From positions 22,112,786 to 22,176,785 of the forward strand of contig OZ020519.1 of the NCBI GenBank assembly GCA_963971425.1: a stretch of DNA of 64,000 nucleotides. The letters are read 5' to 3'. This DNA is from Bryoerythrophyllum caledonicum. Lineage: Eukaryota > Streptophyta > Bryopsida > Pottiales > Pottiaceae. The translations under genes were made by a program, and so were the position numbers. The notes under the pieces were generated by a model. The model was not told the origin of the DNA and did not search any database. It saw nothing but the letters and a program-made list of their open reading frames with translations. This document shows, piece by piece, positions 1-64,000 of this stretch (positions within the stretch are counted from its first letter, which is position 1; every line of letters begins with the position of its first letter).

Positions 1-1
1 T

Positions 2-316
2 GTTGAAGCGTCTGTGCTGCCGAATCTGGTTGAGATTTTAACCACAGGATCGCCGAAATCGCGAGAAAATGCCTTAGCGGTGCTTTTGGCTCTGTGTCAG
101 GGAGGAGATTCTGGAGTATTTGATAAAGTAGCCTTCTACAATCACCGGATTGTTTCCACATTGTGTAGCTTAATAGTGATAGGTTCTGATCGGGCGAAGC
201 GCAAGGCAAATGAGCTCATAGGCATACTCATAGTTGATGGTTCCTCTGATAACTTCGAGTCTTCGTCGTTATATCGAAGCGGTTATAATCACTCTGACCC
301 TAGAGCCCGTCCGTGA
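2..316 (+). CDS. Plant U-box/ARM-repeat E3 ubiquitin ligase, C-terminal end (partial)
   Basis: The open frame runs in from the window edge and ends at TGA 314-316, giving the last ~104 residues. Seen: ARM-repeat wording typical of the C-terminus of plant U-box (PUB) proteins, including a GSPKSRENALAVLLALC block and a GSDRAKRKANELIGIL block; in PUB13/14-type proteins the matching text is G(S/T)PR.KENAA..L..LC and GTDRAKRKA..LL. In that family the ARM array binds substrates or receptor kinases and the upstream U-box recruits the E2. The U-box lies outside the window, so the E3 role is inferred from the ARM end alone. The tail after the last ARM helix is serine-rich and unstructured. No intron is needed in the visible part. 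The first in-frame ATG is not a real start, because the frame is open upstream of it. Confidence 0.75.
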   Translation, partial: VEASVLPNLVEILTTGSPKSRENALAVLLALCQGGDSGVFDKVAFYNHRIVSTLCSLIVIGSDRAKRKANELIGILIVDGSSDNFESSSLYRSGYNHSDPRARP

Positions 317-2319
317 CAGTCTAGATAGTAAATAATGAAAGTACCACCTCAAAGCGTCAAAGAGGCCAGCGATTGTAGGAATGTGTCGATTCCGCTTCTT
401 TCCTGACGAATATTAGTCAAGGCTGTACAAATCTTCAGTCGTTGATCCTGTGCCAAACTAGTGGATGTATACAAACCTCGGTACGTGCTTCTTCTAACTT
501 GAAAGTTGAAGAGGTCAGGGCGAGTCAAAACGCCAGGGTCAACGTTCCGCGATCCCTTTCAATACTAGTGATTACTTCGCAGGATCGGAGTGTGTTCCAA
601 GCGAACATAGAATGAGTTTGTGTAACAGTTTGTGTCTTGCTTTGGAACAGGCAATGCAGGGTTGGAGCAGAAATCCGGTTCACTTCATCGATGTTTGAAG
701 GAATTGCATACTAGACTATGAACAACCCGTCACAGAAGAAGAGCAAGGTATTGTCGATATCTTCGCACTACTCGAACATTTTCGCAGGTTGTTGTGTTTT
801 CCATTGCTTGAATATTTTCATTTAAGCATGACTTGTGAGGTGCCTGCAAATACGTCCACCCCTTTTCAGACATTGAATTTGAATGGAGAACTGTGATGAG
901 AAGCGCTGTGTGTCATTATGCTCAAAATTCTTGTAATGAATGCACTCTGTAGTACCAAGTTCTTCATTCTGAAATACTGCAAATGTCTATCTCTGCTGCA
1001 GAAGATGTGAAACTTCATCAGCAGAAGTGCTTTCTTCTACAGGACCTGGAGCTCTTGGCTAGCAAGATTTGTTGTTTCAAGATACAAGCCGGAGGTTCTA
1101 CAATATGCATCTTCAGTGCAACCATTGACGATATCTAGGTCAGAAATATGCGGCGGCAATTTGCGAATATAGTCACTAATTAAGTAGGTCTCAGGCAGTT
1201 GCACGTGCCATTTATGAAGGATCACCATAGCCTACAACTACCGATATGTTTCATCAATTTGCACTGCTGACATTACAGTAAGTTAGTACGGTGAACCTTT
1301 TGGAAATCAATCGTCAGAGATCAGTACGTTTGAGGTCACGTTACCTTTTGTGCCAAATCTCCATATCGGCACGTGGAGCTTATAGACTTTTGGAGGAGTG
1401 AGCCATAAGCAACCATTTTTTATTCAATTTGTATAGAAACATTGGTTTATTATCAGTAATTCTTGGGATGGTGTCTTTATTTTTCAGGGTTTTTTGGGTG
1501 AAATAATACTTGGAAGCATGATTGTATCCACAGATACAGGAGTTCCTTTGGACAATTATTTGTGATGCCCATCATGACTCGACCATGTGATGACACAGTA
1601 GGTGATTATTATTAGCCATAGCCTTTTAGACATTGTATTTCATTACCAAGATGATACATTCAAAAGTACATACCGTACTTCATGAAGATAATCACCTTGT
1701 GTAAAAAGATTTAATTGATTTAGAACAATCAGTGCATCTTGCACCGAATTAGAGAATCTAAGATCACTAGTACGTTTAATACTTAAGCAAACGCTATGTT
1801 CGGTTGATTTCTTGAGTCACCATGATGTTGCTTTGGTTATTCCATTCATTTGTTGAGTTTTGAGTTTTTTGTGAGAAGAGATTGTGAGTTTGAAATGAAT
1901 GTGTTTCTTAAAAATTAAATATATTTTTATTGACACTCAACATATCGTTGACCACAGATTCATGTTTTGTAAATAAATAATGATGATGAGTGACCTTCAA
2001 AATGTTTTGATTTTGGAATCAAATTTTATTCATATTTCTTCTTTTTATTGGGTCTTCAAAAGTAAGTACCAGTGAAGGAGTGATATTAAGTTATGTTTCT
2101 CTTATAAAAATGAGGTGGTGAATGTCTCACATGATAGTTCCCTTACATTTAGTGTTATATTATCAACTCTACATTGCTAGTCTACTTTTATCAAGTGACT
2201 TTTACTCCAACTCTCATTTCACTTCTGAAATCTGATTCATTTTTCATATAATATGCGAAATAATTTAAGTGTTTAATGCACTTGGATCTTATAGAATGTG
2301 AAATGTTGGAGTTGCCATA
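317..2319. other. 3' flank of the PUB/ARM gene and intergenic DNA
   Basis: About 2 kb with no supportable gene. It grows more AT-rich with distance from the stop codon. An AATAAA at 1972-1977 could be a poly(A) signal, but that would imply a very long 3' UTR, so it is weak. The short open frames here lack recognisable domains. Confidence 0.5.
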
Positions 2320-2717
2320 AGGTTGGATGACCTATAACCACCAACTTAAGCTTGATAACCTATTTATAGCGTTAACATACGTGGTAAGAATTTTTTTGGG
2401 AATTCAAAATAGGATTTCATGAATATTGCAGTTGTCGTGACCATTTATTTCTTCATATAGAAATTGCTACAAATTTTCAAAGTGGATAGTAAGCCGTGAC
2501 CCATTCTTGACATACAAAACTCTCTACTTCCACAGTAAGTTGTGCTAATGACCACTTGTGCAAGAGACTAAAAACCGAGAGCTTTGAACCAATTATTAAC
2601 TGACACCCAATCATAACTAACTTCCTAAAATTTTGGAAATGGGATGAGCGGCTAGTGGTTTTGGCCCACATAAGATTGTTGGTTTAGGGTTTAGGGTGGT
2701 GATAGGTCATCCAACCT
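2320..2717 (+). mobile_element. Stowaway-like MITE, copy A (TA target duplication)
   Basis: A 398-bp non-coding element with terminal inverted repeats: AGGTTGGATGACCTAT at the left end and its near-complement at the right. It is flanked by TA at 2318-2319 and 2718-2719. A second copy in opposite orientation lies at 10613-11005 with the same internal landmarks, which proves it is a dispersed repeat. TA duplication plus short inverted ends is the signature of Tc1/mariner-mobilised (Stowaway-type) MITEs; the superfamily is inferred, the copy pair is seen. Just inside its right end it contains a 'gtttagggtttaggg' telomere-like word. Confidence 0.8.
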
Positions 2718-3331
2718 TAGATGTGTTCCACAATGCCCCCAAACCTACGTATCTGTCACACAATTAATGATGAATATTCCACATGACCACTTTGCTTTGA
2801 AGCATGTCCTACAACACTTGATTCACTCCTATTTCCGCTTTTAATCCCACTAAATTCACGGAAATAGTCTTGGAATGTTTCACTTTCAACTTTTTTTATA
2901 TTCAGTTTTGTTAAATACAAGAATTGATATTTTTCAATTCATTCCAAGAAGAGGCAGAAAATTCAACAAGGTAGGTCAAAAAAAGTTTATTCATCCACAT
3001 AATATTTAAGAGATGATTTTTTTAATAATTATTTTGATTTTTTAATTCATCAATCTTTGAAAAGACCAGGTAGTCGAACATTCTAGTCTCAGAGACAACT
3101 TCTTGGAAAATGTCCTAGACCAGGTCTCCCTTGACCGAAATCGAAAATGAATACGGCATTCGATACTAGATTTATTCGTGAAATTATGTAAAGATACCAA
3201 ATGTTTTGACTTATTGAATGTTCAAATTAGCTCAATGGGGAAAAGGGGACAAGGTTTTTCATATCCCTAACTTGCGTGTCACTTTTGTAATGGAGAATGT
3301 CCAAAAAAAATTAGAAAATTCTATAGATTTG

Positions 3332-3418
3332 GCTAGGTGATATTCATGTAATGCTAGGGTGATACCCATATTATGCCTGGGTGACACCCACGTAGTGCCA
3401 AGGTGATACCCATGTAAG
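3332..3418. repeat. 22-bp tandem repeat, four units
   Basis: Four units of 21-22 bp with consensus near GCTAGGGTGATACCCATRT, diverged from each other. Further partial copies follow at about 3490-3520 (ACCTAGGTAATACATAGGTG). No coding role is apparent. Confidence 0.7.
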
Positions 3419-3773
3419 ATGAAGAAGAAGAACTCCAGGTCCCTAGATGGAGGCCGGCGTGAATAAATTGTATGTTCATTCCGCCACAATACCTAGGTAA
3501 TACATAGGTGATACCTACTATGTCGAAGTTACTTTGTTAAGAAAAATAAAATTATTTGGTAGGAATCTACTAACTTTGACCCCTACATACGGTAACTCAT
3601 TTTTCCGTGAGACAATCAACTCCCCTTCAATATTCAATGAGAGTGTAACATGAGCCTAAAAACCTACATGAATCAAGTGTTTGTTGGGGTAAGTTAGTGC
3701 AACTAAATATGCCACTAAGACCTACAACCCTTAATTATCCAATCCGCAATGTAGATATATTATTCATACTAAA

Positions 3774-3780
3774 TATATAA
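3774..3780 (+). promoter_or_regulatory. Possible TATA box of the CDC48 gene
   Basis: TATATAA sits about 475 bp upstream of the CDC48 start codon. The sequence changes abruptly from AT-rich to GC-rich just after it (about 3820 onward), and the stretch to 4249 has the GA/CT-rich look of a plant 5' leader (AGAGAGAGGGAG near 4020, GAGAGAGCG near 4065). The leader would be about 440 nt. This is inferred from position and composition only. Confidence 0.3.
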
Positions 3781-4249
3781 CCTCCAAAACTGAGTCCAAG
3801 AAAGACCACATCCAATTGGCCCGATGGCGTCATTCCCAGAACCAATCGTCGCCGACCAGCCGATAAGCGGCGAAGATGACGCCACGCGGGCGCGGGTGTG
3901 GCGTAAAAGAAAAAGACAGATGGAAGGTAAAAGATGGTGGAGAAAAAGAACGTTCTGGAGCGCCATCGCCTGTTTCTTCATCATCTTCTCATTGGGCCCT
4001 GAAAGAGTCATATTTTTTGCAGAGAGAGGGAGTGTCTTGCACCAAACGAAGGAAGAGAGGAAAGAGAGAGCGCTTGTTTTGTTGCTTCGCCTGCTGCTGC
4101 TGCAATTCGCACCGTCGCACCGCCCTCGCCGCTACTTCAAAGCCCGCGGCGGCCTCGGATCGGGGAGATTTCGCTTCGGTTCTTCATTTTTCAGACCACG
4201 GCATCCTCATCCAGCACCAGGAGCGCGCCTTGACGACTCGCGGTTCGGC

Positions 4250-9037
<4,788 letters not shown>

Positions 9038-9459
9038 ATGTGTGAACGTTTAGCTGTGCTCCGAGACGCGGGCTTTAGAACCCGCAGGTACACATTTGTA
9101 CACAGTTCCCCTCCCCCCTATCTCTCCCCAAAGTAGTACTGGAATGAGGAGCAAATTTTCGCCTGGGCGTGGTGTTGAAATTTTGTTGTCTATTATTTTG
9201 GGCGGTGCAGACTTGTAATCAATTGATCCTCTCGAGGATTTACCCCTTTTCAACGAAGCGGTTAATTATGGTCCCCAAGGTTGTCGTCGTCGATATAAAC
9301 CAACATTTGTGTTTGGTGGTGGTGGGTGAAGAAGATGGATTAGTGATGATGCATACATGTTGAGCAACATTGTGCTGTACTGTTCAGCGTTCTATGTTTA
9401 CAAGCCTTGGTACCCGTCCGTTGCGACCGGGAAAGGTTTTTTTTATTAGTGCTCCTCAG

Positions 9460-9465
9460 AATAAA
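9460..9465 (+). promoter_or_regulatory. Candidate poly(A) signal of CDC48
   Basis: AATAAA about 420 nt after the CDC48 stop codon, preceded by a T-rich stretch. This is the first canonical signal downstream. Inferred from position. Confidence 0.45.
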
Positions 9466-9489
9466 ATGCGTTTGACGTATTATATTTTA

Positions 9490-9780
9490 GATTGCAATTT
9501 GCATCCCTCGGAATGTTCTGTGTTGATATGCAAAATGTTGTAATTTCGTGCGGCAAGGATGGCACGATCGTTAAGGTACTCGCGCGCATTTGCTTCGATG
9601 CCAACAATTCCTCCATAGACGGCATTGATTAAGCCGTTCAAGGTGTGATTGCCATCAATCATCGCCCGTGGACACTTGATCAACCTTCACCTTCTCCAGA
9701 CTGTCCTCCCCCAGCGCTAGGAGCCACTCTGAAAATGTACGGTTGCACAAATCCACACGGCGTTCACCAACAACAACGCG
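9490..9780 (-). pseudogene. Helitron/PIF1-like helicase fragment
   Basis: On the minus strand, one frame opens MRVVVGERRVDLCNRTFSEW and continues LLALGEDS; a second, shifted frame reads NGLINAVYGG...YLNDRAILAARNYNILHIN. This order (FSEWLL.LG, then LI..vy, then YL.(D/E)RAILA..N..v..iN) matches the block between the ATPase core and C-terminus of Helitron-encoded PIF1-like helicases. About 95 residues remain, with one stop and a frame change between the halves, so it is a dead fragment. PIF1 host helicase is a less likely alternative, since the FSEWLL/RAILA wording is typical of the transposon branch. Confidence 0.6.
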
Positions 9781-9796
9781 CATGTTTCGGCGAAGT

Positions 9797-9880
9797 CTTA
9801 GGTTTGGGGTTTAGAGTTTAGAGTTTAGGGCTAAGGTTAAGGTTCGGGTTAGTATTAGGGTTAGGATTAGGGTTAGGGAG
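9797..9880. repeat. Degenerate interstitial telomere-like tract
   Basis: A run of variant TTAGGG/TTTAGGG/TTTAGAG/TTAGGATT units (GGGTTTAGAGTTTAG, then AGGGTTAGGATTAGGG) about 84 bp long. Units are imperfect, so it is not a recent telomere addition. It abuts the hairpin AGCGGC...GCCGCT at 9878-9903 and the Helitron-like fragment. Confidence 0.7.
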
Positions 9881-10537
9881 CGGCGGACAGACAGACTGCC
9901 GCTTATTATATAGGTAGATGGCTGGATTTGGTTATGTGTTTTAGTATGGTTTTATTGGCAAAGCTCAGCAGGAAACATTCATCCACCAAAGAAATGATTG
10001 ATTTTTATTTAAAATTACCTGTCATTTTACTTGTCCTGTCGTTGGAGAACTCATCTGCTGTATTGATTTCTCATGACTCTCAATAGCAGTATATCATCCA
10101 ACCCCTTTGAAGTCCAGGGTTACATTTGGAATAAGCTCGTTGTTTGTACCCAATCAATGGGCACAACAAATACACATCACTGTAAATTAGAACAATTGAA
10201 TTCAACTGTATTTCATTATATTGTACTACAAAGGTTAGACGTGTATGATTGCCATTGTGAACATAGATCATAGATCCCGAGCTTAGGATCCACCAACACG
10301 GATCCCACTAAATACCTCCGGTCGAGTGTTGCACTAAACCTTAGCCTTTGGAGGGTCACTGGCAAGGTCCATTTCTGGCCCTGTCACTTGGGGTTCTAGA
10401 TGCTTTTTCACGAAAATGTCTTGCCAATTTGGGGTCAACCGCCCGAAATTATACTTTCAGACCCTTGGGATAAAATAGGGCCCTCCAACATTAAAAATAG
10501 GAGCAAGTTTTATCCCCACCCCTCCCCACCCCCCAAG

Positions 10538-10607
10538 TCTGAGGCTTGAAGCAACGCTCGAGTAGGGTCTCCGAACTCTGAGGCTTGATGCAACGCTCGA
10601 CTAGGGT
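10538..10607. repeat. 31-bp direct duplication
   Basis: Two copies of a 31-bp word beginning TCTGAGGCTTGAAGCAACGC at 10538-10568 and 10577-10607, separated by 8 bp, with two differences. It lies 6 bp from the left end of MITE copy B. Confidence 0.75.
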
Positions 10608-10612
10608 ATTTA

Positions 10613-11005
10613 TGGTTGGATAACCTATCACCACCATCAAAAGTCTTATGTGGGCCAAAACCGCCAGCTGCCCACCTTGTTTCCGAAATTTTAGGAAAGT
10701 CAATTTATAATTAGTTCAAAGCTCTCGGTTTTTAGTCTCTTGTGCTCACAGTGATCGGTGCTTTGACAAGTGGTCATTACCACAACTTACTATGAAGTAG
10801 AGAGTATTGTATGACGAGAATGGGTCACGGCTTACTATCCACTATAAAAATTTGTAGCGACTTCAATATGAAGAAATAAATGGTCACAACAATTGCAATA
10901 TTCATGAAATCCTATTTTGAACTCCCAATAAAAATTCTTCCCACGTAAACAAACGCTATAAACAGGTCAGCAATCTTAAGTTGGTAATTATAAGTCATCC
11001 AACCA
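10613..11005 (-). mobile_element. Stowaway-like MITE, copy B (inverted relative to copy A)
   Basis: A 393-bp relative of the element at 2320-2717, in reverse orientation. Ends are TGGTTGGATAACCTAT and its complement, with TA at 10611-10612 and 11006-11007. Internal landmarks shared with copy A in complement include the CTCGGTTTTTAGTCTCTTGTG word and the GTCACGGCTTACTATCCAC word. Both copies are non-coding. With copy A it brackets the CDC48 gene. Confidence 0.8.
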
Positions 11006-11123
11006 TAGCGGGATACCACCGCCACGCACCTTTCAAAAGCCCCATGCTCCAATTGCCATAATCAGCCGTACTTCACAATATCATATCTTCAAGGATCCCC
11101 ATTCCCCATCCTCTGCTAAAAAA

Positions 11124-14100
11124 TATGAGGCTGGATGGACTTCACCCAAAAAATAAGCTACACATACATCACACAAGCAAATGCATTCAAGGGAGCTTCA
11201 TCCTCCTCAATACCCCGCAAACTGCCACCCATCGTGACTATTTACTCGATAGAATAACTCGCGACACAAAATGAAATTCCTTCTTCAGAGCAAAAGCTCC
11301 AAGAAACAACTGCTGGAGGACCTGACTACAAACGATCACTAAAAATATTCAGCCCGTGTGAAACGACGTCTTGGTGGGTGCCAGAAACGCAACCATGCAA
11401 GAGATACATCAATATATGGGCGATTATTGTGAATCGATAGTTACAATTTGGAAGAATACCTCGGCCGAGCAATCTGGCGTACAGGCGACCACCCTACTCA
11501 TCCGGGCCTGAACCTCTACTCTAACTTACATATCGTCCTCCTCCGTCAGGGTCTTGAACGCGAAAGGGTGGAACTTGTAGCCGTCGCCCTGGTAGAACTT
11601 GTTCTGGAACTCCACCCAGTGCAGACGCAGCGCGTGCAGAAACGCGCTCAGTGTCTCCATCAGCAGCAGCACGCCGAACGTCACGAACGCGAACACGATC
11701 AGCCCGATCAGCCGCACCACCGGGTTCGAGTACCTGCAACCACCCCGCACCCGCGTCATCCACACCGCCCATTCACATCACCGCCCACCACACCGCGCGA
11801 CCAATATCCTCGCGGCTACTTCTACGCCGTCCCCACTACCCTCAACCCCTCATCGCAGATTGCCCATGGCGCTCGCCTTTATAGTCCAACTATCCATCCT
11901 AATCCATGCCATGCCAGAGCAATACTACTCCCCCCGAGAACCATGACCCCTTCCACCACAACCAATCGGACATCACCCACAACGACTTGCACGCACTACG
12001 ACCCCATCAACACACAACACACCACAACATCCTAAAACCAGGGCTGCCGCACGTACCCCCAAGCGAACAGCAGCACTCTGTCGTAGAACACCGCCGACAG
12101 CTGCGCATGTGCAAGACTGCAACACAAAACCACACAGCCCCACACCAACCATCAGTCCATCCATCTGCATCCGCCCCGCCCGCCAACCACCACTCCCTAC
12201 ACCCGCCACATCCCCATCGTCGCGCCCACCCATGCCCCACATACCTCAGTGCCCACAGCCGCAGATACGACGCCGTGTTCGACACCGCGCCCAGCACGAA
12301 CTCGATCGTGTGTATCATCTGGTGCACCAGAACCTCCCCGAACTCAAACTCCTCTTCCTCGTGCTCGCCGTCCACCTCCAAGTCCGTCGACTCCGTGTCC
12401 GACCCTCCCAGCACTCCGTAAGCTCTCCCTTGCATTTTCTGACCATTCCCACCCACCACAACCCACCACTCTCTTCAGTCCCCCCACCACACGGACCCCT
12501 CCCAGCCTCAACGTCACATGTCCAAAACCTTCCACACTAACCACGCCAAAAACCCAACAGACGCCACCGTTTCCGACCACTCAAAAATGCTGCGCTCCCA
12601 CTACCATCATTCCATCCTCCACATCCGATGATCTACTATAACAACAAACTCCTTACAAACTCCTCCAAGCCTCATGTCCAACAAACGCCAACTCAGGATA
12701 CACCGAAAACACGCCCACCAACAACCCGACACGCAACACCGCCACCCCACACCATCACACACCACGCTCAAACTGGCCTGTACCTGAATATGCTGCTTTC
12801 GCAATATCAGCGGCTTCGGGAGCAGCATCCACGGGACAGCCACCAGCGCCACCAAAAGCAGCACAATCTGCAACCCAACCAACAAATCCTCAATCACGCC
12901 CCCATTCTTCCACCATCGCCCCTACCCCCCCGCATCCTTAACCCCCAACCCACACCCACCATATTCCACGCCCAAACTAAACGTCCACCATCATCAAAAC
13001 CCAAACACCCCCCGCCAATCCACCATTCCCACCTGAACGTACGTCTGCCCCATGAACAGCTGGTTCTCCCCCAGATCCTCCGCCGGACTCAGAAACATGT
13101 AGATCATCACGTGGTACAGATCCGGCTTGCTCCCTTGGCACCACTTCAGCACGATCAGGAACGACAGGTACCCGAACAGCGCATTCAGGAACAGCAGCTG
13201 CGGAATGAACTGGTACCTGAACCCATCCAAACACCGACCCATCCACTTACCATCACGGAACCCCCGACCACAAACACATACACCACAGCTCGCTTCCCTG
13301 CTCCCTCGCCACATCAAACACACCACAATGCCACAATTCCGACTCTCCACTATCCCCTTCCCTTGCACTCGCATCTCAACCCTCAATGCCCACCATCCCA
13401 ACCGCCGCCGCCTAAACTCAACCCCCAACCAACCTCCCTCGACAACCCACCCCACCTCCACTTACCACACATCCAGCGCGCTCCGGAAGTATCTCGCGTT
13501 GAAGTAGCTCAGCACGATCCCCAGGTTCATCTGCGAGATCCCCAACAGAATCGACATCTTCATCTTCAACGAGTTCGTGAACGGCAGCTCCGACCGCGAC
13601 CCGTGCCACACCGGATCCACGCCGAACTCGTAAGGATCCGACCGGTACTTCTCCAAACCAGCCGTCGACGCCACCCTGCCATCCCACATCAACTCAGAAC
13701 ACACCTTCCCCGATCCATGCCCAAAACCACCCACCACTGCCCAAGAACCATCACCCACCCGGACTCCCATCCCTCCCAACACCCCCACCATCGCAAAAAA
13801 CACCAACACCACCACACCCACCCACCCACGCACACGCCAAAGAAAGCTTACGGGCAAGCCTCCCACGAGTACGCCGGGTCCGGACACCGGTACGCCGAAC
13901 CCCCAAAGATACCGAACGGCACCGAAAAAAACTCGTTGTAGATGAACCCCGTGTAGATCGAGAAGATGGCCATCAGAAGGATCACGTATCGCCCCCCGTA
14001 TGCCATCTGCATGATGTCGCCCAATTTCTGCACCCATCTCCCCACATTCAGCTCCATCCCAAAGGACCTCCACTCGCACACGAACCCAAACTCCCAACCC

Positions 14101-17100
14101 AACACCAACTCACGTTCTACCATTTCCCAAACCCCCCCCCCCCCCCAAAACAAAAACCTCGCGCTAATAGCTCACAACGCTACCACCAACGTCACACGAC
14201 CATCACCTGCTTTCCAAACTTCTTCTCGTTCGACACCAGATATAGCGCGCCCAAAAGCAGGCAAATTCCATGGCCCCAATCCCCGAACATCACCGCGAAC
14301 AGAAACGGGAATGTCACAACCGTGAAACAACCCGGATTCGCCTCCTGGTACCGCCCCACCCTGCACAACCACGACCGCCCCCACTCAATGCTGCGTCCCA
14401 AACCCATCAACTACTACCAACAACCCCAACCCTCCCACGTGCATCCCCCACCACTCACCCGTACGCTTCCACGATCTCCTGAAACGCACTCGTGAACTTG
14501 TTCGTCTCGAAGTACGTCGGCGGCGACTCCTTCGTGTGCAGCACTTGGAAGATCGTGTTCACCTGAGAGTTGCTGTCGTACGCCGCTCGCTGCAGAGCGT
14601 CCTGGATCTGCACCCCATAAGAAAAAACATCAGCCCAACCAACGCCTTCCACACACCCACGCACCACCACCCAAGCTCATCTCCACACTGCCCGATACTG
14701 CACGCCCACCACGGCCTCACCTTCGGCTTTGCCGACACCGGGCACCACCCCTCCGCCACCAGGCACTTCCGTGTCACGTCGATGCTCAACATGTTCAGCG
14801 TGTGGTACACCGCCTTCTCCCGCCTCACCTGCAACACCACACTTCCATCGTCAGCCTCCACCCTACCACTGTACCCGCTCGTCCCCAACCTCCCTCCAAC
14901 CACATCCTCGTCCCTCTAGAACAACCACCCAACCGGCACATCTCCCGCACCAATCTATCTCCACATCTCCCATACTACTCCTCGAACGCCGCTCACCATC
15001 ACCGTCCACTCCTCCAGGTTGTATCCGATGTTGTCCAACACGTTGTTCCTGTGCTGGATTCCCGCATCCAGCGTGTTCTGCAGCTCGCCCAGCCTCGACT
15101 CCACCTGAACAAAACCAACGCTCCCAAACTCAACAACAAATCCCCCAAACAACATCGTTACACCCCCTCCCACCACCGACCACACCCATCCCCCCATCAA
15201 CCGCAGCTGCTACCATCCCTACCTCCGACTTCATCTGCCACTGTCTGTTCGGATCCTCCGGGAAAGGATACCGGTTCGCCCCGAAAGCCTCGCAGATCTT
15301 CACCACCTTCGTCTTCGCACGCTCTCCGGCGAAGAACACCACGAACACCGTCTTCTCCACCTGCAACCGCCCCAATCCCCACATCAGCCCTCCAGAACAT
15401 ACTCCAGATTCAACCCCTACAACAACTCCGCTCATCCTTTCAACACCCCCCTCCCTTCTCACCGCTGCCCTCCCAAAACCAACCCAAAACAAACTCCCTC
15501 GTTCGCTACTCGCTACTCCACACGTCAACCAGCTGCCACTCAACTCTACATAGCCGCCAACCCTCGCCACCACTCAGCCAACTCAACAGGCCACCCTTCC
15601 AACGCAGCCCAACACCCTCCGCCTCCACCCCACACCCACCTTCTCGCCCGTCGCCGGATCGATCACAGCCTCCTCCACCGGGGCTTGCTTCAGAAACATG
15701 TTGCCTCGGGTCGCCCGGAACAAAATCCGCTCAAACGACGCCGCCTTCACCTTCGGGACCACCCCCGAGATGAACCCCAATCTCCCCTGCTTTGCAGGCT
15801 CGGTCTGCATCTCCTGTGACAACCACTCCCCTTAGAACCAGCTCCCCTCCACCCCAAAATCCCCAACCCCACCTACGCCCAACCACCAAACATCACACCA
15901 CACACCACCCCATCCATCTACGCTTCAAGCGACAGAAGCACACTGCACCTGCTCTTGCAGAAGCGGCCGGTCGATGGCCTCCTCGATCGAAGACCCATTC
16001 TCTGTATCTGCCCTCTGCTGCTGCACCGTCGTCGCTGCATTCCGAGCCGAACTGAAGAAACTGCCAGCCTGTCCATGTCCCCGTTCACCACCACTCACCA
16101 ATTCAGCCGCCACCAACTACTCACACGTCCCCACCCCTCGCCAATCTCACCCCTATCCCCTCAACCATCAAAAACCTACGACTCTCACCCACGCCCTTCA
16201 CTGCATCCAACCTCCACCCTACCCACTCTGCCAACGTCCACCTCCTCTACACCCGACTCTGCTCCTCCACACACCACTCGGCCTTCCCCCGACCGCTCAC
16301 CTTCTGCAGCACCAACTGGAGCTCTGTCAGCTCGCTGTGCGTGCGCTGAAGCTTGTCCGTGTTCGCATTGATCTCCAACAGCTCCGCCTCCAGCTCCGTC
16401 AGCCGACCCTCCACCTCGTCCAGGTCGATGTCCTTGTCCAGCATCGGCCTGTCCACCATCGGCCTGAAACCAGACGCCTGACCAGCTTTCGCGATCTGGT
16501 CCTGGAAGTACCGCAGCTTTCGACCCATCTCCCCGCATCGTTTCACCTGCCAGTACACAACACAACGTCATTCACCTCCACCACCACAGGGTGCACGACG
16601 AGGCAGGGATCCCGTTTCCAGCTCCCACCACCGGTGACGCATGGATACATAATGATAATCATAAAATAAACCAAATGAATCCTATCAGACAAGCTCCCAG
16701 CATACAAGCAAAACTGTAGAATCGCCCGCAGAAACCCACCTGATTAGCATACGTCCGCTGGAATGGACTCTTATCAGGGTTCAACTGCCACAACAAACAC
16801 CACCCACCCATCCGTCAGAACGAGCGCGCTCAGCATCCTGCAAATGTCACACATGATTCCCCCCACCACTTTCCCTTCGTCGTTCCACCGCCACAACGAT
16901 AACGAACTACATCAGCTCGGACGCGTCCAAGAGGCACGGCGCCTACTATTTGCTCAACTTCCGAACCAACCTCACCAACCTTTCCGGAGGCCACTCCTAC
17001 AACAGTTCAGCCCTAACAACGCCATTCAATCATGCCGGACTAAGGCATCAGATCCGCCATCCAATTCTACTGCCCACGATAGACCGGCCCATCCATCAGT

Positions 17101-18097
17101 CCCACCAGAGAACACGTCAAGCTTCACATGCTTCCGCTCGGTTAAAACCCTACGCGCATCCCAAACCCACAGCCTCTGCCTCATAACTCTACCCCGCCCA
17201 TGCTCAGGGTCTCGCCACCGCCTCTCACATCCTACACAACCCCAGCTCCCTCGCCGGGGTCCACTCGCCGTGCCCAATTCCACATCCGTACTGTTCCCAC
17301 GCCCCGGAACGTCCAATCTGTCCAAAACCCTAGCTGTCCCGGGGGTACCAAAAATTCGACCACCACGCTTCCCACGCCAAAACCTAGACGCGCAATCCAC
17401 TCCAAGCGAATGCTCACTCCAGCTCCCATCCGATCGAAGCGCACCAATCCACAACTCCCCCCGCCCGGGAATCCCATTCCATGAATTGCACGCCACCTAA
17501 GCGTGCGATCCCATCACACGCGCCCAGCCCTACACCGCCCACCGTCTCTCCTAATTCCGCCTCCGCCCTACCTACCGAGCCCCCCACGACGGGAATCCGA
17601 TCTAGACCGCCTCGGACGCCGTCCCACGCAACACAAAAACAAACAAAAACGAATACCCGAACAAACGGGACGAGGCACTCACGTCCTTGAACTGCAGCAT
17701 CCCCAGCTCCGCCAGGTACGTCACGGTGTCGTGCGCCGACTCCGCAGGGATGATCAGCTGCACCAGCGACATCTCCTCCGACCGGAACAGATCCATCGCC
17801 ACCATCGCTGACCGCCCGGCGCGAGGCCAATCCCCGCCCACTCCTGCCCTCCTTCGCGCCCGCGCGGCAATCTACTCGGCAACTGTGTTGTGAGCGCCCG
17901 GATGACCACACTTGGCTGCTACTGACGCGCGCGCGCGGGTGGAGCCCTGGAACACTTGGGCGGGCGATCCCAGCGAGCCCCTCGCGATGAAGCAAAGTGC
18001 GGTGAAGGAATTGGGGCAACCAAGTCGCCCATGGACTCGCTTCCCGCTGCCGCCCTACTACGTTAACATAACAAGTTTACGCGACGTGTATCAGCGA
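11124..18097 (-). repeat. Left arm of a 6,974-bp palindrome
   Basis: Every position p here pairs with 45286 minus p in the right arm (27189-34162). The pairing holds from end to end with no slip: the same overlapping reading frames recur with identical translations on both strands, and a 15-base homopolymer in the gene body has the same length in both arms. I found no mismatch, including in introns. The spacer between arms is 9,091 bp. The arm holds one full V-ATPase subunit a gene, about 290 bp of its upstream DNA and about 400 bp of its downstream DNA. Confidence 0.95.
11526..17805 (-). CDS. VHA-a: V-type H+-ATPase subunit a, left copy, complete, 17 exons
   Basis: Exons in transcription order: 17805-17683, 16784-16740, 16546-16301, 16068-15949, 15813-15640, 15360-15223, 15104-14997, 14828-14721, 14607-14459, 14360-14207, 14027-13852, 13675-13466, 13216-13033, 12867-12784, 12438-12245, 12116-12057 and 11733-11526. 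All introns are GT-AG; the CDS is 2,481 nt, 826 aa, normal for the family. Subunit a is the membrane stator of the Vo sector: its N-terminal half links to the V1 stalks and its multi-spanning C-terminal half forms the proton half-channels. Seen: [18 protein letters not shown]-terminus, [30 protein letters not shown], and the proton-path helix with the essential arginine (about R733) in SYLRLWAL. In the exon sequence I see no difference from the right copy. It converges on CDC48. Confidence 0.95.
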
Positions 18098-18237
18098 GCT
18101 TAGTAAAACCATTGCAATCTCCAGCCCGGTTCGGCGCTGCGACGCGGATTGCCTCCAGCTCGGTCCCTGGTTGGAAAACGGAAACGTGAAGCAGAAAGTA
18201 GTTCTTCCGAGGAAAGTCACCTCATTTAAATTTACTC
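18098..18237. repeat. Diverged homologous flank beyond the left palindrome arm
   Basis: Just outside the identical arm, this stretch still aligns with the complement of 27020-27188. Shared words include CTCCAGC.CCGGTTC.GCGC, ACGCGGA and GCAGAAAGTAGT.CTT, at roughly 70-80% identity with small insertions on the right side. It lies 290-430 bp upstream of the left VHA-a ATG, so it is probably promoter DNA. Confidence 0.8.
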
Positions 18238-18646
18238 TTACAGTACAGTTTTCCCCTGGGGGATCAAAGTTGAGTTTTATTTGCGTTCCTTTATCTCAGT
18301 TTTTGGCATGAGTTTTGAGAAATGAAAATTTTTATTGAATTGGCAACTTTTTATTAGCTTTCCGTTGAGATTTTTTTTGGGTTGAAATCCAACTTAGGCT
18401 TGAAAACAAACAATTCTCACTAACAAATTTGTTAGTGTAGCAATTTAGAGTGGCCTTCGGCTAATTGTGTGGTAAAAAATTGTTTAATTCTAAATTAACT
18501 AGAAATTAGAGTTATGGTTCAATTTTTAAATTAATTGTTTCCCCTTTGGAAAGAAATGGAAATCTTTGCATTTACTATCGGGATTTTTGAGTTTCAAAAC
18601 TATGAGAAATTTATGTTTCTCAGCACATACTTGCATTGCAGGATTC
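18238..18646. other. AT-rich spacer DNA, nothing recognised
   Basis: AT-rich sequence upstream of the piggyBac-like element. I see no gene or repeat structure here. Confidence 0.5.
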
Positions 18647-18650
18647 TTAA

Positions 18651-19450
18651 CCCTTTAGCGCCCAGGGATGTTTCTGGAGAAACCAAGAATTTTGCCGATT
18701 TTTTTCTTTGAACAGGAATTGATGGAAATACAATGACTAATATTAATATCTAACCTTACAAATTTGAACTTAACCCATGATCTCAACTTTGGGGAAATTT
18801 TGCACAACATCCAACCGTTGATGGAATAGATTATAGTGTTTAAAGTTACCGTATATTGGTAGTGAAAACTGTGGAATTTGGAGGGTGTACTACTTTAACT
18901 ATCAATAGAGTCTTGCAAGAATTTTTTTACTTTGAATTAGAGCAGTTCACATGTGCACTAGGTTGATAGCTTCGCATTGACATATTATGTGTGAAGAAAA
19001 TATTTATATCCAATTATTGGTGATTTTTTTTCTTTTTTCTACTTGGTTGTATACAAAAATGTTCCAACCTTATACGAATCAAAACGGAAGTTTCGTATGT
19101 GAGGAGAGAGGTCAACAATCACAAAACAATGAAGAATGTCTTAAAGACCAAGTTCAATCAAAATTTAAGACCAAAATCAATGTGCATATTTGTGAAATAC
19201 AACATAGTATGTGGCATAGTATTCACTGTATTCACTATATTTGAGTGTATTTGGTGTATTTTGTGTTGTATTCCTAGCTTTTCCAAGAGTTCTATAAATC
19301 CAAATCATGATATGATTGTTGGAGAGTGTTCGTGTAACGAGTGCGCAAATCTGAACCTCGTATCTCAAAGCCTAGTTCCTCATGGATTTCATGCAAATTG
19401 AGTTTGAGCACCTCCGGAGTCCCATTTCGGGCTTTCTGGGCGCTAAAAGG
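18651..19450. mobile_element. piggyBac-like non-autonomous element (TTAA target duplication)
   Basis: An 800-bp non-coding element flanked by TTAA at 18647-18650 and 19451-19454. The ends are CCCTTTAGCGCCCAG and its near-complement CTGGGCGCTAAAAGG. Exact TTAA flanks plus ends that begin CCC are the hallmark of the piggyBac superfamily. No transposase is present. About 370 bp further on, at 19787-19829, lies another end-like word (complement CTTAACCCCTAAAGTTCTTT) that matches the left end of the 215-bp element at 52758, so a second, related element may be truncated there. Confidence 0.65.
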
Positions 19451-20416
19451 TTAAGGACATCTTCAATCCCTCTTCTACTTCTAAAATTTGGTGCAAATGT
19501 GCCTAACATGATCTAATTTGAGTTGAAATTAGAAAATCACTGCTTGTAGTGCAAAATTTTGCTACAAATGGTGGTTAAAGTTTGTTGAAGGTGTTGAGTA
19601 TGACCTCAAAAAAAAAGATTTATGTCTCATTTTAACGGCAAATATCCTTCAATCAGTGTGGTGAAACCAGCCAATATGTTTACCACACACACTTGTACAA
19701 TCCTAGTACAAGATTCTAAGGTTAGATATCTAAAAAATGCAATCATTTACATTTTGTGTTGAATGCATTGAAATTGGCAGTTTTGGATGAGTTTGGGTGC
19801 TAAAATGCCAAAGAACTTTAGGGGTTAAGTAAATGATTCATGGTTGTGCTAATTCAGCCATTTTTTAGAATTATTAATATGCTCTTTTCTTTATTTGAAT
19901 GAAGTGTGAATGACTTTCTTTTTGGCATATTTGCATGCACCATACCGTGAACTTGCATTGTTTCCATTTTTTTGGAATGTATTTCATTTTAATATTGGAT
20001 ATTTTCTAATTTTCTAATTATTTTATTCAAAGAGTAACGTCACAATTGATAATTTTGATAGAAAATACAATATAACCTATAACTTTGATTGTTAAGGTAA
20101 TGATATGTTTTACTTAATTAGAGAACTACGTGTCATATAGTGGTTGAAGTTGAAGATTCTTCTTATGTACAATTTTTTTTTATATAGTATTCATAAAAAT
20201 AAACATTTCAATTAAGGAAGAAAAAATAAAAGAAGTTAAACAAGCATACAAGAAAGTACACCGACAGTTTATTTTTTGAATTAATAATAAATTCACGTGT
20301 AAAGAATGTATCTAATATACTACAAGACAAAAAAATCTTTCTCGTGCATTTTTTTGAAGTTGTTGTTCAACAACATCGTCAATAAGGTACTCGAGAGCCG
20401 CCATCACAAATAACAA

Positions 20417-20579
<163 letters not shown>

Positions 20580-21041
20580 GGCACTGTAGCAAGGATAAGT
20601 TTGAGATGAGCATAAATGTGAAAGGAAGGTTTTACACTCTTGATTTTGGTAAAACATCTCCATCTTATGTCTCTAGTCCTGGACGTCCAAAGAGAACATG
20701 GATTAGGCACCTGGACCTAATCATAGACCTTACGATTTCGGATTTAAATTCTAGATGAATTTTTAGATAGATCGGACGGTTTCCCATTTAGATCCACAAT
20801 GATTAGATCTTGTTCTACACTACCCACAAGTCTAAACTCTTAGAATGTTCATAATGAAATATAACTAAGTAGCTCGGCTAGATTAAGTAAGATCTAGAGG
20901 TATTTAGTCCCGATCTATACTACCCACAACTCTGAACTCCATAAAAAGAAACAAAACGGACTAAATCTCACCTTCAAGAACAAATTTTACCTACTACACA
21001 CATTTGGGTTGCACACATAGAGTTCACCCACTCCATCCATG
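20580..21041. other. Spacer DNA, nothing recognised
   Basis: About 460 bp between the CAA tract and the Tc1-like element, with scattered GATCTAGA/TCTAGA words (tagatcggacg, agatctagagg). No gene seen. Confidence 0.5.
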
Positions 21042-21043
21042 TA

Positions 21044-23818
21044 CAATAGGGTGACATTCAAATTGGCCGTTTAGTAGTTCCAGGGATAGTGTCCTACACT
21101 GCTGCCAACTTTGACACCCTCCCCAAAGCTGAGATTGTTATTTTACCATGAAAATTTGGAGACAGCATCATCTTTATGTTGAAAACATGCATACCAAATT
21201 TCAAGTCCAGAAGACTTATACAAAAAAACTTATGCAAGATCTACCAACATGGGATAGCTGTGAGAAAAGTGTCACAGCTACCAACTTTGACACCCTCCCA
21301 AGAATTGAGGAAATTTTTTTTGCCCATGAAATTTTTGGAGCAAAAACATTTTTATGTTGTTTGCATGTGTGGAAAATTTCAAGTCCAAAAGACCCATACA
21401 AAAAATAATATTCCAAATCTACCAACATGTGTAGTTTTGAGAAACAAAGGGGAAAACCATTTTACTACTTCCAACTTTGACGCCCTCTTTAGGATTGAGT
21501 TTTTGATGATACATAGTGAAATTTTTGGCACAAGATCATCTCTACGCTGGTAACATGTGGGATAAATTTCAAAGCCAAAAGACATACATAAAAAAAGTTA
21601 TTCCATGTCTATCAACATGTGTAACTATGATAAACAATTTGAAGGTCATATTGAAAATGTCAAAATATCTTTGACACCTCATGCTTTTTCATTGAACTCA
21701 ATCATGTGAGTAAGCCACCAAACATAAATGCTTCTCAAAAAGATCAATAACATCTAAATGAAGAAGTGAAAAGGTGTTCCATGCAGAAGAATCCACTTGG
21801 CCATAAAGTGTGCATTAGACACATGACAAATTTTTTCTTCTAAATATCTATTGAACACTATGTAAAGGGAATGGTGTGTGTGATTTGTGATAGACTGAAT
21901 GTTGAGACAATCCTCAAAACAGAGAGTGTTGTATTGTGGGATGCATGAGTGTTGATTCACATTGGGCATACATAATGAGTGATTAAGAGCAAAACGATTT
22001 TTCATGTATGCATATGGGCTTGTGTTTTGGCGACCCTTCTCTCTCCTCTCTGCTCCAACGCCTTGGCTCCCTTCTCTCCCCCTTGCTCTATTCCAGCCCT
22101 GTTCTCCTTCCTCTGCCAATTGTCACGTGTCAATCCTGCAACCCCCTTTGCTCTGCTCTAGCCCCTTGGCCCCCTTCTCTCCCCCTCGCTCTGCTCTAAC
22201 CCCTACTCTACTGCTGTAGCTAGCATCACGCACTCTGTAAGTTTATGATGGCAATTTCAGATGAAATTTGTGCTCGCATCATAGGTTTGAGTGAGGGAGG
22301 ATTTACAGGAGTTCAAATTGCAGGTACTATTGGAGTTCCTATTAGAACAGCTACAAGGTTAGTAAAAACATTTAGAGAAGATGGAACCTACAAGCGCAAA
22401 CCTTGCGGTGGAAGTCACGCTAAAAAGCTTAGTGATAGAGATGTTCGTAGTATTGTGCATTACTCAAAAATTCATCGTTGCTCTTCACTCTCAGAGATTA
22501 CCAATGCATGTCCTACTCAAGTGTGTAGATGTACTATTCAAAGGGTCTTACATAAAAATGGCATTTTTAGTCGAATTGCAGTCAAAAAACCTTTTTTGAC
22601 ACCTCGTCACATGTCTCAACGATTAGCTTTTGTTCAGAAGTATCGTGGATGGAGTGCAAAAGAGTGGGAGCGTGTTGTTTGGACAGATGAATCTACTTTT
22701 GAAATTGGAAAAAATTCTCGGCAAATTCATGTTCGGAGAAGTGCATACGAGCGTTATTCATTAAGTTGTCTAGTTCCTACTTTTAAAAAAGGAAGGACTT
22801 CTTTAATGATTTGGGGCGCACTTGCCGGAAGACAAAAGTCAGAACTTGTCTTTATGCCTAAAGGTCAACGTTCAACTAAGGATTTTATAGAAGTGGTTTA
22901 CGATGCCAAATTGGTTTATTTCATGGGTCAAATTCCACAACGAGTGCTTATGGAAGATGGGCACCCGTCCATAGGAGCAAAATATGTGAAGAATGGAGAC
23001 AAAGCCACCTTCTCGAAAAGCTCAACTGGCCTGCAAACTCTCCCGATCTCAATCCAATCGAGAACGTTTGGAGGATGTTAAAAGATGTTGTGCAACATGG
23101 CAAACAATGCCCTAGAAGCTTAGATGTGTTGAAGGTAGTTCTTGAAAGAGAGTGGAAGTTAGTCAATGGTACAAAGCTCCTTCAACTATGTCATTCTATG
23201 CCCTCTAGGTTATTAGCAGTGATTGACGCTAATGGAGAACATACACGTTGGTAGATATGGAATAATTTTTTTGTGTATATCTTTTGGCTTTGAAATTTAT
23301 CTCACATGCTACCAGCGTAGAGATGATCTTGTGCCAAAAATTTCACTATGTATCAACAAAAACTCAATCCTAAGGAGGGCGTCAAAGTTGGAAGTAGTAA
23401 AATGGTTTTCCCCTTTGTTTCTCAAAACTACACATGTTGGTAGATTTGGAATATTATTTTCTGTATGGGTCTTTTGGACTTGAAATTTTCCACACATGCA
23501 AACAACATAAAAATGTTTTTGCTCCAAAAATTTCATGGGCAAAAAAAATTTCCTCAATTCTTGGGAGGGTGTCAAAGTTGGTAGCTGTGACACTTTTCTC
23601 ACAGCTATCCCATGTTGGTAGATCTTGCATAAGTTTTTTTGTATAAGTCTTCTGGACTTGAAATTTGGTATGCATGTTTTCAACATAAAGATGATGCTGT
23701 CTCCAAATTTTCATGGTAAAATAACAATCTCAGCTTTGGGGAGGGTGTCAAAGTTGGCAGCAGTGTAGGACACTATCCCTGGAACTACTAAACGGCCAAT
23801 TTGAATGTCACCCTATTG
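21044..23818 (+). mobile_element. Tc1-like DNA transposon with long compound inverted repeats
   Basis: A 2,775-bp element beginning CAATAGGGTGACATTCAAAT and ending with its complement, flanked by TA (21042-21043, 23819-23820). The inverted repeats are about 575 bp, paired without slip (positions sum to 44862), near-identical at the outside and more diverged toward the inside. Each repeat consists of three tandem, diverged units of about 180 bp. In the left repeat each unit starts with CCAACTTTGAC (21105, 21281, 21471). It encodes one transposase on the plus strand. A C/T-rich leader (22020-22220, many CTCTCC/CCCTTG words) lies before the ATG and may be its promoter. The family call rests on the TA duplication and the transposase. 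Confidence 0.9.
22245..23254 (+). pseudogene. Tc1/mariner (DD34E-type) transposase, one frameshift
   Basis: From the ATG at 22245, residues 1-110 carry two helix-turn-helix motifs (AGTIGVPIRTATRLVKTFRE, then a second around VCRCTIQRVLHKNGI). The catalytic core follows: first Asp in VWTDESTFEIG, a WGA block, second Asp in VLMEDGHPS. The frame then shifts near 22995, apparently by loss of one base in an A-rich run, and the rest reads LNWPANSPDLNPIENVWRML in the next frame. The second Asp to the Glu is 34 residues when read through, the Tc1 spacing. It ends at TAG 23252-23254, inside the inner edge of the right inverted repeat. One recent lesion in an otherwise clean gene suggests either very recent death or a sequencing slip. 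It cuts and pastes DNA at TA sites. Confidence 0.85.
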
Positions 23819-23820
23819 TA

Positions 23821-24113
23821 CAATCGAGCCCTAAATGTCTAGTCTTGCTATAGCTCCTCGCTAACACACAAACTCTACCTCCAAAACTCTACGCTGCACC
23901 CTTGTACACCTCCTATACTACACCAAACAATCAAATAATTGAAAGGGATGAGAGCATCAACCCTCAACCCCTTCCAAATGACAATCGTTGTCTAGATGGA
24001 AGGAAACTAGTCCGAACTAAAATTCATATAAACTACCCATTTCATCGACATATGTCATGTTTCATCCAATATGTTTGATTTTCATTCAGCAGATCCAATT
24101 TACTAGACCTCTA
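23821..24113. other. Spacer DNA, nothing recognised
   Basis: About 290 bp between two transposons. No gene, repeat or element end is seen. Confidence 0.5.
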
Positions 24114-24320
24114 CACTAAAATTGGTATTTAGTGTGACACTACATTTAATGTTACAACATCTCTTTACCACCCAACTCTAAATATATTTTTCTAGACATT
24201 TAGTGTTACGGCTCATTAATTAACATCTACTTCCTAAGGTTTTAGTAATTACTCATTAATTAATTCATTAATTTATTAAGGTTCTCCTAACCTTAGAAAA
24301 TAGATTTAATAATGAATATG

Positions 24321-24700
24321 TTAATTAATAATTAAATATGTTAATTAATAATTAAATATGTTAATTAATAATTAAATATGTTAATTAATAATTAAATATG
24401 TTAATTAATAATTAAATATGTTAATTAATAATTAAATATGTTAATTAACAATTAAATATGTTAATTAATAATTAAATATGTTAATTAATAATTAAATATG
24501 TTAATTAATAATTAAATATGTTAATTAATAATTAAATATGTTAATTAATAATTAAATATGTTAATTAATAATTAAATATGTTAATTAATAATTAAATATG
24601 TTAATTAATAATTAAATATGTTAATTAATAATTAAATATGTTAATTAATAATTAAATATGTTAATTAATAATTAAATATGTTAATTAATAATTAAATATG
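24321..24700. repeat. 20-bp AT minisatellite, 19 units
   Basis: Nineteen head-to-tail copies of TTAATTAATAATTAAATATG, identical except for a T-to-C change in one unit (24441-24460). There are no unique spacers, so it is not a CRISPR array. It lies inside the CACTA-ended element. Confidence 0.97.
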
Positions 24701-24795
24701 TTTATTAATGAACATGTTAATTTATTATTAGTTTATTATTAATATATTAATTTATTAATATATTAGTATATTAATTTATTAATTTATTAGTATAT

Positions 24796-25074
24796 TAATT
24801 TATTAATTTATTAATTTATTAATTTATTAATTTATTAATTTATTAATTTATTAATTTATTAATTTATTAATTTATTAATTTATTAATTTATTAATTTATT
24901 AATTTATTAATTTATTAATTTATTAATTTATTAATTTATTAATTTATTAATTTATTAATTTATTAATTTATTAATTTATTAATTTATTAATTTATTAATT
25001 TATTAATTTATTAATTTATTAATTTATTAATTTATTAATTTATTAATTTATTAATTTATTAATTTATTAATTTA
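24796..25074. repeat. 8-bp AT satellite (TTAATTTA)n
   Basis: About 35 near-perfect units of an 8-bp AATTTATT word, preceded by variant units with TATTAGTA. Very low melting and hairpin-prone. Confidence 0.95.
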
Positions 25075-25486
25075 TTTTTATTTTATTAGTTTATTAGTTT
25101 ATTATTAGTTTATTATTAATTTATTTTGTTAATTAATTATTAATAATTTATTATGCTAACTAATTAGATTTAATATGTTAGTTAATTAACATATTAATTA
25201 CTAATTAATTTATTAAGGTTTTCCTAACCTTAGGAAGTATATTTAACCTCTATTAAAATTGTTATTTCTCAATTTCTTATAAATTGTTTTGTCTTTAATA
25301 ACACTAAATGTAGAGGTAGTAAAACTTTAAAGTTACAATTCTCTGCATTTAGTGTTGATGTTGACATTTAGTGTTGTAACATTATCGTCGTTGTTGATAT
25401 ATTGATATGTTGTTTTGTTGATATGTTGTTTATATAGTGTTAAGGTTCGTAATTAGTGTCTTGAACACTAAATACCAATTTTAGTG

Positions 25487-26254
25487 TACCAAAAAATATA
25501 TATTATTCCACCTTTCCTTTACAATGCCGTTGATTACCCAGTTAACAATGAGTAACAACCCGTGCTGTGCATTTATGTGTTGCATGAGTTGATGCTCTTT
25601 TTGTTTAGAGGATGTCACTAATGATTTTAGCAATTGTTTTGGGTTGGGTTTTTGGATACTTTTTTGAGAGAGGAAAAGTGATGCACTTATCTATTGTAAG
25701 ATGAGGCACATGATTTTTGAAAGGTGGGATTTTTGTCAAGGTGGGACATTTTTCTCTTGTTTGAGCTGGATTTGAGGTTTGGGATCTAGTTTTGGAGGGT
25801 TTTGCTTTTGGAAGTGAAGCCGTTGGATTTTGTAATAAATCTCCCAAATCAAAATTTTAAAATGTCAAGTTTTGACACCAATTTTTAAATTTCAAGATCC
25901 TCATAGACCCGTGACATTATCTTTTGGTTTGTTATGTCCATAATAAAAGGATATGGTGTAACAAGGAAATAGAAGAATTCCTCCAAACCTATTTTAATTA
26001 TTAACAATATATACAAAAATTAGTAAAAAAGAGAGTAATATATTTGTTTTCTTGGTTGTGCATTTGGAGGCCACATGTGTACAACGTCGCTTGTGAACAC
26101 TTCTTGTTTTCAATTCTATTTCTTTTTAACATCATAATCAACCCATGACAAAGAGTATTGTATAACGGACACTATATTGTCGAACGGACACTATATTCAC
26201 GCCAACCCATAGAGGTCTGGTGTTCTTCTTCTTCTTCTTATTGTACAACGCAGC
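25487..26254. other. AT-rich spacer DNA, nothing recognised
   Basis: No supportable gene. An 80-residue minus-strand open frame at 25605-25847 is lysine/proline-rich with no domain that I recognise. Confidence 0.5.
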
Positions 26255-26497
26255 ATGTGGATGAGCCACACAAATTGGATGACGTCCATCTCATGCGCAA
26301 TTGAAAAGCCCAAGATTCTAGTGTCATGTTTCTACGACAAGTCCATCATTCTGTGGAGGCTCATGTTTCACCCACCTATGCACCTAGGGAGGTATCAGAT
26401 TGTTTCCAGTTTTGGCAAAGGTGATGGTATCCTGGCATTCCTACACATGAAACATACTCAACATAATTATGCATGTTGCCATGGCTCCAAGAAATAA
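26255..26497 (+). pseudogene. RACK1-like WD40 fragment
   Basis: An 80-residue frame containing HTNWMTSISCAIEKPKILVS followed closely by YDKSIILWRL. In the Gbeta-like scaffold RACK1 the first WD repeat reads HTD.VTAIAT....(D/E)..V(T/S)..RDKSIILW.L, and DKSIILW is distinctive for it. Similarity stops after about 33 residues; the rest is unrecognised. With one blade at most it cannot form a propeller. It may be a retrocopied or transposon-carried scrap. Another WD40 protein is the main alternative. Confidence 0.5.
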
Positions 26498-27019
26498 ATG
26501 CAAGAGAAATGTATATATATATATATAGTATTATCAAATATATTCTTCACAAATAAGCTTGTTAACAAAAATAAAAAGAGTACTTCTGATATATTTTCAA
26601 AACCCGTTCTGTAACTTCTTCTACATCCCTTACTTTCATAATTGGAACGTTTGTTTTAATAAGTGAGTTTTGAATATTAGAGGAATCTTCAAGTTTAACT
26701 ACAATAATACACTTAGTTCCTTAATTAAGTAAAACATATCATTCCCTCTACTGATGTATTTCGAGGTTGTATTCTACATTCTATCACATTATAAATTGTG
26801 ATTGTACTCTTTGAATCCATTCATCTGATTTTTCTACAAAATTTCCCCCTAATATTAAGATAAAATACATTAAAAAAATGGAAACAATAAAGTTCACGGA
26901 GGGTGCATGCAGATATGCTAAAAAAAAAAAAGAAGCCATGTCGGACTTCAAACGAATAGAAGAAAGACCATACTGTATAAATAATTTCCAAAATAGACCA
27001 AATTAGCACAACCTTGCCT
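26498..27019. other. AT-rich spacer DNA
   Basis: A short TA dinucleotide run near 26513-26526. Otherwise nothing recognised up to the diverged VHA-a flank. Confidence 0.5.
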
Positions 27020-27188
27020 TGAATAATTCGAGTGAAGTGACGTGTCAGTGAAAGTACTACTTTCTGCTTTTACTTTGACTTTTTGCAACCCGAGGGCCTC
27101 CTTAAGTTCATTGGTCGCGGAGCGCGATTCGAGGTATTCCGCGTGGCAGCGCAGAACCGGTGCTGGAGTTCGCGATGGCTCTGCTATT
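27020..27188. repeat. Diverged homologous flank beyond the right palindrome arm
   Basis: The complement of this stretch aligns with 18098-18237 (see that entry). It carries about 25-30 extra bases in the middle (around 27070-27110). It is the upstream region of the right VHA-a copy, 290-460 bp before its ATG. Confidence 0.8.
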
Positions 27189-30100
27189 TCGCTGATACAC
27201 GTCGCGTAAACTTGTTATGTTAACGTAGTAGGGCGGCAGCGGGAAGCGAGTCCATGGGCGACTTGGTTGCCCCAATTCCTTCACCGCACTTTGCTTCATC
27301 GCGAGGGGCTCGCTGGGATCGCCCGCCCAAGTGTTCCAGGGCTCCACCCGCGCGCGCGCGTCAGTAGCAGCCAAGTGTGGTCATCCGGGCGCTCACAACA
27401 CAGTTGCCGAGTAGATTGCCGCGCGGGCGCGAAGGAGGGCAGGAGTGGGCGGGGATTGGCCTCGCGCCGGGCGGTCAGCGATGGTGGCGATGGATCTGTT
27501 CCGGTCGGAGGAGATGTCGCTGGTGCAGCTGATCATCCCTGCGGAGTCGGCGCACGACACCGTGACGTACCTGGCGGAGCTGGGGATGCTGCAGTTCAAG
27601 GACGTGAGTGCCTCGTCCCGTTTGTTCGGGTATTCGTTTTTGTTTGTTTTTGTGTTGCGTGGGACGGCGTCCGAGGCGGTCTAGATCGGATTCCCGTCGT
27701 GGGGGGCTCGGTAGGTAGGGCGGAGGCGGAATTAGGAGAGACGGTGGGCGGTGTAGGGCTGGGCGCGTGTGATGGGATCGCACGCTTAGGTGGCGTGCAA
27801 TTCATGGAATGGGATTCCCGGGCGGGGGGAGTTGTGGATTGGTGCGCTTCGATCGGATGGGAGCTGGAGTGAGCATTCGCTTGGAGTGGATTGCGCGTCT
27901 AGGTTTTGGCGTGGGAAGCGTGGTGGTCGAATTTTTGGTACCCCCGGGACAGCTAGGGTTTTGGACAGATTGGACGTTCCGGGGCGTGGGAACAGTACGG
28001 ATGTGGAATTGGGCACGGCGAGTGGACCCCGGCGAGGGAGCTGGGGTTGTGTAGGATGTGAGAGGCGGTGGCGAGACCCTGAGCATGGGCGGGGTAGAGT
28101 TATGAGGCAGAGGCTGTGGGTTTGGGATGCGCGTAGGGTTTTAACCGAGCGGAAGCATGTGAAGCTTGACGTGTTCTCTGGTGGGACTGATGGATGGGCC
28201 GGTCTATCGTGGGCAGTAGAATTGGATGGCGGATCTGATGCCTTAGTCCGGCATGATTGAATGGCGTTGTTAGGGCTGAACTGTTGTAGGAGTGGCCTCC
28301 GGAAAGGTTGGTGAGGTTGGTTCGGAAGTTGAGCAAATAGTAGGCGCCGTGCCTCTTGGACGCGTCCGAGCTGATGTAGTTCGTTATCGTTGTGGCGGTG
28401 GAACGACGAAGGGAAAGTGGTGGGGGGAATCATGTGTGACATTTGCAGGATGCTGAGCGCGCTCGTTCTGACGGATGGGTGGGTGGTGTTTGTTGTGGCA
28501 GTTGAACCCTGATAAGAGTCCATTCCAGCGGACGTATGCTAATCAGGTGGGTTTCTGCGGGCGATTCTACAGTTTTGCTTGTATGCTGGGAGCTTGTCTG
28601 ATAGGATTCATTTGGTTTATTTTATGATTATCATTATGTATCCATGCGTCACCGGTGGTGGGAGCTGGAAACGGGATCCCTGCCTCGTCGTGCACCCTGT
28701 GGTGGTGGAGGTGAATGACGTTGTGTTGTGTACTGGCAGGTGAAACGATGCGGGGAGATGGGTCGAAAGCTGCGGTACTTCCAGGACCAGATCGCGAAAG
28801 CTGGTCAGGCGTCTGGTTTCAGGCCGATGGTGGACAGGCCGATGCTGGACAAGGACATCGACCTGGACGAGGTGGAGGGTCGGCTGACGGAGCTGGAGGC
28901 GGAGCTGTTGGAGATCAATGCGAACACGGACAAGCTTCAGCGCACGCACAGCGAGCTGACAGAGCTCCAGTTGGTGCTGCAGAAGGTGAGCGGTCGGGGG
29001 AAGGCCGAGTGGTGTGTGGAGGAGCAGAGTCGGGTGTAGAGGAGGTGGACGTTGGCAGAGTGGGTAGGGTGGAGGTTGGATGCAGTGAAGGGCGTGGGTG
29101 AGAGTCGTAGGTTTTTGATGGTTGAGGGGATAGGGGTGAGATTGGCGAGGGGTGGGGACGTGTGAGTAGTTGGTGGCGGCTGAATTGGTGAGTGGTGGTG
29201 AACGGGGACATGGACAGGCTGGCAGTTTCTTCAGTTCGGCTCGGAATGCAGCGACGACGGTGCAGCAGCAGAGGGCAGATACAGAGAATGGGTCTTCGAT
29301 CGAGGAGGCCATCGACCGGCCGCTTCTGCAAGAGCAGGTGCAGTGTGCTTCTGTCGCTTGAAGCGTAGATGGATGGGGTGGTGTGTGGTGTGATGTTTGG
29401 TGGTTGGGCGTAGGTGGGGTTGGGGATTTTGGGGTGGAGGGGAGCTGGTTCTAAGGGGAGTGGTTGTCACAGGAGATGCAGACCGAGCCTGCAAAGCAGG
29501 GGAGATTGGGGTTCATCTCGGGGGTGGTCCCGAAGGTGAAGGCGGCGTCGTTTGAGCGGATTTTGTTCCGGGCGACCCGAGGCAACATGTTTCTGAAGCA
29601 AGCCCCGGTGGAGGAGGCTGTGATCGATCCGGCGACGGGCGAGAAGGTGGGTGTGGGGTGGAGGCGGAGGGTGTTGGGCTGCGTTGGAAGGGTGGCCTGT
29701 TGAGTTGGCTGAGTGGTGGCGAGGGTTGGCGGCTATGTAGAGTTGAGTGGCAGCTGGTTGACGTGTGGAGTAGCGAGTAGCGAACGAGGGAGTTTGTTTT
29801 GGGTTGGTTTTGGGAGGGCAGCGGTGAGAAGGGAGGGGGGTGTTGAAAGGATGAGCGGAGTTGTTGTAGGGGTTGAATCTGGAGTATGTTCTGGAGGGCT
29901 GATGTGGGGATTGGGGCGGTTGCAGGTGGAGAAGACGGTGTTCGTGGTGTTCTTCGCCGGAGAGCGTGCGAAGACGAAGGTGGTGAAGATCTGCGAGGCT
30001 TTCGGGGCGAACCGGTATCCTTTCCCGGAGGATCCGAACAGACAGTGGCAGATGAAGTCGGAGGTAGGGATGGTAGCAGCTGCGGTTGATGGGGGGATGG

Positions 30101-33100
30101 GTGTGGTCGGTGGTGGGAGGGGGTGTAACGATGTTGTTTGGGGGATTTGTTGTTGAGTTTGGGAGCGTTGGTTTTGTTCAGGTGGAGTCGAGGCTGGGCG
30201 AGCTGCAGAACACGCTGGATGCGGGAATCCAGCACAGGAACAACGTGTTGGACAACATCGGATACAACCTGGAGGAGTGGACGGTGATGGTGAGCGGCGT
30301 TCGAGGAGTAGTATGGGAGATGTGGAGATAGATTGGTGCGGGAGATGTGCCGGTTGGGTGGTTGTTCTAGAGGGACGAGGATGTGGTTGGAGGGAGGTTG
30401 GGGACGAGCGGGTACAGTGGTAGGGTGGAGGCTGACGATGGAAGTGTGGTGTTGCAGGTGAGGCGGGAGAAGGCGGTGTACCACACGCTGAACATGTTGA
30501 GCATCGACGTGACACGGAAGTGCCTGGTGGCGGAGGGGTGGTGCCCGGTGTCGGCAAAGCCGAAGGTGAGGCCGTGGTGGGCGTGCAGTATCGGGCAGTG
30601 TGGAGATGAGCTTGGGTGGTGGTGCGTGGGTGTGTGGAAGGCGTTGGTTGGGCTGATGTTTTTTCTTATGGGGTGCAGATCCAGGACGCTCTGCAGCGAG
30701 CGGCGTACGACAGCAACTCTCAGGTGAACACGATCTTCCAAGTGCTGCACACGAAGGAGTCGCCGCCGACGTACTTCGAGACGAACAAGTTCACGAGTGC
30801 GTTTCAGGAGATCGTGGAAGCGTACGGGTGAGTGGTGGGGGATGCACGTGGGAGGGTTGGGGTTGTTGGTAGTAGTTGATGGGTTTGGGACGCAGCATTG
30901 AGTGGGGGCGGTCGTGGTTGTGCAGGGTGGGGCGGTACCAGGAGGCGAATCCGGGTTGTTTCACGGTTGTGACATTCCCGTTTCTGTTCGCGGTGATGTT
31001 CGGGGATTGGGGCCATGGAATTTGCCTGCTTTTGGGCGCGCTATATCTGGTGTCGAACGAGAAGAAGTTTGGAAAGCAGGTGATGGTCGTGTGACGTTGG
31101 TGGTAGCGTTGTGAGCTATTAGCGCGAGGTTTTTGTTTTGGGGGGGGGGGGGGGTTTGGGAAATGGTAGAACGTGAGTTGGTGTTGGGTTGGGAGTTTGG
31201 GTTCGTGTGCGAGTGGAGGTCCTTTGGGATGGAGCTGAATGTGGGGAGATGGGTGCAGAAATTGGGCGACATCATGCAGATGGCATACGGGGGGCGATAC
31301 GTGATCCTTCTGATGGCCATCTTCTCGATCTACACGGGGTTCATCTACAACGAGTTTTTTTCGGTGCCGTTCGGTATCTTTGGGGGTTCGGCGTACCGGT
31401 GTCCGGACCCGGCGTACTCGTGGGAGGCTTGCCCGTAAGCTTTCTTTGGCGTGTGCGTGGGTGGGTGGGTGTGGTGGTGTTGGTGTTTTTTGCGATGGTG
31501 GGGGTGTTGGGAGGGATGGGAGTCCGGGTGGGTGATGGTTCTTGGGCAGTGGTGGGTGGTTTTGGGCATGGATCGGGGAAGGTGTGTTCTGAGTTGATGT
31601 GGGATGGCAGGGTGGCGTCGACGGCTGGTTTGGAGAAGTACCGGTCGGATCCTTACGAGTTCGGCGTGGATCCGGTGTGGCACGGGTCGCGGTCGGAGCT
31701 GCCGTTCACGAACTCGTTGAAGATGAAGATGTCGATTCTGTTGGGGATCTCGCAGATGAACCTGGGGATCGTGCTGAGCTACTTCAACGCGAGATACTTC
31801 CGGAGCGCGCTGGATGTGTGGTAAGTGGAGGTGGGGTGGGTTGTCGAGGGAGGTTGGTTGGGGGTTGAGTTTAGGCGGCGGCGGTTGGGATGGTGGGCAT
31901 TGAGGGTTGAGATGCGAGTGCAAGGGAAGGGGATAGTGGAGAGTCGGAATTGTGGCATTGTGGTGTGTTTGATGTGGCGAGGGAGCAGGGAAGCGAGCTG
32001 TGGTGTATGTGTTTGTGGTCGGGGGTTCCGTGATGGTAAGTGGATGGGTCGGTGTTTGGATGGGTTCAGGTACCAGTTCATTCCGCAGCTGCTGTTCCTG
32101 AATGCGCTGTTCGGGTACCTGTCGTTCCTGATCGTGCTGAAGTGGTGCCAAGGGAGCAAGCCGGATCTGTACCACGTGATGATCTACATGTTTCTGAGTC
32201 CGGCGGAGGATCTGGGGGAGAACCAGCTGTTCATGGGGCAGACGTACGTTCAGGTGGGAATGGTGGATTGGCGGGGGGTGTTTGGGTTTTGATGATGGTG
32301 GACGTTTAGTTTGGGCGTGGAATATGGTGGGTGTGGGTTGGGGGTTAAGGATGCGGGGGGGTAGGGGCGATGGTGGAAGAATGGGGGCGTGATTGAGGAT
32401 TTGTTGGTTGGGTTGCAGATTGTGCTGCTTTTGGTGGCGCTGGTGGCTGTCCCGTGGATGCTGCTCCCGAAGCCGCTGATATTGCGAAAGCAGCATATTC
32501 AGGTACAGGCCAGTTTGAGCGTGGTGTGTGATGGTGTGGGGTGGCGGTGTTGCGTGTCGGGTTGTTGGTGGGCGTGTTTTCGGTGTATCCTGAGTTGGCG
32601 TTTGTTGGACATGAGGCTTGGAGGAGTTTGTAAGGAGTTTGTTGTTATAGTAGATCATCGGATGTGGAGGATGGAATGATGGTAGTGGGAGCGCAGCATT
32701 TTTGAGTGGTCGGAAACGGTGGCGTCTGTTGGGTTTTTGGCGTGGTTAGTGTGGAAGGTTTTGGACATGTGACGTTGAGGCTGGGAGGGGTCCGTGTGGT
32801 GGGGGGACTGAAGAGAGTGGTGGGTTGTGGTGGGTGGGAATGGTCAGAAAATGCAAGGGAGAGCTTACGGAGTGCTGGGAGGGTCGGACACGGAGTCGAC
32901 GGACTTGGAGGTGGACGGCGAGCACGAGGAAGAGGAGTTTGAGTTCGGGGAGGTTCTGGTGCACCAGATGATACACACGATCGAGTTCGTGCTGGGCGCG
33001 GTGTCGAACACGGCGTCGTATCTGCGGCTGTGGGCACTGAGGTATGTGGGGCATGGGTGGGCGCGACGATGGGGATGTGGCGGGTGTAGGGAGTGGTGGT

Positions 33101-34162
33101 TGGCGGGCGGGGCGGATGCAGATGGATGGACTGATGGTTGGTGTGGGGCTGTGTGGTTTTGTGTTGCAGTCTTGCACATGCGCAGCTGTCGGCGGTGTTC
33201 TACGACAGAGTGCTGCTGTTCGCTTGGGGGTACGTGCGGCAGCCCTGGTTTTAGGATGTTGTGGTGTGTTGTGTGTTGATGGGGTCGTAGTGCGTGCAAG
33301 TCGTTGTGGGTGATGTCCGATTGGTTGTGGTGGAAGGGGTCATGGTTCTCGGGGGGAGTAGTATTGCTCTGGCATGGCATGGATTAGGATGGATAGTTGG
33401 ACTATAAAGGCGAGCGCCATGGGCAATCTGCGATGAGGGGTTGAGGGTAGTGGGGACGGCGTAGAAGTAGCCGCGAGGATATTGGTCGCGCGGTGTGGTG
33501 GGCGGTGATGTGAATGGGCGGTGTGGATGACGCGGGTGCGGGGTGGTTGCAGGTACTCGAACCCGGTGGTGCGGCTGATCGGGCTGATCGTGTTCGCGTT
33601 CGTGACGTTCGGCGTGCTGCTGCTGATGGAGACACTGAGCGCGTTTCTGCACGCGCTGCGTCTGCACTGGGTGGAGTTCCAGAACAAGTTCTACCAGGGC
33701 GACGGCTACAAGTTCCACCCTTTCGCGTTCAAGACCCTGACGGAGGAGGACGATATGTAAGTTAGAGTAGAGGTTCAGGCCCGGATGAGTAGGGTGGTCG
33801 CCTGTACGCCAGATTGCTCGGCCGAGGTATTCTTCCAAATTGTAACTATCGATTCACAATAATCGCCCATATATTGATGTATCTCTTGCATGGTTGCGTT
33901 TCTGGCACCCACCAAGACGTCGTTTCACACGGGCTGAATATTTTTAGTGATCGTTTGTAGTCAGGTCCTCCAGCAGTTGTTTCTTGGAGCTTTTGCTCTG
34001 AAGAAGGAATTTCATTTTGTGTCGCGAGTTATTCTATCGAGTAAATAGTCACGATGGGTGGCAGTTTGCGGGGTATTGAGGAGGATGAAGCTCCCTTGAA
34101 TGCATTTGCTTGTGTGATGTATGTGTAGCTTATTTTTTGGGTGAAGTCCATCCAGCCTCATA
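27189..34162 (+). repeat. Right arm of a 6,974-bp palindrome
   Basis: Exact inverted counterpart of 11124-18097 as far as I can check by eye. The inner boundary is sharp: the next base outward differs and diverged homology follows. At the outer boundary the sequence after 34162 shows only faint resemblance to the complement of 11040-11123 (GCAG.GGA, ATATTG, TTATG), not enough to claim homology. Confidence 0.95.
27481..33760 (+). CDS. VHA-a: V-type H+-ATPase subunit a, right copy, complete, 17 exons
   Basis: Exons: 27481-27603, 28502-28546, 28740-28985, 29218-29337, 29473-29646, 29926-30063, 30182-30289, 30458-30565, 30679-30827, 30926-31079, 31259-31434, 31611-31820, 32070-32253, 32419-32502, 32848-33041, 33170-33229 and 33553-33760. 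The predicted 826-aa protein matches the left copy. The start is the first in-frame ATG ([12 protein letters not shown]); a second ATG three codons on is possible. Exons 2-4 give [15 protein letters not shown] and the N-terminal coiled coil rich in [14 protein letters not shown]. Exons 10-17 carry the membrane domain, and [20 protein letters not shown] precedes SLAHAQLS at the exon 15/16 joint. Intron 1 is the longest (898 bp). Known role: stator and proton channel of the V-ATPase at vacuole or TGN membranes; which membrane cannot be told from sequence. The upstream arm is CpG-rich with a (CG)n run at 27350-27360. Confidence 0.96.
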
Positions 34163-34580
34163 ATGAAGGGCAGTGGAAATGTTGTTCCGTCTTCATTATA
34201 TTGGTTATGCCTGTTAGTCTTATTTGTAGTAACGCTCAACTCAGTTTGATATTTTTTTTTATGAATTTTTAAATCAATTGTGCATGTATTTTCAGTGGCG
34301 ATGAGAAATAGTTGTACAACAGGAGCTTTTTACCGAAGTTAGCTTCCAGATCTACATGAACTCTCATAAAATAGCAAGAACACAACCACAAGCTCATATA
34401 GTTGCAACAAGCATATAGCACAAAGTTTCCATTGAAATTATGAATTAGAAAAATCCACAATAATTTATATGTGCAACAAGCCTCTACGATTCTTTATGGT
34501 CAAATTGATTTCTATTGCATTTTAAATGTAGAAAACAAGACTAAAGATTACTAAACACCTTTACAACTCACTGATTCAAC
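34163..34580. other. Downstream flank of the right arm, nothing recognised
   Basis: About 420 bp, AT-rich. No gene seen between the palindrome end and the Tc1-like transposase fragment. Confidence 0.5.
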
Positions 34581-35078
34581 TCATAAGTACTCACAAACAC
34601 TACCTTTTACTTGGTAGATATCAATAGCTTTTTGAGGCATAGACTGCATCAACTTCCCATCAACATCAGGCTGTATACTATACCAAATTTCTTGGATCTT
34701 CTCCCATAACTCACTTTTACTAGTGGGTTTCCTCTTAGACCTTCTCAGACAACAATCTACTTCATTCCAAAGATGTTCTATTGGATTGAGGTCGGGTGAT
34801 TGTGGAGGGTGTCCAATAAGTTGGAATTTTTGAGAACACAACCATTCTACAACATAATGTGCAGTATGCTGTGGATCATTGTTATGTTGGAAAATAACCT
34901 CATCCTTTTCTAAACCTTGCACCTGTATAGTGTCCATAAGTTCCGTCTCTAAAATATCGCGGCATACAAATTTATCCATCATCCCTTCAATCAAATGAAG
35001 ATTGCCACCTTCCACTTGTAGTATTGCTCGGACAAAGGCTGAAACACGAAGGCGCAATGCATCAATTGCATTCCTCAA
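34581..35078 (-). pseudogene. Second, unrelated Tc1-like transposase, C-terminal half
   Basis: A 165-residue frame corresponding to the C-terminal half of a Tc1-type transposase: GGNLHLIEGMMDK, then VIFQHNNDPQHTAHYV, then SPDLNPIEHLWNEVD, then the usual basic LRR.KRKP tail. In active enzymes the second catalytic residue is the first D of QDND; here the matching word is HNND, so that Asp is Asn and the protein should be inactive. The N-terminal DNA-binding half and first catalytic Asp are absent: upstream of about 35078 the sequence belongs to something else. It differs strongly from the transposase at 22245, so it is an independent lineage. No inverted repeats were found around it. Confidence 0.8.
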
Positions 35079-36130
35079 TATGTTCGCTTCCTACGCTTCA
35101 ACGTTGGTTGGAAACGACAACGAACCTTCACATAGTGGACCACGATGTCCACATACGGCCATGCCGATGGGCCAATTGGAGGCAACACGATGGCAACACA
35201 TTGTCTTTTGGCTGGTGTGCAAACATCTTCTAACACACCAACGGTTGCAGTATCATCCACGTTGATAATGTAATTTTCATCAACCTCCATGGGTTCTAGA
35301 ACTACCGCTGGTTGACTAGCCCGGACGACTGGCATTTGTTGCCCTTTTTGCAGCTGATTGCGTTGATTGGAACTTTTCCTATCCTTGGACGCCATTTCCA
35401 AGTTGGATGGTGTCTTGCAATTGCGCGATGAGGCGATCTTTTTCTAGAAGTTGTCTTTGCAAATCTTTGGTCTCATTCATATCCTCCCCTTGCGTAGCAT
35501 CTAACACACCACCAACTATGGTTTCTATATTCTTTGAGTTTGCGCCGACGTGAAATATCACGTCAAACCGTCTATTTGTCCATCAATAGGTGGTGGTGCA
35601 TTGTTCACTGGTACAGGGGTTGTTGCTGCTACAACTCTAGTGGCACGTGTTGTGGATCCACGTGGCCCTCTTTCTCCATGAGTACCATCATAATCGAGGT
35701 CGTATTCTGATTCCTTTGCCTTACAGACTTTTCCATCTTCTTTTCGCTTTGGTATAACTCTTCTTAATCCACCATTAGGGTATTTCTTCTCCCTCCGAAT
35801 GTCTTGCCCCGTTGGCACTTGAAAATTAGGTTTTTTTTAATGGTGGACCAATCCACCACTTTGTGTAGAATTACTTCCGCATACACCATTTTACAAATGA
35901 AGAGAGGTGCTTCATTGTGGGGCAATTTTGGGGTATTGTATATCCATTGATAGACTTCAATACAACTTTTAAGAAACGCTACATTCCGGCAAAGAGTCAA
36001 ATTTTCCTTCTCTGAATGGCGATGGTGATGGTGTCACTCAAGAGGAAATAGCTTATTGATGTGGCACCACTCAATGAGTTCCTTGCATGTGGAATATTTC
36101 CATGGCTCTGACTTGTCCTCCCAACTTCTG
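35079..36130 (-). pseudogene. Relic of the BED-like 52-kb gene family
   Basis: Minus-strand frames contain, in order, WEDKSEPWKYSTCKELIEWC (near 36100), then KMVYAEVILHKVVDWSTI (near 35860), then a basic/acidic low-complexity tail (35818-35558) and a Gln-rich end. The intact protein at 51480-52712 reads WQDEEERLWTCTMCKRYVKM and MAMVWAEIVLQKDVDWRTV in the same order and spacing, so the two are paralogues. Here the frame is broken by a stop after HINKLFPLE and by shifts near 35820 and 35560, and the first Cys of the CxxC pair is Ser. The 35075-35401 frame (MEMASKDRKSSNQRNQLQKG) may be the continuing C-terminal part. The Tc1 fragment joins it directly at about 35078. Confidence 0.6.
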
Positions 36131-36518
36131 AACACCAACTTCTATTCATTCTGCAAAACATGGATGCGCTTCCTTTGTATCTTCCCTCCCCGCTTCCGTG
36201 TTGAATCATTTAGTGTCTTTTTATCGCCGCGTTAGGTAGCATTGAAAGTCCCTCCATCGTGGCGTGCTGGTTACCATAAGTGTGTTAAAAAACACACTAC
36301 AAAGTCCACCAATCAGTCACTAAAAGCCCACCCAAGTATGGAGCAATAGGCCACCTTGTGGTAGTTTAGGGCCCAAATGCCGGGGTGTGGCTGAAAAAGT
36401 GAGGATGTCAATAGAAACTTCTAGCAAAATTTTATTGCCTATACGGAGTCTCCATTTTGACTTTGAATGGTGCTAACTATAAAACCACAAATCCAAAAAA
36501 ATTGAGAAATAATCCACC
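36131..36518. other. Intergenic, nothing recognised
   Basis: No gene seen. A word GCGTTAGGTAG near 36235 recurs in complement near 36950 (CTACCTAACGC). It could mark a short inverted-repeat element, but I could not define its ends. Confidence 0.4.
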
Positions 36519-36554
36519 CTATACGCTGAACGCAGAGAATTTTGAGAGTAGTAT

Positions 36555-36632
36555 CCATGCCCCCGCCTGACACGTCCGCGCCCCTACCCGATGCGTCTGC
36601 GCCCCTGCCTGACGCGTCCGCGCCCCATCTCT
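36555..36632 (-). repeat. 24-bp GC-rich minisatellite, three units
   Basis: Three copies of a GACGCGTCCGCGCCCCTGCC-type word. In the minus-strand frame 36519-36926 it encodes a repeated GART.QAGA octapeptide. The surrounding 135-residue frame is unrecognised. Confidence 0.7.
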
Positions 36633-37080
36633 GAGTATAAATGAGAGGACCGCGCCTTCTTCCTCCTCACTTCTAACTTCCCATCTACAGGAAATTGGGC
36701 CTAAAACTACCCTTGGGTGGCTTTTTGTTGAATTCTTTGGTGGGCTACAGACATTACAATGCCACGTGCGACATTTTTGCAAGCTATCTAAATTTTTACC
36801 ACCAATGAAGACGTTGAAGTTACCTACAATCTTGGCGGCGACCAATCCAACTTGGGGGGCAGACTTGAGAATTGCCGCCAACAGCAGCCTTTTGAGGTCC
36901 AAGATCAACAGCTTCGTTTTGGGCAATACCTGTCCCTACCTAACGCCGCGTCCACCCCAATCTTCCACTAGTAGATTGCAAGTTGATGTTGTCCTCTTTG
37001 CAGTGGGGGTCATTTGCGACCCGCGCATGCTTATCCTACACAACTTTGCAACCGGGGGCGGCTGGTGCAATATTTTGTGC

Positions 37081-37380
37081 CTCCCTCGTAGGTTTGTTTG
37101 CATTTGCAATTGCTGGGTCCGAGACTGTTGGAACATCTCCCGACCTTGCAACTTCCTCTCCATCGGAAATCACCGGTGCTAAAGGTGTTACACTGTCCTC
37201 CCCCCTCGCACCTTCTACTTCAGGCGGAATAATTTGAAAAGACATGCTGGCACTATCTTCTCCCCTCTCACCTTCCTCTGCATCTGGAATGACTTGGACC
37301 AACGCTGTAACACTATCGTCCCTTTGCGCACCTTGGTGTGCATTTGAAACGCCCGGGACCCTCGATGTAACACTCGGCCC
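37081..37380. repeat. 60-bp minisatellite, five diverged units
   Basis: Landmarks CACTGTCCTC, CACTATCTTC, CACTATCGTC and CACTCGGCCC recur at exactly 60-bp steps (37191, 37251, 37311, 37371), each followed by a C/T-rich CACCTTC word. The 60-bp period keeps a minus-strand frame open as 20-residue repeats (IPDAEEGERGEDSAS, IIPPEVEGARGEDSV, VISDGEEVARSGDV). Confidence 0.8.
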
Positions 37381-38081
37381 TTCTCCAACACCACCACGTT
37401 GGTAAATAGTGGTTTAAGAGTACGCGACTCCTCCAAGCCACCTACCCTTGTCAGCTCCGCTGCCATCGCGTCTCTGGTATCCCCCACCATTTTCAGGATC
37501 GACGCTCTCTTCTTTGCAATAGCGTCTCCACAGGGACGCGACCACAAACCTCGCAAGTACCCCAGGTCGCAATCTTTGCGTGTCGATAGAGCTACGTGCC
37601 AGTTGTATAGGACCTCATTCCACACTTTGGCGTCCCGTGCTATCCACATCCTCTAAAATGTTGGGAGACGGTCTTGCGCTATGTCCTGCAATGCCCTTAG
37701 CCTCACTATACGCGCCCATAGCATAACACTGTCCACAATGTCGCCTCCCTTGCCTAATCTCACAGCTTCCATCTGCGCCAAGGGTTCTCGCTCTAGCATC
37801 TCTCTTGACCGTGGTGGCATCCCCCCAAAAATGAAACGCCCTCTATCCGCAAATGAACACACAACATGGTTGAGCTGAAATTCTTCGTCGCAAAGACTCG
37901 CAACCAGCTCTTTGTACAATCCAAAGGTGGGGCAAGAAAAAGTTCCGAATTGTCTGTAAGCGACATCAAACACCATTCTCAGGACATGCACAAAGGGCGT
38001 TGGATCAGCCCGTTCTACTCTTCTAGATACCACGAGTGATTGCACAGCCATCGCCTCAATTTCTTCCACACAGTCGTCCAT
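37215..38081 (-). pseudogene. Unidentified protein-coding remnant
   Basis: One minus-strand frame starting MDDCVEEIEAMAVQSLVV runs for about 290 residues with a single in-frame stop around residue 142, after which it continues MWIARDAKVWNEVLYNWHVA. I recognise no domain. Composition (Trp, Arg and acidic helices, few repeats) looks like a real protein rather than noise, and the C-terminal part runs into the 60-bp repeat array. It lies among decayed mobile DNA, so it may be cargo or an accessory gene of a transposon. No function is proposed. Confidence 0.4.
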
Positions 38082-38146
38082 ACATTAGTTTGGAAGGAAA
38101 CAATATTACAGCTATATAACACTTTAGGTATGTAAAATTGTAGGCG

Positions 38147-38210
38147 TGTAACAATGACGGGGTGTAACATTGAAAAATTGTAACATTGACGGTTTGTAAC
38201 ACTGACCTTG
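38147..38210. repeat. 16-bp tandem repeat, four units
   Basis: Four units of TGTAACAWTGACGGGG-type sequence (38147, 38163, 38179, 38195). Similar TGTTAC/TGTAAC words occur in the 20-bp array at 42575 and scattered near 39380-39410. Confidence 0.8.
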
Positions 38211-38755
38211 AAAACAATGATAGCGTACAACTTATGCGGACCGTTTAGTGCTCATAGTAACACACTGCCATGGAATTGCCAATTTTGTAAAAGGATTGGA
38301 AGTCCACTCACCGTTGTACTGGAAGGGAAGAGATGGAAGACTCCCTCTAATATCTACTAGCCTAGTGATTGCATGTCATATTGGACACCAGTCCAAACCG
38401 CCGCCTCCTCTTCGTACGCATGCTCTTGCATGTAATCAGTCGACGTTGTCGCGACTGCCATCTTTGCATTCGCAAGGAGGCGATCAAGCAGCCGGTCTTC
38501 ACTTCCCATTACCGCGCATCGTGTCTCCATTGGAGGTAATTGCCTATTGTAGAGGCCTCCTCAAAGGCCCCTCCTTCATATACATTGTAGGCAAGGTCCT
38601 CGAGGGCGGCTCTCATGGCCGGATCCACTGTAGAATTGTGCTACAAAATCAACGGAAGATATTATAACGTTATATCATAATGAATGTAGCACTGACAGTG
38701 GAGCCATGCTCAAAACACACAGAGGACTAGACTGAGAATTCCATTACCTTCTTCA

Positions 38756-39481
38756 TCAAAATCCACCACCCATATAGCGAATAGAACACACCCTTGAAAT
38801 CATCCGTGGAAAATGTTGCGTCCGACTATTGCACGAATTTGTCTCCGCTATAATGTTCCCACTTCTACAACAGCGAGACCCCGATGCAACGCTCCTCAGA
38901 TGATACAAACCACGCATCATTGTTGGCTCCACTGGGCGTGGCGGCAGCGTAATTGCACCCAACTTTGCAAGCTCCCAGATTCTCACATCCTCCAAATACG
39001 CATCCCGCTTGGCCAACAACTTTTCCATGCGCTCGGTTATCCCCCTTGCCTTCATGGCGTTGTAGTGTGCATCACAACACATAACACCTCTACTAGCCCA
39101 ATACCGATGCAACCTCTCATCTTCGTCGAGTGTCGGCTCACCTGAGGCACGCGCGCCACTTCTACGCCCTACAAGTCCGGAGGACCCCAGTATAACATCG
39201 ATGTGTTTCTCCTCCATGGGCGTTTCCTCCTCCATGGCTATGTTATCTATGTGAGAGACCTCTTTCTTTGGAGCTGCAAAGTCATATGGATCATCAACGC
39301 CCTCCATAATGGTGTCCAAATCCATGGGCTCGCAAACTTTATAACTTGTCTCGAACCCCTCCATCATTTCAAGAATGTTATACTGCTCCGCAATGTTACA
39401 CCGCTCCGAAATGTTGGAGGGGTCGACATTGCTACATCCGCGCGCATTGTCAACAACATCTCCAATGATACATGTCTCCAC
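38756..39481 (-). CDS. Unidentified 241-aa protein frame
   Basis: A minus-strand frame starting METCIIGDVVDNARGCSNVD. The N-terminal third is acidic and Met-rich (MDLDTIMEGVDDPYDF); the middle has LDEDERLHRYWASRGVMCCD and the helical MEKLLAKRDAYLEDVRIWEL. No known domain is recognised. It ends at TGA. On the same strand as, and about 670 bp before, the 37-38 kb remnant, so the two may be exons of one decayed gene; there is no proof of splicing. It could also be a chance-open piece of transposon cargo. Confidence 0.35.
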   Translation of the reverse strand: METCIIGDVVDNARGCSNVDPSNISERCNIAEQYNILEMMEGFETSYKVCEPMDLDTIMEGVDDPYDFAAPKKEVSHIDNIAMEEETPMEEKHIDVILGSSGLVGRRSGARASGEPTLDEDERLHRYWASRGVMCCDAHYNAMKARGITERMEKLLAKRDAYLEDVRIWELAKLGAITLPPRPVEPTMMRGLYHLRSVASGSRCCRSGNIIAETNSCNSRTQHFPRMISRVCSIRYMGGGF

Positions 39482-39976
39482 GGGTTCCTCCGCATCGTCC
39501 TTGTTGTGTCCTTAAGACATCTCTAACACTACCATTGACTGCCGCAACAAATATGTTGAGACTCAATTTAATAGTGATTAACATGGAGATCATGAGAACA
39601 CAACCATAAAATCATTCCACCCAAAATCCTATGTGCATCACAATCCATACTTACAGTTTTACTTACAAGATGTTTCTCGCTTAACGGAAAGTGTACGCTT
39701 TTTTTCCTTCTTAAATGTAGTGAGCACTAGGACACTTCATGCCAAGCTAGTCACGTCCACGCCTAAGTGTTAAATCACAAACGCCAGGGAGCTGCCGACT
39801 CCTAGAAGTCTTCACTTAAATCCAAAATCCACTAGCACTGTCGTCTCCACCAAACTTCGTCGCAATGATCGAAGCCACGTCGCGGAAACGCGCTGAAACA
39901 TTAGGCGCCTCCTCATCACTCTTGCGCTTCGCAGCCTCCAATGCCAATCTTGAACTCTCCTCCCTCCCGCACAAAT

Positions 39977-40662
39977 TCAAACTTGCCTCATCCTACGCTC
40001 CCTTCTATATCCGTTTCTCGTCCGTTTCCGCCAAACTGCCATGTCTAGTTCGTGGGGGCAGTGGACCCACAACAAGGTCTGGGGAACCGGACAAAGCCTT
40101 GCTTTGCCTGCTGAACTAGTGATCATCAACGCTCGTGGCGTTTCCTCATACTTGTTGTCCACTCCAATGTCCTCTCCTACCTGCCCAACCTGACCTTGCT
40201 TTGCTATAGCTCTAATATCCACATTCCTATCCTTTGCCAACAATTCTATTGCCTTTTCCTTCCCACTTTAGAGCTGAGGGTAGGGGAGAATACTCGCCTG
40301 ACGCCCGTGTTGTAACAATGTCCTTTCACACCTAGTGACGTACATGTGGTTGTTCAAGCGGTTCTTGCTCGGAAAGCTTGCATCCCCGCAATGCACGCAA
40401 ATAACTTGCGCCGCGGTGGTCCTAGAACAAGTGGTGCCCGCGCGTCTTTTTCCAACTCCAAAGCGAGCTCCTCAAACCTCTCCTTGCTGGGATAGATGAT
40501 AGTGTAATTTGCAGCATCAATTGCGAATCCTTCACCATGTACGACACCTTCCTCGACGAAATAGCTCCTAAATCCTATCATGACCAATCTACACAACAAC
40601 AACTGTCTCCAACCTACAAAACAGTACACAATCCATACCTGTAATATCTTCCTAGGAGCCAA
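39977..40662 (-). pseudogene. Unidentified coding remnant
   Basis: Two minus-strand frames: 40354-40662 (ending in a helical KERFEELALELEKDARAPLV block) and 39977-40243 (containing ELDMAVWRKRTRNGYRRERR). No domain is recognised. They are separated by a frame change and are probably parts of the same decayed region as the 37-39 kb frames. Confidence 0.3.
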
Positions 40663-42574
40663 ATCACGTGGTCTGACAAACCCTAATTTTTAGCTACGCT
40701 CACTAACATTGAATTTTTAGATAATTGCCCTCTCCTCTCGTTAACACACACCGATAAATCATAAAATTGGTGTAAATTTTTGCACTCCCAGCTCAATCCC
40801 TCTGCTTCTCCTAAACCATGTGAAGCTCAAACGTTGAGCAGGAATAGAGCACAATAAGAATATTCCTTATTAAATGCATTGGGAATACAATTAAATATAG
40901 TTCAAAATAGGATCACCACATTTTGTTTCCTCATTCTGTATCATGTATTCCATTTTTCCTTTTGAGAAGATTTAACAAGATAAAAGGCAGCCGTATAACC
41001 TATTACTTTCTCAAATTTCAAACAACACAAAAGACCCTAGCATTTTCAAAATAGTATTGCAAGTAGAAGGGGTTCAAAACTTCTTTATTTGCATTCAATT
41101 TTTTTCTTGAATTGCCGAATTTGAAATTTTACTATCCATGGGGTTTTGGAAAAATTTCCACACTTCTTTTCAAAGTGGCAAAAAATAAAAGTGTAACCGG
41201 AAAAAAATCTCAATCTTTTCTATGGCGAAGAAGATGATTTTTTTTTATCCTATCTGAAAGGATGTAAAAACTTTGTTTGCAGTGTTTCAATTCATAAAGG
41301 TGTTGCCTTTCCAAAATCATCAAACAATATGATTGTAGCTTCTAGTACAAAAATTCTCATAAGTAATGGAGTGATACTGCTCTGGTGCCCAAGCTGCAAA
41401 ATGAGAAGGAATTTTGACTTCTAGCATCATTTTTTTTCCAATGTTGTTATGATACAAAAAATTAGACCTTCACAAAGATCTAACATTCCCACACCTTCAA
41501 AAAAAGATTTCAATAAAACATACTTGCAAGGTTCATCATAGGAACGGTGGCCAATTTCTCAAAAATCCCCGTTTTTTGTTTTATATGATGAATCCAAAAA
41601 ATGTTAAAAGAAAATTGGGAAGTCAAACAATTTGGTAAAAATAAAAGGGCAATAATGCAATGTTACAAGTCCATAACCGAGGCTCTAGAAAATCGAAATG
41701 CACAAGCATGAGATAAAATTTGTATGGAATTCATGGAAATATAAATAGAAAAGTGAATAGAGGAAAGAAAGAAACAAAGAAAGATACTAAATAGAGGATC
41801 AAATAAATTACCGTTTAGGGCACAACAAATTTGGAGATATAAAATCAAATAAATAATAAGATAAATAATAAAGTATAGGAAAAAGAACTACAAACTATTG
41901 TGCAACAATAAGGAAATAGAAAGTATAAACAAAAAATTCACATGCTGGAAAATATACAGTCATAAAGAAAATTCTGTATCCAAAGGGAATGATGAAGACA
42001 ATGGCATAAAATTTATAAATTAAGAAAAGACAAACAAGGAAAAAAACGGGGTCTAAGGATAATCATCTCCAAAACCAAAAAAACGCGCGTACAACATAAT
42101 TTATAAAGCAGCTTCACCTCACCTAAAATTTGGTATTCCCGTGGCTGCCTGAAAATTATCTGGTAAACCACGGTAAAGTGCTTTCATAATTTTTTGAAAA
42201 TCTGGAACATGTGCACAGTGGAACCGAGCTAACATCAGTAGTGTCTTTCAACAAAGCAAGACATCCGTCATTTTTGATTCGTAAGGAAAATGAACATTAC
42301 ATAAGCCATGGCATTAAAAGTATTATCTTTGAGCAAATAAAGATATTTTACAATGGGCTGGCTTATTCTATAAACCTTGAAATTTACAACATAGTAAAGT
42401 GGGAGGGTTGTAAGACAGTGTGACAATTTGGAGGAAAACTAAAAATCACGAGACTGTATCGACGAACCGATGTCAACACAGTCTAAAGGGGCGGAAACCG
42501 ACTCACAGCAAAGCGTCCGTTAGACACGTGTATCTCTGTTCCAATGTTTGATATATTATGTTCCCGGCGTACAA
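40663..42574. other. AT-rich intergenic DNA, nothing recognised
   Basis: About 1.9 kb, A+T-rich with many A runs. No credible gene, repeat array or element end. Confidence 0.5.
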
Positions 42575-42660
42575 TGTTACAGGATGACAAGGAGTGTTAC
42601 ACGACTACAACTAGTGTTACATGAATACACCTAGTGTTTCATTACTACGGCCAGTGCTAG
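42575..42660. repeat. 20-bp tandem repeat, about four units
   Basis: Units TGTTACAGGATGACAAGGAG, TGTTACACGACTACAACTAG, TGTTACATGAATACACCTAG and TGTTTCATTACTACGGCCAG, then a partial unit. Period exactly 20 bp with strong drift between units. It lies about 145 bp downstream of the last frame of the SWIM/MULE relic. Confidence 0.8.
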
Positions 42661-42804
42661 ATGACCTTAAATCGTGAACTTTCAACCATGAAGTCCTCAC
42701 AAATTGTAAACCGCAAATCAAAGACTGTAGACCAAAACCTGACATTGAACAATGTTTCAGACATTCAAAACATAGCCCCATGTAAGGTACTATTTGTATT
42801 GGAT

Positions 42805-43998
42805 TTAATCATTGCCAAGTTGCAATTTTCTTTTAACAAAATCCCCCCCCGGCTCCAGGAAGTCCTTGTCATGTGCCAATTTCATTCCGCAACCATCGTC
42901 CATCCGATGGAGATTCGGCGATTCGGCAACGACATGGACATGCTCCCCCTTCACCTCCGCTTTCATTAACAAAATCCAATCCCTTGCAGCACGCAAATCC
43001 TCAAAGAACTGAAACATCAAGTCTGAGTCAAAACCTATGTTCTCAAAAATATCCTTCATGACTGCGAGCATCTTATCCCCCAACTCTTCCACCATGGGCT
43101 TTGCGGCCACTGCCTTGGGCGTTGGCATCCCTAGACCTTTCTGTAACACTGGTGGATTAACAAAACTACTTTGACATTGCTTCTCTGCATCCCTCGAGCT
43201 CCACACAAGGACTTTCGACGGCGTCAACAAAAGTTGTAGTCCTCCGGTGGCCTTGCCCATTTCACACCCGCAATATCAAGCAATCGTTCCTTCCGCGAGA
43301 TGCGGATTCAGCATTTATAGCACCTTGACCTAGTATTTGCAAATGTTCTCCCTCTCCGCATACACGCAGTTACAGCATGACATCTCAATCTCCGGATTGT
43401 AGACAATATAGCGGAGATGCCGATGAGTCTGAGACGTAACAAAAGTTGGTCCTCTAGAAAACGTTGGCAACGTCACGTCCGTCTCAAGGATACTCCTCGC
43501 ACGCAACACTCCAGAGACAACAATGTCCTGCTTTTTCTTGTTATCTACAAACCCGCCTTCTTTGCGCAACGATGTGTATCAATAGTGTAGCTCCACCTCT
43601 TCATGTGACCCCTGCACGCACCAATCCACTCTCCTACCAGCCATGCAACTACGCTCAGACCTCATAATCGCCTTCAACAACGAGTGGTATCCTTCATTGG
43701 CGGCATTTGTGTTCTGCCTAGCATACTTCATCTTCCAAAAACCGACAATCCACATATAAACCTTGTTCCCCCACTGCATCTACATATAATCTCAAAAAGC
43801 CTTCTCCTTTGGCCACGTCTTTCTTAGGATTCCCAACAGCTGCTTTGCCCATTCGATCACCGTATCCTCGTCCGATGGACCTGAATCCCGAGTTTACATC
43901 ATCCATTGCAGATTCCTCAGGATGTCCGCTCGCACCATAGGGTCCTTCACCTTGGCACATGCGTGCTTCTGCTACGCTCGTCTTACATGCCATAAGCA
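42805..43998 (-). pseudogene. MULE-type transposase relic, C-terminal half with SWIM zinc finger
   Basis: A single minus-strand frame reads KVKDPMVRADILRNLQWMM, then NTNAANEGYHSLLKAIMRSE, then CMAGRRVDWCV, then a SWIM-like C-x-C...ICKY finger (MSCCNCVYAERENICKY), then a helical tail. The NAA.EGYH..LK and SWIM order is that of MULE/FAR1-type transposases and their plant relatives. The frame is interrupted by about eight stops. Where the family text is known, these sit at conserved Gln, Trp or Arg positions (for example after ICKY, where the finger usually continues with Gln, and after HY, where Trp is usual), fitting C-to-T decay. The DDE domain is not present. Terminal repeats were not found. 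Confidence 0.6.
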
Positions 43999-44599
43999 AA
44001 AAATGTAAGTTGACTCATGGGAGTCTATAAATGGTAATCAATGCATTTTACATACGCAAAGTATTCTCAATTGCAGATTGTAGCCCAAAAATTCTACTCT
44101 CCAAAAAATCCAAGAATCACTCTTGATCCAAGTTCCTCGTCCCGGGATGGTCTAGCGTCTAATGTTAAGTAGTTTGTCTTTAATTGTAGGTCAAAAGTTA
44201 TCTTTTATTGAATTACTTAAGTTTATGCATTTGTTTTTAGGGAATTTAACCTTAAGATGCCTCACTCTTAGCATTTCACTCTTAAGGTATTAATCCCAAG
44301 GATTTATATGCTTAGGTAGAGCCTTGCTCCTCTAAAGAGCCTTGCTCTTGAATTAACTATGAATGTGCTTGTTGGTTAGTTTCTTAGTTTTTGTCAGGGT
44401 TACCAATCCGACGTCCTTGAGGGTCTGAGAGCGTCCTAGGGCGTCCTAGAACGAGGACGTCCTGACGTCACGTCGGACGCAACGTCCAGGGGGGGGTAAA
44501 ATGCATTTACGGAAGGCCGTAGTAAGTTTTCTGGACCGTCAGATTCGACGAAGTGCCACGCGGCGAGATCTCAGCCGTCGAAATGCATCAGGTCGTCCG
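43999..44599. other. Intergenic; GACGTC-rich words near 44410-44490
   Basis: AT-rich to about 44390, then a GC-rich stretch with repeated CGACGTCC, GGACGTCC and GACGTCACGTC words ending in a G run. No gene seen. Similar GACGTC words fill the CACTA element at 57.8-60.8 kb. Confidence 0.5.
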
Positions 44600-44815
44600 A
44601 TCGGACCCTGCCGTCGGAGAGATCGGACGGCACCTTGGCCGTCCGCGTGATCGGACGGCCAATGGACAAATCGTACGGCCCCGATTTGATCACGGGGGCG
44701 CACGACGGCCGTCCGATCGGGCGGACGACCAAAAGGGCGGACGGCCGCCGGATCGGACGGCCGCGGTGGCGATCGGCTCATGGCAGTCCGCCATCCTATA
44801 GAAGGCCGTCCGCCA
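44600..44815. repeat. GGCCGTCC/GGACGGCC palindromic motif cluster, copy 1
   Basis: Seven copies of GCCGTCC or its complement GGACGGC within about 200 bp, often joined as palindromes around TCCGATCGGA, in an otherwise AT-rich setting. The cluster is followed by a C/T tract (CCTCTCTCTCTCAC) at 44816-44830. A sister cluster lies at 53081-53312. It could be an array of protein-binding sites in a promoter or transposon subterminal region. Confidence 0.75.
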
Positions 44816-45020
44816 ACCTCTCTCTCTCACTTTTTCTTCCCCTCTCGAAATATATTTTTGAGTGGATGCGGAGTGGCTTTGGATGGCATTTTTCCATCCA
44901 TTGGCTCCTCATCTTTGGGAGAGAGAAAGTGATTCACATTGAGGAGGGAGTTTTTGCGGTTTTTTAAAAGTTTTTTAAAAAACTTGTTTGAAAAATGTTT
45001 TTTTCATAGTTTTTTTTAGA

Positions 45021-45245
45021 ACTTGTTCCAAACTAGTTTTTCTCTTGAAGTTTTTTTTAAAACTTGTTGTTTGAAGTTTTTTCTCATACTTTTTTTTTTA
45101 ACTTGTTCCAAACTAGTTTTTTTCTTGAACTTTTTTTTAAAACTTGTTGTAAGAAGTTTTTTCTCATAGTTTTTTTTAGAACTTGTTCCCATCTAGTTTT
45201 TTTCTTGAAGTTTTTTTAAAAACTTGTTCTAAAAAGTTTTTTTTT
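45021..45245. repeat. 80-bp T-rich tandem repeat, about three units
   Basis: The word ACTTGTTCC(A/C)AACTAG recurs at 45021, 45101 and 45181, each followed by long T runs and AAAACTTGTTG. It directly precedes the kinase-like gene, where it would form the leader or promoter. Confidence 0.8.
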
Positions 45246-45275
45246 AAAACTTCGAACGGCGGCGGGTTCAAGAAG

Positions 45276-46614
45276 ATGCCGAAGGACAAGAAGAAGCAGA
45301 AGGTTGCGGACTTCGGAGTGAAGCTTCATCCAATCCACGACGTTCCATCTGAGGCTTGCAAGAATTTCCTCATAGAACTGACCGTCAGATTCTATGAGGA
45401 AAATTCTATTCGATCATGGAGAGCAAGTACGTCAGATATAGAGATGAAGGCCCCGAGAAGTTCCGGACGCACATGCGGCAGCACATGATGGACGCGCTTC
45501 AAGCCCCGATGTAGAATACGGAGACCCAGAAGCGCGGGTTTTTGAAGTTTTTGGATGTCTGAGTGCACGATTCACTCTGGAATGCCAAGAACTTATTGAC
45601 CAAGTTTGGGAGGTTCAATCGCACGGCAAATGAAGTTTTCAACGACGTGCTGTTGAAGGCGGATTTGTTCGTGGCCCAGATGAAGCCATTCGCCAAGAAT
45701 CGAAACCGGCGTGGCTCCGTGGGATGGTGGAACTCGATAGAATGGCACCAAGAAGACCTGCTGCGTAAAGCCCATCTCATTGCCATTCCGCCAACAGCCG
45801 CGGTTATACGAATGGACAATGCGAACAGGAGAGGTGGATACGCCACCATTCGCAAAGTCCGCATTGAGGGTGCTCCGGGCATTGAACCATTCTGGGAATT
45901 TGCCGCCAAGTTGTCCAACCAATCGGAGACACGGCCGGATTTGACAAAAGTTGAGCATCAGAATGAGTCGATGGCGATGAGGATTCCACATCCGGGTGTC
46001 ATCCGTTTCGTGGCCATTCATCCGGACAAGTACGAAGGCTATGCGTATTGGTGGAATGGCGGGACAGTTCGAGAGATGTTGCACCGGGATATCGAGTTTG
46101 GTGACGATGTCATCACACATTTGAACTATGGGAGATTCCCCGATGATGAGATTATTCGAGTTCAACAGTTGGTTCGTTTTCGCAAAAAATGGACCGAGCT
46201 TGTGTGGGCGTTGTTGCGCATCATAAATGAGGTCCACAAGAGCAACAATCTCCACAATGACTTGTCTCCGGACAATATCCTCCTCCACTTCCCTCCAGAT
46301 GAATCGCGAGTGTATATTGGAGTATGTGATTGGGGCATGACCACGAAGGTTAACGAACCAATGCAGTCTCTTTATACGTTCACAAAGCGTGAAGACATAG
46401 CCGAGACTCTGCGGAAGCGATGGTGGGTCGATCCGGGGTTGCGTACTTGCACAAACCACATGCGGATGTGCAAATGATTCCGAAGTTATCGATGGCTTCG
46501 GAAGAGTTCGCTACGGCCCGAATAGCGCAACGAATCAACGCGCAGACAATGTCCATAGACTACGAGAATCTGCAATGGAAATCTCGGAGTTCCGTAGTAT
46601 TCTCAAATCAATAA
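45276..46614 (+). pseudogene. Broken protein-kinase-like gene
   Basis: Plus-strand frames give MPKDKKKQKVADFGVKLHPI at the start, then MESKYVRYRDEGPEKFRTHM, then a long frame (45563-46477) with the kinase core, then VAYLHKPHADVQMIPKLS in another frame. Kinase marks seen: a hinge-like YWWNGGTVREML, the catalytic loop LHNDLSPDNILLHF (about 46250), and VYIGVCDWGM (about 46320) in place of DFG. The loop has Asn before the catalytic Asp (HND, not HRD), so it is a non-RD type and DWG replaces DFG. At least two frame changes and two stops (near 45513 and 45559) show it is dead as assembled. The N-terminal 100 residues are unrecognised. Its setting among repeats suggests it may have travelled with a mobile element. 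Confidence 0.6.
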
Positions 46615-48688
46615 TTTGCGGATACATTTCATATGTACATGGAGAGAGTCTGCAACGAAAACCGAGAAAGCGCTGGAGGGTTGTTTCATATCATTACACG
46701 CTTCAGCGACACATACAACTGGCCCACGCCTCATGAGCATTATCGGTCAACGTATTAATAATACATAGGTTTTACTTTATTCCTTTCGGCATTATTAGAC
46801 TATACTAGATAGCATGCACATTTTGAAGTGACTATAGCAATAGTCTTAGATTAATATGTATTGCATGCCTTTAAAATTTGGGCACAAGAAGTAAAAAAAC
46901 CTTACTTCATATAGCCGTGCAAAGAGCGACATTTTTTGAATTTTATATGGTTTAGGTTGTGGCATAGTTCCGATTCTTTAACTTATCAATGTGTTCTATT
47001 TCAAAATTCTTGTATTTCAGAATTTTTGTTAAAATTACCTCAAAATATCCTAATCCAACCTTATGATGAGATTTCCCTACACACCAATTTTTAGAGGTAG
47101 AAAAGAACTGTAGCATATTCAAATCAAGTGCGTAAATACTGGAGTTTAAAAATTGCCATTCCATGTTTTATTTTTTAGTAATCTGAATAAGATTTCAAAT
47201 GATAATCCAAACTGAGGTTTAGGAAGGTTTTCAGTGTTCACTACATGTTGTTGAAAAAGCAAAATGTGTAAAATATGATGATCTCTATGTTTTATGTAGA
47301 GAAGACGTATATCAAATTGTACGAGTTTGGGTTCGAATTTTTGGGATAGATCATAGTGCCCATGGCACAAAATCAAACATAACCTCAACCATTTTATGTT
47401 TCTTGAATACAATTTAGCATTTATAGAAATTACCCCCATTTGAAACGCCTCGTCATGCCCGACTCCCTACTCATACAACATGTCTCCTATATCCCCAAAA
47501 ATATCGTGATAGTTTTGAACCGGAAGCACTTCAAAGTTGTTGGATTCTAGTGCAATGACCATAGAAAGAAACCAAAAGTTTGATTTCTAGTTCTGACCAT
47601 TGGATCTCAATTAAGACTTATTAAAAAATATGTTTACAAAATTTCAAAAACTTTGACCGCACAGATTGAAAGATTATAGTGTGTGAAGTGAAGCAAATGG
47701 TTTAGGGTCTTCACTGTGTTTAGTGGATCCGCAGACTTTGACTTTACCTGGCGTTAAAATTTTGAACTACACAAGGTCTAAATCCACTACCTTAAACATG
47801 ATGGTAGTTCCTTAGACAACAATTTCTTGAGGTAGAGGACAGGTGTAGCGTATTCAAAACAACTATGGAAGTAGAAGAGGTTCATACTTTGCCAATTCAA
47901 ACTTCTTTTTCTTGTGAACTTCATGTGTTTTGAATTACTAATCCGAATGGTCAATAAGAAGGTTTACACCACATATTAATGTAGAGAAAATAAAATGTAA
48001 GTAAATACAAAGATATGTAGGTTTTATGTGAAAGTTAATTAGATCTTTTGGTACCTCGCCCGACAATGAGTGACAATGTGTGAAAATGTTTGACTTGGGT
48101 TGGTATGCTATTTTAAAAAAATTCAATAAAGAGAAGACTTGTTTTTTCAAGGAAACGGTGAAAAACATCGTTTCTTATAAGGTTTTCTATGACATTGTCA
48201 TGTTCATTCTTCTAAATATTTACACCTGAATCAGATGCATAGAAAAGTTAAAAGTTTGATTCAAACTTTGCATGTTTAGGGTTCATGCACGCTTTGGCGA
48301 CGTCCCCTTCCATCCAATTGTATTCTTTCCGTGTCCATCATCATAATATTGTTTCAAATGAGATTTCAAACGAGACACCTTACATGTCTTGTAAATGAAT
48401 ATCGCCATATATAACAAATTTGAAAACACAACCAACACTAACACACAAAAAACATGCATGAGATCGAATGTGATGAACATATTCTCTAGCCATAATCTAC
48501 ATCCAAAGTTTAGTCCCTAAAATGTTATTTTTAAGTACACTCCAAAATGTCAAATTTTCAAAACTTTTGTAACCATTTTTTTGCTTACCTGCTAGATGAA
48601 AACGCACCTAAAAAGCCCAAATCCGAAGTCTGAATTCAAAAAAAAATAAAAATTTTGGAAGTTATCAAGTCGCTGTTATGTTAATTCT
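46615..48688. other. AT-rich intergenic DNA, nothing recognised
   Basis: About 2 kb with no credible gene or repeat structure. Confidence 0.5.
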
Positions 48689-49314
48689 GCCAAAAAAATA
48701 TTTTCATCCACTGTGGATGAAATTCTTTGCGGGGAAAGAAAAATCCCGCAGCGGATGAAATTTTTTGCAGCGGATGAAAAACAGCGCAACGAATTAAAAA
48801 CAAGTTGCGGATGAAAAAAAACTGCGGATGAAAAATTAGCATGCGGAGGAAAATCAAAGTGCGGTTAAAATGTTTGCAGCGGATGAAAAGTAGACTGCAG
48901 ATGAAATTTTGAAAACCTAATTATAATATTAAACTACATTACAATGGTTGGACTAATGCGTTGCAAAGCAAGCGCCAACCGCTAATTTGCATCTATAGAA
49001 GTTTGGTAGTGGTTCGCGCTTGTTTTGCAACGCATTATAACAACCACTTTAATGAATTCTCTATATTATTTATTATTAAGAAAAACATTCATTTCAAAAT
49101 TACTTTTAAAAAACTGGAAGACTAGAGAAGGAGCGGGTTACAAACATTAAGTGTTTCTTAATAGTGTTTGTGATGATTCTTAACACTTTGCCATAGTCAT
49201 TTGCCGATTTTTCTTCTGAAGAATGTTTTTCGTCCAGAGACTGTTTTCTCAACCAAGGACTGCTTTTCCATCCTCTGACTATTTTCATCCACAGTGGATG
49301 AAATTGTAATTTGG
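48689..49314. mobile_element. MITE with palindromic ends and subterminal GCGGATGAAA repeats
   Basis: The ends read GCCAAA..ATTTTCATCCAC inward from the left and the complement from the right; both contain the palindrome TTCATCCAC.GTGGATGAA. The left third holds about eight direct GCGGATGAAA-type words; the right third holds the complement (TTTTCCATCC, TTTTTCGTCC). In the middle AATGCGTTGCAAAGCAAGCG faces CGCTTGTTTTGCAACGCATT, a 20-bp near-perfect stem. Subterminal repeat clusters suggest a hAT-type MITE, but I could not fix the target duplication, so the family is uncertain. Confidence 0.55.
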
Positions 49315-49859
49315 CCACATTATATTAATAGTGGATATCGGCTCTCTAAGTAGGGTTATATTTAGTAGAAAAAATAAATTGTGTAGGAGGTTTTCCAAAA
49401 ACCACATTCTTGTGTGTGTTTATAAAGCATTTTAAGGAAGTTCAATGCCTAACTCCGTAGGTAGATTGCTACAACATATTTACTCGGACATCTAGAACCA
49501 TAACAATGTAAAGCAATGAAGTATATGCAATCATTAATACAAACATGCATACATTAAATTGTAGAGGCATTCAAATATGAATAGCAAAAATGCCTATAGG
49601 AAGATTTTGTTGTATTCATTGATATTGTATAATGTATTTGGTATACCATTTCGTGTACTCTATAGAGTAATTTCCACACACTAAAATATCCTTAGAGCAG
49701 AACTTATGGCCACACACAAAACATGACAAATCATCACAACACAATACAACAACTAACCCGCACACATATTCACTGACTGTATAATGCACTTTATGTACTA
49801 AACAAAAAAATAACAAACCCTATCCTCTACAATAGCCAGCTCGACCAAACTATTTTAAT

Positions 49860-51019
49860 GTCGTTGATCCACATGTTACAAAACTGAACACATATAACAA
49901 TCCTTCACAAAGTTCTGCTCAAGCAAATATCGATGGAAACGAACAAGCAAATAAACTTGGGAAAGAGGTCCGCAAAAAAACGCATGAAAATGCCAAAGAC
50001 TTGTACGAACATCCACATGCTACCCCATACCACTTCCAAAAAGAATATTGGCCTCCTAAAGAGGATACCCCCATTAAGGTTCCGGTTTTATTCTTGAACA
50101 AATATCTCAAGAAACAAAACCTCTATAACAACCTTGACACAATCAAATAAAACTTTCCTAATATAGAATAATGGGTTCGCAACAACAAAATAGACTATGA
50201 ACTCTCTACGAATTCTTCGAAAAATTCCATCATCCCGAACTCACAAATAACATGCGTCATCAAATTCCGTAATAGGTGATATTTGGGAAACGCCCAAAAA
50301 CAACTCTTATTTGGAATAGAAAAATTCCCATATGTAACATGCCCCATATGCACTTTCTCAGACGCCGACAAATCACTCCATGTTCTACCGAAAATGCCAA
50401 AACCATCACATACACTCCTTAATTGTCACAAGACATAACAAAGCAGTACGGGAAATTTGATAACTATTTACCTCCCATAACAAATCACGATGATTTATCC
50501 TCATGAATGCCGGCACCTTTAATAACAAGTTACAACCCACAAGGAAATACGGTCCCCCCTTGGCTACTCCCGAGTCCCATGTACATGCACAACATAGCGC
50601 TGTCTTTGTAACGCTAGACTCAAAGCCGACATACTTTGCATTTGGGGCCTACCATACAACGACCCTGTACCGACCACATTAACCAAGAGTATACCATTCA
50701 ATTCATCGAATTCACATATTGTAATGATAGATTCTCCCCGGAAACAATTGAAAATAAAATAAATGAATACCAACCCAGCAACCCCTTATTAATGACATCG
50801 TTGCCCTTGGATGGAAAATGGACCTGCTTATTGTAATCACTGCCGATGCTCGTGCCACCACCTTTATCCCATCTATAAATATCCTTTTGAGATACCTTTA
50901 AAATCTCCATCGAAACAATTTCACACACTTTCAATATTATTAACACTGTTGCCATTCAACAGGCCATGTCCATTCTACTACACCAACGCAAAATGGAAAA
51001 GAAACCAAGCCCTCCTTGA
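49860..51019 (+). mobile_element. LINE remnant: RNase H tail and C-terminal domain
   Basis: Plus-strand frames read QANIDGNEQANKLGKEVRKK (an RNase H end motif, compare G.EGNE.AD.LAKE), then WPPKEDTPIKVPVLFLNKYL, a zinc-knuckle-like CPIC...H word, CNARLKADILCIWGLPY, then TIQFIEFTYCNDRFSPETIE, LLIVITADARATTFIPS and AIQQAMSILLHQRKMEKK, ending at TGA 51017-51019. This RNase H, Cys/His knuckle and C-terminal IEFTY order is that of the 3' part of a LINE ORF2. The endonuclease and reverse transcriptase parts are missing, so it is 5'-truncated as LINE copies usually are. Several frame changes and stops make it an old copy. No poly(A) tail or target duplication was found. Confidence 0.7.
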
Positions 51020-51479
51020 CAGGGTGTTTGGTGGGCATGGTCTTAGTGATGGAATGAACAGATTCTTTATTCACGCCAGCCCCTTTGCAGAGCGACGTTT
51101 CTCTTCTTGCTTTAACTTCTGGGTCAGAAATACTCAAGGAACTTTAGAGGTACAGGTTGTAAAAAAAATTTATTTAACATGTAATGATATGAAATACTCT
51201 TTAACTTTTATGAGGTGAATGAAAAGTTGGAATGTATAAAAATTTCTCATTCCACACATCCACTTATACTAAAAAATTATCAATAAAATTCATTTGGAAA
51301 CATGTAGCATGCATTGTAGATTCATCATCCACATTGACATGGCCGCAATGTAGAAATATTTAATAAACATGGATTTGAAGATCTTAAAGAATGACCTTCT
51401 AAATTTACAAAATAGTCAACATTGTTCTCGCATGAAGACATTATCCACATGGATTACATTACACAAAGACCATGTATGA
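51020..51479. other. Flank between LINE remnant and 410-aa gene
   Basis: AT-rich, no gene seen; it would contain the 3' UTR of the minus-strand gene. Confidence 0.45.
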
Positions 51480-52712
51480 TTAATCGGAATCTGAGTCAGT
51501 ATCACGTCTTTGACTTGGTCCAGCGCCACTTGAGTACGGCCCGCTTGAATAAACATCATACAAGTTATTGTATTGCATGTTCATGTAGCGAGATTCATCT
51601 TCGAGCCTGCGGATGTACTCGTTCTGGCTTTGTTTTGTGGCTTCATGCATTTGTCTTTCAAACTCGGCATCTTCGTTCTGACGAGGTGGAAACGTTGATG
51701 GAGGTGTGTTGTCTCTCCCATCTAAGCTCCGGCCATATCCATCGTAAGCATGGCCATATCCGTCGTAATAGACGGGTCCAGGATTTGGAGTGTTGTGTTC
51801 TTCCTCTTTTCCGGGGGAATTACGACGAGACTCGTACGTATCCCTTAGATGCGTTCGCGTATAGCTCTGAGGGATGTTGGTCCCTGTACCACATTGGCTG
51901 CCATCCAAAGAACGGCCATATGCATGGTAAGAACCGCCATATCTGTCGTGATAGACGGGTGCATAGTGTGGGGTGTTATGTTCTTCCTCTTCTCCGGGGG
52001 AATTACGACGAGACTCGTACGTATCCCTTGGATGTGTTGGCGTATAGCTCTGAATGGTGTTGGTCCCTGTACCACATTGGCTGCCTTCGTAGTAATGGCT
52101 GCCACTCCCCCCACCAAATGTTACGGGCGCGGAACCCATATCATTGCCACGGTTGTAGTCGTTGTAGTTATGTCCCCCGTACTCTTCTGGAGGTGTCAGC
52201 TGTTGTTGGTGGGCATCGGGATCGTCCCCGGATCTTCGGTTTGACCAAGGTGGCCAACAATCACTCGGTTGATTCCAGGTGGTTGGTATAAAATGGGCAG
52301 TTCGATTCATCAGGCTGACATTGCGGCCCGCCACGGTGCGCCAATCCACATCCTTCTGTAGGACGATTTCCGCCCAAACCATTGCCATGTTCGAATACAA
52401 CATGATCCCCGGCCTCGAGTTACGCACACCCACCGCAGTAGTGACCTCATGATATCGATGGCGGAAATGGTCGCTCAAACAATTGCTCGCTAGACCTTCG
52501 CGTCGCGGCCCTGATATCCTCGCTTGTGCCCTCAGCCACAACTTCATGAGGTGCTTCATCTTCACATACCTCTTGCACATGGTGCAAGTCCACAACCTCT
52601 CTTCCTCGTCCTGCCATCCGTACTCCGCAACAACATCCGGATCGTCCGTTGCGTCCCAATCCATCTCGGGGGCTTTCCCCTTTGGAGCAACGGGCCGGTT
52701 GGACCTTGGCAT
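51480..52712 (-). CDS. 410-aa protein with BED-like finger and duplicated Tyr/Gly-rich unit
   Basis: A single uninterrupted minus-strand frame starting MPRSNRPVAPKGKAPEMDWD. Residues about 30-80 carry WQDEEERLWTCTMCKRYVKM followed by KLWLRA..RISG and a later Cys, loosely like the W.C..C of BED zinc fingers in hAT transposases, but no clear His pair is seen. Residues 85-140 hold a conserved MVWAEIVLQKDVDW block. From about 200 a 62-residue unit (GSQCGTGTN, then RDTYESRRNSPG, then GRSLDG) is repeated twice in tandem, matching a 186-bp DNA duplication, followed by an acidic DSDSD end. A diverged relic of the same family lies at 35.1-36.1 kb. Function unknown; association with a DNA transposon is plausible. 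It is the best-preserved unidentified gene here. Confidence 0.6.
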   Translation of the reverse strand: MPRSNRPVAPKGKAPEMDWDATDDPDVVAEYGWQDEEERLWTCTMCKRYVKMKHLMKLWLRAQARISGPRREGLASNCLSDHFRHRYHEVTTAVGVRNSRPGIMLYSNMAMVWAEIVLQKDVDWRTVAGRNVSLMNRTAHFIPTTWNQPSDCWPPWSNRRSGDDPDAHQQQLTPPEEYGGHNYNDYNRGNDMGSAPVTFGGGSGSHYYEGSQCGTGTNTIQSYTPTHPRDTYESRRNSPGEEEEHNTPHYAPVYHDRYGGSYHAYGRSLDGSQCGTGTNIPQSYTRTHLRDTYESRRNSPGKEEEHNTPNPGPVYYDGYGHAYDGYGRSLDGRDNTPPSTFPPRQNEDAEFERQMHEATKQSQNEYIRRLEDESRYMNMQYNNLYDVYSSGPYSSGAGPSQRRDTDSDSD

Positions 52713-52757
52713 CTTCCCTAACTAGAACAAACAATAAAATGAATGAATGGGAATTAA

Positions 52758-52972
52758 CCCCTAAAGTTCCTTGACAATTTCCCTCAAAAACTATAAGTGA
52801 TACTAACTTTCAAACCATAAATCCAAAAAATAAAATAAAAATATGTCCACGAAGCTCTTATCAAAGGCAATGTAGAATAAAAATTTCAGAGAAAATTAGT
52901 TTGTTTCCGAGTTTTAGGAACCTGCCCAAAAATCAAAGAATCCCCCCGAAGGAGATTCTGGTCGTTTAGGGG
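52758..52972. mobile_element. Short piggyBac-like MITE (TTAA target duplication)
   Basis: 215 bp between TTAA at 52754-52757 and TTAA at 52973-52976. Ends are CCCCTAAA and TTTAGGGG. Its left end (CCCCTAAAGTTCCTTGACA) matches the complement of 19787-19824. It sits 45 bp upstream of the 410-aa gene start, in its promoter region. Confidence 0.65.
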
Positions 52973-53080
52973 TTAAACGAATTAAAAAATAATAAATATC
53001 CCACCACTCGAGGGGGCGCAAGCGATTCGGCAGAATATGCCAAAGCGACCAACTCGCCCACTAGAGTGTGGGAGAAAGGT

Positions 53081-53312
53081 CGGCCGTCCGCCTTTTATGC
53101 CACTGCGAGTGGCGGACGGCCTCGGCGGACGGTCGGCAAATCGTCCGAGCCGTCCGATGGCGGACGGCCTCGGGCGTATCGCCCGATTGGACGGCCACGA
53201 TGCCGCCATGACAGTCGCGGCCGTCCGCAGCCACGGCCATCAGATCTGTCTCGGTCGTCCGATCGGATCCGGCTGTAGAGTCCGTCCGCGGCCGTCGGAT
53301 AGGACGGCCGAG
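53081..53312. repeat. GGCCGTCC/GGACGGCC palindromic motif cluster, copy 2
   Basis: Seven copies of GCCGTCC or GGACGGC in about 230 bp, sharing GGTCGTCCGATCGGA with copy 1 and again followed by a long C/T tract (CCTCCCCTCTTCGCTCCTCC, about 53340-53430). It has the same orientation as copy 1 relative to the C/T tract, so it is a direct rather than inverted pair. The sequence it would lead into is lost in the assembly gap. Confidence 0.75.
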
Positions 53313-53531
53313 GTCTTCCGTGGGCGACCCTGATCAGTCGGCCTCCCCTCTTCGCTCCTCCACTTCCTTGCGCTCCCTCCCCTCTCAACTCTCTCCCCTC
53401 TCATCTCCCTTCCCTTGTCCTCCACTTCCTTTTCTGGGACGATTGATTTTGCACATGCAATCCAGATTTGGAGATCCAGTCACGTGCATTAATGGTCGGA
53501 AGAATGTCGGGAAGATTTTGTGCGCATTCAC

Positions 53532-53731
53532 NNNNNNNNNNNNNNNNNNNNNNNNNNNNNNNNNNNNNNNNNNNNNNNNNNNNNNNNNNNNNNNNNNNNN
53601 NNNNNNNNNNNNNNNNNNNNNNNNNNNNNNNNNNNNNNNNNNNNNNNNNNNNNNNNNNNNNNNNNNNNNNNNNNNNNNNNNNNNNNNNNNNNNNNNNNNN
53701 NNNNNNNNNNNNNNNNNNNNNNNNNNNNNNN
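53532..53731. other. Assembly gap (200 N)
   Basis: Exactly 200 unknown bases, a conventional scaffold gap size, so the true length is unknown. GC-rich sequence on the left meets AT-rich sequence on the right. Confidence 0.99.
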
Positions 53732-55857
53732 GTCTAACATTAACTACTTATGCATTCCTCACATAAATGCATTAAGTTTCTTATTCCAAATTAATTTTTA
53801 AATGCTTTACATATACTTAGAATTATTACTTTATTATTCACAATGTCACTTTGACATAGTTAGGATCTTTCCCTAACTTTATCTCTTGAAATTTTAATAT
53901 TGAATATTCATATTTCACTCATATGCAATATATTAAATTTAATTCACTAATACACACAATTTCATGTCACATAATTAATTAGGATAGTATCCTAATTTTT
54001 ACAATGAAGATCTAAATAAATAATGCAATTATGCATAGGAATTTACTCACAATTAATACCTCATGTATATAATTGCATTTACAAAACACAATGTCAAATT
54101 TATTCTATGAAGAACTAATATTATTGCAATTACACATATTAATTAAGTCACACACAAGACTTTACATATGCAAATTCAATAATAATTATATATTAATAAT
54201 TTCACACATAACATAATACTCTTTCAACATAAGAGATTTCTTCAATTACTAGCTTTTCACCTAAGCTAGGGCTCACTTCAATCTTCCTCCAAGGAATGTC
54301 TATGGTAATGGCCAAGAATGCTAAAAATTCAAGCTATTCATTCTACTCAAATCCAAGAGGCACACCTCTCGGAAAAATGGTTTTTTCTACAATTAACCGT
54401 TGAAACTAACTTCACTTCATCCTCACATCCATTCATATTTACTTATGGAAAGGCACACCCTTTCCAAAGGGTGCGAGTTCAACCCTTTTCCCATTATCTC
54501 TTATCTCTTGGATATGAATAGGCATTTTTTGGTTAATTAACTATTAAGTGTAAACTTAATCATTAATTATTTAATTCTCCATATATCTACAACCCTTTTT
54601 ACACTTAATTTTATTTTTAAACAACTATTTTTAGGATTTAGGCTCCTCATAGCCCCTTTCTTAGCTCGGAGACGTCCTCGTCTACTTCAATGAGCTTTGT
54701 CCTTGAACTTAATCTTTTGCTCTCCATCTCTTACTTATTTATCCTTAAGTCTCCATATAGCTTTCTTCCTTTACCTTCTTATGGATTATGGAATATCTTT
54801 ATTTTGTTTTTCCATACTTCCATCTTTAGTAAGTTTGTCTCATACATACTTAAGTACTTAAGTCTTTAAGTCTTTAATTATGGAAAATTAGCACTCATTT
54901 GTACTTACATTAGTAAATTAGTATGTTAGTAGATTGTGTCCACACTACTAATTACTAATTCTATATTGCTAATTTCCTTACTTTCTTTTCTCTCTTCTAC
55001 TTGTACCTTCAATTTCAGTTGAAGTATCATACTACATTCAATTAAATAGTGTGTATATCACCTCACTACTAATTGTGCTAACTATCTTTTTCTATTCTAG
55101 CCTATTCTCTCTTAACATAAGATTCTCTCATTATGTTATTACATTCTCTCTCATTTTTTCCTTTCAACTACTTTCTCTCAATCTTATCATATTCTCTTTT
55201 ATTTTTTCCTTTCTTCTAAATTCCTATTTCTTTCAATTTTTATTTTTTCAACACATTTTTTGACTTAGAAGTTTAGGTACTACTCTATTTACCTAGACGT
55301 GCTAAATCATTAAGTTTTTGAGATTTACTTTCAACTCTATCATATCCTGATTAAATCCACTCAGGCTTCTTTTTCAGAGTTAAGAGATTCTAAACTAGAA
55401 TGTTTCTCATCCATTTTGTTTCATCTTTCATTACTAGACCGAACTTAATTTTTTCTTATGTATTAAGTCTCTCTTCAATCTTGAGATACTATAGGTATAT
55501 TCTTCTCTAATTGTTTTTTGTTATAAAATTCTCTCAATGCATTACCTAGACTCAAGGTTCTATTCAAATTGTTCTTTCTTAAAATACTAACTTCGTATTT
55601 TACTTCTTGTTTTTCTAATTTTCTCTTTTTTCTTGAGACATCTTAAGGAGCTATGCTAGTTGTTCTTTTTATTCTAACTTGGATTATCTTTTCTAAGATT
55701 CTCTTTACATATCCTCTTTCATTCTATTTTTTAAATTTTTTTTAAATTTTTTTTTACTGCTTCATGAACTCTGCCAATCCTCCTTCAACTTAAAATTGAT
55801 AGCTACTCTCTTTCGGTCGAAACGCCTCTTGTGTTCATACGATGCATGTACTTTGCT
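53732..55857. other. AT/pyrimidine-rich DNA, nothing recognised
   Basis: Over 2 kb rich in CTT/TTA on the plus strand. No credible gene. The word ACCCTTTCCAAAGGGT at 54457-54472 is a perfect 16-base palindrome of unknown meaning. Confidence 0.5.
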
Positions 55858-56098
55858 AGGTGTGTTGACAGGGCATAATTGATCTCGATTCTCCAGTAAC
55901 ACCTGTTGCACGTCTATACCACGCACCCAAAAAATTAGTCGTGACCAGCACCCGAGATGACTCGAATCGGAACTCGTGCATGATGGTGTCGCAAGGGTCT
56001 TGATCCATGTCTCCTTGCATGTCCAGCGCCGTGTATTCGCGAGTGCGCATCATATCTGTCAACGAGTCCATCTTGTGCTTTTTCCAATCCATATTCAC
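55858..56098 (-). pseudogene. eIF4A (DEAD-box helicase) fragment
   Basis: A minus-strand frame with KMDSLTDMMRTREYTALDMQ, then GDMDQDPCDTIMHEFRFESS and RVLVTTNFL. eIF4A reads KVDWLTDKMRSRD...GDMDQ..[28 protein letters not shown] in its second RecA domain. After TTNFL the frame slips; GIDVQQV is still visible in a shifted frame near 55905. About 75 residues of the second RecA lobe remain with no intron. The Arg-finger region is not intact. A processed (retrocopied) or transposon-carried scrap is likely; it cannot be functional. Confidence 0.8.
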
Positions 56099-57116
56099 CT
56101 AGACTGTTTGATATCTTCCATATTTAACTTATATCTTTCCACTACGATCTTCCTTGCTCGATTTACAGACCACCTCCATAATCAAAAACAACATCAGCGT
56201 TTGGCATTCTAGCAACTCGTAATTAGTTGTTGCAGGTGATTCTCTCCACGGTGACGGGTAGCCAAGCCCGTGTGTGCAACCACATTGTCCCATATCGTTT
56301 GGTGCGCCCTTGACGCGCCAATATATAATGGCTTATTGGCACATTCTCCTTCAATTCGGCCTTGGTGGCCTGGTGATCGATGGACGCGAGTAGACGCTGC
56401 CGTGGCAACCTCCGGGTGCTAGTGCCGGGTCTCTACTCATCCACTCGACACCCGCCCCACCACGCCACGTAGTGTAGTATGCAGGTTTAGATATAGGTTT
56501 GTAGTTGGAGCAAAATTTTTATTTTTTTTCAAATTCCTACATTTTGCTGCACTTATTGCATTCTTCAAACTTTTTACAATTTATCATAGTTGGAACACCT
56601 AGTTCCGGTCTTTTTTAATCGTCAATCCCTTTCTTCACAGCCTGTGTGTTTTGAATGTGGCATAGTACACACGAATGGAACGTCTGAAAATTATTTAGGT
56701 TATGCCTGATGTCTTTTCCAGATTTCTTCTATCTTGAGGTGATTTTTGTAGTTTCGTCTAATTTGGGGTTCTATAATCATACTTAAAATCCTTATGCTTT
56801 TGTATCTATCCGTCACATGTTTGTGCATGAGAAGCATGCGACAGTCTTACAATTCTAAGTCACGATGTCTTAGTTGGTATATTGCATAGCTGTCTATACT
56901 TCTTTGTTAATTTTTTATTCACACTCATGTGGACTTGATAAACCATTCTTAACATCGAAAGTTAAAGTCACAACATCCGGAAATCATAGTCTTCATCAAT
57001 AGTTCAGGATAATCTTAGGTCTCAACTTCGCAGCTCTACTTAGCTAGCCAATCCTAACTAACAAATAAAACTTGTTCATGAGCATAATCAGTTTCTTTAT
57101 TCCACTACAAACAAGT
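56099..57116. other. Intergenic; weak unidentified frame
   Basis: Minus-strand frame 56223-56408 (containing DHQATKAELKENVPISHYIL) looks protein-like but matches nothing I know; it may continue as VARMPNADVVFDYGGGL past a stop. Otherwise AT-rich with no gene. Confidence 0.35.
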
Positions 57117-57838
57117 CTAACCATTGTTCCTTCGCTTGTCATGTCGCAGACGCTTGTGCTTAACTTCATCTTTAGTCTCCAGTTCACTCAGAAGACTCTG
57201 CCTGTCCGATTCTTCCAAGTTGCGGCAGACATCTTCATCTCGTAACAGGTTAGTCTTACGGGTCCGTTGAAAATTCAACCATAATGAGATATCCTTGTAC
57301 TTCTTTGGCTCGAACTCCAATGCAAACGCCGAACTGGATGGTGACAGGAACTGAGTGATGATCATGCACTCAAACATCCGAATCCACCGCGCCGGATGCT
57401 GTTGGAACTTTATCCACATCAAAAACTCCACCTCCTTCTCGTTGTAACGATTAACATTCACCACGATCATGTAGAATGAGCACATATACGACAGCATATT
57501 GCAAAACACTGCAGCTCTAAAACAAACTGGATCTGTATGGTGACCGTGAGCTTCAAAAAAGGTTCGGTAAGAATTCACACACTCCTCTGGTGTGTCGAAT
57601 GCACCTGGAATAATGGGCCAGTTGTATGACACTGTGTCTAGCTTCGCCCATACCGCCCAGTTATAACACCGTTGCCCCTGTAGCGGACATAGATGTGTGT
57701 AGAGAGCTACCGCCGCTGGGACAATCACCGGCCAACTTTGAGTAAGCAAGGGATACACTACGTCCCATGGTCGCCATTGCTTGGGCGACACACCAAAATC
57801 TTCAAGCAGCCACTCCATCGCAGTCCACGTAGCAAAGG

Positions 57839-60751
57839 CACTATAAGAAACCCATGTTTTATGTTATGTCCTTAATCATGTCTGCGTGTTTTTTTGATGT
57901 CTTGGAGCTAGCCAGTAATGTCCCCGTGAACGTGAGGATGTCCACGCGTCAATAACAGTGGACAGTGGAGGTGGGAGGGTCCCGAAACGCGCGTGCAAAA
58001 TAGGAGACGCGACAATGTCTCCAACAACGCGCCCGTCTCCGAGGACGTCATCGAGGACATCTTGGGTGACGCAAAACTGCCACGCTGGCAATGGACAAGC
58101 GTTTCACCTGGGGTAAGATGTCGAAGTTACTGCTGTGCAAGGTAGAAAGCAGCCCAACGTCAAAAAAAACAGCGAAACGGGTAGCGGTATGCAAGAGGAG
58201 AAACAAAAGGGCACGAGCCTTTAAAAACAAGATTTTATTTTATTTTTTTAAAGAAAAAATTAAATATATAAAATTGAAGAATATTCTGATTATATTTATT
58301 AACTTTGATCCTCTCCAAATTTCTGATTTGTCCACTTCGTATCAAAATGGTTTCCAAAATAAAATTTAATTTTAAATATTAAAAATACAAAATATTAATT
58401 AATATTATAATAATATTTTATAAAAACTGATTATTCTGTAATTAAAGCGGACATATTAAATTCAGTACTGTATATTTAAATATTAAATAATATTTATTAA
58501 TTAATATAATATTAAAATACCACTTTTCTACCAAAACCAGAATTATAAGGAATTTAGGGTGATTTTGTAAAGTCCTTGGTGGCTTACCCATGTGGATATA
58601 TTATATATTTTGTAGTTTACAGCACTTCATCTACATGGCAAACACAATTCCATGTCGGACAAGGTGACACGTCATTCTGTGTATAGGTCCACATCACTTG
58701 AGACATCCAATTGAAGATGTCTCGAGTAACGTCTATATGTCTTTGAGGACATTCCACAGAGACGTCTCTGAAAACATCAGCAGTGTTTGGCAAAACATTG
58801 ACATGTCTTGGAAAACATCATCGTGTCTTGCAAAACATAACCATCAAGTAGGACGAATTTCGTCAAGTTCATTGGATGAATAGAGGCGGCGAGGGTTAGC
58901 TGCTGCAGCCATAGTTAGGTCATGAGGCGGCTAGGGTTAGCTGCTGCAGCCATAGATAGGTCATGAGACCTTTAAGTAGAATTTGAGGTTGCACAAAGCT
59001 CACTTTGGCCTTCATTTCTCCAAGTAGTTAGAGTTTAGAATGTAGAGGTTGGAGTTTTAGAGTGTAGACTGAGTTTACAAGTTAGAATGTTAGAGTTTAG
59101 AGTGTAGAGGTTAGAGTTTTAGAATTTGAGAGTGTATGGTTTAGATGTTAAAGTTTTAGAGTTTTAGAGTGTTAGAGTTTAGAGGGTAGAGGTTAAAGTT
59201 ATATAGTATAGAGTTTAGGGGTTGAAGTTAGACTTTGAGAGTGTAGAGTTTAGAGTGTAGAGGCAGCAAAGAAGAAATGAAGAAAGAGGCGTGCAAGTAG
59301 GCGAGTAATTGCACAATCTAATGCTGGCCCAAATGAGACTTAGGTGAGCCACTGCATGATGTATGAACAACACGGGAAATCTAGAAGACGTCTTTGAAGA
59401 CGTCCAATCAAACGCGTCGACGTTTCCATGAGCGTCTGAGATGTATGGTAGAACATCCCAAAAGACGTCTTGTCACATGATGCAGGTTGTATTGCACTTT
59501 GTGGGGCATGTTGAACGTTCACATAGTGTTGTGATTAGAGCTAACAGTTTATGGACGTTGTTCTACTAACTAGATTTATAGCAATTTCCTTCTTTTGTAA
59601 ATCCCTTGTTTAACCGCATGCGTTGTTGGCTTGTTGAACATGTGCAGTGTTGGACATGCAATGTGCTGTGAGCGACATAGAGACGTGACCATGTTGTAGA
59701 AGACGTATGCCGCAGCATTTAGGAAACGCAGGGACGTCTTTTGAAACATCCCCGTGTCTATGGAGACATTCCTGGACATGTTCACAAACACGGCAATGTT
59801 TTAGGCTACGATGTTGTGACACTTTAGCGATGTTCAATTTTGAGTACAGTGTAGGCTATATTCGTCTATGTAATGACTATAAAGTGGAAGGCATTCATAT
59901 TTTAAATTGCGTGTATATCATATTACCACATTTGCAAGTAGGCCAGTAAGCATGAATTTGGATGAATGTACATGTTACATGTATGATGAGGTATTCATGT
60001 CTTGTACAACATACTCATGTCTTGTACAACGTATTCATGTCTTGTACAACATCTCTCGATGTCCCTCCAAAACACCATCACATACACAGCGTCAGCAATA
60101 CCATGCATCAGGGGATGTCACGTCAGACATGCATAAGTTCTTTGAGACGTCTGCGATGACACCCTCAGTGCCGACGACCATGGGTCGGCAACGTATTGGA
60201 GGACGCGATCATGTCCATCGCCACATCCTCTAGGGCATGGCGATGTTCAACGAAATCAGCATCAAAATCCAGGTAGCGTTGGCGTAGACGTCGAGCGGGA
60301 CATCTCCACGTCAACCCGGGACGTCTTAAAAAACACAGCCATGTTACCAATGACGTCTCCGCGAACACGAATCTGAAAAAAAAACCACTCAAATCTCTGC
60401 TGACGTGGCACGCCACGTCACTCTTTCCCGGGTCCACATCAGAGGCCACGTGGGTGCACGTCACATGCCACGTCACCAATGGAGAGGATGCATTTCCCAG
60501 CCATGTGGCACTGCCCGTCATCCTGCCGCTTAGGTGTCGTCTACGTGGCGCCCAGTTGGCACCATTTCCAGCCTCCCAAAATCTCCGAAAATCGTCCTTG
60601 TGGTAGGGATGTCCTCGCGTTTTTGGTGATGTCTCCACGCGTTATAGCGTGTTACATGCGTTGGTACGTCAGAGGGATGTAAATTCGGATGTCTACATGT
60701 CTCCTGGGACATGATTCAGGACGTGACAAAGAACACGGGTTTCTTATAGTG
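57839..60751. mobile_element. Non-autonomous CACTA (En/Spm-type) element
   Basis: 2,913 bp starting CACTATAAGAAACCC and ending GGGTTTCTTATAGTG, with the 3-bp target duplication AGG on both sides (57836-57838 and 60752-60754). Plant En/Spm elements start CACTACAAGAAA, so the family is clear. Homology between the ends continues at about 75% for some 45 bp (ATGTCCT.AATCATGTC). Both subterminal zones are packed with GACGTC, GATGTC and GACATGTC words, the usual TNPA-type binding arrays. The interior is AT-rich, then a TTTAGAG/GTTAGAG-repeat zone (59030-59260) and a 45-bp duplication (58880-58970). No transposase is seen. Confidence 0.93.
59991..60050. repeat. 20-bp tandem repeat, three units
   Basis: Three copies of RTAYTCATGTCTTGTACAAC inside the CACTA element, part of its subterminal GATGTC/CATGTC word field. 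Confidence 0.9.
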
Positions 60752-63500
60752 AGGGCTTCTCCGAAGCTTCATCAAACATAAGGTCATAATTGCCCAAATA
60801 CCGCTGCTTGAGGAAGGATCCAGTCACTGGTAGGGATATCTTCACACCTGGTGGCACCTTGAAGTCGAATGGAGGTGGAGCAAAAAGTACCTACTGATAA
60901 GTATTTTGTATACTATGGACAGCCACTTGTTGTCCTTCCACTATCTTCTTGAGACGTTGACACACCCTGGTGTACTCATGGATGTATTGTCCCGTAGAGA
61001 GTTCTCCTCTCTGAGCGACTACCTCGCGAGCTTGTACATGAGTCAAGGTACTTATGAGCGCATTCTCATCACGTATCTCGTGATAGAGAGTTTCAATCAG
61101 TTGTCTCCACTCTGGAGGATTCGCTGGAGCCACCCTGTTCTCAGGGATCTTCACCATTCTAAAAACTTCATTGGGCTTATCCCGCGCCCTCTTGAAGGCA
61201 AGCTGATGCTCTAGTGTCATGTAATAAAGCAAAACTCTGGCAATCATATCTCCTATCGGGTGTGTAAACTTACTTACACTTGTAAGATGCAAAGCACCTC
61301 GTGCTAGCATTTCACAGATCAAGTTTCTCATATTAGGATAATGTTCTGCACTATCCCATATGGCATCAAACTCCGCATCCTGGAGTGTTGCCCCTGGAGC
61401 TATCTGGGTCATGCAAAGGAAGGTCTCCCGCTATAATTTGTAATTACGAAAAAGGGAGAAAGGAGGAGGGGATTGCAATTCATGCTCCCACAAACACTCC
61501 TGCATTCGCTTCTTTGCCCCACACTCAGTCACGACTCTCGACCGAAGTTGATCTCGCTCCTCAGTCAGAGTCTCCACCTCCTTCTGTAACTTGGAGAGGA
61601 TACTCCACTCTCGAGGAGGACTACTCACTCCTTTGACTTGCTTCTTCAAGTCTCCTACCGTTCGCGCATGTTGCCCCTTCAAATCAGCAACATCCTTGGT
61701 ATGTTGTTTTTGCAAGTCCGCCACTTCTCTTGCATGTCGTTGCTTGAGCTCCACCAGTTCTTTAGCCAACTGCTCCCCACGGCTTTGCTCATGCTCGTAT
61801 AGATCTTTTGTTGTACGTACTCCTGCAAGTGCCGCATCACGTTCGGTCATGAGGTCTTGGACCTCCTTCTTGCGTCCTTGGGCTTGTCTCAATTGTTCCT
61901 ACAGGTCGGCACATTTCTTCCTCCAGTGTGTCACGTGAGTGGCTTGCTGTGACACCTCTTTCTTCAATTCGTCCCTCTCGTTCGCTAACTGCTCATTCAC
62001 CTGCTCTTTAGCTTTCCTCTGCGCCTATTCTTCAGCATGCTTGTGTTTCCAGCCGTCGACTTCTTGTTGTACCTTCCGCACATCTGCTGCAGCCCGTACC
62101 TTCTCCTTGTGAAGCGCAAACTCCAATTCTTCTGTGGCGCGGAAGATGGCCTCGTTAGTCCTTTGATACTCCTTTATCAAATCATCCTTTTCCACGACCA
62201 ACAACTCTAATTGTTTCTTGCCCACTGGCAAGATAGCATCATCCTTGGTCGACTTTTCTCTGGATGACTTAACGACTCTCTCGTCCACTTTGGCCTTATC
62301 CTTCGAGGCCTTTGAAGTCGTCACTTCCTCAGCTGCCTTCGAACTGGTGGCTGGGTCTGCGGTTTTCGTAGAAACAACTTCTTCCGCCTTAGAAGTCGTA
62401 TCCTCTCCATCTTCCAAGTCGATGACGACCTCCACCTTCTCATTTTCGGCATGTCTGCTCTTGGTTCATTCTGTCTCCTCCAAGGCAACTGGCAACAAGT
62501 AGATTTCGAGGTGCAGGTCCAGCCTCAATGGGTGCTTCCCGTCAGACCTTCTTCTTGGTGGTCTTCTCTATGTCCGAGGTGGGAGTCCGCTGCTCTTCGC
62601 TCTCTGGCTGAGGTTCGGGCGTCTCTCCCATTTGGATAGTGGGAGCCTCCGGGGTAAGCCTGTTATGTACATCCAGCGCCCCTGTCTCTCCTTCATCCTT
62701 TGATTCCTCTTGTACTTTCTCACCTTGCCTCAGTCACTTCTTGATAGTTGGTGTTGTCTTCTTCTTCTCCTCCATCCGCTTAGATGAAGCTTGCTTCCGT
62801 AATTCAGGACAAAACTCAGAAAGGTAGGTGGTGCAGAAGTAGGACTTTGTGAGGCAGGTGGTCTTGCTCGCCATCTCCAAATTGATGTGCACATAAAGGA
62901 TCTTGCTCCAGCTGAATCTATCACCATGCCAAGCCCTATAAGCTGTTGCAAGCCCTTCGAATAAGATCACGTTTGGGCCTGGTAGTGACATCAACAATCG
63001 TTGATTCACGAACTGAAGCCAGTCCTTCCATCGTGACTTGGCCTTAGCCACTGTGTAACCTTTCTTCGTGTCTTTCTTGTCAACCTTCGCGCTCTCTGGC
63101 GCATCAAAGATCTTCAGCAGAGTCTCACGGTCCAAGAGGGGAATATTCACAAGTGTTGGTCCGTTGTCACTAAGTCCAGGAAATGGCTTATGATGGTCGC
63201 GAGGTCCAATGCCACCACCTGGTCTTCAATGACGAATTCGTCAAGGGTCCCTCTGTCACTGGCGATGATGAACGCTCGTGCTCGTTGAAGATTTGGTTCG
63301 GGCCATCTCTGCATGATAAACGACCACAATCCTGTACTCTCCAAATTCTGGCGATTGGCTGTCATTGCCTTCTCCGTCAAGTAGTGCATTTCTGATGAGA
63401 CCAACATGAAGTCGGTTTTCCTGCTCTTGGCTACCGTCATCTTGTCTTGTGTGTCTGCTCTAGTGCAGGCCTCATCAATACTCCAACTTGGTATCACCAT

Positions 63501-64000
63501 GGTAAGAAGGTTCCTTCGATATTCGTCTTCTTCGTCACTTTTCTTCTGTTTTCGTTATTTCCTCACTGTTCACTCGACAGAACTTACTGACAACTGTGTT
63601 CTATCAACTTAATCACAAAAATGTAAGTTTTGACTTCCACACTTTTTATTTTTTCACATGCAGACTGAAATACATTAAGCTCACTTGAGCGTTAATCTCA
63701 CAAAAAAGTATGAAACTTTTACAGACTCTTTTTTCTTTCTTGATTACACTCCCTTCTGACGATTCTGTCTGCTAACACCATTCCCACACACACAACAACT
63801 TAATTGTCTTCAGGTTTAAGTCTGATTTTTTTGTTTTCTTAGAAAAATTGTTAGGGTTCCTGGTAACTCATATACGACAGAGAGATTACAGCAAATACTC
63901 CCCATCGTTGGAGTATATGTTTGTTTACTCCACTTAGAGACTTCACCTTCTCACGACTGTGTTTATTCATGATAATTTTCCTTTGATGCTTCTCTGATTC
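63501..64000. other. Upstream flank of the unidentified minus-strand region
   Basis: 500 bp to the window end, T-rich, with no gene seen. It would contain the promoter of the minus-strand region if that was ever a gene. Confidence 0.4.

Follow-up and report, generated by a model that had tools for sequence, protein, structure and literature searches.

Identical inverted copies of a V-ATPase subunit a gene beside diverged homologous shoulders in Bryoerythrophyllum caledonicum: a palindrome with probable arm-to-arm gene conversion

How do two inverted copies of a gene come to be identical in their introns as well as in their exons? The question is raised by a palindrome in the window, the whole 64,000-nucleotide stretch of DNA analysed here (C7:22112786-22176785, in a 437-Mb genome of 894 contigs). 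An earlier note on this DNA had described a 23-kb palindrome with seemingly identical 6,974-bp arms and no indel or mismatch that could be found, a 9.1-kb spacer and a complete 826-aa gene in each arm, both pointing outward, and all of this was borne out. The arms (11124-18097 and 34162-27189) are complementary at 6974/6974 positions, position i pairing with 45286-i in one unbroken run with no gap; the spacer (18098-27188) measures 9091 bp, and a 17-exon gene model, with splice sites picked by hand from candidate sites, accounts for the 826-aa product of each outward-pointing gene. The arm edges are sharp at both ends, and no N is found between the arms, the sole N run of the window being located at 53532-53731 (200 N). 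The arms and their genes are as follows.

11124..18097, minus strand: left arm of the palindrome, 6974/6974 complementary to 27189-34162
27189..34162, plus strand: right arm of the palindrome, 6974/6974 complementary to the left arm
11526..17805, minus strand: V-ATPase subunit a gene, left copy, 17 exons, 826 aa (gene model with 16 GT-AG introns; PF01496 pieces over the cut-off; PDB subunit a3 chain at 1240 bits)
27481..33760, plus strand: V-ATPase subunit a gene, right copy, identical to the left one (arm identity and gene model)

The product matches the PDB chain named V-type proton ATPase subunit a3 at 1240 bits over residues 3-824 and the chain named subunit a1 at 1169 bits; the top chain under the name 116 kDa subunit a 1 reaches 750 bits. 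The a3 and a1 chains we take to be plant proteins, and the scores support the assignment of the gene to the plant-type a subunits, in agreement with the plant V-ATPase gene proposed in the earlier note; the plant origin of the DNA is also reflected in the AtpB gene on contig C894, whose three top-scoring chains bear the name chloroplastic ATP synthase beta or that of ATP synthase beta chain (976, 966 and 884 bits, then 709). This result points to a plant or green alga, which we read as a streptophyte, partly from a resemblance of its organelle proteins to those of Marchantia. Pieces of PF01496 (V_ATPase_I) span positions 28 to 815 of 815 in both arms. In a genome search with this family that scored 55 of 1039 candidates, the 30 matching pieces listed all fall at the two arms or at one paralogue at C4:28.74 Mb, which shares about 41-86% identity with the arm gene exon by exon among the exons aligned. 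Additionally, a 1-kb arm query against the same genome returned two full copies and one 190-bp stretch at 70% on C4.

The identity of the arms is not confined to the coding sequence, and includes 3799 bp of introns, both gene ends and about 290-400 bp beyond each coding end. The V-ATPase a protein is conserved, and strong purifying selection might keep two old genes alike; however, since the introns are identical too, selection on the protein cannot explain the arms, and this explanation is rejected as having next to no probability.

The arms stop at 18097 and 27189, 292 bp upstream of the start codon, and homology continues past these points. This weaker homology (about 73-80%), absent from the earlier note, runs on inward from both arms and defines two shoulders, the left one interrupted by an insertion.

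18098..18237, no strand assigned: first part of the left shoulder, homologous to the right one but diverged, beginning 293 bp upstream of the ATG (BLAST blocks 45/56 and 31/39 identical)
18238..19827, no strand assigned: about 1.6 kb inserted into the left shoulder, its ends located in 10-bp steps (shoulder alignment), holding the repeat 18646-19454
19828..20362, no strand assigned: second part of the left shoulder, likewise homologous to the right one but diverged, with 19839-20172 at 73% (BLAST E 2e-50; two genome places found)
26484..27188, no strand assigned: right shoulder, diverged homologue of the left shoulder (BLAST, genome search and alignment)

Three BLAST blocks lie in the same order and orientation in both shoulders: 45/56 (80%, E 1e-8), 31/39 (79%, E 0.001) and 257/352 (73%, E 2e-50). 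With the left insertion skipped, about 700 bp align end to end and 492 of the 628 aligned positions are identical (78%, K2P 0.257). The alignment score of 493.5 compares to a maximum of 87.5 in 200 shuffles, which were aligned without re-optimising over the insertion boundary. The insertion holds an 809-bp repeat (18646-19454) with at least 39 other copies at 95-97% among the 45 matches listed, in a genome search that scored 40 of 5255 candidates. The shoulders themselves behave differently: in a search that passes over simple repeats and very common words, each shoulder probe gave two matches across the 437-Mb genome, one at its own position and one at the opposite shoulder (2/2 candidates each), and no third copy was found. 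A repeat family is therefore rejected: the shoulders are an old inverted duplication, and at least this part of it is far older than the arms look. A rule-of-three estimate from 0 differences in 6974 positions puts the 95% upper bound on arm divergence near 0.0004 per site, smaller than the divergence of the shoulders by a factor of several hundred. The contrast between the identical arms and the far more diverged homologous sequence just beyond them gives p = 2e-154 in a Fisher test.

The earlier note had left three readings side by side: a very recent duplication, ongoing conversion between the arms, or an assembly that copied one consensus into both. The diverged inner shoulders without a third copy argue against the first of these in its plain form, a recent segmental duplication of a single-copy locus, and favour the second. 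Arm-to-arm gene conversion of an old inverted pair is, in our judgement, the best reading and probably the correct one. The V-ATPase subunit a gene and about 700 bp of upstream DNA would have been duplicated in inverted orientation long ago, the gene itself presumably being part of that old duplication. The two halves of the spacer would then have diverged to a K2P of about 0.26 and acquired transposons, while one gene was overwritten from the other, most recently at a date so close that 6974 bp show no difference. The cause would be a break in one arm repaired from the other arm, probably a recurring event, and the inverted layout would tolerate it, as a crossover between the arms merely flips the spacer.

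The outer sides of the palindrome are less favourable to conversion. Sequence is unrelated at once beyond 11124 and 34162, where no diverged shoulder is found, and a BLAST comparison of 5001-11123 with 34163-41000 returned one 24-bp match (E 0.035). These abrupt outer edges require a conversion tract running exactly to the end of the old duplication. Additionally, 7 kb without one difference is long for a single conversion tract. The left outer flank holds a repeat at about 9.4-9.9 kb (38 other main matches among the 46 listed), and other elements populate the flanks and the spacer.

34286..35010, no strand assigned: member of a repeat family, located 123 bp beyond the right arm and matching DDE_3 (PF13358) on the minus strand (at least 39 other copies at 80-88% among the 41 matches listed)
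5307..8390, plus strand: CDC48-like exons of a neighbouring gene (domain match and comparison with a second copy)
21040..23822, plus strand: Tc1/mariner-like transposon in the spacer (581-bp inverted repeats 98.1% alike; transposase ORF 22245-23081; TA at both ends)
24306..25216, no strand assigned: AT-rich minisatellite in the right half of the spacer (repeat analysis)

The TA at both ends of the transposon is consistent with a TA target duplication, and its 581-bp inverted repeats are unusually long, with internal repeats at 72%. Elsewhere in the window, a 183-bp tandem repeat (1.9 copies, 87%, 51730-52085) lies inside a 410-aa minus-strand open frame that gave no Pfam match at E 0.001.

Since the edges are one-sided, homologous inside and unrelated outside, the main rival explanation stays alive: the gene may have been duplicated in inverted orientation only recently, primed by a short inverted repeat of much older date. 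We regard this as possible, though on the unlikely side. Here only the upstream region of ~700 bp would have been duplicated long ago; later, a broken end at one repeat would have invaded the other, and 7 kb of outward copying through the gene (break-induced replication or template switching) would have finished at a non-homologous junction. A single such event would account for the perfect arms, for the change to 73-80% within a homologous tract and for the abrupt outer edges, and the available text of PMC3966223 carries a warning that recent duplication should not be dismissed on diverged flanks alone. On the other hand, priming needs an old inverted copy of the promoter side of the gene alone, ending by chance at the gene. 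Moreover, the shoulders are slightly more alike beside the gene (79-80%) than farther off (73%), as if both sides had long served a gene, a slight difference that points only faintly the same way.

The third reading places the identity in the assembly: two real inverted copies might have had small arm differences equalised by the assembler or polisher, or the second arm might be a false copy. Artefacts of this kind do occur in the present assembly, where an inverted pair with identical scores (C1:27322782 and 27327319) flanks a 200-N gap with overlapping contig ends. Long single-base G runs are prone to error and mutation, and a run of 15 G in an arm intron has equal length in both arms, as an equalised assembly would also give. 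The palindrome itself, however, contains no gap, and a false copy can create neither shoulders differing at 20-27% of sites nor two unrelated outer flanks; even if the arms were 1% apart, conversion or priming would still be required, given shoulders 22% apart. We therefore hold an assembly effect to be quite unlikely. At the C1 locus (C1:27322600-27327599), likely an assembly artefact, the inverted copies on the two sides of the 200-N gap are 99.8% alike and the contig ends overlap by 1.1 kb in direct orientation.

The arms also have an extreme strand composition. On the coding strand the arm introns contain 46.7% G and 10.7% C (GC 57.4%, GC skew +0.63), and the third codon positions of the gene contain 59% G at 83% GC; the introns of the C4 paralogue have 39.1% GC, 18.5% C and a skew of +0.05. 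GC in the arm introns is thus raised relative to the paralogue through G alone, with C depleted. Over the arms the skew averages 0.47 at 58% GC. Among 362 one-kilobase windows from other fetched loci (223 kb, a non-random set retrieved as repeats and gene families), three exceed a skew of 0.4, all with GC below 0.43, and none adds GC above 0.5; the two coincide in 0 of 378 windows from the remainder of the window, arms and spacer excepted. Skew reaches 0.31-0.32 at the ATP synthase beta loci, 0.33 at the locus of the CDC48 copy and 0.18-0.24 in the CDC48 kilobases of the window. Because C is depleted, GC-biased conversion is unsupported as the source of the high arm GC, and the composition looks instead like a strand-specific, transcription-linked bias; that it lacks the plain mark of GC-biased conversion counts against the conversion reading. 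Heavy transcription of the very G-rich strand, through R-loops and breaks, may in turn promote conversion. CG dinucleotides in the arm introns are not depleted (observed/expected 1.05).

Other duplications in the genome offer a comparison. The CDC48-like gene has a second copy on C7 (C7:19598000-19607999, 2.5 Mb off), 89.4% alike over 4 kb to window positions 5354-9362. On C8, two ATP synthase beta genes in inverted orientation match at 91-92% over some 2.1 kb, a single 414-bp piece reaching 99%. Neither of these two duplications is equalised as the V-ATPase arms are. Near-identity occurs outside palindromes too, which is a point against the conversion reading: copies of a dispersed 2.8-kb segment share 99.7% between C15 and C11, and 96.4% between C15 and C2. 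All three copies contain a stretch resembling ATP synthase beta that seems to be truncated and may be part of a gene carried by a mobile element. Separately, 3648 bp with a plastid-type AtpA gene are identical between C8 (14471264) and C894 (21686); C894 is probably the plastid, and the identity would represent a very recent plastid insertion or a misassembly.

Arm-to-arm conversion belongs to an already established class of mechanism, to which the V-ATPase pair would add a member. The nearest known system is the palindromic pair Amy-p/Amy-d of Drosophila, where the genes are in concerted evolution and the flanks appear to evolve independently. Both pairs are palindromic, with genes more alike than their diverging flanks; unlike the V-ATPase arms, which are identical through introns and about 290-400 bp outside each coding end, homogenisation in the melanogaster group is confined to the coding sequence, according to the available text of PMC3924832. 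The same source describes Drosophila Hsp70Aa/Hsp70Ab as mirror-image linked genes with ectopic conversion, whose inverted layout is thought to limit copy-number change; this resembles the V-ATPase layout, whereas the case concerns animal heat-shock genes and is backed by other species and by shared silent polymorphism (PMC3924832, in part). In Caenorhabditis elegans, the inverted hsp16-1/hsp16-48 modules are 100% identical with diverged flanks, read by the authors as conversion, as far as the available portion of PMC3966223 describes them. The module there is 1.9 kb with a 416-bp spacer, compared to 7-kb arms and a 9.1-kb spacer here, and because the inner flanks here are still recognisably homologous, the V-ATPase case goes beyond the Caenorhabditis cases in that portion of the paper. 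Among plants, palindromes with evidence of arm-to-arm conversion are described on the W chromosome of Salix purpurea; these differ from the present one, since two palindromes over 200 kb lie there in a sex-determination region and their arm parts measure about 14-73 kb (PMC7023750, from the text available). Mammalian X palindromes have arms >99% identical, kept so by frequent conversion, and differ in being large, sex-linked and subject to GC-biased conversion, the latter not clearly seen here (PMC8981503, likewise in part). Among the open-licence papers listed in our searches, judged by title and opening of the abstract, none dealt with conversion of V-ATPase genes, and none described a comparable gene palindrome on a plant autosome.

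A palindrome without mismatches is readily put down to an artefact or to a recent duplication. Here the diverged shoulders date the structure independently of the arms, so that the locus can show how two copies of an essential gene stay identical while the DNA upstream of them drifts. The extreme G bias of one strand also makes it possible to test whether transcription, breakage and conversion are linked. Should the other inverted housekeeping pairs prove similar, copying within a chromosome would count as a general means of upkeep in the plant lineage concerned, rather than as something peculiar to sex chromosomes.

A survey of orientation in five families bears on this, with domain bit scores standing in for identity and neighbours taken within 500 kb. 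In the first four families, inverted orientation was observed in 10/11 neighbours with identical scores vs 2/9 others. PF00504, for which the outcome was predicted beforehand, gave 6/9 vs 6/14 (Fisher p 0.40), in the predicted direction without significance. Pooled over the five, a total that includes the four families that prompted the idea, 16 of 20 identical-score neighbours are inverted compared to 8 of 23 with differing scores (Fisher p 0.005). The tally leaves out 5 of 44 and 8 of 29 rows of two listings (small or organellar contigs) and takes in 4 of the 30 PF01496 rows, and three other listings (77, 48 and 58 rows) were entered whole. Identical scores are a weak stand-in for identity, as the C8 ATP synthase beta pair has them with only 91-92% of its DNA alike, and the 16 inverted cases include at least one artefact, the C1 gap pair; the link between identical scores and inversion across the genome is therefore a lead only. 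Other inverted pairs are formed by EF2-like genes (C2:9.88/9.95 Mb) and HSP70-like genes (C2:35.22/35.28 Mb). An inverted tubulin pair on C9 has differing scores.

A wider reading, which we hold to be unlikely, is that the genome keeps housekeeping genes as mirror-image pairs and copies arm onto arm, with transcription of a strongly G-skewed strand as the trigger. With the same low probability, the pairs concerned would be the V-ATPase a genes, probable EF1-alpha genes in alternating orientation, and genes for EF2-like, HSP70-like and chlorophyll a/b proteins. If true, sex-chromosome palindromes would have their equivalent throughout this genome, in an arrangement that may fit a mostly haploid life cycle.

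At C10:24187517-24398237, five PF00009 copies, probably EF1-alpha, have identical domain scores and frames of 461-462 aa, and the last four alternate in orientation.
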